A DNA stretch of 64,000 nt from the NCBI RefSeq assembly GCF_014304815.1, contig NZ_CP047958.1, forward strand, positions 186,001-250,000. The letters are read 5' to 3'. The position numbers were made by a program, and so were the translations under genes. Under the pieces are notes generated by a model. The model worked only from the letters and a program-made list of their open reading frames with translations, did no database searches and was not told where the DNA came from. This DNA is from Synechococcus sp. MIT S9220. GTDB taxonomy: Bacteria > Cyanobacteriota > Cyanobacteriia > PCC-6307 > Cyanobiaceae. Positions 1 through 64,000 of the stretch are shown in pieces (position 1 is the first letter of the stretch; every line of letters starts with the position of its first letter).

Positions 1-965
1 TCGCCCAAAAGTTTATAGTATTCATTATCGCTAATTTGTTTTATTCGCGACTCTAAATCCTTGACATTCTCGTAGAGAATACAATTATTTTCATTTAGTC
101 CATGTGGCGCTGATCTACTGGGTTTTTTCATTAGTTCACGAAAGCATGGAACTGTTCCAGCTGCTGCGATTTCGTAGTGTCGTAGGCAATCCCAGCCTGC
201 CCTTTTTGTAGTGATTCCAAATCGAGCTAACGCTAGGTCGTCATAATATTCTTTCTGACTTTTGAATGCATAGTCAGATTGTCCGCATTTAAAGTACTCT
301 CTGACTTCTTTATCTACTATATGTGCTTGAAACTGGTTTGTTTTATTACTTGGCTTTGGCTCTCTTATCCACTCTTTAGGAATTGAAAAACCGCATTCTT
401 TAGGATTCATTTTTCCAAGGGAAAGACGTTTTCTCAACTTCATCCGTAGCGGACTAGGTATGATCATCTCTATCGAGCTTTGTGGTAAACTGTTATCAAT
501 TTCTCGCTTAAAGTAGTTTTTGTACTGTGAAGAATTAACGCCGAAGTCTGAAGGCTTGAAGCCATGCTCTTTAAGCTTGCTTCCGCTAAATGGGTAGATT
601 CGCGCGTCATCATCACCATCTAAAATGATTAGTTTTGTATTTTCATGATTTATTGATTTTGTTATTTTAGACAGCAATGTAAACTGTCTCCAGATATTCG
701 CAATAATTACAATGTCAAACCATCCAGATTCTAATCTTTTCCATATAAGGGCTCTATCAATCTTTCTATCTGGTAACAATCCATATAGTGTAAATCCATG
801 CCCATATATTTCTTTCTTTAGTGAGCTTGACACTGCATTATTATATAAGATTTCTTTCTTTGGGTAATCGACGATTGTGTGCTTACCCATGCTGACTAAT
901 CCGTGCAGAATCGAGTCCGCTAAGTAATCTTCTCTATCATCCGTTAAGAATAATATTTTAAGCAT
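1..965 (-). CDS. CgeB-like glycosyltransferase, 3' end outside window
   Basis: The minus strand is open from an ATG at 965 to the window edge (321 codons, no stop), so the C-terminus is missing. The protein opens with a beta strand typical of a GT-B Rossmann domain (MLKILFLTDDRED). It has a mid-protein stretch LIILDGDDDARIYPF and, near the visible end, GWDCLRHYEIAAAGTVPCF followed by a proline-rich loop. That last stretch is the usual donor-site signature of the CgeB / group 1 glycosyltransferase-like family, in which an invariant acidic residue sits in an E-x-x-A-x-G context. It follows a methyltransferase gene by 11 bases in the same direction and is probably the last visible gene of that operon. 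The substrate cannot be read from sequence. DNA is AT-rich compared with the glycosyltransferases at 3.2-6.4 kb. Confidence 0.7.
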   Translation of the reverse strand, partial: MLKILFLTDDREDYLADSILHGLVSMGKHTIVDYPKKEILYNNAVSSSLKKEIYGHGFTLYGLLPDRKIDRALIWKRLESGWFDIVIIANIWRQFTLLSKITKSINHENTKLIILDGDDDARIYPFSGSKLKEHGFKPSDFGVNSSQYKNYFKREIDNSLPQSSIEMIIPSPLRMKLRKRLSLGKMNPKECGFSIPKEWIREPKPSNKTNQFQAHIVDKEVREYFKCGQSDYAFKSQKEYYDDLALARFGITTKRAGWDCLRHYEIAAAGTVPCFRELMKKPSRSAPHGLNENNCILYENVKDLESRIKQISDNEYYKLLG

Positions 966-976
966 ATTGCGTTGTT

Positions 977-1672
977 TTAGTTTACTTTTTCGAATACAAA
1001 TATACTGCCCATACTCCAGAATTGTGAAGTGCTTAGTAATTTCAATACGAGTAGGCCTGGTTGGATCAATCTATTTTTTGAAACCAAGGGCCTTAACCAC
1101 TCTTCTTTTAAAGTAAAATTGTGTTTTCTAGCTGTTTGACTAAGTAGTATTTTCGCCTTGGCTATATTGATCAAGTATTGATGCTTAAATCCTTCTGGTT
1201 GTCCAATTAGGTCAAGAGAGTGAGCTGGATGCTCTTTCCCCATTAACAGCCTTAATCTGTCAAGAAAAAACAACTCATTTGGAAGACTTACGATAGAATA
1301 GCGCTTTGATCTCTTCAGAGCCTTTTCAAATAGATCCGTGAATTTTGCAGTATGTTCTAATACGTCAAGCATTAGACTAGCATCAGCTTTATTGCTATTT
1401 AGGATGGACTGATCTAAATTTTTTGGATTGCTATATGTAATCCTGACATCTTCTTTGTTCTGTTCGTAAATCGCTGCATTGCTTAGATCAATCCCTTGAT
1501 AAATACAATTTTCAGGCATTAGCTTGCCAACAATGCCATCTCCGCAGCCGATGTCTAATATTGAGTTGATTTCTGAGAGCTCTGGTAATATCTCTGTGGC
1601 TATTAACGCAGCTAATCTTTCATCTGACCGATGCGGGAGGACTTTGATTGAGTTTTTTCTGGTGGTTGTCAT
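977..1672 (-). CDS. SAM-dependent class I methyltransferase
   Basis: A 231-residue protein with motif I LDIGCGDGIVGKLMPE near residue 40 and the post-motif acidic residue in YQGIDLS, as in class I SAM methyltransferases. A later ASLMLDVLEHT (motif II region) is typical of the Methyltransf_11/23 groups that modify small molecules or glycans. Its ATG (1672) overlaps the stop of the upstream membrane-protein gene by four bases, indicating translational coupling in a glycan operon. The acceptor is unknown; methylation of a surface sugar is inferred from context. Confidence 0.8.
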   Translation of the reverse strand: MTTTRKNSIKVLPHRSDERLAALIATEILPELSEINSILDIGCGDGIVGKLMPENCIYQGIDLSNAAIYEQNKEDVRITYSNPKNLDQSILNSNKADASLMLDVLEHTAKFTDLFEKALKRSKRYSIVSLPNELFFLDRLRLLMGKEHPAHSLDLIGQPEGFKHQYLINIAKAKILLSQTARKHNFTLKEEWLRPLVSKNRLIQPGLLVLKLLSTSQFWSMGSIFVFEKVN

Positions 1673-3204
1673 GTTTTTTTAAATCGTTTTGCAATCAGTT
1701 GTGTCAATAATATTACAAAAATATATTTTGGTAAATCCCACATCCAAAGCCAAGCGGTTTCCCCAACGCTACCTGCCGGATACAGGGATAGGAATGTCGC
1801 TGGGAAGACGAGTAGTAATATCTGCCATGTTGAATCCCATTTTGCGTTTCTGTACCAAATGCTGCTCAGCATCCGGTATGAAATAGCTGCGATGGTTGAA
1901 CCGATGATTACCCAGAGCCATCCACCTCTCCAATAAAGATCACCTCCTAGAGAGATGCAATTGAAGGAATTGTAATTCATGCTTTCTGCCTCACGGCGAG
2001 TACGACCACGAGCTTCTTCGGCAATTATATGTGAGTCACGCAATGGCACAGTTTTGGGGATCAGTAGCGAGGGAATCCATGCTGTTAGTAATGCTTCCAT
2101 GCGATGAAATCCAGCTCTTGCTCTGCTTGTTGCTGGTTCTTCGAATAGGTAAGCATCTGAGCAAGCATAAAGAGATTGACCTGTGCTGCCTAATAGTGAT
2201 GGGATATCTGCTTCCGAGATCAGCTTCTGAGCTACATTTGAAATTATGGATGCTTTTGCGATGTAATTTCCTCGATCAGCAGTCTGAAAATTTTGGTCGC
2301 TCCGGTAAATGGCCATGGCTGGGATGATAGTGATCGCCACTACAAGAATCAAAGAAAAAAGAATTCTGAAGGTTTTGATTGGGATCTTGGTGAGCCAGAG
2401 TCCTATTGCTGCGTATATAACTGGATACAAGATAAGTCCTCTACCCCCTAGTGGCAGAGCTAGAAGAATGTAGATTAAATAAATTCCACTGATTAATATG
2501 CTTTGTGTGATCTTTCTGGCTTTCATTACGGCCAGCGGCGCTAAGACGAAAAAAATATCTCGAAATCGTGAAAATGCCGTGAAAAATGTATCTGGCTGCC
2601 AGCGCTGTCTGATCCAGTAGAGATAATTCTCGGGGTTCCTGTCTAGGGTGCCAGCAAATACTCCGATTCCAATGCTTAGTAGCGCAAATAACCCACAAGT
2701 TATTGTGATGCTTAGCAGTGGTTGTTGTTTTGCCTCACGGCTAGTTATTGCATTTGTTGTGGGTGGTCTTGGTTGTTTGATGCTGAAGAGTGCGACAAGT
2801 AGACCTGTGAGGGTGAGCCAAAGTGTTTGGCTCTGTGGAAGTTTTGCCCACATGGCGTAGTAGTAGTCCTCCGGTTTCCCCAAGGCCAGCAGCAGTCCTC
2901 CTAAGCCACATCGCAACCAAGCTCCTAAGCAGACAATGCTTAGTGGAGCTAAGGGGGTTATGTCTAACCAGCATTCCTCAAGACGCACCGCCATGAGGAG
3001 CAAGTAAGTACTTAACGCTGCAAGTGGTACTCCTAGTGGCTGACTTGCAAAAGGCACTATTGGAATACAGGCCAACAGCAGCAGTAAGAGACTTTTTACA
3101 GGGTGAAGCAATACATCGGCACCGCCCAGCAATTCGCGAAGTCGTCCATTTTTGGTCATTTCTTGAGTTACGTCGTTCAGCTGCACATGAGCTCCGATTG
3201 ACAA
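1669..3204 (-). CDS. Polytopic membrane protein, candidate Wzy-type polymerase
   Basis: A 511-residue, very hydrophobic protein with roughly ten or more predicted membrane segments (for example LLLLLLACIPIVPFASQP near the N-terminus and a WLWVIIGSTIAAISY segment near the C-terminus). A large hydrophilic loop lies around residues 310-420 (RSDQNFQTADRGNY and onward). This architecture, with glycosyltransferases on one side and a methyltransferase on the other, suits an O-antigen/capsule polymerase, but no diagnostic motif is visible, so the role is inference. The longest reading starts at a TTG (3204), two bases after the preceding stop; an ATG at codon 16 (3159) is an equally good start. Confidence 0.6.
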   Translation of the reverse strand: MSIGAHVQLNDVTQEMTKNGRLRELLGGADVLLHPVKSLLLLLLACIPIVPFASQPLGVPLAALSTYLLLMAVRLEECWLDITPLAPLSIVCLGAWLRCGLGGLLLALGKPEDYYYAMWAKLPQSQTLWLTLTGLLVALFSIKQPRPPTTNAITSREAKQQPLLSITITCGLFALLSIGIGVFAGTLDRNPENYLYWIRQRWQPDTFFTAFSRFRDIFFVLAPLAVMKARKITQSILISGIYLIYILLALPLGGRGLILYPVIYAAIGLWLTKIPIKTFRILFSLILVVAITIIPAMAIYRSDQNFQTADRGNYIAKASIISNVAQKLISEADIPSLLGSTGQSLYACSDAYLFEEPATSRARAGFHRMEALLTAWIPSLLIPKTVPLRDSHIIAEEARGRTRREAESMNYNSFNCISLGGDLYWRGGWLWVIIGSTIAAISYRMLSSIWYRNAKWDSTWQILLLVFPATFLSLYPAGSVGETAWLWMWDLPKYIFVILLTQLIAKRFKKT

Positions 3205-3205
3205 T

Positions 3206-4159
3206 TCACTTTCGCAAACGCCTTGGAATTGATTTAAGCAATGATATTGTTGTTTGACGTAATCCGCTTGCTTTCCTAATAAATGGTAGTCCCTCGATTA
3301 CTGCTCTAGTTCCACGGACTGGAATCTGTTTAATCAGATTCCACAGTTGATGCTGCATCACCTCTGCTGCCCATTTATGGCGGCGCGGCTCTTCGGTTAG
3401 CAAGGGATGCGAACGTAAGAGGCATACCACTTCAGCCACTTCTCTGAGTTCATGGCCAGAGCGGCGATTGCTGTTTGAAAGCTGCGCATCATGTGTACGA
3501 ACAGATGCTATTGGAATACGGTTCAGGACTACTGGTCCGTGCGCTGCGGCTCGAACTAGCCACTCCCAGTCCGCTGCATGTCTCCAATTCTCACGGAATT
3601 TTCCCACGTCTTGCCAGAGGTTGCGAGAAAACGCCATTCCAGTGAGATTGCCGTTGAGACTGCCGAGCTCTAAAAGTGCTGGTATCAGTTGCTCAGGCGA
3701 AATCAGTGCTGAGCATCGGCTGACTTGATCGTGGTGCCAGGCACTGTCTGATGGTCTTGGGCTGCCATCAATGTTTATGGAGTCAAATGTGGATAGGATT
3801 AGTTCAGCTTCTGTCCAGCGCTGTCGGCATTCTTGAAGGGTTTTGATCGCTGTGGGGTGTAAATAGTCGTCGCTACAAAGCAGCAGTGCCCATTCGCTCT
3901 CTATTTCCTGAAGAGCTTTGTTCAAGTTGGCGAAGAGACCGAGGTTCCGAGGGCGGCGTACCCAATCAATGTCTACGTTCCTATGAGTTTTTTTCCACTG
4001 TTTCAGAAGCGCCTGGGTTTGTTGATCGGAGCCATCGTCCGCAATAAGTAGCCGCCACTGGGAACTTTCCTGGTGTAGCAAGCTGTTCAAAGCTTCCATT
4101 AGTAAAGCTGGGCGTCCATATACCGGCAGAACAACTGTGATGGTCTCCGAAGGCATCAT
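3206..4159 (-). CDS. Family 2 glycosyltransferase
   Basis: A 317-residue GT-A fold enzyme. The N-terminal nucleotide-binding strand is TVVLPVYGRPALLMEALNSL, followed by LLIADDGSDQQT and the metal-binding SDD in LLLCSDDYLHP near residue 95, which are the standard GT2 signatures. The C-terminal third (RRHKWAAEVMQHQLWNLI) is variable acceptor-side sequence. Its ATG overlaps the end of the upstream GT4 gene by four bases (4156-4159). It probably transfers a sugar to a lipid-linked oligosaccharide at the cytoplasmic face of the membrane; donor and acceptor are unknown. Confidence 0.88.
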   Translation of the reverse strand: MMPSETITVVLPVYGRPALLMEALNSLLHQESSQWRLLIADDGSDQQTQALLKQWKKTHRNVDIDWVRRPRNLGLFANLNKALQEIESEWALLLCSDDYLHPTAIKTLQECRQRWTEAELILSTFDSINIDGSPRPSDSAWHHDQVSRCSALISPEQLIPALLELGSLNGNLTGMAFSRNLWQDVGKFRENWRHAADWEWLVRAAAHGPVVLNRIPIASVRTHDAQLSNSNRRSGHELREVAEVVCLLRSHPLLTEEPRRHKWAAEVMQHQLWNLIKQIPVRGTRAVIEGLPFIRKASGLRQTTISLLKSIPRRLRK

Positions 4160-5358
4160 TGTTGCTCCACCAGGTTTTTGTAGAGCGAGATTGCGCGTTG
4201 GCCATAGGCTTGCCAGTTCAACTCGCTATTCGCTAGTTCAATCGCAGCTTTTCGCTTCCGCTCCCAAAGCAGCGGCTCGTTTTGGAGGCGCTGCAGGCAG
4301 TGAGCTATGGCATCCGGTCGACGAATGGGTATGACGAACCCGGCAGGGAATTCCTGAATTTCAAGTGGGTTACCACCGCTTTCTGATCCCTGGAGTCGGA
4401 GCAAATCTTCACCACCAGTGTTGGTGGTACAGATCAGTGGCAGGCCGCAGGCCAGTGCTTGCATCTGGACCATGGCCATTCCCTCTTCGATTGAGGCAAT
4501 CACAAAGCAGTGTGCTTCTTGGTAGTGCATGACCAGTTCCGTTTGAGGACGATGCCCTAGGTGCCTGACGCACGGAGGTTGTCGCTTCAGAAGGTCCTCG
4601 ATTTCCGAGGTCTGTCCTCCTAACAAGGTAAGGCTGGCGTTTGGAAGGTTCGCGGTTTGGAACGCAGTTAGTAAGTCCGGAATGCCTTTACGCACCGATA
4701 GTGACCCGGCGTAGATTGCTTTTAGTCCTGTCTTGTCGGGTGCAGCTGGTGGTAATGCTGAAGGTTTGAACTTCGCCAGGTTCACGCCAAGGGCATTGCG
4801 AAATAAAAGGTTTGGATTTTGGTGCTGGGTTATGAAGCTGCGTTCCACAAAAAGGCTCGGGACTGCGATGGCAGTGCAGAGCTCGTATTCCCTTAGCTCC
4901 ATAGCAACTATCTTTGGATGAGTTGCTGGCCAGCGCAGCCCTAATCTCTGATGTTCTTCCGTTAGTAATTGACTCTGTTCGAGTATGTGGGCAGAGGAGC
5001 GCTCAAGCACAGTTGGGATCTTTTGCTGTTGTGCCCATTTGAGGCTTGGCTCGCTCCATTGCGACCATCCATGAATTAGATCACTCCCTTTCAGGTGACG
5101 AGCGGCTCGTTGGGCGAACCATTGGTGCACAAACCACTGGCAGCGCATCATCAGGGCTTCGCCTCCAAGCTTGTAGATCGCCTTTACGACCCAAAAAGTG
5201 AAGGGCAGGCTCACTACTTTTTCTGCAGGGATGCCCCAGCGTGTGACAAACCATCTGGGGTAGTTGGTGACCAATCGGTGCAAATGACCATGAGAGTGCA
5301 GTTGCTGTGCCAAATCAAAGGCATGCCATCGACCACCTACCACGATGGTGATCTTCAT
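4156..5358 (-). CDS. Family 4 (group 1) glycosyltransferase
   Basis: A 400-residue GT-B enzyme. The N-terminal domain begins MKITIVVGGRWHAFDLAQQL. The C-terminal donor domain opens with LKAIYAGSLSVRKGIPDLL, the classic group 1 start, and contains the E-x7-E type region HCFVIASIEEGMAMVQMQAL near residue 290. The gene overlaps both neighbours by four bases, so it is part of one translationally coupled glycan operon. Substrate unknown. Confidence 0.88.
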   Translation of the reverse strand: MKITIVVGGRWHAFDLAQQLHSHGHLHRLVTNYPRWFVTRWGIPAEKVVSLPFTFWVVKAIYKLGGEALMMRCQWFVHQWFAQRAARHLKGSDLIHGWSQWSEPSLKWAQQQKIPTVLERSSAHILEQSQLLTEEHQRLGLRWPATHPKIVAMELREYELCTAIAVPSLFVERSFITQHQNPNLLFRNALGVNLAKFKPSALPPAAPDKTGLKAIYAGSLSVRKGIPDLLTAFQTANLPNASLTLLGGQTSEIEDLLKRQPPCVRHLGHRPQTELVMHYQEAHCFVIASIEEGMAMVQMQALACGLPLICTTNTGGEDLLRLQGSESGGNPLEIQEFPAGFVIPIRRPDAIAHCLQRLQNEPLLWERKRKAAIELANSELNWQAYGQRAISLYKNLVEQQ

Positions 5359-6449
5359 TGGCTAGCCCCTTGCTGTTCAGACCACTTGAGCATGGTTTGC
5401 AGGCGTGCGGCGTATGTGTTTTCTGGTTTGCGCAATGCCTCAGATCCCAACTTTCGCAGGTGTTGACGCAACTTTGGGTGGATCATTAAATGCTGGACCT
5501 TTTCCCGTAGTTGCTTTGGGGTCTTAAAGAAACCTTCATTTGGATAATTGGGAAGTAGTTCGCGGTGTTCGCTTGAATCTTGGTATAAGCCACAACCGCC
5601 GATAGCTCCAATCTCATAGGAACGGTCAGTCGAGAGATCACGATTGGAATCACGGAGTAGACCCAGCACGATGTCAGCATTTTGAATGGCACTGCAGTAT
5701 TGCTCTCCTGTTACAGCGGGTTGTTTATCCCAGCCTGGAGTACTTAATCCCTTCCAATTGTTTCCGTGGATGCGTCGCTTTAACCCAGGTAAATTTTCTA
5801 GGGTTGCTAGCCATGGGAGTCTTTCTGCTGCACCCGTGCCGACGAATAAAACATTTGGCTCATTTAAAGTTAAATTCCGTTCTGTTGCGTGATGCAGAGT
5901 GGGGTCGTAAGCAAATGGAAGCCAACTCGTGGAGGGGGTTCCAGCCATCTCCAGCCTGCTGCAGAGAGCTTTTTTTGTGCTGAAGATGTGGTCATACAAC
6001 GGCAGGTTTCGCAGAAAGCTTCGCCGGCGATGGATGGGGTTCCAGGGATCATCTGTTAGGTAATTGATAATATGTGCTTTCTGGTTATGTAACTCATGGA
6101 ATATCTCGCTTTTTAACGGGAGTACTCCTGTTACCAGGACAAGTTTTGGTTTTGAGAAACGGATTTGACGGAGTAACTCATTCTGAAATCTCCACCACTC
6201 CCAGCTGCGGCGATCAGCAAGGCGAAAGAACACTTTCCCTCTTAGTCGTTGCATCGAGGGAGAGTAAGTAACTGCCGGTGAGGTGTAGGCCACCTGAATA
6301 TCTCTTCCGGGTTCAAGCCCCAGGCTCGTTGCGCCGTTCATCAGCTTGCTTCCAAGGGCTTCAGGGACACTTGTATCGGCGATCATGAGCAGGGGAAGTT
6401 GCTCCACAACTTGTCGTGTTTGGCTTGTTTGCTCGATAGTCTCGTGCAA
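5355..6449 (-). CDS. CgeB-like glycosyltransferase
   Basis: A 364-residue protein with a C-terminal CgeB-type donor domain: VLFVGTGAAERLPWLATLE opens it, and RSYEIGAIGGCGLYQDSSEHR holds the glutamate/glycine-rich loop, close in kind to the partial gene at 1-965. The N-terminal domain has LLMIADTSVPEALG as its first strand. The longest reading uses a TTG at 6449 whose codon lies against the ATG of uvrD on the other strand, leaving no promoter space. The ATG at codon 22 would cut into the first beta strand, so an intermediate or TTG start is likely. First gene of the minus-strand operon that runs to the left edge. Confidence 0.75.
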   Translation of the reverse strand: MHETIEQTSQTRQVVEQLPLLMIADTSVPEALGSKLMNGATSLGLEPGRDIQVAYTSPAVTYSPSMQRLRGKVFFRLADRRSWEWWRFQNELLRQIRFSKPKLVLVTGVLPLKSEIFHELHNQKAHIINYLTDDPWNPIHRRRSFLRNLPLYDHIFSTKKALCSRLEMAGTPSTSWLPFAYDPTLHHATERNLTLNEPNVLFVGTGAAERLPWLATLENLPGLKRRIHGNNWKGLSTPGWDKQPAVTGEQYCSAIQNADIVLGLLRDSNRDLSTDRSYEIGAIGGCGLYQDSSEHRELLPNYPNEGFFKTPKQLREKVQHLMIHPKLRQHLRKLGSEALRKPENTYAARLQTMLKWSEQQGASQ

Positions 6450-8860
6450 TGAGCTTCCTTGCAGGACTAAACGACGCCCAGCGGCGGGCGGTGGATCATC
6501 ACGAAGGCCCCCTTTTGGTGGTCGCCGGAGCAGGTAGTGGCAAAACTCGCGCCCTCACCCATCGCATCGCCCATCTGATCGGTGAACACGGAGCGGATCC
6601 GTCTCAGATCCTTGCCGTGACGTTTACCAACAAGGCAGCCCGGGAAATGAAGGAGCGGCTTGAGCTGCTCCTTGCTCAACGCCTAGCCCAGAGTCAATTC
6701 GGGCAGCCCTGGAGCACGTTGCCTCCGGTCGAGCAGCGACAGCTGCGATCGCGGATCTATCGCGAGGTCACCAAGGAGCTTTGGATCGGTACCTTTCACG
6801 CGTTGTTTGCGCGCATGCTGCGCTACGACATCGACAAATTTAAAGACAATGAGGGACTCACCTGGACAAAGCAGTTTTCGATTTACGACGAAGCCGACGC
6901 GCAGAGCCTCGTCAAGGAGATCGTGACCCAGGAGCTGCAGCTCGATCCCAAGCGCTTTGAGCCCAAGAAGGTGCGTTGGGCGATCAGCAATGCCAAAAAT
7001 CAAGGCTGGCTTCCGGACCAGATGGAAGCCAACTCTGAAGGGCAGCGGGGCAAGCTTGCAGCTGATGTCTACCGCCGCTACCGCAAGGCGCTGGCCGCCA
7101 ATAATGCACTTGATTTCGATGATCTGCTGCTCCTTCCCGTGCAGTTGCTGCAGCAAAACGAGCAGGTGCGCAGCTACTGGCATCGCCGTTTCGCTCACGT
7201 ACTGGTGGATGAATATCAAGACACCAACCGCACGCAGTACGACCTGATCAAGCTGCTGGTGACCGATGGCAAGGATCCACAGGTTTATGACAACTGGTCG
7301 GGGCGTTCGGTGTTCGTGGTGGGTGACGCCGACCAGAGCATTTACAGCTTCCGTGCTGCCGATTTCACCATCCTGATGGGCTTTCAGGACGACTTCGGCG
7401 ACCAAGCGCCGGACGATTCCACGCGGACCATGGTGAAGCTGGAGGAGAACTATCGATCTACCTCCACGATCTTGGAGGCGGCCAATGCCCTGATTTCCAA
7501 CAACAGCGAGCGCATCGATAAGGTGTTGCTTCCCACCCGTGGCGAAGGGGAACTGATTTCGCTGACCCGCTGCGATGACGAGATTGCGGAGGCCGAAGCT
7601 GTGGTGCATCGGCTACGCATGATGGAAGCTGCCAACCCCGAACTGAGCTGGGGTGATATGGCCTGCCTGTATCGCACTAACGCTCAGTCGAGGGCACTTG
7701 AGGAATCATTGGTGCGTTGGCGCATCCCCTACGTGGTTGTGGGCGGTCTGCGCTTCTACGACCGACGCGAGATTAAGGATGTGCTCGGCTATCTGCGCTT
7801 GATAATCAACCCGGCTGACACCGTCAGCCTGTTGAGAGTCATCAACGTTCCCAAGCGCGGCATTGGTAAAACCACGATCCAGCGGCTCACGGATGCGGCT
7901 AATCAGCTGGGAATCCCACTTTGGGATGTAGTTAGTGATCCTGAAGCGGTGCGCTCCTTGGGAGGCCGCTCTGCCAAAGGGCTATTGCAGTTCTGTGAAT
8001 TGATTAATGATCTGCGCGAGTGCGTTCACAACAAGGCGCCATCAGAACTGATTCAGCAGGTGATGGAGCAGAGCGGCTACGTGAGCGAGCTGATCATGGA
8101 GGGCACCGATGAAGCGGAGGAACGCCGCCGCAATCTTCAGGAGCTGGTTAATGCTGGCCTTCAGTACCAGGAAGAGAACGATGAGGGTGATCTCGAGGGC
8201 TTCCTGGCCTCAGCAGCACTTGCCAGTGATGCCGACAGCAAAGACACGTCCGCTGACCGGGTGACGTTGATGACCCTGCACAGCAGCAAGGGCCTTGAGT
8301 TTCCTGTGGTATGTCTGGTGGGGATGGAGCAGGGACTTTTCCCCAGCTATCGATCGCTGGACGATCCAGCTTCATTAGAGGAAGAGCGTCGGCTCTGTTA
8401 TGTAGGCATCACCCGTGCCAAAGAACGACTGTTTCTATCCCATGCCAGCGAGCGTCGTCTCTGGGGCGGGATGCGTGAACCGGCAGTGCCCAGTGTTTTT
8501 CTATCCGAACTACCGGAAGGGTTGGTGCAGGGTGAAATTCCTCGCTCTGGCGGGGCTGCGATCCGTCGTGAACAACGGCTGGAGCGACTCACTCGTGTGG
8601 ATCGAGACGACAGTCGCCGCATCTATGCTGGCGGTGCCGCTGGATCTCCAGCCAATGCGGTACGGCGTCGCCAGGCTGGTCCTGCTCCTGGAAAGAGCTG
8701 GGAGGTTGGGGATCAGGTGAACCACGCCAGTTTTGGCATCGGCGAAATCACTCACACGTTCGGGAGTGGCGAGAAGGTGTCGATCGCTGTGAAATTTGCC
8801 GGCATGGGACCCAAGATTCTTGATCCACGTCTCGCTCCGATTGAAGCCCTCGACAGCTGA
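6449..8860 (+). CDS. pcrA: UvrD/PcrA superfamily 1A DNA helicase
   Basis: An 803-residue 3'-5' helicase of full family length. Motifs appear in order: Walker A GAGSGKTRALTHRIAHLI (about residue 29), Ia AVTFTNKAAREMKERL, Walker B LVDEYQDTNRTQYD, motif III GDADQSIYSFRAADF, IV EENYRSTSTI, V TLMTLHSSKGLEFPVV and VI YVGITRAKERLFLSHA. The C-terminus carries the small tudor-like RNA-polymerase-binding module (GDQVNHASFGIGEITHTFGS). It acts in nucleotide excision and mismatch repair and in removing blocked complexes. The gene is part of the conserved backbone: GC-rich and normal in codon use. A degraded copy of its last codons is found again at 52395-52614. Confidence 0.96.
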   Translation: MSFLAGLNDAQRRAVDHHEGPLLVVAGAGSGKTRALTHRIAHLIGEHGADPSQILAVTFTNKAAREMKERLELLLAQRLAQSQFGQPWSTLPPVEQRQLRSRIYREVTKELWIGTFHALFARMLRYDIDKFKDNEGLTWTKQFSIYDEADAQSLVKEIVTQELQLDPKRFEPKKVRWAISNAKNQGWLPDQMEANSEGQRGKLAADVYRRYRKALAANNALDFDDLLLLPVQLLQQNEQVRSYWHRRFAHVLVDEYQDTNRTQYDLIKLLVTDGKDPQVYDNWSGRSVFVVGDADQSIYSFRAADFTILMGFQDDFGDQAPDDSTRTMVKLEENYRSTSTILEAANALISNNSERIDKVLLPTRGEGELISLTRCDDEIAEAEAVVHRLRMMEAANPELSWGDMACLYRTNAQSRALEESLVRWRIPYVVVGGLRFYDRREIKDVLGYLRLIINPADTVSLLRVINVPKRGIGKTTIQRLTDAANQLGIPLWDVVSDPEAVRSLGGRSAKGLLQFCELINDLRECVHNKAPSELIQQVMEQSGYVSELIMEGTDEAEERRRNLQELVNAGLQYQEENDEGDLEGFLASAALASDADSKDTSADRVTLMTLHSSKGLEFPVVCLVGMEQGLFPSYRSLDDPASLEEERRLCYVGITRAKERLFLSHASERRLWGGMREPAVPSVFLSELPEGLVQGEIPRSGGAAIRREQRLERLTRVDRDDSRRIYAGGAAGSPANAVRRRQAGPAPGKSWEVGDQVNHASFGIGEITHTFGSGEKVSIAVKFAGMGPKILDPRLAPIEALDS

Positions 8861-8902
8861 TTCCGTACTGCATCAGCATGGTTTCACGTTGGCGATTTTC
8901 CT

Positions 8903-9190
8903 CTAAGGGGCGTGAGGTTGAGACCTCATAATTTTCGAGATGTTGGATTGCATGCTGATCAGGAGCGATCTACATGTCTGTGTATCCACCAGTAGCTCCA
9001 GTTGAGCTTGATGCTGCTCACAGACCGAATTGATTGTGGTCTGCTCTAGATTCACAAACTTCTCATCCAGCATGGCTCAGGCTCACTGGATTGGTGGTAG
9101 CCAGACTACTTATACAGCTCTTGGCAGATAGCAAGAGAGCACCTGAGAGTCTCGGGATCTCTGGGCTGCTGAACATCACTTCAAGTCCAA
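8903..9190 (-). pseudogene. selD: Decayed C-terminal fragment of selD
   Basis: Read on the minus strand, this gene-free stretch aligns with the C-terminus of the intact SelD fusion encoded at 48472-50619. The best part, LELLVDTQTCRSLLIS, matches LELLVDPQTCGPLLIS of the intact protein. Upstream, GALLLSAKSCISSLA matches GTLPLLEKGYTSSLA, and EVMFSSPEIP matches RVVLKSHAIP. There is one frameshift near 9073 and no start region, so it cannot make an enzyme. A minus-strand reading frame of 56 codons (8903-9073) survives by chance. The junction to the galE remnant lies near 9190 and joins the middle of galE directly to the last third of selD, so an internal deletion has occurred. Confidence 0.88.
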
Positions 9191-9330
9191 GGAGCGCAGA
9201 GGTTCTCGCACCGATTTCCCGACGTTTCAACCACGTAAAATGTATTGGTGATCCATTTGACCAATCTAAGGAGAGAACGTCACTTAATATTTCCCCAAGA
9301 ATGTGAAGCACGTATGCCACCTTTGCGAAC
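9191..9330 (-). pseudogene. galE: Decayed internal fragment of galE
   Basis: The plus-strand run gcgcagaggttctcgcaccg at 9194-9213 is identical to 51358-51377 inside the intact galE, and the match resumes with aaaatgtat. In translation, PIHFTWLK corresponds to VIHFAGLK, which precedes a serine-rich stretch in GalE. A two-base loss after that shifts the frame. The outer (5') boundary of the homology is hard to place because similarity fades towards 9330. Together with the adjacent selD fragment it preserves the order of the intact pair at the other side of the island. Confidence 0.85.
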
Positions 9331-9912
9331 TACGAGTCGTTATCTCTAAAAGTCCTAGTCAGGAATAATGCCCGCCAATAAAGCGGCTTTGTAATTAAAT
9401 CGCTTTGGTAGAGCTGAAGTTATCATTTATTCTAGATCGAACCTATGTCGATGAAAACCAATCAAGAAGAACTTCCAGCAAAAGATGATCCTCGGGCCGC
9501 AAATTTCCCCCTTGGCAATTATTATTTGACAAATAAACTACGCCGTGGCAAGGGATTTGCAGTATTTTTTAAATTTAACAGATAAAGCCTTTGGTTGGTC
9601 AATTTCAGGTTTCGAAAATGCATTAGAGAGTGGAATTAAATTGTTGACGCTGAAGTTTGGCTGGCATATTTAATGCGTAAGTAGTTGTGATCGTTAGGGC
9701 GTATAAAGACGTAACTAATGCAAGCGCTTAGCCGTGAAACAAAAAGAAAAAATAATGCTATTAATCAATAAAGGAAAAATCTTAAAAAATAATTAAAAAT
9801 GCTTTTAATTTATTCAGATTTGAGCTAACAATAACAATTGCTTTAAAGGCATGCATGCAATGGTAATATTGCAATCTAGGCTACTACTGGTGAAATTCAC
9901 TGCTTTTGCTCA
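9331..9912. other. AT-rich intergenic region before the island
   Basis: About 580 bases between the galE remnant and pseB. Base composition falls to AT-rich here, so this is the left edge of the island. I see no tRNA, integrase site or perfect direct repeat. It must contain the promoter of the long plus-strand island operon, but no convincing -35/-10 pair could be fixed. A small palindrome gcatgcatgc lies at about 9850, followed by gcaat..attgc, some 50 bases before the pseB start; this could be an operator but is unproven. One 46-codon frame (9445-9585) is listed separately. Confidence 0.5.
9445..9585 (+). CDS. Possible 46-residue small protein
   Basis: An ATG at 9445 (alternative ATG at 9451) opens a frame of 46 codons ending at TAA 9583-9585. 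The product is polar at the N-terminus (MSMKTNQEELPAKDDPRAAN) and basic/aromatic at the C-terminus (LRRGKGFAVFFKFN). It could be a small protein or the N-terminal remnant of a longer gene. I recognise no family, and a frame this short can arise by chance. It lies in the gap just before the island. Confidence 0.25.
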   Translation: MSMKTNQEELPAKDDPRAANFPLGNYYLTNKLRRGKGFAVFFKFNR

Positions 9913-10932
9913 ATGCCATTTGATTCTTCGTCTAAAATACTTATTACTGGCGGTACCGGAAGTTTTGGAAGAGCATTTCTGGCAAGAATATTGTCCGATT
10001 GGCCAGATATAAAAAGAATTGTTATTTTCAGTAGAGATGAACTAAAGCAATGGGAGCTTCAGCAGTTATACCCATCAACTAAGTACCCACAATTACGATT
10101 TTTTTTAGGTGATATAAGAGATCAGGCAAGGTTGCGATTAGCTCTCAGTGGGATTGACACTGTTGTTCATGCAGCAGCTTTAAAGCAAGTTCCAGCTGCT
10201 GAATATAATCCAATTGAATTCATTAGGACTAATGTCCTTGGGGCAGAGAATATCGTACAAGCTTGTTTAGATACAGATGTAGAGAGGGTTGTTGCTTTAA
10301 GCACTGATAAAGCATCTGCACCTATTAACCTCTATGGCGCTACAAAGCTTTGTTCTGACAAGCTTTTTGTAGCTGCTAATAATATGAAAGGTAGACCTAC
10401 TATTAAATTTTCCGTAGTGCGATATGGGAATGTAATGGGCTCTCGTGGTTCAGTTATTCCCTTCTTCATTGATAAAGCAAAAACCGGTGTCATCCCCATA
10501 ACAGATCAATCTATGACACGTTTTAATATCTCACTAAAAGAAGGAGTTGATATGGTCTTATGGTCTTTAAAAAATGCAATTGGTTCTGAAATATATGTAC
10601 CAAAGATTCCTAGCTACAAGATCTTAGATTTGGCTAACGCTATAGCTCCAAGTTGCGAAAAAAAACTAGTAGGCATAAGAGCAGGAGAGAAAATACATGA
10701 GGAAATGATAACTGCGGCTGATAGTCCGACTACATTTGATAACGGGAAGTATTATGTGATATTACCTCCTGGTGCTAATGCAGTTGATCCCTTTCGTGAG
10801 AAGGGATTGCAGCTGGACAGAGTAGATGAAGGATTTAGCTATAATTCGGGAACTAATCCGGAGTTTTTAACTGTTGATGAGATTAGATCTTTGATTCAAC
10901 TCCATGTGGATCCAAACTTTAGACCTGTTTAG
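9913..10932 (+). CDS. pseB: UDP-GlcNAc 4,6-dehydratase (inverting), PseB
   Basis: A 339-residue extended SDR enzyme that performs the first step of pseudaminic acid synthesis: UDP-GlcNAc is dehydrated with C5 inversion to a UDP-4-keto-6-deoxy-L-arabino sugar. The NAD-binding loop is ILITGGTGSFGRAFL, and the PseB/FlaA1 type is shown by FSRDELKQWELQQ, then LKQVPAAEYNP and STDKASAPINLYGATK with the catalytic YxxxK. Length is typical. It is the first gene of the island and is followed 11 bases later by its aminotransferase partner. Confidence 0.92.
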   Translation: MPFDSSSKILITGGTGSFGRAFLARILSDWPDIKRIVIFSRDELKQWELQQLYPSTKYPQLRFFLGDIRDQARLRLALSGIDTVVHAAALKQVPAAEYNPIEFIRTNVLGAENIVQACLDTDVERVVALSTDKASAPINLYGATKLCSDKLFVAANNMKGRPTIKFSVVRYGNVMGSRGSVIPFFIDKAKTGVIPITDQSMTRFNISLKEGVDMVLWSLKNAIGSEIYVPKIPSYKILDLANAIAPSCEKKLVGIRAGEKIHEEMITAADSPTTFDNGKYYVILPPGANAVDPFREKGLQLDRVDEGFSYNSGTNPEFLTVDEIRSLIQLHVDPNFRPV

Positions 10933-10943
10933 GTTGCATTTAT

Positions 10944-12125
10944 ATGGAAATTAATTCGGCTCATCTTCCTTACGGCAAACACTTGATCGATGAAGATGAT
11001 CTTGATGCCGTTCTAAATGTTTTACGTGGATCAGCTCTTACTCAAGGTCCGAAGGTTAAGGAATTTGAGGATGAACTTGCAAACTTTATTTCGTCAGACT
11101 ACGTAGTCGCTCTTAATAGCGCAACCAGCGGTTTGCACCTGACGTGTTTAGCCTTAGGTATCGGTCCAGGCGACATTCTGTGGACTACCCCAAATACCTT
11201 TGTAGCATCTGCCAACTGTGCTTTATATTGTGGGGCTAAGGTCGATTTTGTAGATATCAATCTACGCACAGGTTTAATCTCAATTGAAAAATTAGAAGAG
11301 AAGTTAAAAATTGCAGAAGAACGTTGTTGCTTGCCAAAAGCAATAGTTGTAGTTCATTACGCGGGCACTAGCTGTGACATGGAGTCAATTTCACGGCTTA
11401 GCAAGCAATACCAATTTTTCGTAGTTGAAGATGCTAGTCATGCTATTGGAGGAAGTTATAACGGCAGCCCAGTAGGGGCGTGTAAATTTAGCGATGCGAC
11501 AGTATTTAGTTTTCACCCTGTTAAGATAATAACCTGCGGGGAAGGAGGAGCTGTCGCAACAAAATCCTTTTCTTTAGCAAAAAAAATACGTTTATTGCGA
11601 TCACATGGAATAACAAAAATTTCCGAAGATTTTGAAGATTCATCCCCTGGTGATTGGAGATATGAACAGCAATATCTAGGATTTAATTATAGAATGAATG
11701 ACATCGAAGCAGCTCTAGGACTTAGTCAAATCAAAAAACTAAAGAGATACGTCGATTGCCGAAATAAAATTTATCAAAATTATCTTTCATTATTGAATGA
11801 GCATGACCAGCTGCAAATGCTGGAAATCCCTCAAAAGGTATATTCAGCCCTTCATCTTTCAGTGGTACGCATCTCTGACTGCGACAGTAGAAGATATAAC
11901 CATATTTTTAATTTCATGCGCTCCAACAATATCGGAGTCCAACTTCATTATATTCCGGTGCATACGCAGCCTTTTTATTTACGATTAGGCTTTAGATTGG
12001 GCCAGTTTCCGGCATCTGAAGAATTTTCTCATAGCTCACTTTCATTGCCAATCTACCCAGGACTATCCCTTGAAGACCAAGAACGTGTTATAATTACATT
12101 AAAAAAATCACTCACATTATTTTAA
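10944..12125 (+). CDS. pseC: UDP-4-keto-6-deoxy-AltNAc aminotransferase, PseC
   Basis: A 393-residue DegT/DnrJ/EryC1 PLP enzyme converting the PseB product to the 4-amino sugar. Signatures: HLPYGKHLIDEDDLDAVLNVL at the start, FEDELANFISSDYVVALNSATSG, VEDASHAIGGSYNG (cofactor aspartate) and the PLP lysine in FSFHPVKIITCGEGGA (K194). The C-terminus has GVQLHYIPVHTQPFY, usual for PseC/ArnB-type enzymes. The pairing with pseB is the standard one and supports the assignment. Confidence 0.92.
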   Translation: MEINSAHLPYGKHLIDEDDLDAVLNVLRGSALTQGPKVKEFEDELANFISSDYVVALNSATSGLHLTCLALGIGPGDILWTTPNTFVASANCALYCGAKVDFVDINLRTGLISIEKLEEKLKIAEERCCLPKAIVVVHYAGTSCDMESISRLSKQYQFFVVEDASHAIGGSYNGSPVGACKFSDATVFSFHPVKIITCGEGGAVATKSFSLAKKIRLLRSHGITKISEDFEDSSPGDWRYEQQYLGFNYRMNDIEAALGLSQIKKLKRYVDCRNKIYQNYLSLLNEHDQLQMLEIPQKVYSALHLSVVRISDCDSRRYNHIFNFMRSNNIGVQLHYIPVHTQPFYLRLGFRLGQFPASEEFSHSSLSLPIYPGLSLEDQERVIITLKKSLTLF

Positions 12126-12130
12126 ATCTC

Positions 12131-13213
12131 ATGAATTTACAGCGTAATTTAAAAGTCGCCAATAAGGTTATTGGAGATAATCAACCAGTATTTATTACTT
12201 ATGAGGCAGGTCCTACCCATAATGGCATTGAATCTGCAATAGCTCTTGTAAGAGAAGCTGCAAAAGCTAATGCTGATGCCATTAAGTTTCAAATTTTTGA
12301 TCCTGATAAACTTGTTAGCGATAAAAATCAATTATTTAAGTATTCAATTTTAAAAGATAAAAATACGGGTCAAACAGAAGATATTAGTGAGCCTCTTTAC
12401 GATCTATTGTTACGTAGATGTCTCACTCAAGATGAATGGAAAGTCGTTAAGAAAGAAGCAGATAATCTTGACCTTGCATTTTTTGCAACTATAGGTTTTG
12501 AAGAAGATCTTAAATTATTGCAAGACATTAAATGCGATTCCGTTAAAATAGCTTCCGCTGATGTAGATCATTATCCCCTTTTGAGGTTAGCCGCAAGATC
12601 AGGTTTAAATGTTCAATTAGACACAGGTAGTTCTGAACTGCCCGAAATTATCAACGCAGTTAAAATCCTTGAAGACGAAGGATGTAATTCAATTATAATA
12701 CATCAATGCCCTAGTGGATATCCTGCAAGAATACCTAGTATTTGTTTGAGAATGATCCCTACTTTACGCGAAACCTTTCCTAATTATCCGATTGCATATT
12801 CTGACCATACGCCAGATGCTGATATGGATATAGCAGCTGTTGCATTAGGAGTAAATATGATTGAAAAGACTATTACTTTAGACAGAACCACAAAAAGTGT
12901 TGAACATATTTTTTCACTAGAGCCACCAGAAATGACTTCTTTTATTAAACGCATTCGTGATATAGAAAATGCTCTTGGATCTGACAATCGATTAATATCT
13001 TTAGATCAAAAACTCAACCGCAAAATGGTTAGAAGAAGTCCCTACGTGACCCAGTCCTACTCAAAAGGAACGTGTGTAGCAGAGATTAATGTCGAGTTTC
13101 GACGACCCGGTATTGGTATTTCCCCGGCTGAGTTTGAATCTATCCGCTCCCTCAAAACGGCGAATAATCTCGAGAAAGACTCGGTCATTAGAATCGAAGA
13201 TATTCAATTTTGA
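12131..13213 (+). CDS. NeuB-family nonulosonic acid synthase with SAF domain
   Basis: A 360-residue NeuB-type protein: a TIM barrel opening ITYEAGPTHNGIESAIALV, phosphoenolpyruvate-site elements SIIIHQCPSGYPARIPS and AYSDHTPDADMDIAAVALG, and a C-terminal SAF (antifreeze-like) domain (CVAEINVEFRRPGIG). These enzymes condense phosphoenolpyruvate with a 6-carbon amino sugar to make sialic, legionaminic or pseudaminic acid. It is distinct from the more canonical PseI at 18070: the usual EIG-x-NHNG is EAGPTHNG and the usual EKHFTL is EKTITL, so a key histidine position differs. The substrate may therefore differ from that of PseI. It sits between pseC and an oxidoreductase gene. Confidence 0.82.
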   Translation: MNLQRNLKVANKVIGDNQPVFITYEAGPTHNGIESAIALVREAAKANADAIKFQIFDPDKLVSDKNQLFKYSILKDKNTGQTEDISEPLYDLLLRRCLTQDEWKVVKKEADNLDLAFFATIGFEEDLKLLQDIKCDSVKIASADVDHYPLLRLAARSGLNVQLDTGSSELPEIINAVKILEDEGCNSIIIHQCPSGYPARIPSICLRMIPTLRETFPNYPIAYSDHTPDADMDIAAVALGVNMIEKTITLDRTTKSVEHIFSLEPPEMTSFIKRIRDIENALGSDNRLISLDQKLNRKMVRRSPYVTQSYSKGTCVAEINVEFRRPGIGISPAEFESIRSLKTANNLEKDSVIRIEDIQF

Positions 13214-13219
13214 TTAAAG

Positions 13220-14182
13220 ATGTTAGTTTTAGTAGATGGCTTTGGATCTATTGGAAAGAAATATGTTCAAATGCTAGGAAAGCTATGTGACGTACATATA
13301 TATGACCCGTATATAAATCCAAGCCACTGCTCATTGCCATCTAATTGTCTATTTATAAATGAATTATATTCAAAATCAATTACCTATGATTATGTATTTA
13401 TCTGCTCTCCTACAGGGACACATGTAGACAAACTTGACTTTTATCAGTCTGTGGCAAAGAAAATTCTTGTTGAAAAACCGTTAGCTATTAGTCTTAATGA
13501 AGTTAATAAGTGCCAACAGATGATAGAGTGCAACTCAAAATTATCTGGCAAAACAGTCGTATCAAGTCCACGCAGATTCTCTACTTCACTAGGGATACTC
13601 TCAGGTGAATATACCGATATTCTTAAAGATGCAAAATCAGGATTTTTCAGGTTTTCTCATTCCTTAAGAAGGATGAGGGGGCCTAAATGGAGAAAAAACT
13701 ATATTTTTGATCCTGACTTGATGTACAGATATCCCTTGGCTTTTGATTGTATTCATGAGCTAGATATTGCTTCTAGTATATTTGGACAAATTGAATCTTT
13801 GGAAATCATTACCTCGAAGACTCATATTTCTAATACAGTTGACTTGCACTATTCTTTGCATGTAAATCATCATGGAGGCTCTAAAACCTTTCACACTTTT
13901 GATTATAATTCTGACGTCAAGATTAGAGAAATGAATATAGTCGCAGAATGTGGCACGTTTAGCTCATTTGAAATTGGCAAGGATTCTACAAATGTTCTTA
14001 TAAGTGTGTGTTACGACCACGATGATGGAATTTCGGCTTCGCACTCAAATAGGCAGTTTGTAGCTAATGATACTTCTTTTGAGGCGCAATTTAATCACTT
14101 TATAGATTCATCTTTTGATATAAAACATTTTTCCACTTTAGATGATTCTTTGTCTATTTCAAAAGCACTCGTAAATGCTTGA
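13220..14182 (+). CDS. Gfo/Idh/MocA-type oxidoreductase
   Basis: A 320-residue protein with an N-terminal nucleotide-binding strand MLVLVDGFGSIGKKYVQML, YVFICSPTGTHVDKL and the family's conserved ILVEKPLAISLNEV (lysine of the EKP motif). These enzymes oxidise or reduce sugars or nucleotide sugars with NAD(P). GxGxxG is partly altered (GFGSIG). It lies between the extra NeuB-like synthase and the cytidylyltransferase-aminotransferase fusion, which suggests a keto-sugar step that feeds transamination (inference). No separate domain is fused. Confidence 0.8.
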   Translation: MLVLVDGFGSIGKKYVQMLGKLCDVHIYDPYINPSHCSLPSNCLFINELYSKSITYDYVFICSPTGTHVDKLDFYQSVAKKILVEKPLAISLNEVNKCQQMIECNSKLSGKTVVSSPRRFSTSLGILSGEYTDILKDAKSGFFRFSHSLRRMRGPKWRKNYIFDPDLMYRYPLAFDCIHELDIASSIFGQIESLEIITSKTHISNTVDLHYSLHVNHHGGSKTFHTFDYNSDVKIREMNIVAECGTFSSFEIGKDSTNVLISVCYDHDDGISASHSNRQFVANDTSFEAQFNHFIDSSFDIKHFSTLDDSLSISKALVNA

Positions 14183-14185
14183 ATT

Positions 14186-16246
14186 ATGAATGATCAAGCC
14201 TACTCTCCGACTTTTGAAAATCTGTCTGTGATCTTGCAAGCCAGAACAAATTCTTCACGTCTTCCGCGAAAAATATTTGCGAAAATTGGGAGTTTATGTG
14301 TATTAGAGATTATTGTATCCAGATTAAATAAATCAAAATATATCAATGACATTATTCTTGCGACAACTGATGACATTTCTGATGACTCATTATCAAATTT
14401 TGCAAGATCTCTTGGCCTAAGGGTTATTCGAGGATCCAAAGAAGATCTACTTGACCGATTCGAGCTTGCTGCGAATATTGCACAAAATGATTTATTATGT
14501 AGAGTAACAGGCGACTGCCCATTGATTGATAGCAGCCTTATCGACTCTGGTTTTGAATTATTTCAATGTGAAACACCTGATTATCTTTCTAACGTTAATC
14601 CTCCAACCTACCCAGACGGTTTAGATTTTGAATTATTGACAAAGTCGGCTTTTTATCGCTCTCTACCACTCGCCAAAAATTCTCAATTCTATTTTCACCC
14701 AACTGAATTTATAAGGAACAGTGATTTATTTCGACAAGTCAACATGTCTGCATCAAATGATAATTCTGAATTTCGACTAACTATCGATGAACCCGAAGAT
14801 CTTTGCGTTATTCGTCAGTTAAGTGACTTGGCAGGCCCCTTATCTGAAATCTCTTATCATGATATTCTTAAACTGATACGTGATGATCATCCTATTTTTA
14901 GACACAATCTGATGCATGTTAGAAATGAAGGTGCAAATACAAGTCAAGGTCAAAAACTTTGGAAAAGAGCTAAGCAACTAATACCTGGAGGAAATATGCT
15001 TCTCTCCAAGCAACCTGATCGGTATTTACCTGATCATTGGCCTGCGTATTTTTCAAAGGCTAAGGGTTGTAATGTTTGGGACTTAGATCATAACAAGTTC
15101 ACTGATATGTCAATTATGGGAATTGGCACAAATATCCTGGGGTACGGTCGTGCCGAGGTTGATGATGCTGTTTTAAACTCTGTGAAGAATGGAAATATGT
15201 CAACGTTGAATTGTCCAGAAGAAGTTTATTTAGCACAAAGGCTGGTAGACATTCACCCCTGGTCTGACATGGTTAAGTTTGCTCGGAGTGGTGGTGAAGC
15301 AAATGCTATTGCTATACGTATTGCTAGGGCTGCTACTGGTCGGGATAAAGTTGCCATATGCGGATATCACGGTTGGCATGATTGGTATTTGTCTACCAAT
15401 TTGTCTTCGCCGACCGGATTGAAAGGACATTTGATGAGAGGTTTGGAGATTAGCGGTGTTCCCTCTGTTCTTAAAGGTACATCTATACCTTTCGAATATA
15501 ATAAAATTGAACAATTAGAAGCTATCTTTTCTGACAATAAACTTGCGGCAGTTAAAATGGAAGTTGAAAGATCATTTCCACCTGAGCCTGGATTCTTAGA
15601 ATCCGTGCGTAGTTTGTGTGATAAAAATAATACTATCCTCATATTTGATGAGTGCACATCTGGTTTTAGGGAATGCTTCGGTGGGCTTCACTTGAAGTAT
15701 GGCGTTACTCCTGACATCGCTATGTTTGGCAAGGCTTTAGGTAATGGTTACGCGATTACCGCTGTAATTGGCAAGGAAGCTGTTATGCAGGCAGCGCAAG
15801 ATACATTTATTAGTAGTACCTTTTGGACAGAGCGGATTGGCCCCTCTGCTGCCTTGGCTACATTAGACATAATGGAGTCTGAACAATCTTGGGATTATAT
15901 TTCTCAAGTAGGCAAAGACTTAAAAGCATCATGGAAAAGCCTGGCTGCTAAATATCAACTAGATATTGATATTACAGGTATCAACCCCTTGCCTTCATTC
16001 AGCTTCAAAAGTGAAAAATCTCGCTTCTATACCACATATATCTCTCAAGAGCTTTTAAAGGAAGGCTTCTTGGCTTCTGATTGTTGCTATGTCTCAACTG
16101 CACATACTCAAGATATAGTAAATACTTACTTGTCATATCTTGAAAAATCATTCGCTAATATTGCTCTCTGTGAGACAGGAGAAGTATCTATTAAATCTCT
16201 ACTTAAAAGTAGACCTGCTATTTCTGGTTTTGCTCGACTTAATTAA
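14186..16246 (+). CDS. Cytidylyltransferase / class III aminotransferase fusion
   Basis: A 686-residue two-domain protein. Residues 1 to about 245 are an SpsF-type CTP transferase (LSVILQARTNSSRLPRK near residue 13, then LLCRVTGDCPLIDSSLID). Residues from about 256 are a glutamate-1-semialdehyde aminomutase-like class III PLP fold (LWKRAKQLIPGGNMLLSK, then ICGYHGWHDWYL, LIFDECTSGFRE), with the PLP lysine in MFGKALGNGYAI (about K516). No other CMP-sugar synthetase is visible in the island, so the N-terminal half probably activates the nonulosonic acid with CTP. The C-terminal half would aminate a keto sugar. The join is continuous, without frameshift. Three bases separate it from the previous stop. 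Confidence 0.85.
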   Translation: MNDQAYSPTFENLSVILQARTNSSRLPRKIFAKIGSLCVLEIIVSRLNKSKYINDIILATTDDISDDSLSNFARSLGLRVIRGSKEDLLDRFELAANIAQNDLLCRVTGDCPLIDSSLIDSGFELFQCETPDYLSNVNPPTYPDGLDFELLTKSAFYRSLPLAKNSQFYFHPTEFIRNSDLFRQVNMSASNDNSEFRLTIDEPEDLCVIRQLSDLAGPLSEISYHDILKLIRDDHPIFRHNLMHVRNEGANTSQGQKLWKRAKQLIPGGNMLLSKQPDRYLPDHWPAYFSKAKGCNVWDLDHNKFTDMSIMGIGTNILGYGRAEVDDAVLNSVKNGNMSTLNCPEEVYLAQRLVDIHPWSDMVKFARSGGEANAIAIRIARAATGRDKVAICGYHGWHDWYLSTNLSSPTGLKGHLMRGLEISGVPSVLKGTSIPFEYNKIEQLEAIFSDNKLAAVKMEVERSFPPEPGFLESVRSLCDKNNTILIFDECTSGFRECFGGLHLKYGVTPDIAMFGKALGNGYAITAVIGKEAVMQAAQDTFISSTFWTERIGPSAALATLDIMESEQSWDYISQVGKDLKASWKSLAAKYQLDIDITGINPLPSFSFKSEKSRFYTTYISQELLKEGFLASDCCYVSTAHTQDIVNTYLSYLEKSFANIALCETGEVSIKSLLKSRPAISGFARLN

Positions 16247-16251
16247 GGTAA

Positions 16252-16779
16252 ATGCAAGATATATTCTCAAACAGGCTTGTTCTTCGTCCCTTTGGCACAC
16301 ATAACATTACTGTGTCTTATTTGAAGTGGATGAATGATACTGATGTTAATCAGTTTCTTGAATCACGATTCACCGACCACACCTTTGAATCTCTTAGAGA
16401 ATATTACGATCTTGCTATAAAAAGTGGCAGTTTTGCATGGTTTGCTATTTATTTGGCTCAATCTAACCGACATATCGGAAACATCAAAATTGGTCCTATA
16501 AATAAGTATCATAACGTCTCGAGTATTGGACTCTTGATTGGAGAAAAGGATTGTTGGGGGAAAGGCTACGCGACTGAATCAATTTTGACAGCAACAAATT
16601 GGGCTTTTGAAAGCCTTGATCTGTTTAAAATTACAGCTGGAATTTATACGAATAACATTGGTAGTTTGAAAGCGTTTCAAAAAGCTGGTTTTCATGTAGA
16701 AAGTGTGTCTAAGTTAGAGGCTTTGTTCTGCAATAGTCGAGTTGATGTTATTAGTTTGGCTAAATTCTCATCGGGTTGA
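16252..16779 (+). CDS. GNAT acetyltransferase, RimJ/PseH-like
   Basis: A 175-residue GNAT protein with the acetyl-CoA loop CWGKGYATESILTATNWAF and the C-terminal motif NNIGSLKAFQKAGFH typical of the RimJ/RimL/PseH group. In pseudaminic acid pathways PseH N-acetylates the 4-amino sugar made by PseC. Two such genes lie in this cluster (also 19133), and sequence alone does not tell which is PseH. Confidence 0.82.
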   Translation: MQDIFSNRLVLRPFGTHNITVSYLKWMNDTDVNQFLESRFTDHTFESLREYYDLAIKSGSFAWFAIYLAQSNRHIGNIKIGPINKYHNVSSIGLLIGEKDCWGKGYATESILTATNWAFESLDLFKITAGIYTNNIGSLKAFQKAGFHVESVSKLEALFCNSRVDVISLAKFSSG

Positions 16780-16787
16780 TTTGTATT

Positions 16788-16961
16788 ATGAATTCCCAGA
16801 GTATTCTTGTCGTTGCTGATCTTGCTGCATATTCCCAAGAGATGCGTGAATGGCTCCATAGTCGTTCGATAAAGGCAGTAGAGCACCTTGCTAGATATAG
16901 AGGCTCCCAAGTCGGTATAGAGGCGGCTGAGGCCTTTATGCCTTTTCGTAGCAGCCAATGA
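16788..16961 (+). CDS. 57-residue protein of unknown function
   Basis: The 178-base gap between the acetyltransferase and pseG is filled by a frame of 57 codons from ATG 16788, whose stop overlaps the pseG start (ATGA at 16958-16961). The product contains REWLHSRSIKAVEHLARYRG followed by a short helix rich in E, A and F. The tight fit and four-base overlap argue for a real gene or for the conserved C-terminal tail of a larger lost gene. I do not recognise the family. Confidence 0.5.
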   Translation: MNSQSILVVADLAAYSQEMREWLHSRSIKAVEHLARYRGSQVGIEAAEAFMPFRSSQ

Positions 16962-18070
16962 TAACGGCTGTATTTAGATGTGATGCCAATGAAGTGGTTG
17001 GTAGCGGTCACTTATCAAGGTGCTTTAACCTCGCAACTTATTTGAAGACCAATGGTGTTCAGTCATTTTTCGTTTATTCGCAAACTGAATTCCCTCTTAT
17101 AAATAAATTACAGTTTGAATTTAAATTTATTCCGCTTAAATCTTCGCGTGATTACACACTATCAGATAGTTCGTTGATATCCAAGGATCCGCTAGGTATT
17201 TCTGAAGAAGACGATGCCACGGAGACTTTCAATAACCTTCTTTTGTCTAATATCTCCTGCGTTGATATTCTTATCATCGACCACTATTCGATTTCTAAAG
17301 TCTGGGTCTCTAAATTTCTGTCTTTATGTTCTGCCAAAAAAATCAAATATCCTAAAATAATGATAATTGATGACTTGGCCAATCGAGACTACTTATGCGA
17401 TATCCTTTTGGATCAAAATATCGTTAGCAAATCTGCAATGACACATTATGATTCTCATACTCAACATGGTACTGAAATACTTAGTGGACCTAAGTATGCT
17501 CTTTTATCTAGTGAATATCAATCCATACGAGCAAGTATTCCGATACGGAACTTCTTGTCGAGAATATTGATCTATTTTGGATCTACAGATCCTGACAATT
17601 TGCTTTTAAAGACTTTGCAGGTTGTTTCATCTGATTCTTTTTTGTCTATATGTTTCGATATTGTCATTCCTCTAGCTGATCTTGACAATAAAAATGTTTT
17701 AACTGCTTATGAGAATCATCCAAATTTTGTCTTTCATAATCCCTCTTCTTCCCTCGTCTCCCATATTGCAAGAGCGGACTTAGCTATTGGCTCCGCAGGT
17801 TTTACTTCATGGGAGCGATGTTGCTTGAAGCTACCTTCCATTCTTATTAAGAACGGCGATAATCAATCTAACAATATACTTGCTTTAGTTGATGCTAACG
17901 CCTCGATTGCTATTAATGACGATAGCTTCTTTTCCGTAAATCTCTTCAACAGCCTTTTCGCTCTTCTTAGCGATACTGATCAGCTGAAGTGTATGAGTAA
18001 AAATGCTGCTAATATACTAGAGGGAGTAGGATGTAAATTGGTGTCTCAAGAACTGCTCAAATCTCTCTGA
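16958..18070 (+). CDS. pseG: UDP-2,4-diacetamido-trideoxy-altrose hydrolase, PseG
   Basis: A 370-residue GT-B-like hydrolase that releases UDP from the diacetamido sugar before condensation by PseI. Signatures: FRCDANEVVGSGHLSRCFNL at the N-terminus, DILIIDHYSISKVW and MIIDDLANRDYLCDILLDQN, RILIYFGSTDPDNLLLKTL, and the C-terminal ADLAIGSAGFTSWERCCLKL with the G-x-x-x-x-E substrate-binding loop. It shares one base with the next gene (pseI). Confidence 0.88.
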   Translation: MITAVFRCDANEVVGSGHLSRCFNLATYLKTNGVQSFFVYSQTEFPLINKLQFEFKFIPLKSSRDYTLSDSSLISKDPLGISEEDDATETFNNLLLSNISCVDILIIDHYSISKVWVSKFLSLCSAKKIKYPKIMIIDDLANRDYLCDILLDQNIVSKSAMTHYDSHTQHGTEILSGPKYALLSSEYQSIRASIPIRNFLSRILIYFGSTDPDNLLLKTLQVVSSDSFLSICFDIVIPLADLDNKNVLTAYENHPNFVFHNPSSSLVSHIARADLAIGSAGFTSWERCCLKLPSILIKNGDNQSNNILALVDANASIAINDDSFFSVNLFNSLFALLSDTDQLKCMSKNAANILEGVGCKLVSQELLKSL

Positions 18071-19110
18071 TGTTGCCCTCTTTGCTACAAAACTCAATTT
18101 ACAAGAACCCACTTATAGTTGCGGAAATTGGTATTAACCATAATGGCGACATGGGTTTAGCCTTTGAAACAATAGCGGCTGCTTCTGAATCTGGCGCGCA
18201 GGCTGTTAAATTCCAAAATTATAAAACTGAGGATTTCATCACTGATAAATCAATACCGTTTGAGTATAAATCCCAAGGCAAAATTATTGTTGAGTCCCAG
18301 TATGAAATGTTCAAAAGATGTGAGCTTACCATTGATCAGCTTTCACGTCTGAAGGAAGAATGTGATAAATACGATCTATTATTTCATAGTACTCCTACAA
18401 GCATCCATGGATTGAATGATCTGATTTCTATTGGTTCTTCAATAGTTAAAAATGGATCTGATTATTTAACTAATATTCCTTTAGTCAGGGCTATGGCTGA
18501 ATCTAATCTTACAGTTGTTCTTTCTACCGGTATGTCTACTTTGTCTGAAATTGATAAAGCTGTTAATGAGTTTCGTATAGCAAAGAATCCTAATCTTATT
18601 TTACTCCATTGTACTAGTTCTTATCCTACGAACCCACAAGATGTCAATCTTAGACGTATTAGATCCCTTGAAAATGCTTTTGGATTTCCAGTTGGCTTTA
18701 GTGATCATAGTGACGGATTAACGGCTGCCTTAGGTGCTTCAATATTAGGTGCTTGTTGGATTGAAAAACACTTCACTTTAAACAAGGATTTACATGGCCC
18801 AGATCATTGGTTTTCCATGAACCCAGACGAATTACGTACCATGATTGGAAGTATAGATACTTTAAAGTTAATGCTCGGTGATTCTTCAATTGTACCAACA
18901 ACTGTTGAATTAAGGTCTAGGGAACAATATCGACTTTCTTGTGTTGCTTCTCGCGATTTACCCGAAGGTCATAAAATTTGCGAAGAGGACATAGTGTTTC
19001 ATCGCCCAGGTACAGGTTTGCCACCGACATATTCTGATCTATTAATAGGTTTGACGTTAAAGGCACCCTTGGGCAGAGGTACTCAATTAACACTCAGCTG
19101 CTTCAATTAA
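18070..19110 (+). CDS. pseI: Pseudaminic acid synthase, PseI
   Basis: A 346-residue NeuB-family synthase with canonical elements: IVAEIGINHNGDMGLAFETI, QAVKFQNYKTEDFITD, LHCTSSYPTNPQDVNL, GFSDHSDGLTAALGASIL, and WIEKHFTLNKDLHGPDHWFS with the metal-binding histidines. The C-terminus has a SAF domain (EGHKICEEDIVFHRPGTG). It condenses phosphoenolpyruvate with the PseG product. Its ATG overlaps the pseG stop by one base. It is more typical of PseI/NeuB than the paralogue at 12131. Confidence 0.88.
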   Translation: MLPSLLQNSIYKNPLIVAEIGINHNGDMGLAFETIAAASESGAQAVKFQNYKTEDFITDKSIPFEYKSQGKIIVESQYEMFKRCELTIDQLSRLKEECDKYDLLFHSTPTSIHGLNDLISIGSSIVKNGSDYLTNIPLVRAMAESNLTVVLSTGMSTLSEIDKAVNEFRIAKNPNLILLHCTSSYPTNPQDVNLRRIRSLENAFGFPVGFSDHSDGLTAALGASILGACWIEKHFTLNKDLHGPDHWFSMNPDELRTMIGSIDTLKLMLGDSSIVPTTVELRSREQYRLSCVASRDLPEGHKICEEDIVFHRPGTGLPPTYSDLLIGLTLKAPLGRGTQLTLSCFN

Positions 19111-19132
19111 ACACTCTTGTATTCCAGTAATA

Positions 19133-19627
19133 ATGAAAATTTCACTAATTAGAGCTGATAATAAGCATAAAAGAGTGCTATACGATTGGCGAAATATTCC
19201 AGAGATTGTAAAGCTTGGTAGTTCGAATAGTAAAGTGACTTGGGATGAGCATTCTGAATGGTTCGATGAGTTAATTGTTGACCCCCAGCGTCTTCAATTA
19301 ATAATATTGTTGAATGGCAATATGGCCGGTCAAGTTCGCTTCACTTACGATTCTAACTATAAAGCTGCTACTATATCTATTTTTATTTTACGCAATTATC
19401 GTGGCCTTGGCTTAGGTAAGCTAATTATTAATCAATCTTGTCTCTATGCGATCTCCTACTTTGAGTCGCTGATGTATATTACTGCTTCTGTTCTTAACTC
19501 AAATCTTCGCAGTTTAAATACTTTTAAGAGTGTTGGATTTGTTGAAAATACAATTTTTGACTGTCAGCACAACCGTTCAACAGAGACTTGCTTTTTGTTG
19601 AAAGCCTCAGAAATTATAGACACCTAA
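19133..19627 (+). CDS. GNAT acetyltransferase, PseH candidate
   Basis: A 164-residue GNAT protein with LYDWRNIPEIVKLGSSNS at the N-terminus (the acceptor-site region seen in PseH), and acetyl-CoA loop RNYRGLGLGKLIINQS. The order pseG-pseI-acetyltransferase and the short WRN motif make it the better PseH candidate of the two, but this is inference. Confidence 0.78.
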   Translation: MKISLIRADNKHKRVLYDWRNIPEIVKLGSSNSKVTWDEHSEWFDELIVDPQRLQLIILLNGNMAGQVRFTYDSNYKAATISIFILRNYRGLGLGKLIINQSCLYAISYFESLMYITASVLNSNLRSLNTFKSVGFVENTIFDCQHNRSTETCFLLKASEIIDT

Positions 19628-19672
19628 TGTTTAACAATGATTGCTCCCATCACTCGCTGACACCATCATCAA

Positions 19673-20737
19673 ATGTCCTCTAGTCCAATTATTCCGCATA
19701 ATTCAGTTCACGTTGACAGCAAACACATTGAATCTGTTATAGATACTGTTTCTAGTGGTTATTGGGCAGGTGGTGATAGGTTACTCTCACTTGAACAGTC
19801 ACTCTCTCATTATTTTTCTGTCAGTTGTTGTGTTGGAGTTAAGAGTGGTTATTCAGCAATTAAACTTTCACTTATTGCTTTAGGTGCTGGTCCAGGTTCT
19901 TTAGTTCTTTTGCCAGCTTACTCGTGTGTTGCGTTAGTCAATGCTATTTTAGCTATCAATGCAGTTCCTATTCCCATTGACTGTAGTTTGCATGATTGGA
20001 ATATTGATCCTTATTCAATACCATCTGAGCTGCATCATAAAAATCACTTCTTAATTGCTGTTAATACCTTCGGATATCCATCAAATGTTGATTGCTTGGT
20101 AAAACTAGGATTCAGAGTAATAGAAGACATTACTCATGGTTTTTCTTTTACTTATAATCGAAAACTAAAGCATTACTCTCCTTGCCTGAAAGGACACATA
20201 TGCATTACATCTTTTTATCCGACGAAGCTAATTTCAAGTGCTGATGGTGGTGCTATTTTTACTAATGACTCAGCGGTTAAGTCAAAAATTTTAGAACTTA
20301 GGAATTATACAGATTTAATGCCATCAAAATATAATTCAAATGAGGTACTTAATAACCTTTCCGCTGCGTTAGCTTGTGTTAGCCTTGATCGCTTAGATCG
20401 TGACCTGAGATTGCGCAATCATTTATCTCAACAATATTTATATTCACTCAAAGCTAACCCACAAATCAATCATTATCCCCCCTCTGATATCCCTAGGGTT
20501 TGGTACCGTTTTGTCCTTCAATTAGTTCATTTTGACGTTGATGATATTATCAACCGATTACAAGAATATGGTGTTCTCGCAGCAAGACCTGTGGAGAATT
20601 GGATTGATGATGTAGAATATAAATATCCAAACGCGCACAAACTTCTTCAATCTTCTATATCTCTACCACTCTATTGTGGATTAACTATCCCGCAAATTCA
20701 ACGAGTTTGTACCTCCTTAATTTCATCACTTAAATGA
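19673..20737 (+). CDS. DegT/DnrJ/EryC1 sugar aminotransferase
   Basis: A 354-residue PLP aminotransferase. Elements: SSGYWAGGDRLLSLEQSLSH, VKSGYSAIKLSLIALGAG, VIEDITHGFSF and the PLP lysine in SFYPTKLISSADGG (K185). It is related to PseC but clearly a different branch, so it probably makes another amino sugar of the glycan. It shares a four-base overlap with the following methyltransferase. Confidence 0.82.
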   Translation: MSSSPIIPHNSVHVDSKHIESVIDTVSSGYWAGGDRLLSLEQSLSHYFSVSCCVGVKSGYSAIKLSLIALGAGPGSLVLLPAYSCVALVNAILAINAVPIPIDCSLHDWNIDPYSIPSELHHKNHFLIAVNTFGYPSNVDCLVKLGFRVIEDITHGFSFTYNRKLKHYSPCLKGHICITSFYPTKLISSADGGAIFTNDSAVKSKILELRNYTDLMPSKYNSNEVLNNLSAALACVSLDRLDRDLRLRNHLSQQYLYSLKANPQINHYPPSDIPRVWYRFVLQLVHFDVDDIINRLQEYGVLAARPVENWIDDVEYKYPNAHKLLQSSISLPLYCGLTIPQIQRVCTSLISSLK

Positions 20738-21360
20738 ATAACTCTGACTGGTCATCTAGTGTTCAATCTATTCAGAAATATTACAGATCTTTATATGCCC
20801 AGTATGGCGATAATCCCCGCAGTTGTGATTACGGTTTGCCAGAGTCTCAGATCACAAAGTTTAAAGCTATAAGTGAAGTCGTCGATTTAAATAATAAATC
20901 GCTCTTAGATGTCGGATGTGGCTTGGGTAACTATTATGAGTTCATAAATTGTCGATTTGAAGGCGTTTCTTATAATGGAATTGACATCTGTGACTTTTTT
21001 ATTGAAAAAGCGAAGATCAATAATCCAGGTGTTAACTTTTTCGCATCAGATATTTTTTCTGATCAATATCAACCCAATTCATATGATGTTGTCACAGCTA
21101 ATGGTATTTTTTATCTACTTAAAAAATCCCCCGTTGATTTTATGAATTCGCTAATTTCACGGATGTTTTATATCGCTTCTACTGCTGTAGCTTTTAATTC
21201 TTTGTCAACTTGGTGTATTGATAAAGATGATAATGAATTTTATGCCGACCCATTTTTTACTCTAGATTTCTGTCGCACTCTTACTCCTTGGGTGACATTA
21301 AGATCAGACTATCACTCTCGGGACTTTACTATTTATATGTTCAAAAATCGTCAGTTATGA
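20734..21360 (+). CDS. SAM-dependent methyltransferase
   Basis: A 208-residue class I methyltransferase with motif I SLLDVGCGLGNYYEFI, GIDICDFFIEKA after it, and DVVTANGIFYLLKKS as the motif II region. Its ATG overlaps the aminotransferase stop (20734-20737) and its stop overlaps the next start (21357-21360), so the three genes are coupled. Target unknown; N- or O-methylation of the adjacent amino sugar is a reasonable guess. Confidence 0.8.
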   Translation: MNNSDWSSSVQSIQKYYRSLYAQYGDNPRSCDYGLPESQITKFKAISEVVDLNNKSLLDVGCGLGNYYEFINCRFEGVSYNGIDICDFFIEKAKINNPGVNFFASDIFSDQYQPNSYDVVTANGIFYLLKKSPVDFMNSLISRMFYIASTAVAFNSLSTWCIDKDDNEFYADPFFTLDFCRTLTPWVTLRSDYHSRDFTIYMFKNRQL

Positions 21361-22046
21361 AAGTTTCAATTAATCAACCTGCATATTTGCCTTGGCCTGG
21401 TTATTTTGATCGCATCAACAAGGCTGACCTTCATATTGTTTTAGATCACGTACAATTTGAAAAGAATAGCTTTGTTAATAGAAATAAGGTTCTTCAAAAA
21501 AATACGCCTATTCTTCTTACAGTTCCTATTAAAACAAAGGGCTCTTTCGGTAATCTTGCAATAAATAATCTTGAGATCGACAATAGCAAGAATTGGCGCA
21601 GAAAACATCATCAAACAATCTATGCTTGCTATAAAAAGACTGAATATTTTGCAATTTACAAGGATTTTGTGGATAATCTCTTTTCATCATCTCATTCTAC
21701 CTTTTCAGATATCTTGTCCTTCAGCCAAGATAATCTTCTTGAATATTTAGGGATTACTACTCCCATTGTCTACTCTTCAACTTTAGATGTTTCTTCAACT
21801 AAATCTAATCTCATCTTAGATTTATGTAAAATGTTTAATACTACTGAATACTTATCAGGGCCTTATGGTATTAATTACTTAGATGAAGATTCCTTTACTG
21901 CTAATGGAATTTCTGTTTCTTACCACCATTATATGCAACAGTCCTATCCTCAAGGCACGGGAAATTTTATTCCTAATCTTAGTATTTTAGATATGATATT
22001 TAATTGTGGACCAAATAGTTTTCAATACCTTCCATCATTAGATTAA
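21357..22046 (+). CDS. WbqC family protein
   Basis: The real start is ATG 21357 inside the longer open frame from 21288, because MKVSINQPAYLPWPGYFDRI is the invariant beginning of WbqC-like proteins and the start then overlaps the previous stop by four bases. The 229-residue product also shows FEKNSFVNRNKVLQ and YLSGPYGINYLDEDSF, both typical. WbqC proteins occur in O-antigen clusters, often beside aminotransferases and methyltransferases, and are suggested to acylate or modify amino sugars; no activity is established. Confidence 0.88.
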   Translation: MKVSINQPAYLPWPGYFDRINKADLHIVLDHVQFEKNSFVNRNKVLQKNTPILLTVPIKTKGSFGNLAINNLEIDNSKNWRRKHHQTIYACYKKTEYFAIYKDFVDNLFSSSHSTFSDILSFSQDNLLEYLGITTPIVYSSTLDVSSTKSNLILDLCKMFNTTEYLSGPYGINYLDEDSFTANGISVSYHHYMQQSYPQGTGNFIPNLSILDMIFNCGPNSFQYLPSLD

Positions 22047-23899
22047 TGTCTCTTTTAAGAATTCTCTTTAGGTACCTAAAAAGAAAATCTTTGTCACCCT
22101 CCTTAGAAGTACTCTTAATTGTTGCAAAAGCTAATCAAGTTGCATTGTTTTGTATTTTTCTTGGCTCATTTTTAAGCGCACTGCTTGAGTCTGTAACTTT
22201 ACTGGCAATTTATTCTCTTATCGAAGCTATATCCGTACCATTGAGTAATTATAACTCTACTTTTATTCTCAAGCAACTAACGTCATTACTTGGTAGTTTG
22301 TATTTTATTCCTTCAATTGCTTCTAACTTGCGTGCTTTTGTTATTGCTGCTGTTTTATTATTGCTTATTTTGGTGCTCATTTTACAGGCTGGTTTTAGCT
22401 ATTTAAGTGAGTTTTCAACAGGTATTTTTGCAGCAAGATCCTCAGTGGCTGTAAGCAGCTCTATTTTTGCCGGAATATTGCATACTGATTTGTCATATAT
22501 TAACAAGCTCAAAACTGGTGATTTGATATCCTACGTTGAAAAATCTTCACTTGCCATACAAACTCAGGTAAATTGTTATGGCAACATAATGACAAGTTTT
22601 CTGCTCTCTACAAGTTATATTATTATTGCTCTTTCATTGTCTCCATATATATCTTTAATTGTTTTAGTTATGGGGTTGGTGATTTATTCAATTCAGCATT
22701 TTGTGCAGCCTAAAGTCAATAAATTTTCTTCTAAAATGGTTTCCTCACAGGTTAAAGTATCAGAATCTCTAGTTGAATATCTTTCTAATCTAAAGCAGAT
22801 ATACCTGAATGACACTAGATTATTAGCTATAGAGGATTTTGAAAAATCATTGAGTGTCTATTGTAGATCACAAATTAAGCATTTTTCTTATTTTTCACTT
22901 CAGTCACCCTTAGTCAGCACTTTACCGCAGGTTTTAATTATATTCGTAGGCTTTGTCTATTTACTTAATTCGACAATTATTCCTTCATCAATTCTTCCTT
23001 TACTTGCGACCTTTCTGCTTTCAATTCAAAGACTTAACGGGAGACTTAATATCTTATTCAAGAATTTTACAAAATTAGCTAGTAATCTCCCAAGTATGGA
23101 AAGAATTGATGACATACTCAAGCTCTCTCACCAATATCCGTTTCGTTCTGCCGGCCTATCTCCTCCAATCTCTCCTAATATTTCGATATCATCATTGTAT
23201 TTTACTTATCCATTATCTACACATCCTGCACTAACAGACATTAATCTGTCTATTCCTTTTAATACTACATTAGCTTTGATTGGTAAGAGCGGAGCCGGCA
23301 AATCAACTCTTTTGGAACTCATATCTGGTTGGTTTTTACCTGATTCAGGTCATGTTAATTTAAATGGTTGTTCATTGCTATCCATCAGTCAGGATCAATG
23401 GCTTAAGAATATCTGCTATGTTCCACAGTCACCATCTTTGTTTAACGCTACTATCGCTGAAAATATTTCTCTTTTAAAAGATTATGACGCAAACTTGCTA
23501 TCTAAAGCATTAGCTTACGCCAATTTAGATGATCTAATTTCTTCGTTGCCTTTAGGTGTAAACACCATTATTCAGGAAAATTCTTCAAATTTCAGTGGTG
23601 GACAAGTTCAAAGAATTGCCCTTGCTCGAGCATTTTATAAGCAGCCAACTATACTTTTATTTGATGAACCTACAAGTGCACTTGATCAATCTAACCAATC
23701 CTTGATATTTAATTCACTATTAGAATACCATCAAAATCATCTATGTACTATCGTTGTGGTTACTCATGATATTAAAAGTGCCTCTAGATTTGACAATATC
23801 ATTGGTTTAGATAGTGGTTCTGTAATATTTCAGGGCTCACATACGGAACTCTCCTCTTACTCACAAGAATATAGTCGCTTATGGCATGAATGTTCATAG
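22046..23899 (+). CDS. ABC exporter, candidate lipid-linked glycan flippase
   Basis: A 617-residue half-transporter with six predicted membrane segments in residues 20-330 and an ATPase domain from about 385. Walker A is LIGKSGAGKSTLLELISGWF, followed by the Q-loop YVPQSPSLF, signature FSGGQVQRIALARAF, Walker B TILLFDEPTSALDQS and the switch histidine in VVTHDI. The architecture is that of MsbA/PglK. No Wzx flippase gene is seen in the island, so this is the best candidate to move the undecaprenyl-linked oligosaccharide (inference). Start overlaps the preceding stop by one base. Confidence 0.85.
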   Translation: MSLLRILFRYLKRKSLSPSLEVLLIVAKANQVALFCIFLGSFLSALLESVTLLAIYSLIEAISVPLSNYNSTFILKQLTSLLGSLYFIPSIASNLRAFVIAAVLLLLILVLILQAGFSYLSEFSTGIFAARSSVAVSSSIFAGILHTDLSYINKLKTGDLISYVEKSSLAIQTQVNCYGNIMTSFLLSTSYIIIALSLSPYISLIVLVMGLVIYSIQHFVQPKVNKFSSKMVSSQVKVSESLVEYLSNLKQIYLNDTRLLAIEDFEKSLSVYCRSQIKHFSYFSLQSPLVSTLPQVLIIFVGFVYLLNSTIIPSSILPLLATFLLSIQRLNGRLNILFKNFTKLASNLPSMERIDDILKLSHQYPFRSAGLSPPISPNISISSLYFTYPLSTHPALTDINLSIPFNTTLALIGKSGAGKSTLLELISGWFLPDSGHVNLNGCSLLSISQDQWLKNICYVPQSPSLFNATIAENISLLKDYDANLLSKALAYANLDDLISSLPLGVNTIIQENSSNFSGGQVQRIALARAFYKQPTILLFDEPTSALDQSNQSLIFNSLLEYHQNHLCTIVVVTHDIKSASRFDNIIGLDSGSVIFQGSHTELSSYSQEYSRLWHECS

Positions 23900-23938
23900 C
23901 CCCTTTGTGTTATTATATCATCTAATCAGATTTGCTTT

Positions 23939-25324
23939 ATGATAAATGCATTGGCTTGTCGATCGATTGATAATAATACCTATTATAGTCTCAAAGATAA
24001 TGGAATTTTCATACGCTCTATTATTAGTGGATCGATATCGCCTAGCTTAATTACAGAGTTGGTATACGACGACCGAGAACTGTCAGGTAATTCTATCCAA
24101 GGTTCTGAAATTGAAGATTTTGATACTGATAAACTAGATGCATCCTTTCTTTCTTCATATTTTAAATATTTTTTGTATGCCGCCTTCCGTGAACCGATTT
24201 GTCAAGGCAAGTCCGATGAAGAGTTGTTTGAATTTTATCAATTCCTCGTTTTTAATATTTGTTGTTTAATTAAACGCAGGAACATAGACATTATCCTTTT
24301 CGGTACTGTTCCTCATCGAATTGTTTCCCTGGCAGCACATGTCGCATGTTTAATTACAAGTACGCGTCCTTTATTTCCTTATCATAATTCCCTTATACTG
24401 GAATCTTCTGATTTGAAAAGGCGTTTTGCCGCTTCTTTCATCTGCTCAGAATATAGTGATATATATCGGCTTCCTTTAAAATATCTGCAAAAAGTTTCCG
24501 GTTGTTATACACCGGAAGAAATTCTTAGCCTCTCGGTTAAGAGTAATAATTACACCAAAAATAGCACTTCTAGAGGTTTTCTTTTTCGCTCTTTGTGCCT
24601 CTTAATGCAGTTAAAGCGGTTATTCGTTTCATCAAATCTTTCTTACTCCTTTTTCCCTTTTTTAGCTCGCTTTAATTCTCTTTTTTCCATCTTGTACTCA
24701 TTCTTTCAATACGAACGGGCATGTCGTTACTATATTCATCATTCTATTAGAGATATAACTGATCGTAACTATATTGTTCTAGTTGTTAATCGCAAGCCAG
24801 AAGCGACTCACAGTCCTCTTGGTGGCAATTATATCGATGAAGCTCGTGTTCTCTCTGTTTTATTAGAAGCTTCATCTAGACTTGACTGCCTTATTCTTCT
24901 CAAGGAACATCCCTCTACTATTAATTCTGGGTTTACTCTTGGCACGTGTTTGAGTACTACTAACTATATGAATTATAAGATGCTTAGTGATAGAATTGTT
25001 TTCGCTCATCCTTCTTTCAAGGATGCCCATTTGAGAGAAAATTGTATTGCTGTTGCCTGTACAACTCAATCAGCGGGCCTTGAAGCCTGTTTCAAAAAGA
25101 AGAAAGTAATAGTCTTTGGCTATACATGGTGGTCACGTGTGTTTAATGCTCATTGCTTTAAATCTGTAAGTTTACTGACTGAATACTTATTATCTTCGAA
25201 TCCATCTGATTTACCACATACTGTTGCTGGTAGGTTTCCTGTTCCCGACCTTCGTTCTCTTGAGCCTTGTAAGTTTTCCGAAACATATTCCAAAATGATC
25301 AAACAATCATTGGATTTCTTATGA
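23939..25324 (+). CDS. KpsC/sialyltransferase-like protein, unassigned
   Basis: A 461-residue protein with no clear membrane segments. Visible features: FGTVPHRIVSLAAHVACLI in the N-terminal half; in the C-terminal half LILLKEHPSTINSGF, then VACTTQSAGLEACFKKKKVI and FGYTWWSRVFNAHC. The paired H-P and S-A-G motifs, in that order, are common to capsule Kdo transferases and bacterial sialyltransferases of GT-B type. With a nonulosonic acid pathway upstream, transfer of the CMP-activated sugar is plausible, but this is inference. Overlaps the next gene, a probable distant paralogue, by four bases. Codons are strongly pyrimidine-rich. Confidence 0.55.
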   Translation: MINALACRSIDNNTYYSLKDNGIFIRSIISGSISPSLITELVYDDRELSGNSIQGSEIEDFDTDKLDASFLSSYFKYFLYAAFREPICQGKSDEELFEFYQFLVFNICCLIKRRNIDIILFGTVPHRIVSLAAHVACLITSTRPLFPYHNSLILESSDLKRRFAASFICSEYSDIYRLPLKYLQKVSGCYTPEEILSLSVKSNNYTKNSTSRGFLFRSLCLLMQLKRLFVSSNLSYSFFPFLARFNSLFSILYSFFQYERACRYYIHHSIRDITDRNYIVLVVNRKPEATHSPLGGNYIDEARVLSVLLEASSRLDCLILLKEHPSTINSGFTLGTCLSTTNYMNYKMLSDRIVFAHPSFKDAHLRENCIAVACTTQSAGLEACFKKKKVIVFGYTWWSRVFNAHCFKSVSLLTEYLLSSNPSDLPHTVAGRFPVPDLRSLEPCKFSETYSKMIKQSLDFL

Positions 25325-26784
25325 TTTCCTTATTTCTTTTCTCCATTCCTGGTGAAGTCGTTCCTTCGTTTAGACATTATTTCCACCCTGTAAGGGATCT
25401 TGTTTTTGTTAATGGCTTTTTAACATCATCTCCGATGAAAGAGGAGAATGAATATTCACATTTGTGTATTGATGATCTTTATTTTCCCCATCGTCACCGT
25501 CTTTATATATCTGACCCTCATCAACCTCCATCTGGTTTTTGGAATTTTATATCCTCTAGAGAGGTAACTCTTTCACGATCTATTAGACGATTCATTTATT
25601 GTAAATCATATTCAGAAAGTCTTGAGTTGATTCGTATTTATGCGTCATTTTGGTTTACTTATTTTTCTGAGAATCATTCTGATATTTATATTTTCCCTTC
25701 CACTCCTCATCGTGGTGTTGACAATATTGCATTAGAAGTTCTTCTTTATTTAAAAAAGAAGGTAGTATTTCTTACCGATTTCTCAACCTTAGGTTCTGTT
25801 CTTGTTTCAGCTATTAAGATTGGCCCTCCAGCTAATAAGCCAGTTCTTAATGGTTTAGCTGCCTCTATTGCATCCTCATATATTGATCTAGTAAATACTA
25901 AGCATAGTGAGGCTTCGGCTAACAATCAGTACCACATGACATCATCTCCCAACAGTTTTAATTATATATTTTATTTATTTGATTCTTTATTTTACCTTTC
26001 AAAGTTTATCTGTCGGTCTGCCTTTTCTTTGTTTAAGCATTTGCTATGTATATTAGGGTTTATTAAACCTGTCAAGCCTAGGCGGTACTATTATTCTTCC
26101 CATTTTGGTGTTTGTAGGTACAGTGCTTTTTCAGTATCTGTTCAACGGCTTTTTGTCCATCTCAATAAGTGCTCTGTTCTAATCTCGTTGTTCTTTACTA
26201 AAAAGGCCGATGTAGAATCAGGTGATATACTTCTCTGTTCTCACGGCCAGCCTGAGGCCTGTGTTAACCCTTTATTATCAATTTTGGGTTATCCGTCAAC
26301 ACAATGTCTATTCTTACGTCTCGTTTTCCCTAGTAAACGAATAATCGTAAAACATCATCCTCGTATCTATAATTTTAAAATTCCTGAATTTAATTGGGAC
26401 GGCTCTTCCCCTTCTCTCATCAAGAATTTTTCTAATGTGTATATCACCGAGCCTTCTTCTGTAATCAATTATGATAATAACAGCCTTATCATTTCTGGTT
26501 GTGGCTCATCCTCTGCTTTTTCAGCTGCTTATGGGCATAAATCCTATCACCTAGTCCATTCTCCTTTAAGTCTTATTTTACCTCAATTAAATGTGTTGTC
26601 TTTGGATAAATCAAACATTCAGCTTCAGCCCATCTCCAATTCACCTGTTTTCTTGACCAATTGTTCTATGTATAGCTTACTTAGAAATGTAAGAAATCAT
26701 AGACCCATTTTTAACGATGATCAAATTATTAGTAATCTCTTAGGCTGTCCTCGTAAACTAGCTTCTATCCTTTCTACTATTTAA
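25321..26784 (+). CDS. KpsC/sialyltransferase-like protein, second copy type
   Basis: A 487-residue protein of the same general design as its neighbour at 23939. It has IYIFPSTPHRGVDNIALEVL in the N-terminal half, then ILLCSHGQPEACVNPLLSIL, RIIVKHHPRIYNF and LIISGCGSSSAFSAAYGHKS. The H-P pair and the later S-S-S/A loop keep the same order and spacing style as in the upstream protein. Function is unproved; a nonulosonic acid or Kdo-type transferase is the leading guess. In 25321-25380 42 of 60 bases on the coding strand are pyrimidines. Confidence 0.5.
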   Translation: MISLFLFSIPGEVVPSFRHYFHPVRDLVFVNGFLTSSPMKEENEYSHLCIDDLYFPHRHRLYISDPHQPPSGFWNFISSREVTLSRSIRRFIYCKSYSESLELIRIYASFWFTYFSENHSDIYIFPSTPHRGVDNIALEVLLYLKKKVVFLTDFSTLGSVLVSAIKIGPPANKPVLNGLAASIASSYIDLVNTKHSEASANNQYHMTSSPNSFNYIFYLFDSLFYLSKFICRSAFSLFKHLLCILGFIKPVKPRRYYYSSHFGVCRYSAFSVSVQRLFVHLNKCSVLISLFFTKKADVESGDILLCSHGQPEACVNPLLSILGYPSTQCLFLRLVFPSKRIIVKHHPRIYNFKIPEFNWDGSSPSLIKNFSNVYITEPSSVINYDNNSLIISGCGSSSAFSAAYGHKSYHLVHSPLSLILPQLNVLSLDKSNIQLQPISNSPVFLTNCSMYSLLRNVRNHRPIFNDDQIISNLLGCPRKLASILSTI

Positions 26785-26790
26785 TAAATC

Positions 26791-27450
26791 ATGCTTAGTC
26801 GTCGTAGAAAAATGCTTGATATGTTGCTTAGCAAATACTCTCCCACGTTATCTCCTCCGATTCTTGATGCTGGTGGTAAAAAAGTCAATAAACGTGGTAG
26901 CTTTGATCTTTATGATTATTTTGATACCAGAGATATAACCACTGTTAATATCGATATATCTACTCACCCTGATATAGCATCGGATTTCTTATTGCTTGAC
27001 TCTGATTTAGATAATTTCTTCAAGAGTGCCTTATGTATTGAGGTCCTCGAGCATGTTCAACATTATGATAAATTTATTTTTAAGCTCTCGGAACTCACTG
27101 CTTCCAGCTCTCGCATATTGATTTCTGTCCCTTGGCTTGTTCCCATTCATTCTGATCCTTTCGATTATTGGAGGTTTACTCCTTCTGCTCTTACTTTATT
27201 GTTTAATGATAGTTCTTTTGAAATTGAGTCTCTCTATTGTATGGGGAATATTTTCGATGTTTGTTTAGATCTACTTCAATTTTATTTGCATACTTTTAAG
27301 CATCGTCGATATATACTTCGTTTTTGGGCCATGTTTAAATCTTCTCTTGATACTGTACTGCCCCCTCGTGCGCTCAAAGTAGATGATATACATTCTACTA
27401 ATAATTATTTTATTTCAACAGGTTGGTTCTTCGTTTTGAGGAAAAAATAG
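26791..27450 (+). CDS. SAM-dependent methyltransferase
   Basis: A 219-residue Methyltransf_11-type protein. ILDAGGKKVNKRG near residue 27 takes the place of motif I, and the later CIEVLEHVQHYDKFI and DPFDYWRFTPSALTLLF are typical for glycan-cluster methyltransferases of this kind. The motif I glycine pattern is looser than in the neighbours (GGKK instead of GCGxG). Follows the KpsC-like pair by six bases. Confidence 0.72.
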   Translation: MLSRRRKMLDMLLSKYSPTLSPPILDAGGKKVNKRGSFDLYDYFDTRDITTVNIDISTHPDIASDFLLLDSDLDNFFKSALCIEVLEHVQHYDKFIFKLSELTASSSRILISVPWLVPIHSDPFDYWRFTPSALTLLFNDSSFEIESLYCMGNIFDVCLDLLQFYLHTFKHRRYILRFWAMFKSSLDTVLPPRALKVDDIHSTNNYFISTGWFFVLRKK

Positions 27451-27452
27451 TT

Positions 27453-28475
27453 GTGATTTCTATTACCGATGGTGCGAGATGGTCTCTTGATCAAGATAAG
27501 ATTCTTTTAACGAACTATTTTAATGGCTGGCTCAACTCTTTATCTCCATTCAATAAATTTAGGGCTTCTGTTTTCCCTTTAGTTTATTTTGTCAGCAGAG
27601 ATTCATTATTCAAATTTCCCTACAAATACTTACCACGCTTCATGCCTTTTGCTTTAGATTATTATCATGGTGATCCTTTTTCCGACGATAAATATAAACA
27701 ATATTCACGTTTTTTGCTTAGTCTGTATTCTCGAAAGAAAATACCATCTTTTGGGATCCGTGTTTCAAACAAATCAATGTTCCACAAATTTCAATCTTCC
27801 ATCTTAGGTGACTTTACATATTGTATTCCTATACCTATCGATACTCAACTTTTCTCACCCTGTTCTTCTGAGTATAAGTATTTTTATCGTAGAAGCTTGT
27901 CAATTTCTGACAGAGAATTTGTCGTCGGTTCCTTTCAAAAAGATGGTGTAGGGTGGCAGAGTGGCCTTGATCCAAAACTAATCAAAGGTCCCGACTTATT
28001 TGTGAAGGCCATTCTTCATCTCAGTACAATTTCATCTAGACCCATCACTGTTTTACTTACTGGACCTAGCAGAGGTTATGTAATTAATAATCTTCGCGAA
28101 AATGACATTCGTGTTCTTCACTTTTATCCAGATGACTTTCGTCAGTTGCCTCCCTTTTATCATGCATTAGACGCTTATCTTGTAAGTTCCCGTGAGGAAG
28201 GTGGACCTAAGGCCGTTTTAGAGTCAATGGCTTCAGGTATACCTCTAGTATCTACAGCCGTAGGTCAGGCACCTGATGTTCTCTGTCATGGACATAACGG
28301 ATACCTTACATCCTTGGATCCCATTGAGATGGCACAATGTCTTTTGAGTATCCAGCATAATGATGACATCGATCAGTTAACTTCTAATGCCTATTTTTCA
28401 GCCTCAAGATATAGTAACAAAATGATGCAGCCACTCTGGAACACGTTATTTAATTCTCTCATCTTTAGATCATGA
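27453..28475 (+). CDS. Group 1 glycosyltransferase (GT4)
   Basis: The frame opens at 27423, but a GTG at 27453, two bases after the preceding stop, gives a natural start and a 340-residue protein (MISITDGARWSLDQDK). The donor domain shows FVVGSFQKDGVGWQSGLDPK, VLLTGPSRGYVINNL, AYLVSSREEGGPKAVLESMA (the E-x7-E motif) and GIPLVSTAVGQAPDVL, all normal for GT4. Its stop overlaps the next start by four bases. Substrate unknown. Confidence 0.82.
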   Translation: MISITDGARWSLDQDKILLTNYFNGWLNSLSPFNKFRASVFPLVYFVSRDSLFKFPYKYLPRFMPFALDYYHGDPFSDDKYKQYSRFLLSLYSRKKIPSFGIRVSNKSMFHKFQSSILGDFTYCIPIPIDTQLFSPCSSEYKYFYRRSLSISDREFVVGSFQKDGVGWQSGLDPKLIKGPDLFVKAILHLSTISSRPITVLLTGPSRGYVINNLRENDIRVLHFYPDDFRQLPPFYHALDAYLVSSREEGGPKAVLESMASGIPLVSTAVGQAPDVLCHGHNGYLTSLDPIEMAQCLLSIQHNDDIDQLTSNAYFSASRYSNKMMQPLWNTLFNSLIFRS

Positions 28476-29530
28476 GAATTCTCTATCCTTTGCGCAACAG
28501 GCCTTGGGGTGGTGGAAACCAGTTTTTGATCGCTCTTAATAAGTTCTTTACAGAGTTCACTGATCACTCAACAGACAATGTTTATCTTGTCAATAGTCAT
28601 CAAATTTCTATAAGTATTCCATTATTAAAAGCAATTTTATTACCACACAAACGTCTTATTCATCGTATTGACGGTCCGTTATCTTCAGTTCGTGATTCCA
28701 ATAATATTTTTACAGATCTTGCGATTTATATTTTTTCATTATTCGTTGCAGATGGCGTTATATTTCAATCTTCTTGGAGTAAACGTCAACATACAAGGCT
28801 ACCTTTTGGCTCATTAGTTCCACGGCATGCCTGCACAATTGTCAATGGTGTCGATTGCGACATCTTTAATTCGAAGCTTAGAACATCTCACTTTTCCAGC
28901 AATGTAATAAAAATTGTTTGTAGTTCTTGGTCTCCCTCTCTCAAAAAAGGTTCTTATAAATTTTGTCAATTAGCATCTAATTTTTGCGGCACTAATACCC
29001 AATTCACTTTTATTGGCAACCTTCATCCCTCTTGTGATCAGTCAAGCATAATACATATACCACCTCTAACAAGTGCAAATTTATCTCTTGAGCTCCAGAA
29101 GCACGATCTTTTTGTTTCGTTTAGCCAAGACGATCCCTGCTCAAATGCCCTTCTTGAATCTGTTGCTTGTGGATGTTGCCCTCTTGTCCTTTCCAGCGGT
29201 GGTAATGCTGAAATCATAGAATTAACTGGTGGTTATATATTTACTTCCCCAGATGATATATGTTCATTTCTTCATGAATTCATTGATAACCCTGTCAATA
29301 TTCCTTTGATCCCTCGTTATATCAACATTGTTGGTCGAGAGTATAATTTATTTATTTCTCAGGTCCTCTCAGCTAAACGTTCAAATTTTCTGCTATTGCG
29401 ACTTTTATTTTTATGTTTATTTCTTATCTTAGTCAAATCTTGTACTTTGATCGCGCAAGCTTATGCTTTTTTCTCAGTTCTCAAGGCTCACTTTCCTAGG
29501 TTGTGGCAAAAGATATTTTTCAACTTATGA
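28472..29530 (+). CDS. Group 1 glycosyltransferase with C-terminal hydrophobic tail
   Basis: A 352-residue GT-B protein. N-terminal PLRNRPWGGGNQFLIALNKF holds the glycine-rich acceptor-domain loop; IHRIDGPLSS and VNGVDCDIFNS follow; the donor part has VSFSQDDPCSNALLESVACG in place of the E-x7-E. The last 45 residues are strongly hydrophobic (LLRLLFLCLFLILVKSCTLI), suggesting a membrane anchor not usual for the family. The end of this gene overlaps the next frame by 68 bases. Confidence 0.75.
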   Translation: MRILYPLRNRPWGGGNQFLIALNKFFTEFTDHSTDNVYLVNSHQISISIPLLKAILLPHKRLIHRIDGPLSSVRDSNNIFTDLAIYIFSLFVADGVIFQSSWSKRQHTRLPFGSLVPRHACTIVNGVDCDIFNSKLRTSHFSSNVIKIVCSSWSPSLKKGSYKFCQLASNFCGTNTQFTFIGNLHPSCDQSSIIHIPPLTSANLSLELQKHDLFVSFSQDDPCSNALLESVACGCCPLVLSSGGNAEIIELTGGYIFTSPDDICSFLHEFIDNPVNIPLIPRYINIVGREYNLFISQVLSAKRSNFLLLRLLFLCLFLILVKSCTLIAQAYAFFSVLKAHFPRLWQKIFFNL

Positions 29531-30281
29531 GCCTCACATCAAATTTATTCAATCCATTTTCCCTTCCTTATCTATATTTTCAATTAGTCGTAGATCGCCC
29601 TTCTCTATCTATGTCTTTCTTAAGCAAATTCTTTGTGATCGCGTTGGTAGTTTAATCATTGTTTCCACATCCTCTTCCAACCGCATAATTGATTGTCTCC
29701 CTCACCTTACCATCAATACTATCATTTTTGTTGATGGACCACCATTGTCTTTTATCGAGTTATTTATTGCTCTACCTTTATTAATCCTTGGCATCCAATT
29801 TTATCATACAGAAGACCAATGTTTTAAGACTGATCATATAGCATCATGCATATTATTTCCAATTTTATTGCCACACCGCAATGATCAACCGCATCATCCT
29901 TTCGTTAATAATGGCGTCGAAGATATTAATCATTCTATTATGCGGTTTTTTCACATTGCTTATACCTCGCGCTTATCTTTATTTTCTCTTGTCTTTTCTA
30001 TTAAGTTGACACAATATTATTTTATTTTGAGCGCAAGATCTCGTTGTTTTTATTCTACTTATACAAAGACTCCTATCACATCTGATTGTTTTCCTGTAGA
30101 TGCTATATCTATACCATTTGCTCCTTTTTCGCCCTCTAAGTCTCCTAGAACTCTTTTAATGCTTGTTTCTATTTTGTCATGTCACGACAATTATTCCACT
30201 TTCCCTAATCTATATGTTTCTGCTTGTGCTAGATTACTATTAACTCATCTACGCCTCAAAAAACTTTTTTTTAAATATTAG
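29463..30281 (+). CDS. Unknown protein, possibly a degenerate glycosyltransferase
   Basis: A 272-codon frame that begins 68 bases inside the previous gene. The coupled ATG at 29527 is in another frame and ends after 38 codons, so either translation starts unusually early or one base has been lost near 29530. Visible features are SLIIVSTSSSNRIIDCL, TIIFVDGPPLSFIELFIALP and GIQFYHTEDQCFKTDHI, which resemble a GT-B donor-less N-terminal domain. No catalytic motif is recognised. Codon use is as pyrimidine-rich as in its neighbours (39 of 60 at 29581-29640). Function not assigned. Confidence 0.45.
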   Translation: MLFSQFSRLTFLGCGKRYFSTYEPHIKFIQSIFPSLSIFSISRRSPFSIYVFLKQILCDRVGSLIIVSTSSSNRIIDCLPHLTINTIIFVDGPPLSFIELFIALPLLILGIQFYHTEDQCFKTDHIASCILFPILLPHRNDQPHHPFVNNGVEDINHSIMRFFHIAYTSRLSLFSLVFSIKLTQYYFILSARSRCFYSTYTKTPITSDCFPVDAISIPFAPFSPSKSPRTLLMLVSILSCHDNYSTFPNLYVSACARLLLTHLRLKKLFFKY

Positions 30282-30283
30282 CG

Positions 30284-31009
30284 ATGACTCAAGTGTCAAC
30301 CATATCTCCCATTTCTAGCGCTGGGACAATATGGAGAAATGGTTTTTTACAATCTTCACTCGCAGATACTTCATCTTTTAACAAATTCTGTTCCAAGACT
30401 ATTACAGCAAATAATAATATTTCATTATTTGAATCTCAAAGCAAACAGAATGGCACTCTTACACTGAAGCACTGCGTGCTTTCGCAGTCTTTGTATTTTA
30501 TAGATTTATTATTCGAATCCTCAATTTTCAAGGATTTATATTCTATTTTTGGAACAACTCCTCTGCTGACTAATTTTAAGCACTTTCAGTCTATTGGTAA
30601 GCTTAAGTCTCTTCAATGGCATAGGGATACTTATGTCTCGAATAAAAATGATATAGGTAATATGCCCCCCGTACTAAAGTTAGCTGTCTATACTTCTGAC
30701 ATTCGTCCCTTTGATCCTGCACTTCAGCTTATAAAGTATTCACATCGAGTTAATTTTGACAACGCTATATTTGATAGGCTATTTTCGTTGTCTAACCTTA
30801 ACAAGATTACTGTTAATGCTCGTATAGGTGATTATATAATTTTCGATTCTTCTTTATTGCATCGCCGGCGTCCCTGCCATTCTTCTAATGGGTATAGATC
30901 TGTTACTATCTATGCTTTTACGCCTCACACATTTATTCAGTCTAAATATTTAGCTTGCGAACATACTAATACTTATCTTAACTATTATAATAGTCTTATA
31001 CCTCAATGA
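30284..31009 (+). CDS. PhyH-type Fe(II)/2-oxoglutarate dioxygenase
   Basis: A 241-residue protein with the metal triad of phytanoyl-CoA dioxygenase-like enzymes: HxD in LKSLQWHRDTYVSNKN and a distal histidine in GDYIIFDSSLLHRRRPC, followed by the 2-oxoglutarate-binding arginine in GYRSVTIYAF. Such enzymes hydroxylate or otherwise oxidise small molecules. Its place among glycosyltransferases suggests oxidation of a sugar or lipid carried by the glycan (inference). Its stop overlaps the next start by four bases. Confidence 0.75.
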   Translation: MTQVSTISPISSAGTIWRNGFLQSSLADTSSFNKFCSKTITANNNISLFESQSKQNGTLTLKHCVLSQSLYFIDLLFESSIFKDLYSIFGTTPLLTNFKHFQSIGKLKSLQWHRDTYVSNKNDIGNMPPVLKLAVYTSDIRPFDPALQLIKYSHRVNFDNAIFDRLFSLSNLNKITVNARIGDYIIFDSSLLHRRRPCHSSNGYRSVTIYAFTPHTFIQSKYLACEHTNTYLNYYNSLIPQ

Positions 31010-32136
31010 AATTAGCTTTATTCCTTACTTTTGGTATGTCTCTCTCAGCATGGGAGCGTTTAGGTTTATTAGAGCGTGAGCTTAAACCATATTTTCTTTT
31101 GTCACAACGAGGTGCCCATACTACTATTTTTTCATATTCATCATACGATTGTGAATTTGAATTTGCATCACAGTATCAAGTTAAGCTTGTGACCCTTTGT
31201 CCTCTTACTGGACGCTCGAATATTTTGTGGCTTAAGTTTATTGAATCTTTTTTTGTCGGCTTTTACCATTTCTTGTTCAATAAATACGATATTTTACGTT
31301 CCAATCAGATATTCGGATCTTGGCTGCCAGTTACTTATTCAATTCTATTCAGTATTCCAGTCATCGTTCGTGGTGGTTATGAATTACACTCTTTTTGGAT
31401 TAGATCATATTCATCATCTATCAGGCATCATCTTTCTTTTCTTCTTTCAAATTTTGTTTATTCCCATGCTTCTTGCATTGAACTTACGTCAATAGCCGAT
31501 ATCCGCTATGTAAGACGTTTCTTCCGGCCCACCGCTCCGTTACTTTATCGACCTAATTGGGTAGACACTGATGTTTTTTGCCCCCAACATTTGCCTAAAA
31601 GGTACTCTTTTATTACTATTGGTCGACTAACTCCTCAAAAGAATCATTACCAAATACTTGATTCTATAGCCTCCTTAAATTTTGACTTTAGTTCTTCCGG
31701 ACCTATTCTTTTTATCGGTTCTGGTTTTTTAAAAAAAGATTTACAAGCTTATGCCGATTCTCTCTCTATTCCCTTAGTAATTATTGATTGTGTTCCAAAC
31801 TCTGATCTTGCACAATATCTATCTTCTTCATTATTTTATCTTCATTTTAGTCTGTTTGAAGGGCATCCAAAATCCTTGCTAGAAGCAATGTCAACTTCTA
31901 TTCCTTGTATATGCCTCTCTTCTAATCGTGTTCATGATCTCGTCAGACATAATTCCACTGGTTTTATATGTCGACTTAGCGATTTTTCTTCTTTGGTAAA
32001 TATTATCTCAGATCGTAGTGATTTGATTTCATCTGTTGGTTCTAATGCACGATCTTTTGTGGTATCCAATTTTTCACTTTCTACTAGAATTGACACTCTT
32101 CATTCTGATATTAAATTTTTCTCGACCTTTTGTTGA
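31006..32136 (+). CDS. Group 1 glycosyltransferase (GT4)
   Basis: A 376-residue GT-B enzyme: acceptor domain ALFLTFGMSLSAWERLGLL, linker PNWVDTDVFCPQ, donor domain SFITIGRLTPQKNHYQILDS, then FIGSGFLKKDLQAYADSL and LHFSLFEGHPKSLLEAMSTS (the E-x7-E motif), ending with the family C-terminal helix. Coupled to the dioxygenase upstream. It is followed by a 423-base gap, which may mark the end of one transcript. Confidence 0.88.
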   Translation: MKLALFLTFGMSLSAWERLGLLERELKPYFLLSQRGAHTTIFSYSSYDCEFEFASQYQVKLVTLCPLTGRSNILWLKFIESFFVGFYHFLFNKYDILRSNQIFGSWLPVTYSILFSIPVIVRGGYELHSFWIRSYSSSIRHHLSFLLSNFVYSHASCIELTSIADIRYVRRFFRPTAPLLYRPNWVDTDVFCPQHLPKRYSFITIGRLTPQKNHYQILDSIASLNFDFSSSGPILFIGSGFLKKDLQAYADSLSIPLVIIDCVPNSDLAQYLSSSLFYLHFSLFEGHPKSLLEAMSTSIPCICLSSNRVHDLVRHNSTGFICRLSDFSSLVNIISDRSDLISSVGSNARSFVVSNFSLSTRIDTLHSDIKFFSTFC

Positions 32137-32559
32137 TTATTGCTTGTTATAAAAAGGCTTTTTCGCCGCCTATTTTTTTCACCATACTTCTATTGTTTGC
32201 TTTTCCTTCAATTTCTAAGCTTTGATTGCGCTTCTATCTTGATTTTTGCCGACTTGCAATCATGAGACTACTTATTTTCCTATGTTTTAGAAATTGTACG
32301 TTTTCTTCTTGCTTTTCTGCTTTTGTTTGTTTGCCTATTGAAGGCTCGGTTGCTATTTCTTATTTCTCTTTTTTGTTTCCTTTCGCTTGCGTTCGTCATT
32401 GATCTCTTTAATCCATCGTTCCATTTATCCTCTAATTGCTATTTATCTTTGCTGATATTCTCTATCCCTGTCTGTTCAGATTTTCTCAACTCCTGCGACA
32501 CTGCTCTTTGCTCTTCTCTTCTATGATAATATTCATACATAGTTTTTTGTTCATCGGAG
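32137..32559 (+). other. T-rich intergenic region inside the island
   Basis: The only gap above 300 bases in the island. It is strongly T- and C-rich on the plus strand. A weak hairpin (aggc...gcct with a following run of T at 32171-32179) could end the upstream transcript, but the stem is only four to five bases. A 67-codon frame at 32323-32526 is a low-complexity L/F/S stretch and is not accepted as a gene. The next gene's promoter should lie here; I cannot point to it. Confidence 0.4.
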
Positions 32560-33345
32560 ATGCCATCATCTTTGAATTCTATTGTTAATAAAACTATATC
32601 TTTTTTTACCCGTCTCCCCCAATCTCGCTCTCTTCCTTTTCCTCCTGAATGCACTCCTGAAGATCGCGATTTGATTTTATCTATTTCATCCTCAAATGAT
32701 CCCTCAAATCGGCTTTCTATGCTCTCCTTAGAGCGTTTATGGGCATCTCTCTCCTCTACTTCCTACGTCATTGATCGTCAAATACCAGGCCACATTGTTG
32801 AGTGTGGTGTATGGCGTGGAGGATGCTCCATTTTAATGGCTTCTAAAATTTTATCTAAAAAATCTTCGAAACTTGTTTATATGTTTGACACTTTTTCTGG
32901 TATGACTGAACCTACCTCCTTCGATATTACTTCATCTTCTGATACTTCGACAATTCAAAAGTTTAAATCTCAACAGAAGAGCGGATATAATGAATGGTGT
33001 TATGCATCCTTAGATGACGTTATATCTAATTTACATAATTTCAACGTCTACGATCAGTGTAAACTTATTCAGGGAGATGTCTCTGTATCCTTGAACCATG
33101 ATGCCAATTTACCTGAATCAATTTCACTTCTCCGCCTCGACACAGACTGGTATGAGAGTACAAAAATTGAGCTGCGTATTCTTTATCCAAGGCTCTGCTC
33201 TGGTGGCGTCTTGCTTATTGATGATTATGGCCATTGGCAAGGTGCTAGAAAGGCAGTAGACGAATATTTTTCTTCCCTTTCAGTTCGTGATCGTCCACTT
33301 ATGTTTTGTACTGATAGAACCGGACGTGCTTTGATCAAGCCTTGA
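32560..33345 (+). CDS. TylF/MycF-family O-methyltransferase
   Basis: A 261-residue protein with the TylF (macrocin O-methyltransferase) signature: IPGHIVECGVWRGGCSILMA (motif I region), KLVYMFDTFSGMTEP, then SLLRLDTDWYESTKIELRIL with the metal-binding aspartates, and GGVLLIDDYGHWQGARKAVD. Enzymes of this type methylate sugar hydroxyls on antibiotics or glycans in a Mg-dependent way. First gene after the internal gap. Confidence 0.88.
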   Translation: MPSSLNSIVNKTISFFTRLPQSRSLPFPPECTPEDRDLILSISSSNDPSNRLSMLSLERLWASLSSTSYVIDRQIPGHIVECGVWRGGCSILMASKILSKKSSKLVYMFDTFSGMTEPTSFDITSSSDTSTIQKFKSQQKSGYNEWCYASLDDVISNLHNFNVYDQCKLIQGDVSVSLNHDANLPESISLLRLDTDWYESTKIELRILYPRLCSGGVLLIDDYGHWQGARKAVDEYFSSLSVRDRPLMFCTDRTGRALIKP

Positions 33346-33357
33346 ATTTTGACTTTT

Positions 33358-34218
33358 ATGAAGCCTATCCTTGCCCTACGCACTCGTATTTATATTGTCA
33401 CACGGCCATTAATCGCTTTTATTGATTCACTTATTTCTTCTGTATGGCACGATTTCCCATTAGGTAGGTACCCAATTGGTTCTGAGCAGCTTTACCTAGA
33501 ACTCGCCAACAAGGCTTCTTCTATTTCTTATCCTGAGATTGATTCTTATGAGAGAGATGTTGGGTACTCAATTGATTTAGAATGGCTCAATGATCTAGCA
33601 TTACAAACTCAGGTTGTTTGCAAGACTTCCCCTGTTTGTTATGAACATGGTCGTTTACTTTATTCAACTATTCGTGCTTATTTAGCTGATAATAATTTCA
33701 GTCCTACTGAAAAACTTTCCATAGTTGAAACAGGAACTGCCCGAGGTTTTTCTTCTATATGTATGGCAAAAGCCTTGCATGATGCTTCGCATCCTGGAGT
33801 AATACATACCTTTGATCTCTTGCCCCATGATGTGCCTATTTATTGGAATTGTATTGCTGATCATCAACGCGGACCACTCTCGCGTTCCTCCTTGTTGGAT
33901 AGATGGAACAACTTAATTTCCAATTACATAATATTTATTTCCGGTGATACCCGTAATCAGCTCCAAAAAATGCATTTCTCACGTGTCCACCTTGCTTTCT
34001 TAGATGGAGCACATACTTTTGATGATATTATATTTGAGTTTAATCAGATCAAGGATCACCAGAAATCTGGCGATTATATAATCTACGATGATTATACACC
34101 ATCATACTTTCCAGAACTTGTCAAAGCTGTAGACTATATTTGTCTTACCTATAGCTATTCGTTTCTCAAGATTTCAGCTAGCACTAGTCGAGGTTATCTA
34201 ATAGCCATAAAAAATTAA
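33358..34218 (+). CDS. Methyltransf_24 class I methyltransferase
   Basis: A 286-residue protein if started at ATG 33358 (a TTG three codons earlier is less likely). Motif I is SIVETGTARGFSSICMAKAL, followed by VIHTFDLLP, RVHLAFLDGAHTFDDIIFEF and GDYIIYDDYTP, all as in the Methyltransf_24 family often seen with TylF-like genes. The long N-terminal region (about 110 residues) is unassigned. Substrate unknown. Confidence 0.78.
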   Translation: MKPILALRTRIYIVTRPLIAFIDSLISSVWHDFPLGRYPIGSEQLYLELANKASSISYPEIDSYERDVGYSIDLEWLNDLALQTQVVCKTSPVCYEHGRLLYSTIRAYLADNNFSPTEKLSIVETGTARGFSSICMAKALHDASHPGVIHTFDLLPHDVPIYWNCIADHQRGPLSRSSLLDRWNNLISNYIIFISGDTRNQLQKMHFSRVHLAFLDGAHTFDDIIFEFNQIKDHQKSGDYIIYDDYTPSYFPELVKAVDYICLTYSYSFLKISASTSRGYLIAIKN

Positions 34219-34267
34219 TGTATATCTGCTCTTGCTTTATGTCTCCTTCTTTATTTTTTACATTAGT

Positions 34268-35005
34268 ATGGTAATTCCATATTCGCAACCGAAAGCATCC
34301 GTTATAATGGCTGCTTTTAATTCTTCTTCTTTCATTTCTTACGCTATTGATAGTATCTTATCGCAAACATTTACTGAATTTGAGTTTATTATCGTTGATG
34401 ATGGCTCCACAGACTCTACTCTTTCTATTTTAAATTCTTATGCTGAGAGAGATCAGCGTGTACGAGTTTACGCTAATAGTCATAATATAGGCTTAACTCA
34501 ATCTTTAAATATTGCCGCTAATCTGGCACAGACGCCGATACTTGTTCGTCAAGATAGTGATGATCTTAGTCATCCTGATCGCCTTTCTATCCAAGTCTCT
34601 TTTATATCTAATGGTTTGTTCGATATGTGTTCAACTCGAACCCTTATCAGTTCTACTAATCGTGTGTCAGGTCGTATAGCCAGGTTCATCCCCAAGTCTT
34701 TGCTATTGTTATTCACCAACCCTTTTATTCATGGCTCACTTTGTTTTAAAAAGTCTGCATTCGACCTGTTAGGTGGTTATAATTCTACCTTTGTTTATGC
34801 ACAAGATTATGATCTTATTGTCAGATGGTTGTATTATGGCTTTTCCATTAAATATTTTCATCATTGTCTATATACTTCCGTTGATTACCCTTCTAGCATA
34901 TCAAATTTGCATCGTCATGAGCAACAGAAACAAGCCCTTTATTCACGAAATTTTTGGCGTAAAGCTTGTTTTATCAACCCCTTACTTTTGTTTAGCTGTT
35001 TCTAA
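34268..35005 (+). CDS. Family 2 glycosyltransferase
   Basis: The start is taken at ATG 34268 (245 residues), because the upstream 12 codons of the open frame are only a hydrophobic extension from a TTG. ASVIMAAFNSSSFISYAI, FIIVDDGSTDSTLSIL, HNIGLTQSLNIAANL and LVRQDSDDLSHPDRLS (DxD) are standard GT2 elements, and YAQDYDLIVRW is the later acceptor-side motif with the catalytic base. Short for the family but complete at the catalytic core. Confidence 0.88.
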   Translation: MVIPYSQPKASVIMAAFNSSSFISYAIDSILSQTFTEFEFIIVDDGSTDSTLSILNSYAERDQRVRVYANSHNIGLTQSLNIAANLAQTPILVRQDSDDLSHPDRLSIQVSFISNGLFDMCSTRTLISSTNRVSGRIARFIPKSLLLLFTNPFIHGSLCFKKSAFDLLGGYNSTFVYAQDYDLIVRWLYYGFSIKYFHHCLYTSVDYPSSISNLHRHEQQKQALYSRNFWRKACFINPLLLFSCF

Positions 35006-35007
35006 GA

Positions 35008-36156
35008 ATGACTGTGTCTAGGATTCTTGGTATTGATGCAAGTAACATTACATCTGGCGGAGGCTTAGTTCATCTATCTAGTATTCTCAATTCTAATAAT
35101 ATTGATAATTGTGGTTTTATTTCTGTTTTTGTCTTCTCCTCTTCTTCTACACTCAATCTTCTGCCTGATTTTCCTTGGCTTTATAAAGTTAGTCACCCTC
35201 TTCTTGATAAAAGCCCATTATTTCGCTTTATATGGCAAATATTTTATAGTCAGAAAAGCTGTAGGCAATTCAATGTAGACGTTTTGTTTGTTCCAGGTGG
35301 AATTTACCTTGGTTTTTTCCCTCGGATAGTTTCAATGTCCCAAAATATGCTTCCTTTTAATCTTTCTGAGTTATTTAGATACCGTTTTTCTAAGACTACC
35401 TTTCGTTTACTAGTTGTTAGGCTTTTACAGATATTTACTTTTTTGCGTTCTGCAGGTGTTATATTTTTGACTAAATTTTCCTCAAATGTTGTCACTTCAT
35501 CTCTCCCATTTCCTCTGAATGACTACATAATCATTCCCCATGGAATTAACCCTATTTATTTCTCAGAGCCCCTTCTCCAGAATTCCATTCATTCATTTTC
35601 AACCACCTCACCCTTTTCCTTGGTCTATGTTTCTATTATCGATGTTTATAAGCATCAGGTCAATGTTGTTAAGGCAATATCTCTTCTCCGCGCTAATTTT
35701 AATTGGCCTTTGCAACTGAATTTGATCGGCCCTTCATATCTTCCAGCCTTTAAGAGGTTCTCTTCTGCTATCTACAGCCATGACCCAAACCATCAATGGA
35801 TTTCATATCATGGTGCACTATCTCCCACCGAGATTTCTTTGTTTTACAAGCATTCACACTTAGCTTTGTTTGCTAGTAGCTGCGAAAACTTACCGATTAT
35901 TTTACTAGAGAAAATGTCTTCTGGTTTACCCGTTGCCTGTGCAAACATCCGTCCTATGTCTGATATTTTTCCGGCTAATATCGGTCTATTTGACCCTTTG
36001 AATATTTTTTCTATTTATAAATCTCTATATTCGTTAATATCATCTCCAAGTTTGCGCGCTCATTCCTCTCGACAGAGTTTCAAATCATCGCTAGACTATT
36101 CATGGAACAAGTGTGCTAATGAAACCTTCGCATATCTAAGTTCCTTCACTAATTAA
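35008..36156 (+). CDS. Group 1 glycosyltransferase (GT4)
   Basis: A 382-residue GT-B protein. N-terminal ILGIDASNITSGGGLVHLSS is the acceptor loop; VIFLTKFSSNVV, IPHGINPIYFSEP, FSLVYVSIIDVYKHQVNVVK and ALFASSCENLPIILLEKMSS (E-x7-E) follow in order. It is of the WbpX/mannosyltransferase-like sort. Two bases separate it from the upstream GT2. Confidence 0.85.
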   Translation: MTVSRILGIDASNITSGGGLVHLSSILNSNNIDNCGFISVFVFSSSSTLNLLPDFPWLYKVSHPLLDKSPLFRFIWQIFYSQKSCRQFNVDVLFVPGGIYLGFFPRIVSMSQNMLPFNLSELFRYRFSKTTFRLLVVRLLQIFTFLRSAGVIFLTKFSSNVVTSSLPFPLNDYIIIPHGINPIYFSEPLLQNSIHSFSTTSPFSLVYVSIIDVYKHQVNVVKAISLLRANFNWPLQLNLIGPSYLPAFKRFSSAIYSHDPNHQWISYHGALSPTEISLFYKHSHLALFASSCENLPIILLEKMSSGLPVACANIRPMSDIFPANIGLFDPLNIFSIYKSLYSLISSPSLRAHSSRQSFKSSLDYSWNKCANETFAYLSSFTN

Positions 36157-36165
36157 ATTCCCTCT

Positions 36166-38118
36166 ATGTGTGGAATTGCGGGTTATTTTTCGCTTATCGA
36201 TTCACTTGATCACCATCACTGGTTAGGTTCGACTGTAGAGGCTTTAAGGCATAGAGGACCTGATGATGCTGGTATATATCATGCTCCTTTTCATTCGCTT
36301 GGCCTTTCTCATACTCGACTTTCTGTTTTAGACACTTCACATCTTGGACACCAACCCATGGTTTCTAAAGATGGTCATGTGGTTTTAGTCTTCAACGGTG
36401 AAATTTATAATTTCAAGGATCTTCGCTCTGATCTTTTTTCTCAAGGTTTTACTTTTTCTAGTGACTCTGACACTGAAGTATTGTTAAATCTCTACTTGCT
36501 CAATCGATCAACCCCAAACCCCCTATCTTTTTTGTCCAGTCTTAATGGCATTTTTGCTTTCGCTATTTGGGATTCATTAAAAGCTCAGTTGTTTTTGGTT
36601 CGTGATGCATACGGTGTTAAACCTCTTTATTACAGGGAATCATCTAGGGGCTTTTTCTTTTCTAGTGAGCTTAAAGCTTTACCTCTTGATTCACTTACTA
36701 TAAACTCTAATTCTATTGATCATTACCTGTCTTACCTTTGGTGTCCTGGGTCAGGAACTCCTGTAAATGAAATTAAAAAGCTTGGACCTGGTGAGTCTAT
36801 AACTATTTCCTCTGATCTTTCTGTAGATCGGTCTCCTTGGTATTCACTTTTATCATCTTATTCACGTCCTAATTCACATTCCTCCAAGGTGTTGAACAGC
36901 CCTGATTACTATATTGATGCCACTGAGTTTCATTTACAAAACGCTGTTCATCGGCAAATGGTCTCAGATGTTCCTGTTGGTGCCTTCTTATCCGGTGGTC
37001 TCGATTCAAGTAGTGTTGTAGCTTTTGCCAGGCAACTTCAACCCCAGCTTCAATGTTTTACTATCAACCCCCTTTCTGCCAGCAGTTCTGAGCTTAATTC
37101 CGACTGTTTCTATGCCTCGCAGGTCGCTGAACATTTGAATGTTCCTATTAATGTAGTAGACATTAATGCAACCGATTTTATATCGAGTTTAAATGATTTA
37201 ATTGTCCAACTAGATGAACCTTTGGCAGATCCCGCGGCATTAAACGTACTCTATATTTCACAACTTGCTCGTCAGTCTGGGATAAAAGTTCTGTTATCTG
37301 GCTCTGGTGGTGATGATGTTTTCTCTGGCTATCGCAGACATTTAGCAGTTAATACAGAGTTTTTATGGGAATTCCTGCCCTTGCGTCTCCGCAACTACCT
37401 TCACCAGCTTGCTTCTCGACTTGATCAGCGTTCTTCATTCAACCGTCGTCTTTGCAGATTAACTAAAATTGGAACCTTCACTAGCGATAGTCGCATTATA
37501 AACTTTTTTAGGTGGATCGATAGATCCGATCTTATCAAATTATATTCTCCTTGTTTTCGTGAATGTTTAGAAGCCTTTCCATCTGACCCTATTGGTGATT
37601 TTTTCGCTTCAATTCCTACACATATTAGTCGACTTGATCAATTACTCTTGCTTGAGCAAAAGTTTTTCCTTCCCGATCATAATTTATTGTACACTGACAA
37701 GATGTCAATGGCATGTGGTGTCGAAGTACGTGTACCATTTTTAGATCATGATCTTGTGCGCTTCGCCTCTACCATTCCCCCTCGTTTCAAGCAGCGAAGA
37801 GATCACGGTAAGTGGGTTTTAAAGAAGGCTATGGAACGTCATCTACCTCATGATGTTATATATCGCCCTAAGGTCGGTTTTGGTGCACCTTTGCGACTAT
37901 GGTTACGTTATGAGTTAAGGGATTGGCTTGATGATCTTCTCTCTCATGACTCTTTAGAGAAGCGTGGCTTGTTTGATCCTCTTGCTGTTCGTCATCTAAT
38001 CAACCGTAATTTACATGGTTCCATTGACGCAACTTATACTTTGTTTTCTCTGGCATGTATAGAAATCTGGTTCCGTCAATATTTTGATATCTCTAACAAT
38101 AGTCACTCTTTTGATTAG
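36166..38118 (+). CDS. asnB: Glutamine-hydrolysing asparagine synthetase-like protein
   Basis: A 650-residue protein with the N-terminal glutaminase domain (catalytic Cys2 in MCGIAGYFS, then RHRGPDDAGIYH, LVFNGEIYNF) and the C-terminal ATP-pyrophosphatase/synthetase domain (VGAFLSGGLDSSSVVAFAR and LSGSGGDDVFSGYRRH). Enzymes of this family in O-antigen clusters amidate sugar carboxyl groups such as uronic acids. The WecC-like dehydrogenase downstream would provide such a carboxyl, so an amidated uronate is a reasonable inference. Confidence 0.92.
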   Translation: MCGIAGYFSLIDSLDHHHWLGSTVEALRHRGPDDAGIYHAPFHSLGLSHTRLSVLDTSHLGHQPMVSKDGHVVLVFNGEIYNFKDLRSDLFSQGFTFSSDSDTEVLLNLYLLNRSTPNPLSFLSSLNGIFAFAIWDSLKAQLFLVRDAYGVKPLYYRESSRGFFFSSELKALPLDSLTINSNSIDHYLSYLWCPGSGTPVNEIKKLGPGESITISSDLSVDRSPWYSLLSSYSRPNSHSSKVLNSPDYYIDATEFHLQNAVHRQMVSDVPVGAFLSGGLDSSSVVAFARQLQPQLQCFTINPLSASSSELNSDCFYASQVAEHLNVPINVVDINATDFISSLNDLIVQLDEPLADPAALNVLYISQLARQSGIKVLLSGSGGDDVFSGYRRHLAVNTEFLWEFLPLRLRNYLHQLASRLDQRSSFNRRLCRLTKIGTFTSDSRIINFFRWIDRSDLIKLYSPCFRECLEAFPSDPIGDFFASIPTHISRLDQLLLLEQKFFLPDHNLLYTDKMSMACGVEVRVPFLDHDLVRFASTIPPRFKQRRDHGKWVLKKAMERHLPHDVIYRPKVGFGAPLRLWLRYELRDWLDDLLSHDSLEKRGLFDPLAVRHLINRNLHGSIDATYTLFSLACIEIWFRQYFDISNNSHSFD

Positions 38119-38123
38119 TAATT

Positions 38124-40232
38124 TTGAAGCAACTTTTCCTCTCTCTCTCCTCTGGTTCAACCTCATTGCTTGAACTGCCAGTACCTTCTACTAAAGATGG
38201 GCACATTCTTATACGTACTCACTGCTCTCTTCTTTCATCTGGAACAGAGCGTATGTTAGTTGAGTTTGGTAGATCTAATATTTTCGATAAAGCCCTTCAG
38301 CAGCCAGATAAGGTTAAGCAGGTTTTTGACAAATTGTCCACTGATGGACTACTTCCTACCTTTGACAGTATTCAATCAAAGCTAGATAGTCCCATTCCTC
38401 TGGGTTATTGCAATGTTGGTACTGTTATCTCCGTTGGAAAATCTGTTTCCTCTATATCTGTTGGAGATCGTGTTGTCTCAAATGGTCCTCATGCTGAGAT
38501 TGTTTCAGTTCCAAGCAACCTCTGTGCAGTTATACCTTCAAATGTAAGCGACGAAGAAGCATCTTTCGTTGTATTGGCTGCTATTGGGTTACAGGGTATT
38601 AGGCTCCTTAATCCCACCTTTGGGGAAACATTTCTCGTAAGTGGCTTAGGTTTAATTGGTCTTTTAACTTCTCAACTTTTGTTAGCCAATGGTTGTCGAG
38701 TATTAGGAATTGATCCTGATGTAGAGAAGTGCCTCTTGGCTCAGTCTTTTGGTGTATCTACTCTTGATCTTTCGTCAGATATCAATCCAGTATCATGGTG
38801 TTACGACGAAACCGATAATGTTGGTGTAGACGGAGTTCTAATTACTGCTTCAACTGCTTCTTCTGAACCTGTACATACTGCAGCTATGTCTTGTAGGCAG
38901 CGTGGTCGTATTGTTTTAATTGGCGTATCTGGTCTTGATCTTCAGCGTGATCTTTTTTATAAAAAGGAGCTCTCTTTTCAGGTTAGTTGTTCATACGGTC
39001 CAGGTCGTTATGATCCTCTTTATGAGCAATCTGGAATTGACTATCCCGTTGGTTTTGTTCGTTGGACTGAAAACCGCAATTTTATCGCTATTCTACATGC
39101 TTTTGCCAAAAGATCTCTTTCAATCAAGGACTTAATTTCTCATCGTTTTGATTTCGATAATGCTTCTAATGCTTATGACTTGCTTATGAGTAAAAATAAC
39201 TCATTTGGTATTCTATTACGATATTCATCCGATCATGATCTAGACCGTCGAACTGTACGGCTAAGGCCTGACGCCTCTGCAACTCACTCTTCTTTTGGTC
39301 TTGACCCTACTATTGCTGTATTAGGTTCTGGTAATTATTCTTCTCGTGTCTTAATCCCATCTTTTAAGAAGGCCGGAGCTCAATTTCATACACTTATCTC
39401 TACCAGTGGCGGTGGCCCGGTTCTTGTTGGCATGAAATACGGGTTTGTATGTGCTAGCACTGATGTTAATTCCGCTTTCCATAATCCTTCTATTAATACT
39501 ATTGTTATTGCTACTAGGCATGATAGCCACGCATCTCTCGTTGTTGAAGCACTGGCATGTGGCAAGCATGTTTTTGTTGAAAAGCCCCTTTGCTTGACAA
39601 CTGATCAACTCAATTGTATTGAAAAAGCTTATAATAATGAATCTATCTTGACTGTTGGCTTTAATCGTCGTTTTGCTCCTTTAATTCTTGAACTTAACAA
39701 GCAATTAAAATCTTTAAGCGGCCCTAAAGCTTTTGTTTACACTTGCAATGCTGGGTTTATACCATCGAATCACTGGACCCAATCTCCAGAATTAGGCGGT
39801 GGACGTCTTTTAGGCGAGGCTTGTCATTTTGTAGATCTACTTCGTCATCTGGCTGCGAGTCCTATTCAAGATCTCCAGGTCACCACTGCAGCCTCCCATC
39901 AGGACTGCTCTGATACCTTTTCCCTCCAATTGCGATTCGTTGACGGGTCTATTGGAACTGTCCATTACTTTGCAAACGGCAGTAGGTCTTTCCCCAAGGA
40001 GCGCCTTGAAGTGTTTGCTTCCGGAAAAGTTTTCTGTTTAGACAATTTCCGCAAGCTTAAGGCTTGGGGTATCCCCGGTTTTCGAACTCGTCGTTCCTTA
40101 TCGCAGGATAAGGGTCACCAGAACTTGTGTGCTTCTTTTCTAAATTCAATTGAAGCTGGTCAACCACCCCCGATTCCTGTGTCGGAGATCTTTGAAGTAC
40201 AGCGCTTTCTTCTTCAGTCCGTTAATCAATGA
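38124..40232 (+). CDS. Two-domain zinc-type dehydrogenase / Gfo-Idh-MocA oxidoreductase
   Basis: A 702-residue fusion. The N-terminal 350 residues are a medium-chain dehydrogenase-like domain (HCSLLSSGTERMLVEFGRSN, PLGYCNVGTVISVGKSVSS, ETFLVSGLGLIGLLTSQLLL). The remainder is a Gfo/Idh/MocA domain (IAVLGSGNYSSRVLIPSFKK, HVFVEKPLCLTTDQL, LTVGFNRRFAPLI). The start is a TTG at 38124; MKQLFLSLSSGS is the usual beginning of the family. Known companions are heparinase II/III-like and AsnB-like genes, both present here. The reaction is unknown but should concern a sugar acid. Confidence 0.88.
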   Translation: MKQLFLSLSSGSTSLLELPVPSTKDGHILIRTHCSLLSSGTERMLVEFGRSNIFDKALQQPDKVKQVFDKLSTDGLLPTFDSIQSKLDSPIPLGYCNVGTVISVGKSVSSISVGDRVVSNGPHAEIVSVPSNLCAVIPSNVSDEEASFVVLAAIGLQGIRLLNPTFGETFLVSGLGLIGLLTSQLLLANGCRVLGIDPDVEKCLLAQSFGVSTLDLSSDINPVSWCYDETDNVGVDGVLITASTASSEPVHTAAMSCRQRGRIVLIGVSGLDLQRDLFYKKELSFQVSCSYGPGRYDPLYEQSGIDYPVGFVRWTENRNFIAILHAFAKRSLSIKDLISHRFDFDNASNAYDLLMSKNNSFGILLRYSSDHDLDRRTVRLRPDASATHSSFGLDPTIAVLGSGNYSSRVLIPSFKKAGAQFHTLISTSGGGPVLVGMKYGFVCASTDVNSAFHNPSINTIVIATRHDSHASLVVEALACGKHVFVEKPLCLTTDQLNCIEKAYNNESILTVGFNRRFAPLILELNKQLKSLSGPKAFVYTCNAGFIPSNHWTQSPELGGGRLLGEACHFVDLLRHLAASPIQDLQVTTAASHQDCSDTFSLQLRFVDGSIGTVHYFANGSRSFPKERLEVFASGKVFCLDNFRKLKAWGIPGFRTRRSLSQDKGHQNLCASFLNSIEAGQPPPIPVSEIFEVQRFLLQSVNQ

Positions 40233-41449
40233 GTACTTGTTGCATTCTTGGTCTTGGTTACATCGGTCTCCCAACTGCAGTAGTTCTTGCTCGCGCTGGT
40301 CATCGGGTTATTGGCGTTGATGTGAATTCGGAGGTTGTCGCCAAGGTCAATCAGGGAATCATTCACATTGTTGAGCCAGATCTTGATGAGGCTGTGGCTA
40401 GTGTTGTTGCTTCTGGCACTCTCTTTGCTCAAGTGGTGCCAGCTCCAGCTGATGTTTTCATAATTGCTGTGCCAACGCCTTTTCGTATTAGTACACAACA
40501 TATTCCTCAACCAAATATTGATTATGTTTTAGAGGCTGCCCGCTCAATATCGCCATACTTGCGCCCCGGCAATTTGGTTTTGCTTGAATCCACCTCGCCA
40601 GTCGGTACTACTGAGCAAATGGCAAATGAAATTTCTCGATATTGTGGTTTCAATCATGATCAGATTGATATTGCCTATTGCCCTGAAAGGGTCTTACCAG
40701 GCCGAATTCTAAGAGAGCTAATTAGTAACGATCGTGTAATTGGAGGATTAACATCTTCTGCAGCTGATGCTGGTCATAAATTTTATACCTCTTTTTGCAA
40801 AGGTAAGATTTTGAAGACAACTGCTCGTACGGCAGAACTTGTTAAGCTTTCCGAAAATGCATTTCGTGACGTCAATATTGCTTTTGCTAATGAGTTGTCT
40901 ATTGTTTGTGAAGATTTTGGCGTTAACGTTCTTGACCTAATAGAGCTCGCCAATCATCACCCACGTGTTAATATATTGCGCCCAGGATGTGGCGTTGGTG
41001 GTCATTGCATTGCCGTAGATCCATGGTTCATTGCTTCGGCTGCGCCTGATTGCACCCATTTAATTCAAGCTGCGCGTCATGTTAATGACGCTAAAAGTCG
41101 TTGGGTCATTGAGCAGGTACAGCTGCGTGCTGGCGCTTTGCAGTTACAACTTGGACGTCCCGTGCGGATCGGTTGCCTTGGTTTGTCCTTCAAGCCTGAT
41201 GTAGATGATTTACGCCAATCACCTGCTCTTCATATTACGACCGAGCTTCTCTTGGCTGGTTTGGATGTTATTGCTTGTGAGCCTAATCTTCTAGAACATC
41301 CTACGATCAACTTGCATTCACTACAAACGGTGCTTGCCGAAGCTGATCTTTTGGTCTTCCTTGTGGCACATAGCCCTTTCAAGGGTCTTCCTTTAGAAGG
41401 TAAGTCTGTTTTTGATCTTTGTGGAGTCACTCAACCGAGTGGTTTATGA
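40229..41449 (+). CDS. wecC: UDP-N-acetyl-mannosamine dehydrogenase-like, WecC
   Basis: A 406-residue UDP-sugar 6-dehydrogenase: NAD loop CILGLGYIGLPTAVVLARAG, DVFIIAVPTPF, LLESTSPVGTTEQMAN, AYCPERVLPGRI, LVKLSENAFRDVNIAFANEL, catalytic cysteine in PGCGVGGHCIAVDPWF, and the C-terminal CLGLSFKPDVDDLRQSPAL. These features point to the WecC/WbpA type, which oxidises UDP-HexNAc to the uronate. It overlaps the previous gene by four bases and the next likewise. It is distinct from the Ugd encoded at 56594. Confidence 0.9.
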   Translation: MSTCCILGLGYIGLPTAVVLARAGHRVIGVDVNSEVVAKVNQGIIHIVEPDLDEAVASVVASGTLFAQVVPAPADVFIIAVPTPFRISTQHIPQPNIDYVLEAARSISPYLRPGNLVLLESTSPVGTTEQMANEISRYCGFNHDQIDIAYCPERVLPGRILRELISNDRVIGGLTSSAADAGHKFYTSFCKGKILKTTARTAELVKLSENAFRDVNIAFANELSIVCEDFGVNVLDLIELANHHPRVNILRPGCGVGGHCIAVDPWFIASAAPDCTHLIQAARHVNDAKSRWVIEQVQLRAGALQLQLGRPVRIGCLGLSFKPDVDDLRQSPALHITTELLLAGLDVIACEPNLLEHPTINLHSLQTVLAEADLLVFLVAHSPFKGLPLEGKSVFDLCGVTQPSGL

Positions 41450-43326
41450 AACTTCTACAAATATTTGCCTCACTCCCACGGCTACTTCGTACTTTATGTG
41501 ATGTTGGTTTTCTGAGGCTTCAAAGTCGTGCTCGTCTTGAATTACGCCGGCGTCTTGATCGACTCTTGCCACCATATTTCTTTACCTGGCTTGCTACCAC
41601 CAGTAACGATGTTGAATTTTGTACTTCCTACTTGCATTGCTTAGAAATTACTAATTCTTATGGTTCTCCATGTTCATTTCAGCTTCCAAAGTCGATTACA
41701 TTTTCTTTTCTTAATCAGTCTCGCGAGTTGTTTTGGCCTATTCGTTGGAATGATAAACATTGGCCTCGCCTTTGGCAGTTTCATCTTCATTATTTTGACT
41801 GGGCGCGTGAATGGCTTGAAATAGCATTGCTAACAAGTCGATGGCCTCAGGAATCATCATCACTTGCATTGCTGATTGATTTATGGATATTTTCCAACCC
41901 TTTCGGCCGAGGTGATGGATGGCATAGTTATACTTTATCGCTTAGAATTCGTAATTGGGTATGGTTGTTTCGCTGTGTTCCTCAATTAGCTACTTCTATA
42001 CGTGTGCAGTCCCTCTGGCATCAATTGTGTTGGCTTGAATCACATCCCGAATCTTGCTACGGAGGAAATCATTGGTTAGAGAATCTTCTTGCTATTGCCA
42101 TCGGCAGCCTGCAGTTTTCTGGATCTAGAGCTGAAGCAATGCATCATCGTTCATTGCTTTTGTTAAATCAGGAATTGATCAGTCAGGTTTTGCCCGATGG
42201 AGGTCATGAAGAACGCTCAGCTGTCTACCACCTCTTGATTCTTGATCGGTTGGTTGAGTTGGCATGTGTATTAATTTCGATTCGTGGTTCGGCTCCGGAT
42301 TGGCTTCGGCATACAATTAAAGATATGGCATCATGGGTAAGTGTTGTGCGTTTGGAAGGCGGGATACTTCCACGTTTTAACGATAGCGCCGAGGATGCTG
42401 CGCCACCCTTGGATGAAGTGCTTGCCTTTGCCCATTCTTACCTAACAGGATCAACACTGGATGATTCAGTAGATAGTTTTCCTCGCTCACCCTTACGTCG
42501 TAAGTTGTTGAGTTCTGCAATTGATTCAGTGAGACCTTCTTCTCCCATTTCAAACTTACAACCTACTTACCATTTTGGGATTAGTGATCTACCTGATACT
42601 GGTTGGACTTTTCTACGTCCAGGGTATGGTTGGGAATTGGCTTTCAAATCAGGCGTTCCTTGCCCATCTCATCTTCCTGCGCACGTCCATTCAGATCAAC
42701 TTAGTTTTGAGCTAATTCAGAATGGTCATTTTGTTTTCTCCGAAGCAGGAACCAGTGTTTACGATAATTGTTCTCAGCGTGCATTTGAGCGGTCTGGATC
42801 TGCGCATAACCAGCTTCAATTAGGTGTCCCTAACGCCTCTTCTGGCGAAGTTGATTGGTTTGAGCCGGTAGAAGTTTGGGGTAGCTTTCGAGCAGGCCGA
42901 AAATCTCAGCCTCGTTTGCGAGAATTTGGTTCCCTGCCTAATGGTGGTTGTTTTGTTTCCGGCGCTCATGATGGCTTTGACCCTATAGGAGCTACGCATA
43001 ATCGTAGGATTGAGATTCTCGATGTAGGGATTAATTGTCTTTCGCTAACTGTTATTGATACCGTCATCACCAATAATCTATTACATTTACGTCAGTGGTG
43101 GCACTTGGCTCCTGATCTGCATAGGAGTTATTTGAAAGACCTGCGTTTTGAATTCTCTGAGGTTGGACAAATTCAAGGGGACTGGTCGACCACAACATTT
43201 GCACATGGTTTTGGTAATCGAGTCAGTAGGCATAGTTTTTGTCTTCATGGTGTCTTATTACCTGGTGAACATTGCTTGCGTGTCCATCTTCCAGTTGTTT
43301 CTACCAACCCTTCTCTTTCGGTCTGA
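41446..43326 (+). CDS. Heparinase II/III family protein
   Basis: Started at ATG 41446 (626 residues), which overlaps the wecC stop; the open frame itself begins at 41419. Central features are WQFHLHYFDWAREWL, GDGWHSYTLSLRIRNWVWLF, GGNHWLENLLAIAIGSLQF and GGHEERSAVYHLLILDRLV, then HVHSDQLSFELIQNGHFVFS (metal/catalytic histidine), all as in the Hepar_II_III family. No signal peptide is seen, so it may act on a cytoplasmic precursor. Often found with the two-domain dehydrogenase and AsnB-like gene in polysaccharide clusters, function not proved. Confidence 0.88.
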   Translation: MKLLQIFASLPRLLRTLCDVGFLRLQSRARLELRRRLDRLLPPYFFTWLATTSNDVEFCTSYLHCLEITNSYGSPCSFQLPKSITFSFLNQSRELFWPIRWNDKHWPRLWQFHLHYFDWAREWLEIALLTSRWPQESSSLALLIDLWIFSNPFGRGDGWHSYTLSLRIRNWVWLFRCVPQLATSIRVQSLWHQLCWLESHPESCYGGNHWLENLLAIAIGSLQFSGSRAEAMHHRSLLLLNQELISQVLPDGGHEERSAVYHLLILDRLVELACVLISIRGSAPDWLRHTIKDMASWVSVVRLEGGILPRFNDSAEDAAPPLDEVLAFAHSYLTGSTLDDSVDSFPRSPLRRKLLSSAIDSVRPSSPISNLQPTYHFGISDLPDTGWTFLRPGYGWELAFKSGVPCPSHLPAHVHSDQLSFELIQNGHFVFSEAGTSVYDNCSQRAFERSGSAHNQLQLGVPNASSGEVDWFEPVEVWGSFRAGRKSQPRLREFGSLPNGGCFVSGAHDGFDPIGATHNRRIEILDVGINCLSLTVIDTVITNNLLHLRQWWHLAPDLHRSYLKDLRFEFSEVGQIQGDWSTTTFAHGFGNRVSRHSFCLHGVLLPGEHCLRVHLPVVSTNPSLSV

Positions 43327-44552
43327 TGCCCAAACTCTGGCTTATTAATCAGTATGCAAATACGCCAGATCTCCCCGGTCATACCCGTCAATATGAAGTT
43401 GCTGCAGGTCTTGTCGGTTTTGGTTGGCAGGTAGAGGTGTTTTCGTCTGATTTCAATCTTTCTCAGCGAGAGTACAGGCGACTTCGGTTTCCGCGTATAT
43501 GGTCCGTTGAGCGACTAGCTGGGATTCGCTGGATTTGGTTGTGGGTATCTCCGTATCGCCGCAACAATTGGAAGCGTCATCTCAACATGCTCAGCTTCTG
43601 TTTGCATCTTTCTTTTCACCTGTTGCCTTCCGCTTTGTGGGGTCGGTTAGTGGGAAAGGGTCCCGATTTGATTCTTGCGAGTTCGCCGCAGCTTCCTGCT
43701 GCTTTCACTTGTCTTTGGATTGCTCGAATTATGGGTCTCCCCTTCGTGTTGGAGGTGCGCGACCTTTGGCCCCAGGTTTTGATTGACCAAGGAGGAAAAA
43801 GCCCCACGAACCCTATTGTGTTGATTCTCGGCTGGATGGAGCGTCAGCTTTACTGTCGTGCCTCATTAGTTGTTGTGTTGGCGAAAGGTGCAGAGTCTTT
43901 TGTGAGGCTGCGAGGTGCACAGCAAACGGTTTGGCTACCTAATGGTCCAGACCTTCACTTGTTCTCTCAGCGGCCATTGCCTCCTGACCGCTCTGTCTTC
44001 ACTGTGGTTTATGCAGGCGCTCATGGTGCTGCCAATGCCCTCGACAATGTGCTTGCAGCTGCCCGTCTTTTGCAGCAGCGAGGTGTAGAGATACGTTTCC
44101 GCTTGATCGGCGACGGGCCTGAGAAGCAGTCTTTGATAAAGCGAGCCGTTGATTTGGACACGGTTACGTTCGAGAATCCAGTCTCAAAAGCTGAGATCCC
44201 TGATTTGCTGGCCGAATCCGATGCGGTTTTGTTGTCGCTGTCAAATGTTTCCTTATTCCGCTACGGGGTTTCTCCAAACAAGCTTTATGACGCTTATGCC
44301 TTAGGGCGTCCTGTTATTACAACGGTTGCTGGAGCCATCAATCAGGAGGTGGAAGAGTATGGACTCGGAGTGACAGCAACACCGGGGGATCCTCAGGCGC
44401 TTGCTGAAGCCATTGAGCGTCTTTCGAAGACACCGAGAGAAGAACGACTTGCAATGGCTAATAAAGCAATACACCTAGCGCAAACCATCTATTCGAGACA
44501 AAGAATCAATACTCAATATGACGCTTGCTTACGTGAGGTGCTCCTTAAATGA
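43326..44552 (+). CDS. WbuB-like glycosyltransferase (GT4)
   Basis: The true start is ATG 43326, one base overlapping the previous stop; 408 residues. WLINQYANTPDLPGHTRQYE at the N-terminus is the acceptor signature of WbuB/WcaI-like enzymes; LEVRDLWPQVLIDQGG is a second one. FTVVYAGAHGAANALDNVL opens the donor domain, then SVSLFRYGVSPNKLYDAYAL. WbuB transfers L-FucNAc in E. coli O26; here it should add an early HexNAc-type sugar. Confidence 0.88.
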   Translation: MPKLWLINQYANTPDLPGHTRQYEVAAGLVGFGWQVEVFSSDFNLSQREYRRLRFPRIWSVERLAGIRWIWLWVSPYRRNNWKRHLNMLSFCLHLSFHLLPSALWGRLVGKGPDLILASSPQLPAAFTCLWIARIMGLPFVLEVRDLWPQVLIDQGGKSPTNPIVLILGWMERQLYCRASLVVVLAKGAESFVRLRGAQQTVWLPNGPDLHLFSQRPLPPDRSVFTVVYAGAHGAANALDNVLAAARLLQQRGVEIRFRLIGDGPEKQSLIKRAVDLDTVTFENPVSKAEIPDLLAESDAVLLSLSNVSLFRYGVSPNKLYDAYALGRPVITTVAGAINQEVEEYGLGVTATPGDPQALAEAIERLSKTPREERLAMANKAIHLAQTIYSRQRINTQYDACLREVLLK

Positions 44553-45433
44553 TGATTGCTGTGTCCGGGGCTAATGGTTTTACGGGTCGATTTGTCTGCG
44601 CTGAATTGCAAAGGCGTCAGCAAGTCTTCGTTGCCGTTTTGAGGCCAGGAACTGATGTCAACTGGATGAAAACTCATCATATTCCGGTTCGCTTTGCTGA
44701 TTTAAATGATGTACAACAGCTTACTAGTGCATTGAGTGGATGTTCTGTCTTGCTTAATGTCGCTTCCATCGGTTTTGGGTCAGCTCCATTCATTGTTCAG
44801 TCCTGTCGGCTTGCTGGTCTTAAAAGAGTTGTTTTTGTTAGTACCACAGCTATTTTTACTCAACTCAATGCTGGATCCAAGGCTGTCCGTCAAGCAGCCG
44901 AGTCCGTAATTAACAGCAGTGATCTGGACTTCACGATATTGAGGCCCACGATGATCTATGGAACGCCTGGGGACCGAAACATGATCCGTTTGGTGCGTTG
45001 GTTGGATCGTTTGCCTGTGCTTCCGGTTTTCGGTAACGGGCGATCATTGCAGCAGCCTGTGCATGTCACTGATGTGGCTTGGGCTGTGGTTGAAGCTGCA
45101 ATGACAACAGCGGCGATTGGATGTTCTTTCAATCTTTCGGGTTCAGTAGCGGTGACTTATAACGAAGTTGTTCAACTTACTGCTCTTGCTTTAGGGAAGA
45201 AGGTTTATCGTATACATTTGCCATGCGGCATAATCGTTGCTTGCTTGCAAATGTTAGAGCATCTACATCTCGAGTTGCCAATTAAGTCTGAGCAGATTCG
45301 TCGTCTTAATGAAAATAAGGCCTTTAGCCACGAAGATGCATTTTTGGCCTTTGGCTATGACCCGATCAGCTTTGACCAAGGCATTCTTAATGAAGTAAAG
45401 CTTTTTCGCTCAGGTCCTGAGGTTTGGGAGTGA
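44549..45433 (+). CDS. NAD-dependent epimerase/dehydratase (SDR)
   Basis: A 294-residue extended SDR: IAVSGANGFTGRFVCAELQR, VVFVSTTAIFT, ILRPTMIYGTPGDRNMIRLV, VHVTDVAWAVVEAAMTT. It lacks a clean YxxxK at the expected place, as in several WbpV/complex-I-NDUFA9-like members of the family; this could be a 4-reductase or epimerase acting on the WbpM product before the WbpL step. The order WbuB-SDR-WbpL-WbpM is common in O-antigen clusters. Confidence 0.8.
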   Translation: MMIAVSGANGFTGRFVCAELQRRQQVFVAVLRPGTDVNWMKTHHIPVRFADLNDVQQLTSALSGCSVLLNVASIGFGSAPFIVQSCRLAGLKRVVFVSTTAIFTQLNAGSKAVRQAAESVINSSDLDFTILRPTMIYGTPGDRNMIRLVRWLDRLPVLPVFGNGRSLQQPVHVTDVAWAVVEAAMTTAAIGCSFNLSGSVAVTYNEVVQLTALALGKKVYRIHLPCGIIVACLQMLEHLHLELPIKSEQIRRLNENKAFSHEDAFLAFGYDPISFDQGILNEVKLFRSGPEVWE

Positions 45434-46395
45434 TTCTTTTAATCATCTTGGCCTCTGCGCTTATAACTTGGTTGCTCATGTTGGGCTGCCTTCCTTTATT
45501 GCGTCAGCGTCTTCTTGATCAACCCAGCGCTCGTTCGTCCCATCTCCAGCCCACCCCCAGTGGTGGTGGTGTCTCTTTCGTGGCACTTTCCTGTTTGACT
45601 AGTTGTCTCTGCCTAATGACGGGGCAATTTCGCCTGTCTTTTTTGCCATTGTTGATGCTTCCATTAGCCATCGTGGGATTTTTAGACGATCGATACCAGC
45701 TTCCTGCAACCTGGCGATATGGAATTCAGGTTTTCACAGCCATCCTCATCATTTGGATGAGTCCTTTGTTCCGGTTGAGCGATCTCTCAGCCTTTTGGTC
45801 TATGGGTGTAGCGGTTGCATTGTTGGTGCTGATCACAGCAGTGATCAACTTCACTAATTTCATGGATGGTTTGGATGGTCTTGTGGCTGGCTGCATGGCA
45901 GTTGGATTTGTAGTGCTGTCAATAAAACTCGATGTACCTTGGTCGATCTGGACATTGGTTGGGTCTCTATTCGGATTCCTGATCTGGAACTGGTCTCCTG
46001 CCAGGGTCTTTATGGGTGACGTAGGAAGCACATTTCTTGGAGCCGTCTTTGCTGGTCTGGTGTTGCATGCGATCAGCTGGCCTCAGGCTTTGAGTTATCT
46101 GCTGGTAGTGACCCCCATACTTGCTGACGCTTGCTCCTGTGTGGTGCGTCGGTTTCTGGCTGGTCAGGCAGTGTTCAAGCCTCATCGGCTTCACCTTTAC
46201 CAAAGACTTCAGCAAGCTGGTTGGACTCATGGCCAAGTCTCGATTACCTATATCACCGCAACGGCACTTCTTGCTTTTGCTGTTTTGTTAGGTGGGTTGC
46301 CTGCGGTCATTTTGATTGCCATGGCTGAAATCATTGCAGGATTTCTTTTGGATCGGTACGTCGCGATCCCTTTCATCATTGCTTCTGAATGTTGA
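45430..46395 (+). CDS. WbpL/WecA-type undecaprenyl-phosphate sugar-1-P transferase
   Basis: A polytopic protein of 321-323 residues. The GTG at 45430, overlapping the previous stop, is preferred to a TTG two codons earlier. MraY/WecA signatures are present: RLLDQPSARSSHLQPTPSGG, VGFLDDRYQLPATWRYGIQV (aspartate pair), FTNFMDGLDGLVAGCMAVGF and ARVFMGDVGSTFLG, and PHRLHLYQRL with the cytoplasmic histidine loop. It starts the glycan by moving a HexNAc-1-phosphate to the lipid carrier at the inner membrane. Confidence 0.9.
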   Translation: MILLIILASALITWLLMLGCLPLLRQRLLDQPSARSSHLQPTPSGGGVSFVALSCLTSCLCLMTGQFRLSFLPLLMLPLAIVGFLDDRYQLPATWRYGIQVFTAILIIWMSPLFRLSDLSAFWSMGVAVALLVLITAVINFTNFMDGLDGLVAGCMAVGFVVLSIKLDVPWSIWTLVGSLFGFLIWNWSPARVFMGDVGSTFLGAVFAGLVLHAISWPQALSYLLVVTPILADACSCVVRRFLAGQAVFKPHRLHLYQRLQQAGWTHGQVSITYITATALLAFAVLLGGLPAVILIAMAEIIAGFLLDRYVAIPFIIASEC

Positions 46396-48326
46396 TGCGA
46401 CGTCTATTAGATCCTTTGGGTCAGATTGAGATCTTCAGATGTTTTCTAAGCATCCCTCCGTTTCGTCGTCGACTGTTGTTGATAGGCGTTGATGCTTTGC
46501 TGCTTCCCTTTTCAGTTTGGTTGAGTTTCTGGCTCCGACTCTCCACTCCATTTTCTCCAAATTTTCTGGCAGCTGGTTTGTGGCTGGCCCCTATATCCGT
46601 GTTGGTTGGTTTGCCCTTGTATGCCTTCACTGGACAGTACAAAGGTCTTACCCGATACGTCGGGAGTTCAGCTTTATATCGCCTTGCTGGTCGGAACGGC
46701 CTGCTGGTGCTGTGTCTGGCTGCTGTTGGATTAATGCTGCAGCTGCCGATGCCACCCCGCAGTAGCTGGATTCTGCTTTGGTTGTTGTTAACCGGTTTCA
46801 CAGGTGCGCTGCGTTTTGCTTTGCGTGATGTGTTGCTCAGTCTCAGCTCCGGAAGTTTTCAGAACGTTCTTCGGGTGGCGATTTATGGAGCTGGCGAGGC
46901 CGGTGCACAACTCGCCGCTGCTCTTCGACTGGCTGGTAAATACAAGGTTGTTACTTTTTTGGATGATGATCCGGGCTATTGGCAGCGGACTATCAATGGG
47001 ATTCCTATCAGGCCTCATCAGGTGCTGAGTCAGTTCGTGGGTGCGATCGATCAGGTGTTGCTCGCGATTCCCTCTCTGCCTCGGAGTGATCGTCGTCGCA
47101 TAGTTGCAGATCTCCAGTGTTTTGGAATCCCAGTACTACAGGTGCCATCAGTCGATGACCTCACTGCTGGGCGAGCTCGCATTGACGCCCTAAGACCTAT
47201 TGCCATTGAAGACTTGCTCGGTCGTGATGCTGTGCCCCCTGATCCTCAGTTTTTGGGGCCAGGTATTTGTGGTGCAGTCGTGTGTGTGACCGGAGCGGGT
47301 GGCTCAATCGGTTCTGAGTTGTGTCGTCAGATTGTTGATTTACGTCCGAAGAGACTCATCCTGCTGGACCAGAGTGAACCGGCGTTGTACGAGATCGAGC
47401 ATGAAATGCGTGCTCTTGTTCCAGAGAGTACGTCTTTGCAAGCGGTGTTGGGAAATGCTTCTGATCAGTTGATGGTTCAGAAGTTGTTTTTGACTCAGGC
47501 AGTGGATGTTGTGTTTCATGCTGCTGCTTACAAGCATGTGCCCTTGGTGGAGGCCAACCCCCTGGCTGGTTTGGAGAATAATGTTGGTTCGACCTATGCC
47601 GTGTGTCATGCGGCTGCGTCGGTTGGGGTCTCTCAGGTTGTGTTGATCTCCACCGATAAGGCCGTGCGTCCCACAAATGTGATGGGAGCGTCCAAGCGCT
47701 TGGCTGAATTAGTTGTGCAGGCCCATGCTCAGGAAGCAGAGCTTCTTGGATGGACGAATCCTCAGCCTTCCACCCGTTACTCCATGGTTCGGTTCCGCAA
47801 TGTGTTGGGGTCTTCTGGGTCGGTGGTGCCTTTGTTTCGCCAACAGATTGCTAATGGTGGTCCGATCACCATTACTCACCCGGAGATCATTCGTTATTTC
47901 ATGACCATTCCTGAGGCGGCGCAGTTGGTGCTTCAGGCTGCTGTGTTGTCCAAAGGAGGTGAAGTGTTTCTACTTGATATGGGTGATCCAGTACGGATTA
48001 AATCGCTCGCTGAGCAAATGGTTCGTCTTAGCGGTCTTTCGATTCGAAATGTTCGTAATCCTCAAGGAGATATCGAGATTGTTTGCATGGGACTTCGCCC
48101 TGGTGAGAAACTTTATGAGGAGCTTCTGATTGATGGCCAGAGCGAACCAACGGCTCATCCTCTGATCTATAAGGCTTGTGAGCGATCTCTGAAGCCTCAT
48201 GAGCTTTGGTCTCAGCTCAAGGTTTTGGAGAAATCAATTGCTGCTAAAGATGTTGAGAATGCGCTGAATGTGTTACAGGCTTTGGTCCCCGAATGGCAGA
48301 GAAGTGAGGGTTGCAAGAGTACTTAA
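46389..48326 (+). CDS. WbpM/CapD-type UDP-HexNAc 4,6-dehydratase
   Basis: A 645-residue membrane-anchored protein: four N-terminal membrane segments (about residues 20-135), a first Rossmann domain (VAIYGAGEAGAQLAAALRLA), then the dehydratase domain (VCVTGAGGSIGSELCRQIVD, HAAAYKHVPLVEANP, LISTDKAVRPTNVMGASKR). The catalytic tyrosine is replaced by methionine in MGASK, as usual in WbpM. It makes the UDP-4-keto-6-deoxy sugar leading to QuiNAc or FucNAc, the likely first sugar. Last gene of the island. A second dehydratase of the soluble PseB kind opens the island. Confidence 0.92.
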   Translation: MLMRRLLDPLGQIEIFRCFLSIPPFRRRLLLIGVDALLLPFSVWLSFWLRLSTPFSPNFLAAGLWLAPISVLVGLPLYAFTGQYKGLTRYVGSSALYRLAGRNGLLVLCLAAVGLMLQLPMPPRSSWILLWLLLTGFTGALRFALRDVLLSLSSGSFQNVLRVAIYGAGEAGAQLAAALRLAGKYKVVTFLDDDPGYWQRTINGIPIRPHQVLSQFVGAIDQVLLAIPSLPRSDRRRIVADLQCFGIPVLQVPSVDDLTAGRARIDALRPIAIEDLLGRDAVPPDPQFLGPGICGAVVCVTGAGGSIGSELCRQIVDLRPKRLILLDQSEPALYEIEHEMRALVPESTSLQAVLGNASDQLMVQKLFLTQAVDVVFHAAAYKHVPLVEANPLAGLENNVGSTYAVCHAAASVGVSQVVLISTDKAVRPTNVMGASKRLAELVVQAHAQEAELLGWTNPQPSTRYSMVRFRNVLGSSGSVVPLFRQQIANGGPITITHPEIIRYFMTIPEAAQLVLQAAVLSKGGEVFLLDMGDPVRIKSLAEQMVRLSGLSIRNVRNPQGDIEIVCMGLRPGEKLYEELLIDGQSEPTAHPLIYKACERSLKPHELWSQLKVLEKSIAAKDVENALNVLQALVPEWQRSEGCKST

Positions 48327-48471
48327 TGGACTTCAAAGTAAATGTTTGCCAGCTTTTGGGTGTTGACTTTGAGGTTGAATAGCGTCTGGCAAGTGTTTTA
48401 ATGAATCTTGTTAATGAAGTTGTGGATTAGCTGTTGTCCCCTGATTCTATTCTGATCTCGGCTGATTGAAT

Positions 48472-50619
48472 TTAGGCTTGGCGTCTCTGGACATTTCCAA
48501 TTTCAGTCCATTGGCTTTGAGCTTTGCAAACAAGTTTTTCTGCTATTTTCTTGTCGACGCTAATAAGCAGAGGGCCACATGTTTGCGGATCTACCAGTAG
48601 CTCAAGCATAGCTAGATGCTCCTTGCTGCCAGGATTGATTTCGTTCAGCTGTAAATCCAATGAGTTGCTATCCAGCAAGCTCCATGCCCGTCGGTTTGCG
48701 GGGGCGAGGCTGCTGGTATAGCCCTTTTCCAATAGCGGGAGAGTTCCCTTGATTGAGGGGATCGCGTGGCTTTTTAGTACCACTCTCAGGGCTGAATTGC
48801 GTAACATTTCGCCCAAATGACCCAGCAGCCCGAAGCCGGTGATGTCCGTTGCCGCATGGATGGCGCCTGTATGTTCGGCTTCAAGAAGTAGAAGTTCCTC
48901 CAGCAACGAGTGCTGACTTGTGGCCATCTGCTTAAGGGCGGTATCCAGAGCTGAGGTTGGGGCCGCACCGGTCATGGCCGCGGCAAACAGCACTCCTGTT
49001 CCTAGAGGACGACTAAGCAGCAGTCGGTCACCTGCCTGAACTCCTGCCTTTGGCCAGAACGTGTCAACGGCTTGCCCGCTGACGCTCAATGTCACCTGTA
49101 TTGCCAGGTTTGGCGGTGGTTGGGCGAGACCACCGCGTGCCTCCAAAGTATGACCGCCAATCAACTTGGCGCCCTGGGGATCAAGGGCGGAGCAGATGCC
49201 CGCCAGGCTCTGGGCTAGCAGGGTCTCTTGGGTTGATTCACTGACCTGGGGAAGCGTAACCACGGCCTGGGCAGCAACCACACGAGCTCCGCAAGCCCAA
49301 AGGTCCGAGCAGGCATGTAGAGCCGTGAGCCGTCCGTTCAGCCAGGGGTCACTGACGAGGGCTGGAAAGCCATCCACGCTTTGCAGCACTGGAGCTGTGC
49401 CCTCGGCGGTATTCAACGGCAGCACTGAGGAATCTTCTGGATCTGTTCCCAGAGAGGCGATGCCGGCCTTCTGCAGAGCACGCTCCAGGGGCCCAGCTGG
49501 AAGCTTGGCTGCGCAGCCCCGGCAGGCCATTGCTTCAGTTCTGTCCATGGATCTTTTGCGCCGAAACATGGCCATGAACTGCTTATCAATGGCCGCTTTC
49601 CAAAGCCACAACAAGGGGTGGGGACCGATCAACCATGGTCCTCGCAGTGCCCAGGCTGTGGGTTGCCCTTTGTTGAAACCGCCTAGTAGTTGCAGTGCCT
49701 GTCGCTGGGGTCGCCAGTTTCGTAAAGGCTGACCATTGCAAGCGGCTTCCAGGTTTCGGGCCAATGGTGTGGCGGCCCGTACGGCCCAAACTCCTGATGG
49801 GGAACGGGGTTGTGCATCGATCACAGCGCAGTCGCCTGCGGCGAAGAGATTGGGCTGTCCGATCACCTGCAAGTTCATCTCGGTGCGGATCCTGCCGCTA
49901 CTTGGGCAGCAAGGCAGGCCACTGGAGGTCAGCCAATGGGGTGCTCGACTTCCAGTACACAAAAGTCCCGGCGTTGTCTTGAACTTTTCTTTTTGATCCA
50001 GCTCGCTTGTTTCAAGAACCTGGATGGATGCTTTTTGTAGAGAGTTGATCAGGGCTGGTTTTAGATGCTTCGGGCGGATCCGCAGCACCAGAGGTCGCCT
50101 TGGCCAGCGCTGTCTGAGAGCTAAGACCGTCTCCACAGCAGCCAGGCCACTGCCCACCACCTGAAAAGGCGAGTTTGCAACAGCTAATTTGCTCATCTGT
50201 TGATCCTGGTTGGCCAGAAAGGCCAGTGCTGGCTCCAGCGGTTTGATTGGTACCACCCGTTCAAGGTTGAGTACTGGGTTGGTTGGAGTCTCGGCACCCA
50301 GGTTGAGGCTGAGGTGTTCGAAAGGCAGTGCTGGCCGCTGATCCAGTTGCAGCTGGTGGTCCTGAAGTTCCAGACCAGTGATCTCGGCAACTACCAGCGC
50401 AACGCCGGCTTGATTAGCTAGGTCGCGTAGATCGATAGCCACCTGGTCGCGTTGATAGATACCTGCGATTAGGCCAGGCACCATCCCGGAATAAAGGGCG
50501 GTGCTGGTTCGGCTCACCAGCGTGATCAGCTCGCTAGGCCGCTTACTGGGTTGCATGGCCCAGCTGCGTAAGACCAGCGCATGGCTATGCCCGCCACCGG
50601 CCAGGACAAGACAACTCAT
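48472..50619 (-). CDS. selD: Flavin oxidoreductase-SelD fusion (selenide, water dikinase)
   Basis: A 715-residue fusion. The N-terminal part, residues 1 to about 355, is a pyridine nucleotide-disulphide oxidoreductase-like (NDH-2/Sqr type) domain: CLVLAGGGHSHALVLRSWAM, LYSGMVPGLIAGIYQ, VVGSGLAAVETVLALRQRWP, NLFAAGDCAVIDAQPRSPSG. The C-terminal part is SelD: ACRGCAAKLPAGPLERAL with catalytic Cys and Lys, LALIGGHTLE-type loop (AKLIGGHTLEARGGLAQP), ATDITGFGLLGHLGEML and LVDPQTCGPLLIS. SelD makes selenophosphate from selenide and ATP for tRNA 2-selenouridine. This fusion is a known cyanobacterial form. A decayed copy of its C-terminus is at 8903-9190. Confidence 0.93.
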   Translation of the reverse strand: MSCLVLAGGGHSHALVLRSWAMQPSKRPSELITLVSRTSTALYSGMVPGLIAGIYQRDQVAIDLRDLANQAGVALVVAEITGLELQDHQLQLDQRPALPFEHLSLNLGAETPTNPVLNLERVVPIKPLEPALAFLANQDQQMSKLAVANSPFQVVGSGLAAVETVLALRQRWPRRPLVLRIRPKHLKPALINSLQKASIQVLETSELDQKEKFKTTPGLLCTGSRAPHWLTSSGLPCCPSSGRIRTEMNLQVIGQPNLFAAGDCAVIDAQPRSPSGVWAVRAATPLARNLEAACNGQPLRNWRPQRQALQLLGGFNKGQPTAWALRGPWLIGPHPLLWLWKAAIDKQFMAMFRRKRSMDRTEAMACRGCAAKLPAGPLERALQKAGIASLGTDPEDSSVLPLNTAEGTAPVLQSVDGFPALVSDPWLNGRLTALHACSDLWACGARVVAAQAVVTLPQVSESTQETLLAQSLAGICSALDPQGAKLIGGHTLEARGGLAQPPPNLAIQVTLSVSGQAVDTFWPKAGVQAGDRLLLSRPLGTGVLFAAAMTGAAPTSALDTALKQMATSQHSLLEELLLLEAEHTGAIHAATDITGFGLLGHLGEMLRNSALRVVLKSHAIPSIKGTLPLLEKGYTSSLAPANRRAWSLLDSNSLDLQLNEINPGSKEHLAMLELLVDPQTCGPLLISVDKKIAEKLVCKAQSQWTEIGNVQRRQA

Positions 50620-51680
50620 GGGGGGTCGTCGTAGCCAGCTGGATTGGCCGATTGCCAGGCCCAGCCGTCGCGACAGATGTCGTCGAGGCTGCGTTGCGTT
50701 TGCCAGCCGAGCTGTTGAAGGGCCAGTGAGGGATCGGCAACCGTGATGGGTGCATCCCCATCGCGGCGGGCCACCATCTCGTAAGGAACTTTTCTGCCAC
50801 TGGCGCGTTCAAAGGCATGCACTACCTCCAGTACCGAAGCTCCCTGGCCACTGCCCAGATTGAGGGTGAGAAGCTGAGCCGGTTCAGAAAGCAAATAGTT
50901 CAGGGCAGCCAGGTGGCCCTCCGCTAAATCCATGACGTGGATGTAATCACGAACACCCGTGCCATCGCTGGTTGGCCAGTCGCCTCCAAATACCTTTAGA
51001 GATTTTCGCCTGCCCACGGCCACCTGACTTACAAAGGGGAAGAGGTTGTTCGGGGTGCCCAGCGGATCTTCTCCAATTTCTCCACTTGGGTGTGCTCCCA
51101 CGGGATTGAAGTAACGCAGGCATGCAATGCGCCATTCATTCGGAGCGCTTGCGGCTAGATCATGCAGGAGCTGTTCAACCGCTGCCTTGGAGTGGCCATA
51201 GGGGTTGATCGGCTGAATAGGCGCTTCCTCCGGGATTGGTACGCATTCCGGGTAGCCATAGAGCGTGGCGCTACTGCTGAACACCAAGGTGCGGCAGTCA
51301 TGGGCGTTCATGGCAGCTAGCAGACACCGGCTGCCTGTCAGGTTTACGTCCCAGTAGCGCAGAGGTTCTCGCACCGATTCTCCGACGGCTTTCAGCCCGG
51401 CAAAATGTATTACTGCGTCAACCGCAGCGTCCGCTGAAGCTGCGCTGGAGAACAGATCTTCAAGGCCGGCCGGATCGCGAATGTCTCCTTGTCGAACTTG
51501 CAGGCGGGCTTGTGATGACTGGGCATCAAGCCGGGCGAGTAGAGACACCCGTTCCAGGGCGAGTGGGGTGCTGTTGCTGAAGTCGTCGAGCACCAGCAAG
51601 TCGTGACCTGCCTGCAAAAGCACGACACATGTGTGACTACCAATGAATCCAGCCCCGCCTGTGATTAGCAGCCGTGCCAT
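50616..51680 (-). CDS. galE: UDP-glucose 4-epimerase
   Basis: A 354-residue extended SDR interconverting UDP-glucose and UDP-galactose: LLITGGAGFIGSHTCVVLLQ, LVLDDFSNS, VIHFAGLKAVGESVREPLRY, VFSSSATLYGYPECVPIPEE and INPYGHSKAAVEQLLHDLA (YxxxK), then WRIACLRYFNPVGAHPSGEI. Full family length. It overlaps selD by four bases and is co-transcribed with it on the minus strand. Fragments of this gene reappear at 9191-9330 (internal) and 54300-54418 (5' end). Confidence 0.95.
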   Translation of the reverse strand: MARLLITGGAGFIGSHTCVVLLQAGHDLLVLDDFSNSTPLALERVSLLARLDAQSSQARLQVRQGDIRDPAGLEDLFSSAASADAAVDAVIHFAGLKAVGESVREPLRYWDVNLTGSRCLLAAMNAHDCRTLVFSSSATLYGYPECVPIPEEAPIQPINPYGHSKAAVEQLLHDLAASAPNEWRIACLRYFNPVGAHPSGEIGEDPLGTPNNLFPFVSQVAVGRRKSLKVFGGDWPTSDGTGVRDYIHVMDLAEGHLAALNYLLSEPAQLLTLNLGSGQGASVLEVVHAFERASGRKVPYEMVARRDGDAPITVADPSLALQQLGWQTQRSLDDICRDGWAWQSANPAGYDDPP

Positions 51681-51772
51681 GGATCACACTCCCCAACGAA
51701 CCGACTCTATTTGCCATGGATCAAGGCCAATGGGCAAGTGAGGAACTGGATTTTTTCTTTGACTGTGGGTCA

Positions 51773-52007
51773 TCAGCCATAAACAACAGACAGGAGAGTC
51801 TGCTCAAGGTGAGGGTTTTGATCTCCACGTCCAGTGGTGGTAGTGACCATGACGCCGATTCCCATGCCATGAAGGCCTGACTTCAGCGTTGGGATCTCAT
51901 CAGAAAGTTGTGAGTTGAGCATGTGTTGGAGAGTGCCAGCGTTTTTACCTGAACAGGAGTTGCTCTTTACAACTGGATTCAGCTCAATGGCCCCTGGATG
52001 CGTCAGG
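51773..52007 (-). pseudogene. Decayed copy 1 of an unidentified gene X
   Basis: On the minus strand a frame ends with a stop at 51773 and matches the frame at 54508-54738 residue by residue without gaps for about 75 codons. Shared points are AIELNP, a glutamine-histidine pair (LQHM against SQHV), IPT, G-x-G near the end. The 3' part, EIPTLKSGLHGMGIGVM, resembles the C-terminal sorting tails of the PEP/PTPA-CTERM kind, where an IPTP motif precedes a hydrophobic helix. The match continues upstream (GDVF against SDVF) with frame changes. No start is left. The ancestor is not identified. Confidence 0.55.
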
Positions 52008-52239
52008 TCTATTGGCGCCTGATGGAGTGAGAAGACATCACCAAGCCAGGAACTCTCCTCGCCATATGTTTGTGTGTGATTTGTTTGTTGCGTTTTGGCG
52101 TCTGCTGTCGGAGCTGTTGATCTCCACGCACCCGCAGATCAATCACGGTCATTTCGATCAGGCGAGGCTGAGCGTCCCAGTTCTGCTCTGCATCACCTGC
52201 TCTACGTGGTTAAGGGGTGGCTTCTGATTAAGTCGTAAC

Positions 52240-52394
52240 CTTGCTAATGAGTCGGGTTGAGGTGTTCTGGTCCCTTGCTTACGAGGTCAGCGATTAGGTG
52301 CGCTGGCGCGTCTACCGCGCCTTGCCAACCATGGAGCTAGGGCCGTTATTGGATCCTGCGTTTGAGTAGGAGCTGGAGCGAGAGATATCCGAGA
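52240..52394. other. Decayed DNA between X remnant and uvrD remnant
   Basis: About 150 bases with interrupted coding-like sequence. On the plus strand VRWRVYRALPTMELGPLLD, followed by an in-frame stop and ELEREISES, looks like protein, but I could not assign it. Its end resembles the uvrD stretch that encodes QRLERLTRVD, so the uvrD fragment may begin here. Confidence 0.35.
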
Positions 52395-52614
52395 GTGACG
52401 TCAAGCAGCCCCCCCCCCCCGGTGCTGGGAGCTGGCGTGAACGGTGCTAAGAACACCTTTGCTTGTAGGAGACCGCGTGATGCACAGCATTTTTGGAGAA
52501 GGAGAGTTGACGCACATTTTTGGGAGTAGTGAAAAACTTTCAATTGCAATTAAATTCCCTGGAACTGGCGCCAAGATTGGTTCCAATCAAACCATTTCAG
52601 GCTTGAACTGCTGA
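52395..52614 (+). pseudogene. pcrA: Decayed 3' end of uvrD/pcrA
   Basis: Plus-strand translation near 52480-52560 gives FGEGELTHIFGSSEKLSIAI, matching FGIGEITHTFGSGEKVSIAV of the intact UvrD C-terminus; KFPGTGAKI then matches KFAGMGPKI, and a stop follows 13 codons later, close to the position of the genuine stop. Upstream, GAGSW matches APGKSW and is separated from the rest by an in-frame stop (52447) and a frame change. A 12-base C run (52409-52420) sits where the intact gene has a proline-glycine linker. The helicase core is absent. Confidence 0.9.
52409..52420 (+). repeat. 12-base poly-C tract
   Basis: Twelve consecutive C at 52409-52420, the longest homopolymer noticed in the window, within the uvrD remnant. 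It has arisen in non-coding decayed DNA, so phase variation of a gene is unlikely, although tract length could vary between cells or be a sequencing artefact. Confidence 0.9.
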
Positions 52615-52695
52615 GCCCCTCATTGGAATAGATTTGTTGCTGGCTTGATTATTATTGCTTGGAAATGTTGAAACTCTTTATTGGAGATCTTTTAA

Positions 52696-54192
52696 TTGAT
52701 TTGTGATCGAAAGAAGAAAATTGCGGTTTTGGTGAGTCATTTATGGCCATGGCTTTTGGTGGCTTTCGTATGTGCTGCTTTCGCTCTCAAGGCTTTATTG
52801 CTGGTTGATGCCACAAGTTTATGGATCGATGAACTATTCAGTGTGGGAAAGAGTTTTCAGTCTGATTACGCTGAATTAATTGCTTGGCTTCGTCAGGATA
52901 CTCATCCACCACTTTATTACACCCTCCTGTGGCTTTGGGGCGGAGTGGCTGGAAAATCCTCGGTAAGTCTAAGAATTTTTTCTTGGTTGGCCTATTTCTT
53001 GGCTGGAGTCCTGATCACATTGCAGTCCGGGGGGCTGGTACCTCGTGATGTTCGCGGAAAAGCGATGGCTTGGTCTGCATTGCTGGTATTTTGCTGTCCA
53101 TACCAAGTGCGCTTTGCCGTTGAGGGCAAGAGTTATGCATTTCTTGTCTTATTAGTTGCTCTGGGTTGGCTTCTGCGCAGCTGCTGTATTCGTCAGCAGT
53201 ATTATTCCATTAGTCTCTTAGGTTACGGATTTGCAGTCGCTGCTGCTTCGCTAACGCATTTTTATGGATTGTTCATATTTGGTGCTGCGGGTATTTGGGA
53301 TTTTTTGCGACTTCGCTGGCGTCTTGGAGGCGTAGCTTTTTTAGCCCTTGTTCCTTCGTTTGCATGGGTGGTTTATGCTTCATCTTTTTTGTTTAGCTCC
53401 AGTGCTGGCAGTTGGATCGGTCATCCTGATTTTGCTTTATTTGAAGACACTTTGGCCAGGGCGATTGGTCCATGGCCGTTGCCAAAGTTGGTGCTTTTGC
53501 TCCTTGTGTCATGGGGTTTGCGCCGCTGGGGTTTCCAGAATTTGACTCGTGATTTAAAGAATCAAAGTCTCAATCGCCTCGCATTGATGGATGTGTGTGG
53601 GCTAACACCGTCAGTGTTGATGGTTGTGGGGTTGGTTGCAATCTCATTCATAAAGCCGATGACTTTCAGTCGTTATTTCGTTGTGCTTATGCCTGCCGTT
53701 ATCCCTTGGCTTGCAGCAACTGGAGCCCAGCTCCCCTTCAGTCGTAGAGGAAAAAAGGTGGTTGTGTTGATGTCAACACTAATGTTGGCTCTTTGGTGGC
53801 AGCAGTCTTTCCAGGGGATCACACCGGTTTTGGGAGGCAGTCGAGAGTCGGATAATTTTCGGGCTGTGAGTCTGTTAACGGCTGGTCAGCAAGAGCGCTA
53901 CAGCTCAAGGCCTCGTTTGCTGCATTTAAGCGATCAGGTGCAGTTGGCGTCAGGTCGCATCGCCAATCACCCCACCCCCTGGGGTGGTCCTCACGATTTG
54001 AATCGGCGTCTACAGCAATTGCCATTGCCAGAAGAAGTATGGCTCGCAACTAGCGGACCTGAGCAGATGCTTCAAAAGGGATTGTTGCCAATGGAATCAG
54101 AGGCTGCTCAAGCTGGTTTCTCCTGTGAAGCATTGGATGCTTCTCCGGCATTCACACGTGTGTTGCAGTGCCGATTAATCAATACCCATTAG
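52696..54192 (+). CDS. ArnT/PMT-like membrane glycosyltransferase
   Basis: A 498-residue GT-C protein. A GGAG nine bases upstream supports the TTG start at 52696; a GTG at 52732 is the alternative. The catalytic acidic residues lie in LWIDELFSVGKSF in the first periplasmic loop, followed by QDTHPPLYYTLLWLWGG, the family's HPPLYY signature, then about ten membrane segments. It transfers a sugar from a polyprenyl carrier to a lipid or glycan on the periplasmic side. The gene stands alone, is intact and is surrounded on both sides by decayed gene copies. Confidence 0.85.
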   Translation: MICDRKKKIAVLVSHLWPWLLVAFVCAAFALKALLLVDATSLWIDELFSVGKSFQSDYAELIAWLRQDTHPPLYYTLLWLWGGVAGKSSVSLRIFSWLAYFLAGVLITLQSGGLVPRDVRGKAMAWSALLVFCCPYQVRFAVEGKSYAFLVLLVALGWLLRSCCIRQQYYSISLLGYGFAVAAASLTHFYGLFIFGAAGIWDFLRLRWRLGGVAFLALVPSFAWVVYASSFLFSSSAGSWIGHPDFALFEDTLARAIGPWPLPKLVLLLLVSWGLRRWGFQNLTRDLKNQSLNRLALMDVCGLTPSVLMVVGLVAISFIKPMTFSRYFVVLMPAVIPWLAATGAQLPFSRRGKKVVVLMSTLMLALWWQQSFQGITPVLGGSRESDNFRAVSLLTAGQQERYSSRPRLLHLSDQVQLASGRIANHPTPWGGPHDLNRRLQQLPLPEEVWLATSGPEQMLQKGLLPMESEAAQAGFSCEALDASPAFTRVLQCRLINTH

Positions 54193-54299
54193 CATTTTTC
54201 TTCGAAAGATTTTCCGCCATCTGAGTACTGACCCTGATCAGCAATGTTTCATAGCTCTGGGGGATAAGTACCAACTAAGTGGTTGCTCGTTGGTTTTAT
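54193..54299. other. Intergenic, no gene recognised
   Basis: Between the membrane glycosyltransferase and the galE 5' remnant. Only a faint likeness to the DNA just after uvrD (around 8870-8910) is seen; not enough to call homology. Confidence 0.3.
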
Positions 54300-54418
54300 G
54301 CATAGGCTTTACCCATATTGAAACCCTCGAGCTCGAGCACATGATCTGTCTTTAAGAGCACTGCAGATATAAGGCTACACATTAATTCAGCCTCGCCTTT
54401 GATCAGTAGCCGTGCCGC
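54300..54418 (-). pseudogene. galE: Decayed 5' end of galE
   Basis: Minus-strand translation from 54418 gives ARLLIKGEA, a gap of weaker matches, then SAVLLKTDHVLELEGF, which line up in one frame with ARLLITGGA and VVLLQAGHDLLVLDDF of the intact GalE N-terminus. The ATG has become GCG, and a stop occurs after about 40 codons. The upstream DNA (ggatcaaagccaatggg) also matches the upstream DNA of the intact galE (ggatcaaggccaatggg), so the copy included the intergenic spacer. Confidence 0.85.
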
Positions 54419-54507
54419 AGATTATGCGCCCTGATAAAATGAATTTATCGCTGACGGATCAAAGCCAATGGGTGCGCGGAACTCAATCTCTCTTTGTCTT
54501 TGAGTTA

Positions 54508-54780
54508 TCAGATAGAGACAAAAGGTATAAGCAACTGATCTGATGAGGGTTTTGATTTTTTATGTCTAGCGGTGGCATAGGCCATCATGCCGCTGCCAAT
54601 GGTCTTTAAGCCTGGTTCGGGCGTTGGGATCCAACCAGTTAGGCATGGGTTGGACACGTGCTGGGAAATGCCACGGTTTCTATCCGTGCAGAAGTTGATT
54701 ATGACACCTGGATTCAGTTCAATGGCCTTTGGACGCATCAGAGCTTCGACATGTTTTGGCGTGTGAAGACGTCACTAAGA
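54508..54780 (-). pseudogene. Decayed copy 2 of unidentified gene X
   Basis: The minus-strand frame 54508-54738 is an open stretch of 76 codons, but it parallels the remnant at 51773-52007, at the same distance and orientation from its galE fragment. AIELNPGV, SQHV, WIPTPEPGLKTIGSGMMAYA and a basic ARHKKSK tail suggest the end of a protein with a PEP/PTPA-CTERM-like sorting signal (P-x-P, hydrophobic stretch, basic end). A frame change close to 54738 separates it from SDVF upstream. I regard the open frame as chance survival in a broken gene. Confidence 0.55.
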
Positions 54781-55231
54781 CAGAAACCCTTCTGGATGGC
54801 AGTTTTTAAGTGAATGGTTTTTTTGCGGCGTCTTCTGCTGCATCTGTTGGTTTCTATGCATCCGCACATTATCTGCTGTCTTTTCGCTGGTACTTGGCTC
54901 GACCCAATTCTGCGACGTGGTGAAAAGCGCTACGAAAAGTTGTCGATTGATGTTGAGAGTAAAAAACCTTTCATATTTTGATTTAAAAGCTCGCTAGCGA
55001 TAGGTAACTCCTCAAGAGCTTTCTCCTCAGCTCATAGATGAGGGAGGTCGATGGTACGCAGTATGTTTAGGAAGCGCTGGAGGTGGTGTTTGGTTTGCTT
55101 CTTCAGTGGCAATAAGGTCCTTTGTATAAGCTATTGCCAGATTTCTGATTGCTTTCGGAGGGCCTGCTCAGGAATGATCAAATTTCTGAAGGCTTGAGCA
55201 GTCAGACTTGTTTCACTGAATCAAGAAAAGC
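54781..55231. other. Decayed DNA before hisS, possible second uvrD tail
   Basis: The left part (54800-54980) is similar to 52080-52230: FLRRLLLHLLVSMHP against FWRLLSELLISTHP on the plus strand, so the duplication with the X region goes on. Farther right, around 55095-55195, weak similarity to the uvrD 3' end (FFSGNKV against FGSGEKV, and a shared atcaaa...ttc..ggcttga stretch with 52587-52606) hints at a second uvrD tail. No intact gene. The promoter of hisS should lie near the right end but was not located. Confidence 0.4.
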
Positions 55232-56527
55232 GTGAGCCAGCTGCAAAGTCTTCGAGGGATGGTCGATTTGCTGCCGGCCCAGACCCAGCGTTGGCAGGCT
55301 GTTGAGGCTGTGGTTCGTGAACATTTCCAGCGTGCCAGTTTGGCCGAGATCCGCACGCCGCTGCTGGAAGTCACTGAGCTCTTCGCCCGCGGCATCGGGG
55401 AAGCCACCGATGTTGTGGGCAAGGAGATGTATACCTTTGCTGATCGCGGGGATCGTTCCTGCACTCTGCGGCCTGAGGGCACTGCCTCGGTTGTTCGCTC
55501 GGCTATTGAACATGGCTTACTGAGCCAGGGGGCCCAGAAGCTCTGGTATGCAGGGCCAATGTTTCGCTACGAGCGTCCCCAGGCGGGTCGTCAGCGTCAG
55601 TTTCATCAGATCGGCGTTGAATGCCTTGGCGTAAGTAGCGCTCGCAGTGATGTGGAGGTGATCGCTTTGGCCTGGGATCTGCTTCGCGATTTGGGTGTGT
55701 CGGGTCTGGAACTACAGATCAACAGCCTTGGCACTCTTGAAGATCGTCAGCTCTACCGCAAGCAGCTTGTTACTTGGCTGGAGGCGCGAATTGATCAGTT
55801 GGATGTCGATTCTCAGCAGCGACTGACGACGAATCCCCTGCGCATCCTCGACAGTAAGAACCCATCAACCCAGTCTTTGCTTCTAGATGCACCCACATTG
55901 CTGGAGGCTCTCAGCGAGGACAGTGCTCAGCGTTTTGAGTCTGTGCAGGTTTTGCTGAACAAGTTGGCCATTCCTTTCAAGCTCAATCCTCGGCTTGTGC
56001 GTGGTCTCGATTACTACGGGCACACCGCTTTCGAGATCACCAGCGATCAGCTTGGAGCTCAGGCAACAGTGTGTGGAGGCGGTCGCTACGACGGTTTGGT
56101 GCAGCAGCTTGGTGGCCCTCCCACTCCTGCGGTTGGTTGGGCTCTTGGGATGGAAAGGTTGATGCTCACTCTTGAAGCTGCGGCAGAGGCGGATCTGGAG
56201 GGGGCTGCTGCCAAGCTCACCGCTGAACGAGTTCCCGACATCTACCTCGTGAATCGCGGCGAGAATGCCGAGGTCGTAGCCATCGCTTTGGCAAGGCAGC
56301 TACGAGTTGCCGGCTTGACCGTTGAGCTTGATGGTTCCGGTGCTGCCTTTGGGAAACAGTTCAAGCGGGCTGATCGCAGCGGTGCTGCCTGGGCTGCAGT
56401 GATCGGTGATGAGGAAGCCGAAGCAGGTCAACTTCGTCTAAAGCCCTTGTTGGCAGATGCTGAAGAGCGTCAAGTTTCTCTGGATGATCCCTCTGCAGTG
56501 GTGGCTGTCCTCCAGACCACCACTTAG
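55232..56527 (+). CDS. hisS: Histidyl-tRNA synthetase
   Basis: A 431-residue class II synthetase starting at GTG 55232 ([15 protein letters not shown] is the family's start). Motif 1 region [18 protein letters not shown], motif 2 [20 protein letters not shown], the histidine-specific [12 protein letters not shown] and [14 protein letters not shown], motif 3 [11 protein letters not shown], then the C-terminal anticodon domain ([20 protein letters not shown]). Backbone gene with normal composition. Confidence 0.96.
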
Positions 56528-56593
56528 AGCCCTTTCGACAAACGCGATCAGCGATAACGTTCCACCGACTGATGGCTTAGATCCCCCCACTGG

Positions 56594-58036
56594 ATGGTTG
56601 CTATTTCAATCCGCTCGATTTGTTGCATCGGTGCTGGCTACGTGGGGGGGCCGACCATGGCGGTGATTGCCGAGCGTTGCCCTGAAGTGCTGGTCACAGT
56701 TGTCGATATCAATCAGAACCGCATCGACGCATGGAATGACAATGATCTGAGCAAGTTGCCGGTGTATGAACCAGGCTTGGATACCGTCGTTGGGCGTGCT
56801 CGAGGCCGCAATCTGTTTTTCTCCACCGCTGTGGATCAGGCCATAGCGGCAGCAGACATGGTGTTCATCTCTGTGAACACGCCAACCAAAACTAAAGGGC
56901 TCGGTGCTGGACAGGCCAGCGATCTGCGTTGGGTGGAAGCCTGTGCCCGGCAGGTGGCCAAATCAGCAACAGGCCATACGATCGTGGTTGAGAAGAGCAC
57001 CCTGCCGGTGCGCACCGCTGAAGCGGTGAAGGCCATTCTTTCCGCGGCTGAGCACTCCACGGATGGTGTCCAACGTAGTTTCGCCGTGCTTTCCAACCCT
57101 GAATTTCTGGCGGAAGGCACGGCGATTCCTGATCTTGAATCGCCTGATCGTGTGCTGATAGGTGGCGAACACCCCGAAGCGATCGACGCATTGGCATCGA
57201 TCTATGCACAGTGGGTGCCTCAAGAGCGGATTCTGCGCACAAACCTTTGGAGTAGTGAACTCTCCAAGCTCACGGCCAATGCTTTCCTTGCTCAGCGCAT
57301 TAGTTCTATCAATTCTGTTGCAGCCCTCTGTGAAGCCACAGGTGCCGATGTGCGTGAGGTAGCTGGGGCGATCGGAACGGACAGCCGCATCGGGTCAAAG
57401 TTTCTTCAGGCCGGCCCGGGCTTTGGTGGCAGCTGCTTCCAGAAAGACATCCTCAATCTTGTGTATCTATGCCACCATTTTGGACTTCCGGACGTTGCCG
57501 AATACTGGGAATCGGTGGTGACGTTGAACACCTGGCAACAGCACCGTATTGCACGAACAGTGGTGCAGAAATTGTTTGGCACAGTCACCGGTAAACGCCT
57601 TGCCATTCTTGGTTTTGCCTTTAAAGCTGACACAAACGACACTCGCGAAGCCCCGGCAATCCGGATTGCAAAAGATCTCTTGGAAGAGGGCGCCCAGCTC
57701 GCAATCCACGACCCCAAGGTTGATCCGGATCAAATAGCCCGTGACCTGAAAATGATGGCCTGTACAGCACCGGATGCTGAACCGGGTTCTACGCGCGCGG
57801 CACTGAGCGGAGAGGGTACCTGGTGGCCCAATCACGACATTGCCATGGCGTTGAGGGGGGCTGATGCTGTGCTCATTCTCACGGAGTGGGATCAATATCG
57901 AGAGCTCGACTGGTCTGCACTGGCCCCCTTGATGCGTCAGCCAGCCTGGGTCTTCGATGCTCGTTCTGTTGTGTCACCTGAAGAGATTCAGGCTGCTGGC
58001 CTGAATCTCTGGCGCGTCGGTGAGGGGCAGCCATGA
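56594..58036 (+). CDS. ugd: UDP-glucose 6-dehydrogenase
   Basis: A 480-residue enzyme of the eukaryote/long bacterial type: CIGAGYVGGPTMAVIAERCP, VFISVNTPTKTKGLGAGQAS, VVEKSTLPVRTAEAVK, LSNPEFLAEGTAIPDLESPD, catalytic cysteine in GPGFGGSCFQKDILNLVYLC, and ILGFAFKADTNDTREAPAI. It oxidises UDP-glucose to UDP-glucuronate with NAD. Its stop overlaps the start of the 4-epimerase, its obvious downstream enzyme. Confidence 0.94.
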   Translation: MVAISIRSICCIGAGYVGGPTMAVIAERCPEVLVTVVDINQNRIDAWNDNDLSKLPVYEPGLDTVVGRARGRNLFFSTAVDQAIAAADMVFISVNTPTKTKGLGAGQASDLRWVEACARQVAKSATGHTIVVEKSTLPVRTAEAVKAILSAAEHSTDGVQRSFAVLSNPEFLAEGTAIPDLESPDRVLIGGEHPEAIDALASIYAQWVPQERILRTNLWSSELSKLTANAFLAQRISSINSVAALCEATGADVREVAGAIGTDSRIGSKFLQAGPGFGGSCFQKDILNLVYLCHHFGLPDVAEYWESVVTLNTWQQHRIARTVVQKLFGTVTGKRLAILGFAFKADTNDTREAPAIRIAKDLLEEGAQLAIHDPKVDPDQIARDLKMMACTAPDAEPGSTRAALSGEGTWWPNHDIAMALRGADAVLILTEWDQYRELDWSALAPLMRQPAWVFDARSVVSPEEIQAAGLNLWRVGEGQP

Positions 58037-59055
58037 GTCGCCCTATTCTCGTGACTGGTGCGGCCGGCTTCATTGGTGCTGCGCTCAGTTTGCGCTTGCT
58101 TGAGCGTGGTGAACGGGTCGTCGGTATCGACAACCTCAACAGTTACTACGACCCTCAGCTCAAGCGTGCTCGCCTTGCACGGATTGAGGCTGCTGCTTCT
58201 GCGGATATTTGGAGTTTTGAGCAGCTGGCGCTGGAGGATGGAGAAGCCCTAATGGCTCTTTTCGCTGCAGAGAAACCAAGGGTGGTTGTGAACCTGGCCG
58301 CACAAGCAGGTGTTCGTTATTCACTGGAGAATCCAGCGACTTACATTCAGAGCAATCTTGTCGGTTTCGGGCACATCCTGGAGGGGTGTCGTCACCACGG
58401 CGTGGAGAGTCTGATCTATGCCTCAAGTAGCTCTGTGTATGGCGGTAACCGCAACCTGCCGTTCCACGAGCGGCAGCCTGTCAATCATCCGGTGAGTCTC
58501 TACGCGGCGAGCAAAAAGGCCAACGAGTTGATGGCCCACACCTACAGCCATCTTTATGGTCTTCCAGCTACCGGGTTGCGTTTTTTCACTGTCTATGGGC
58601 CATGGGGGCGACCGGATATGGCACCGATGCTATTCGCCAAGGCGATCCTCGCCGGTGAACCGATCAAGGTGTTCAATCACGGCAGGATGCAGCGTGATTT
58701 CACTTATATCGATGACATTGTGGAGGGAGTTTTGCGTTGCTGCGACAAGCCAGCGGCGCTCAACCCCGATTTCGATCCCCTCCAGCCTGATCCTGCAACC
58801 GCTGCAGCACCTCATCGGGTGTTCAACATCGGCAATAGCCAGCCCACTGAACTGCTGCGCTTCATCGAGGTGATGGAGCAGGCGCTGGGCACACGAGCGA
58901 ATAAGGATTTCCAGCCCTTGCAGCCCGGTGATGTCGTGGCAACGGCAGCCGATACGAAGGCTCTGGAGGATTGGGTGGGTTTCCGACCCAGCACTGGGAT
59001 TGAGGATGGTGTGGGGCGTTTTGTTCGTTGGTATCAGGATTACTACGGAGTCTGA
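58033..59055 (+). CDS. UDP-glucuronate 4-epimerase
   Basis: A 340-residue extended SDR: LVTGAAGFIGAALSLRLLER, VVGIDNLNSYYDPQLKRARL (the signature of this sub-group), NLAAQAGVRYSLENP, YASSSSVYGGNRNLPF, YAASKKANELMAHTYSHLYG (YxxxK) and FFTVYGPWGRPDMA. It converts UDP-glucuronate made by the preceding Ugd to UDP-galacturonate. Four-base overlap with ugd shows co-translation. Confidence 0.9.
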   Translation: MSRPILVTGAAGFIGAALSLRLLERGERVVGIDNLNSYYDPQLKRARLARIEAAASADIWSFEQLALEDGEALMALFAAEKPRVVVNLAAQAGVRYSLENPATYIQSNLVGFGHILEGCRHHGVESLIYASSSSVYGGNRNLPFHERQPVNHPVSLYAASKKANELMAHTYSHLYGLPATGLRFFTVYGPWGRPDMAPMLFAKAILAGEPIKVFNHGRMQRDFTYIDDIVEGVLRCCDKPAALNPDFDPLQPDPATAAAPHRVFNIGNSQPTELLRFIEVMEQALGTRANKDFQPLQPGDVVATAADTKALEDWVGFRPSTGIEDGVGRFVRWYQDYYGV

Positions 59056-59085
59056 GCCTTACTTTCAGCTGTCTGAGCGGCTTAT

Positions 59086-59853
59086 ATGGCCTACTTGCTG
59101 AGCAAAATTCTTCCTCTCGTTCTGTTGCCGCTTGGTTTCAGTCTGATTCTGCTGCTGCTGGGCCTAATTGCTCGCTGGCGTTGGCCGGTGATCATGGCAG
59201 TGGCGTTGTTATGGGTGTTTTCGCTGGGGTTGGTGAGTCAGATGCTCTGGCGCTGGTTAGAGGCACCATGGCATCGGCATGCATCAGCTGAGGCTGCCAC
59301 GGCTGATGCGATCGTCGTTCTCAGTGGGGGGCGTCACCCTGCGCCAGGTCGTGAGCGGATCAGTGAGTGGCATGACTCTGATCGTTTCCTTGCTGGGCTG
59401 GATCTGTATCGGCATGGCAAAGCACCAAGACTGTTGTTCACTGGCGGCGTCAGTCCGTTTCGACCTGGCCAGCGGCCGGAAGGGCAGCAGTACTTGGAAG
59501 AAGCACAGCAACTGGGCATACCTGCTGCGGTTATCAAGAGCACGCCTCCGGTGGTCAATACGGCACAGGAAGCGATCGCGATTCGTCAGTTGTTGCGGGT
59601 TTCGACTCGCGGAGCCAATAGCCCACGCATCCTTCTGGTCACCAGTGCATTTCATATGCGCCGCGCACAACGCTTGTTCGAACGACAGGGCATGAAGGTG
59701 GAGCCTTTCCCAGTGGATTTTCAGGCACTTGGTGGCTGGGCGGGACCGATCTGGCGAGACCCCACCCAGTGGCTGCCTTCAGCTGAAGCTCTTGATGGCA
59801 GCTCCAGGGCTTTCCGTGAAGTGTTTGGGCGACTGATTGACTGGGCCTGGTGA
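59086..59853 (+). CDS. YdcF/ElyC-like DUF218 membrane protein
   Basis: A 255-residue protein with two N-terminal membrane segments (residues 5-60), then the DUF218 domain: ADAIVVLSGGRHPAPG, LLFTGGVSPFRPGQRPEGQQ, TAQEAIAIRQLL and ILLVTSAFHMRRAQRLFERQ. ElyC is linked to envelope precursor metabolism in E. coli, and the link to UDP-sugar genes here agrees with an envelope role, but the activity is not known. Thirty bases after the epimerase. Confidence 0.85.
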   Translation: MAYLLSKILPLVLLPLGFSLILLLLGLIARWRWPVIMAVALLWVFSLGLVSQMLWRWLEAPWHRHASAEAATADAIVVLSGGRHPAPGRERISEWHDSDRFLAGLDLYRHGKAPRLLFTGGVSPFRPGQRPEGQQYLEEAQQLGIPAAVIKSTPPVVNTAQEAIAIRQLLRVSTRGANSPRILLVTSAFHMRRAQRLFERQGMKVEPFPVDFQALGGWAGPIWRDPTQWLPSAEALDGSSRAFREVFGRLIDWAW

Positions 59854-60036
59854 GCCAAGGAGGACTCTCCCTTGCAGATATCATCCCATCGGCCACTGGC
59901 TCAACCGTTTGAGGGAACTCGATCGAGTGCTCGGTGAAAAAATCTATTCCACAGACATTCTTTGGGTGATCAGCTCTGAAGGAGCATCGAATACTCCCGG
60001 CTTTTCAACAATCTTCGTTAACTCTTCATTGGTTCA

Positions 60037-61194
60037 ATGTCTGACGTAAAAGCAATCAAAAAGGCCTTGATCACCGGCATCACAGGTCAAGACGGGAGCT
60101 ATTTGGCCGAACTGTTGCTTGAAAAAGGCTACGAGGTGCATGGGATCAAGAGGCGTGCAAGCAGTTTTAATACCGCTCGGATCGATCATCTTTATCAGGA
60201 CCCTCATGAGCAAGATCCGCGTCTGGTTCTGCACTATGGAGATTTAACCGACAGCAGTAATTTGATTCGGATTATCCAGCAGGTGCAGCCGGATGAGATT
60301 TACAACCTTGGTGCTCAAAGCCATGTTGCAGTTAGTTTTGAAGCACCTGAATACACCGCGAACAGCGATGCTTTAGGCACCCTACGGATCTTAGAAGCGG
60401 TGCGGATGCTTGGCCTGGCGGAGAAGACGCGGATTTATCAAGCGAGTACCAGTGAATTGTATGGCTTGGTGCAGGAGATGCCGCAGAAGGAAAATACACC
60501 TTTTTATCCAAGAAGCCCTTATGGGGTTGCCAAGCTATATGCTTACTGGATTACTGTTAACTATCGAGAATCATACGGAATGTATGCCTGTAATGGCATT
60601 CTTTTTAACCACGAAAGCCCAAGGCGTGGTGAAACGTTTGTCACGCGCAAGATTACAAGGGGCCTCGCGCGTATTGATGCGGGCTTAGAAGAGTGTCTTT
60701 ATATGGGCAATTTGGATGCTCTGAGGGATTGGGGTCACGCAAGAGATTATGTGGAGATGCAATGGAGGATGTTGCAGCAAGAGGGACCCCCCGATGATTT
60801 TGTAATTGCCACGGGGCGGCAGGAAAGTGTGAGACGGTTTATCGAGCTTGCTGCTCAGGCGCTGGGATGGGGTGTGATCGAGTGGCAAGGCCAGGGATTG
60901 GAGGAAATTGGTAAACGCAGTACTGGAGAAATTGTGGTGAGAATTGATCCGCGTTACTTCCGTCCCGCTGAAGTAGAAACTCTGCTCGGCGATCCCGCAA
61001 AGGCCAGGGAAAAGCTGGGTTGGACTCCGACAACAACGTTGGAGGAATTGGTAGCAGAGATGGTGGCCACTGATCAACAAGAAGCTAAAAAAGAGGCTTA
61101 TTTGAAGCTGAAGGGTTTCGATGTCGTGGGATCGATGGAGAATCCACCGACGAACCCAGATACTCTCCAGGGAGCCGGAGGAGGACAGCGATGA
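60037..61194 (+). CDS. gmd: GDP-mannose 4,6-dehydratase
   Basis: A 385-residue [102 protein letters not shown] (YxxxK) and [20 protein letters not shown] are Gmd hallmarks. First step to GDP-L-fucose and GDP-rhamnose/perosamine. Overlaps fcl by four bases. The extra C-terminal tail of about 40 residues ([18 protein letters not shown]) is variable. Confidence 0.95.
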
Positions 61195-62210
61195 GCGGCT
61201 TGATCAAAGCTGAAGATCGCTTCTTTGTGGCTGGAGCGAGAGGGATGGCCGGCAGCGCGATTTGCAGGGCATTGCAACAGAGGGGGTATGGCGATGAAGG
61301 TCAAGGTGGTGCATTGTTCACCCCAACGCGCAAAGAGTTAGACCTTTCAGATGCTGATGCAGTGAGGTCTTGGTATGGAAAAAATAAGCCTGATGTCGTG
61401 GTGCTTGCAGCAGCCAAAGTGGGTGGCATTCATGCTAATGAGAGTTATCCGGCTGATTTCCTCCTCGATAACATCAAGATCCAAACCAATGTGATTGAGG
61501 GGGCCTGGAAAGCAGGAGTGCGGAGGCTGCTATTTCTCGGCAGTAGCTGTATCTACCCCAAGTTTGCTGAGCAACCGATTAAGGAAGAGTCATTGCTCAC
61601 AGGATCATTGGAATCAACGAATGAGTGCTATGCGATTGCCAAAATTACAGGAATCAAGCTATGTGAATCACTGAGGAAGCAATACGGTTTTGATGCCATC
61701 AGCTTGATGCCAACGAATTTATATGGACCTGGAGATAACTATCATCCTGAAAACAGTCATGTGCTGCCAGCTCTGATTCGACGATTCCACGAAGCAAAGC
61801 AAGTAGGGGCAGAGTGTGTGACGTGTTGGGGGTCGGGTTCACCACTGCGTGAGTTTTTGCATGTCGATGATCTAGGGAATGCAAGCGTGTTTGCACTCGA
61901 GAAGTGGAGTGCTCTTGTCAGTGATGCCCCTAAAGATGATCAGGGACATGCGTTGGCGTTTTTGAATGTGGGAACGGGCTTGGATCTCACCATTAGACAG
62001 TTGGCTGTGATGGTGGCTGAAGCTGTGGGATTTACGGGAACAATCAAATGGGATAGTCATAAACCGGATGGCACTCCAAAGAAACAGCTGGAGGTCAGCC
62101 GCCTTGCCAGCCTGGGATGGCGGGCAAGGATTCCTCTCAATGAAGGACTTGTGAGTACTGTTGCCTTGTTTCGAAATGAGCTCGAGCAGCAAGCAGTGCG
62201 GCTTTCATGA
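61191..62210 (+). CDS. fcl: GDP-L-fucose synthase
   Basis: A 339-residue [83 protein letters not shown] (YxxxK), [20 protein letters not shown] and [13 protein letters not shown]. It is the bifunctional epimerase/reductase that turns the Gmd product into GDP-L-fucose with NADPH. A small insertion ([20 protein letters not shown]) near residue 35 is seen. Confidence 0.95.
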
Positions 62211-62313
62211 CAGCACCGGGTAGGCATTCATTATCTTTTCTTTCTGCTGAATATCTTGCCAGTTTGAGTTTAATCTTCTTCCAATGGGTTAAATCGCATT
62301 GAAAGAAAGGTCA

Positions 62314-62338
62314 CAAAAAAACCGAGTAAAACTCGGTT
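62314..62338 (-). terminator. Rho-independent terminator of the psbEFLJ operon
   Basis: On the minus strand a seven-base stem (aaccgag / ctcggtt, 62320-62338, five-base loop) is followed by a run of T (a run of A at 62315-62320 on the plus strand). It is placed 27 bases after the psbJ stop in the proper orientation. The other strand lacks a T run, so fcl is not clearly terminated here. Confidence 0.85.
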
Positions 62339-62364
62339 ACTTCGTCAAAATAATGATTTGAATG

Positions 62365-62565
62365 TCAGGCAGAACCAACACCTGTGTACGAACCGTAGAA
62401 GAACAATCCAACAACAAAGATGGCAGCCATGCCCCCTGCAGTCGCGATCAGCCATAGAGGCAATGTGCCCTCTGTCCAGCGTGAACGCCAAGCAACGGCT
62501 GGTCGACCGTCGGGAAGACGATCTGGAATACGACCGTCCGGAAGACCTGATTTCTTACCACTCAT
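62365..62565 (-). CDS. psbJ: Photosystem II protein J
   Basis: A 66-residue protein with one membrane helix ([20 protein letters not shown]) and the GSYTGVGSA end typical of PsbJ. The 27-residue hydrophilic N-terminal part ([20 protein letters not shown]) is longer than in many cyanobacteria. PsbJ is a small subunit next to cytochrome b559, concerned with quinone exchange and assembly. Last gene of the operon. Confidence 0.93.
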
Positions 62566-62575
62566 GATTCAGACC

Positions 62576-62695
62576 TCAGTTGAAGAAGTAGCTGGAGAAC
62601 AAGATGCCTGTGACGAACACAAACAGAAGACCCAGATAAAGGCTGGTCCGGTTGAGTTCAACTGGCAAGGTATTGGGATTTTTGTTGCGCTCCAT
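62576..62695 (-). CDS. psbL: Photosystem II protein L
   Basis: A 39-residue gene, below usual ORF cut-offs. Translation begins [20 protein letters not shown] and ends with FSSYFFN after one membrane helix, which is the conserved PsbL sequence. It lies at the dimer interface of photosystem II near QA. It is 23 bases from psbF and 10 from psbJ, in the canonical order. Confidence 0.95.
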
Positions 62696-62718
62696 GGTGT
62701 CTCAGAACTGTTGGGGAA

Positions 62719-62856
62719 TCAGCGGCGAATGAATTGCATGGCGGCCAAAGCGCCGATGAAGAACACCGCGGGAACTCCCAGGGTGTGAAGTGCAAGCCAG
62801 CGAACCGTAAAAATCGGATAGACGCGAGGCTTTGAGGAAGTGGGTGTTTGAGTCAT
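62719..62856 (-). CDS. psbF: Cytochrome b559 beta subunit
   Basis: A 45-residue gene. [20 protein letters not shown] contains the heme-binding histidine in RWLALH, and the protein ends in MQFIRR. It pairs with PsbE to bind the b559 heme in the photosystem II reaction centre. Located nine bases after the psbE stop. Confidence 0.96.
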
Positions 62857-62865
62857 GGACAGTCC

Positions 62866-63114
62866 TTATTTCAGGCGTGAGTCGAGGTTGGACTTGCCTT
62901 CGAAGCGCTGACCAACCACAGGAGCTTTGCTCTCACTGACTTGGTAATACGAGTCAGGGCGAGGGGTTCCAAAAGCGTCGTAGGCGAGGCCTGTCGACAC
63001 GAACAGGAATCCTGCAAGAAAGATGGAAGGCAGTGTGATTGCGTGGATCACCCAGTAGCGAATGCTGGTGATGATCTCGAAAAACGGGCGTTCCCCGGTT
63101 GAGCCGGCGGCCAT
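62866..63114 (-). CDS. psbE: Cytochrome b559 alpha subunit
   Basis: An 82-residue protein: [20 protein letters not shown] has the axial heme histidine, followed by the membrane helix ([19 protein letters not shown]) and [10 protein letters not shown] with a lumenal tail. Full length. First gene of the psbEFLJ operon, downstream of ycf48 in the same direction. Confidence 0.96.
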
Positions 63115-63146
63115 GACTTCGGGTGTATCAGCTCCGCGATCCTAAA

Positions 63147-63180
63147 GGCAGGAGTCTGGCGACTGCGCCAGACCCCTGCC
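63147..63180 (-). terminator. Strong hairpin between ycf48 and psbE
   Basis: ggcagg, one unpaired base, gtctggcg, loop actg, cgccagac, one unpaired base, cctgcc: a stem of 14 pairs with a single mismatch. On the minus strand it is followed by cctttagg, with only three T, so it may end or attenuate the ycf48 transcript or protect the psbEFLJ 5' end. The stem starts 33 bases before the psbE ATG and 43 bases after the ycf48 stop. Confidence 0.7.
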
Positions 63181-63223
63181 AGTTGGTTACAGAGCGTTGT
63201 TCGCTGCTCGGTCTCAGTCGCTC

Positions 63224-64000
63224 TCAACTCAGCGCTGACCAGCGCAGCATCAGACCCCTCTCACCCAGCAGGAACGCATGCTGTTGGCGATCCGTGTCGT
63301 CGAAAACAAAGCGCGTGAAGTTGGTTGGGGCTTGAACGCTTTCTGGATCACGCTCCCAGCTGTTGCCCTCATCGCGGCTCACCAGCAAGGTGCCGTTGCC
63401 ACCACTGGCCCAGATCGCTCCGTCGTCGGACCAGGCCATGTCCAGATAGCCATAGCCATTGGTGATGGGAATAATCGGCTTGCTCCAGTTTTCGTTGTCA
63501 GCAGCGTCTTCGTTGAAGCGAATCTGAGCGCCACGAGCCACCATCCAGAGTTTGCCGTTGGGCTGGTAGCCAATGCTCTGCAGTCGTTGGCTGCTCACGC
63601 GTTGGTGAACCTGCCACACCGGTTGTCCTGGATCCCAGGTGGCGTAGAAGTTCCCCAGGCTGCTCACGCTCACGTAGGCACCATCAGGGCTGCGGCGTAG
63701 ATCACGGGTTGCACCCGCTGCATCGCTCACCTCGGCGTCCCAGCTACCCCCACCGTCGCTGGTTCGGTACACAGCGCCCACGTTGGTTGCCAGCTCTGCA
63801 CTGTTCGGACCAAGTGCCGTGATCAGGTACGGCTCTCCTGGCAGCTTGGTGTCCAGAAACAGGCGCGTCCAGTTCTGACCACCGTCGGTGGTGTGCATCA
63901 GGAGGCCTGGCTGACCGGCGATCCAGCCGTCATCGCCATCAAAAGCGATGCTTATCAGGCGGAAATTCTCTTCCTCCGGCAGATCCAGGCTGCGTTCGTT
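63224..64000 (-). CDS. ycf48: Photosystem II assembly factor Ycf48, 5' end outside window
   Basis: The minus frame is open to the window edge (259 codons); the internal ATG at 63898 is not the start, because the preceding codons continue the protein (ENFRLISIAFDGDDGWIAGQ). Repeated beta-propeller blades with aspartate-glycine turns are visible: LLMHTTDGGQNWTRLFLD, AVYRTSDGGGSWDAEVSDA, LLVSRDEGNSWERDPESV, and the end FLLGERGLMLRWSAL. Ycf48 binds early D1 intermediates in photosystem II assembly. It precedes psbE, as in other cyanobacteria. Confidence 0.93.
   Translation of the reverse strand, partial: NERSLDLPEEENFRLISIAFDGDDGWIAGQPGLLMHTTDGGQNWTRLFLDTKLPGEPYLITALGPNSAELATNVGAVYRTSDGGGSWDAEVSDAAGATRDLRRSPDGAYVSVSSLGNFYATWDPGQPVWQVHQRVSSQRLQSIGYQPNGKLWMVARGAQIRFNEDAADNENWSKPIIPITNGYGYLDMAWSDDGAIWASGGNGTLLVSRDEGNSWERDPESVQAPTNFTRFVFDDTDRQQHAFLLGERGLMLRWSALS

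Follow-up and report, generated by a model that had tools for sequence, protein, structure and literature searches.

Why does the chromosome of Synechococcus sp. MIT S9220 carry a broken selD-galE fragment at one edge of a surface-polysaccharide island, when an intact selD-galE pair lies about 40 kb away on the opposite side of that island? We addressed this question in the window, the whole stretch of 64,000 nucleotides that was analysed, and in the corresponding loci of related genomes, which are designated by G-codes (G000 is MIT S9220 itself and G009 is WH7803). The island occupies 9913-48326 on the plus strand, was characterized with Pfam and NCBIfam models, and has a G+C content of 32-45% over most of its length versus 52-59% in the flanks. 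It encodes PseB, DegT aminotransferases, two NeuB-family synthases, a cytidylyltransferase fusion, an ABC transporter, glycosyltransferases and a WbpM-like dehydratase. PseB, the DegT aminotransferases, the cytidylyltransferase-aminotransferase fusion and the two NeuB-family synthases, which score under the curated NeuB and PseI cutoffs, are encoded in 9913-21360, and this gene set probably represents a nonulosonic acid pathway, as predicted from the protein families. On the left, the island is preceded by an intact uvrD gene (6449-8860, plus strand) with Pfam UvrD-helicase and UvrD_C domains. On the right, it is followed by two intact genes on the minus strand, selD (48472-50619) and galE (50616-51680; TIGR01179, 395 bits, cutoff 262).

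The name selD needs a qualification. The preliminary description had called the gene SelD, and the family likeness is real, since the protein passes TIGR00476 (180 bits, cutoff 125). The fit to NCBIfam TIGR04369 'fusion_not_SelD' is far better, spanning the whole protein with 967 bits (cutoff 700). The SelD equivalog is not the best match, and the gene is better described as an oxidoreductase/SelD-related fusion than as a true selenide, water dikinase. We use 'selD' below as a short label for it.

We found that the minus strand of 8882-9246 is a decayed selD-galE fragment, in which the two genes keep the order and orientation of the intact pair. A blastn comparison of 8700-9500 with the window matched 8954-9072 to 48559-48677 in the intact selD (69% over 119 bp, E 2e-7, plus/plus) and 9185-9246 to 51348-51411 in the intact galE (84% over 64 bp, E 2e-13, plus/plus). 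Under looser scoring, these matches extend to 8954-9180 against 48559-48784 (64%, E 5e-21) and 9180-9246 against 51343-51411 (83%). In tblastn searches, the SelD proteins of relatives matched the same region at codons 610-710 with E-values down to 4e-16, and the match is interrupted by two TGA codons and one TAG codon. The fragment therefore consists of selD' (8882-9188, minus strand), the decayed 3' end of the selD-like gene (codons about 609-710) placed directly after uvrD as in relatives, and galE' (9180-9246, minus strand; 83-84% to 51343-51411), covering codons about 95-120. An internal deletion has fused selD at about codon 609 to galE at about codon 120. The longest exact run shared by this remnant and the intact pair is the 24-base AGCGCAGAGGTTCTCGCACCGATT, identical at 9193 and 51356; a run of more than 20 bases shared with galE had been reported before.

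This run occurs at only two sites in the genome of 2,424,175 bases, even with two mismatches allowed, and a genome-wide DNA search with 8864-9912 returned the intact selD and the intact galE as its sole relatives. A common repeat is thus ruled out, and the E-values and shuffled controls rule out chance similarity. The fragment resembles intact genes significantly, its frame is broken by stops and a deletion, and it is not a dispersed repeat, all of which characterize a gene remnant. Its limits are about 8864/8882-9246, narrower on the right than the 8903-9330 first proposed. The remaining 9247-9912, an AT-rich spacer between the remnant and the island, has no detectable homology: Smith-Waterman scores stay at the shuffle level, with neither a continuation of galE' nor a third remnant of the neighbouring glycosyltransferase gene (gtM, see below) above shuffles. 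The preliminary description had also spoken of the middle of galE joined to the end of selD. The junction is as described, while the galE part (codons about 95-120 of 354) lies nearer the first third of the gene.

The position of the remnant is explained by the gene order in relatives. The uvrD and selD-galE genes are convergent and directly adjacent in ten of them (G024, G016, G015, G010, G001, G021, G009, G003, G045 and G008), and in others one to a few genes separate uvrD from selD. The hisS gene often follows galE, and in G016, G024 and G001 galE is followed by a gene for an MGDG-synthase-like glycosyltransferase (gtM). Because uvrD, selD and galE are neighbours in these relatives, the left remnant is a decayed selD-galE pair at its orthologous place. 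The earlier reading as a decayed selD-galE copy at the island edge is thereby supported, and the remnant seems to be more than a copy of the intact pair: the site beside uvrD is the orthologous one, and selD' is closest to the selD of G015 (67.5%, 889 of 1000 bootstraps), with only 58.5% identity to the intact selD of the same genome. Direct copying of the remnant from the intact pair is accordingly disfavoured. On the other hand, galE' is closest to the genome's own intact galE (82%), while the neighbouring selD' is closest to G015. This combination suggests a mosaic remnant that a single donor allele would not account for, although the 69 bases of galE' are too few to decide. The remnants at this locus are all short (69-310 bp), and their affinities are thus based on few sites.

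The left remnant is one of two. A more decayed block, which the preliminary description had not covered, lies at the right edge, and the full order is uvrD - selD' - galE' - island - selD - galE - gtM' / uvrD' - ORF498 - selD'' - galE'' - gtM'' - hisS. Downstream of the intact galE, gtM' (51809-52450, plus strand) is a decayed gtM, with 51% identity over codons 1-200 and 12 in-frame stops; this pseudogene contains a run of about 12 C at about 52410-52424. At 52451-52463, the similarity to gtM stops abruptly and similarity to uvrD starts, presumably marking an illegitimate join. The following uvrD' (52464-52611, plus strand) is a decayed, displaced uvrD tail, of which 52465-52578 repeats 8705-8818 in the tail of the intact gene (64%, E 2e-8). 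Next comes ORF498 (52696-54192, plus strand), an intact gene for a 498-residue protein that has no Pfam or NCBIfam match and is 78.5% identical to its homologue in G002. ORF498 neighbours uvrD in G002 and the selD-like gene in G043 and in other genera; it also lies convergent to the selD fusion in several further genera of this family, suggesting that the pairing of the two genes is probably old. Beyond ORF498 lie selD'' (54161-54295, minus strand), a decayed 3' end (codons about 667-716) with a weak tblastn match to the SelD of G041, and galE'' (54319-54420, minus strand), a decayed 5' end (codons about 1-34) nearest to the galE genes of G024, G001, G016 and G000. A second decayed glycosyltransferase copy, gtM'' (54544-54913, plus strand), matches codons 5-109 in tblastn (E 8e-21). 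Both galE'' and gtM'' fall within 54319-54913, which repeats 51578-52186 with 66% identity over 610 bases (E 2e-70). The intact hisS gene (55232-56527, plus strand; Pfam) forms the right flank. That this locus has been duplicated is firmly established by these repeats.

The closest counterpart of this arrangement is found in G002 (Synechococcus sp. AG-673-F03), a single-cell genome like G001 (AG-673-A03) and G015 (AG-679-A04). Its order is uvrD - ORF498 - decayed selD (codons about 472-716) - island - intact selD - galE - decayed gtM - gmd - fcl - hisS. G002 thus independently has a resident selD remnant, an island and an intact selD-galE pair. We found no other decayed extra copies in 24 further loci of the genus. 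A C-terminal fragment of a WbpM-like gene, a further island-end remnant, lies just before hisS in G002 (L069 6516-6644). The right block of the window resembles the left block of G002, with an alignment unbroken from uvrD' through the spacer into ORF498, and selD'' is orthologous to the G002 selD remnant (75% over 97 bp, z 26.5). The intact selD genes of G000 and G002 are sisters (support 100/99), as are their hisS genes (100/100), so the two genomes share both the resident right flank and an intact selD situated beside the WbpM-like island end (81%).

The two uvrD tails of the window differ in type. In an ungapped comparison of 114 columns, the displaced tail shares 85% identity with the tail of G002 but 64% with the own tail of the genome; this own tail, by contrast, has 69% identity to G002 and 74-85% to every other relative. 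The displaced tail agrees with G002 at 28 sites and the own tail at 10 (p 0.005). Decay would be expected to increase the distance to G002, yet the decayed tail is the closer of the two, and for this reason the tail of the intact uvrD appears to be the replaced one. The similarity of uvrD to its clade-mates is much lower in the last 300 bp (8549-8857) than elsewhere in the gene, and a divergent 3' end is what would be expected of a recombined gene end. No single tail donor stands out, and the own tail is not clearly nearest to G015, the clade-mate indicated by selD'.

On balance, and with moderate confidence, we favour a history in which incoming DNA with an island and its own selD-galE recombined into the resident locus, after which redundant copies decayed. 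The resident locus of the lineage would have been uvrD - ORF498 - selD - galE - hisS, the gene order seen in G043. The incoming DNA, from a related strain, would have brought in the 3' end of a uvrD gene together with a remnant of selD-galE, the polysaccharide island and a functional selD-galE-glycosyltransferase stretch. Its left end may have joined by homologous recombination within uvrD and its right end by an illegitimate join of the glycosyltransferase gene to the uvrD tail at 52451-52463. The old uvrD tail, ORF498, selD'', galE'' and gtM'' would thereby have been left behind some 43 kb to the right; one selD-galE pair was kept intact, while the redundant copies would have decayed. We infer the direction of transfer, the one-sided mechanism and the order of events from the affinities and positions of the copies, and the exact history is likewise a reconstruction. 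More than one event is needed, because the sister relationship of the intact selD genes places part of the arrangement before the split of G000 and G002, because the state of G002 is related but different, and because the inserted segment of G000 carries its own remnant selD'-galE'.

The main rival, which we consider rather unlikely, is that internal tandem duplications of uvrD-selD-galE-gtM took place without imported flank alleles, that the island was inserted later between the copies, and that the spare copies decayed. In its favour, the three units stand in direct-repeat order, and galE' has its closest match in the intact galE of this genome. The uvrD tails speak otherwise, since the decayed tail is the one more similar to G002 although decay should add distance, and so does the left selD', which is nearer to G015 than to the selD of its own genome. 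The same affinity of selD' weighs on a second reading, that an internal rearrangement carried the intact selD-galE pair to the far side of the island and left a part of it behind. Transposition plus decay would give intact genes at one edge and a decayed set of the same genes at the opposite edge, as observed, but it leaves the right block of uvrD tail and ORF498 unexplained, and we regard it as improbable.

A large block of low G+C between conserved genes could also stem from an old insertion in which a mobile element or an integrase split or duplicated its target, with the remnant as a target-site footprint. The duplicated stretches, which span hundreds of bases and several genes, do not look like a short target repeat. 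There is no tRNA gene in the window, which counts against a tRNA-borne island, and no integrase or transposase was found among the island genes scanned with Pfam (part of the island ORFs), so that the signature of an integrase island is lacking. We consider this origin highly improbable.

Recombination of incoming DNA into the resident locus, the reading that we prefer, has counterparts in known systems. Capsule and O-antigen clusters, such as pneumococcal cps, are exchanged via their flanking genes. There, as here, polysaccharide genes are exchanged along with parts of the genes beside them; unlike there, the crossover here was apparently one-sided and left stacked remnants of the displaced flank. 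A one-sided event of this kind resembles homology-facilitated illegitimate recombination (HFIR), in which, as outlined in PMC3240628, one end is joined homologously and the other illegitimately. HFIR, like single-crossover integration, partially duplicates the homologous gene, comparable to the two uvrD tails. At 52451-52463, gtM' passes abruptly into uvrD', as expected of a junction without homology, and the resident uvrD' - spacer - ORF498 - selD'' is retained past this presumed illegitimate junction, matching the resident block of G002. HFIR has been described in the laboratory, with small linear DNA introduced by transformation or conjugation, whereas the segment here is about 43 kb and survives as an old genomic scar from which the mechanism would have to be read back. 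The homeocassettes of Halorubrum, islands that occupy the space between the same core genes to the exclusion of one another (PMC11078007), also place differing islands at one site between conserved genes, and their exchange is ascribed to recombination in the flanks (PMC11078007). Their flanking core genes are nearly identical, whereas the flanks here have undergone duplication and decay and belong to different allele types. The genomic islands of marine Synechococcus and Prochlorococcus are variable and known as stores of laterally acquired genes (PMC7522525). Those islands are defined by gained genes, whereas this locus is marked by decayed duplicates of flank genes. A literature search on this locus, selD fusions and decayed flank copies found nothing direct. 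The process is thus already known; the present locus adds an example in which decayed flank copies belonging to different allele types are stacked, and G002 provides another such case.

More tentatively, the locus might be a palimpsest of repeated island turnover. Islands might travel with their own copy of the flank (selD-galE), each arrival stranding and killing the resident copy, so that the stacked remnants would record successive exchanges, recurring in different strains (G000 and G002). Surface-sugar islands affect phage attachment and grazing, and their exchange in these abundant ocean cyanobacteria has mostly been inferred from gene content. Here, scars have been kept at the island edges: one chromosome holds two allele types of a single flank gene, one junction is abrupt, and a related strain is in an earlier-looking state. 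Similar scars at other islands could show whether one-sided recombination with co-transfer of a flank gene is a usual route.
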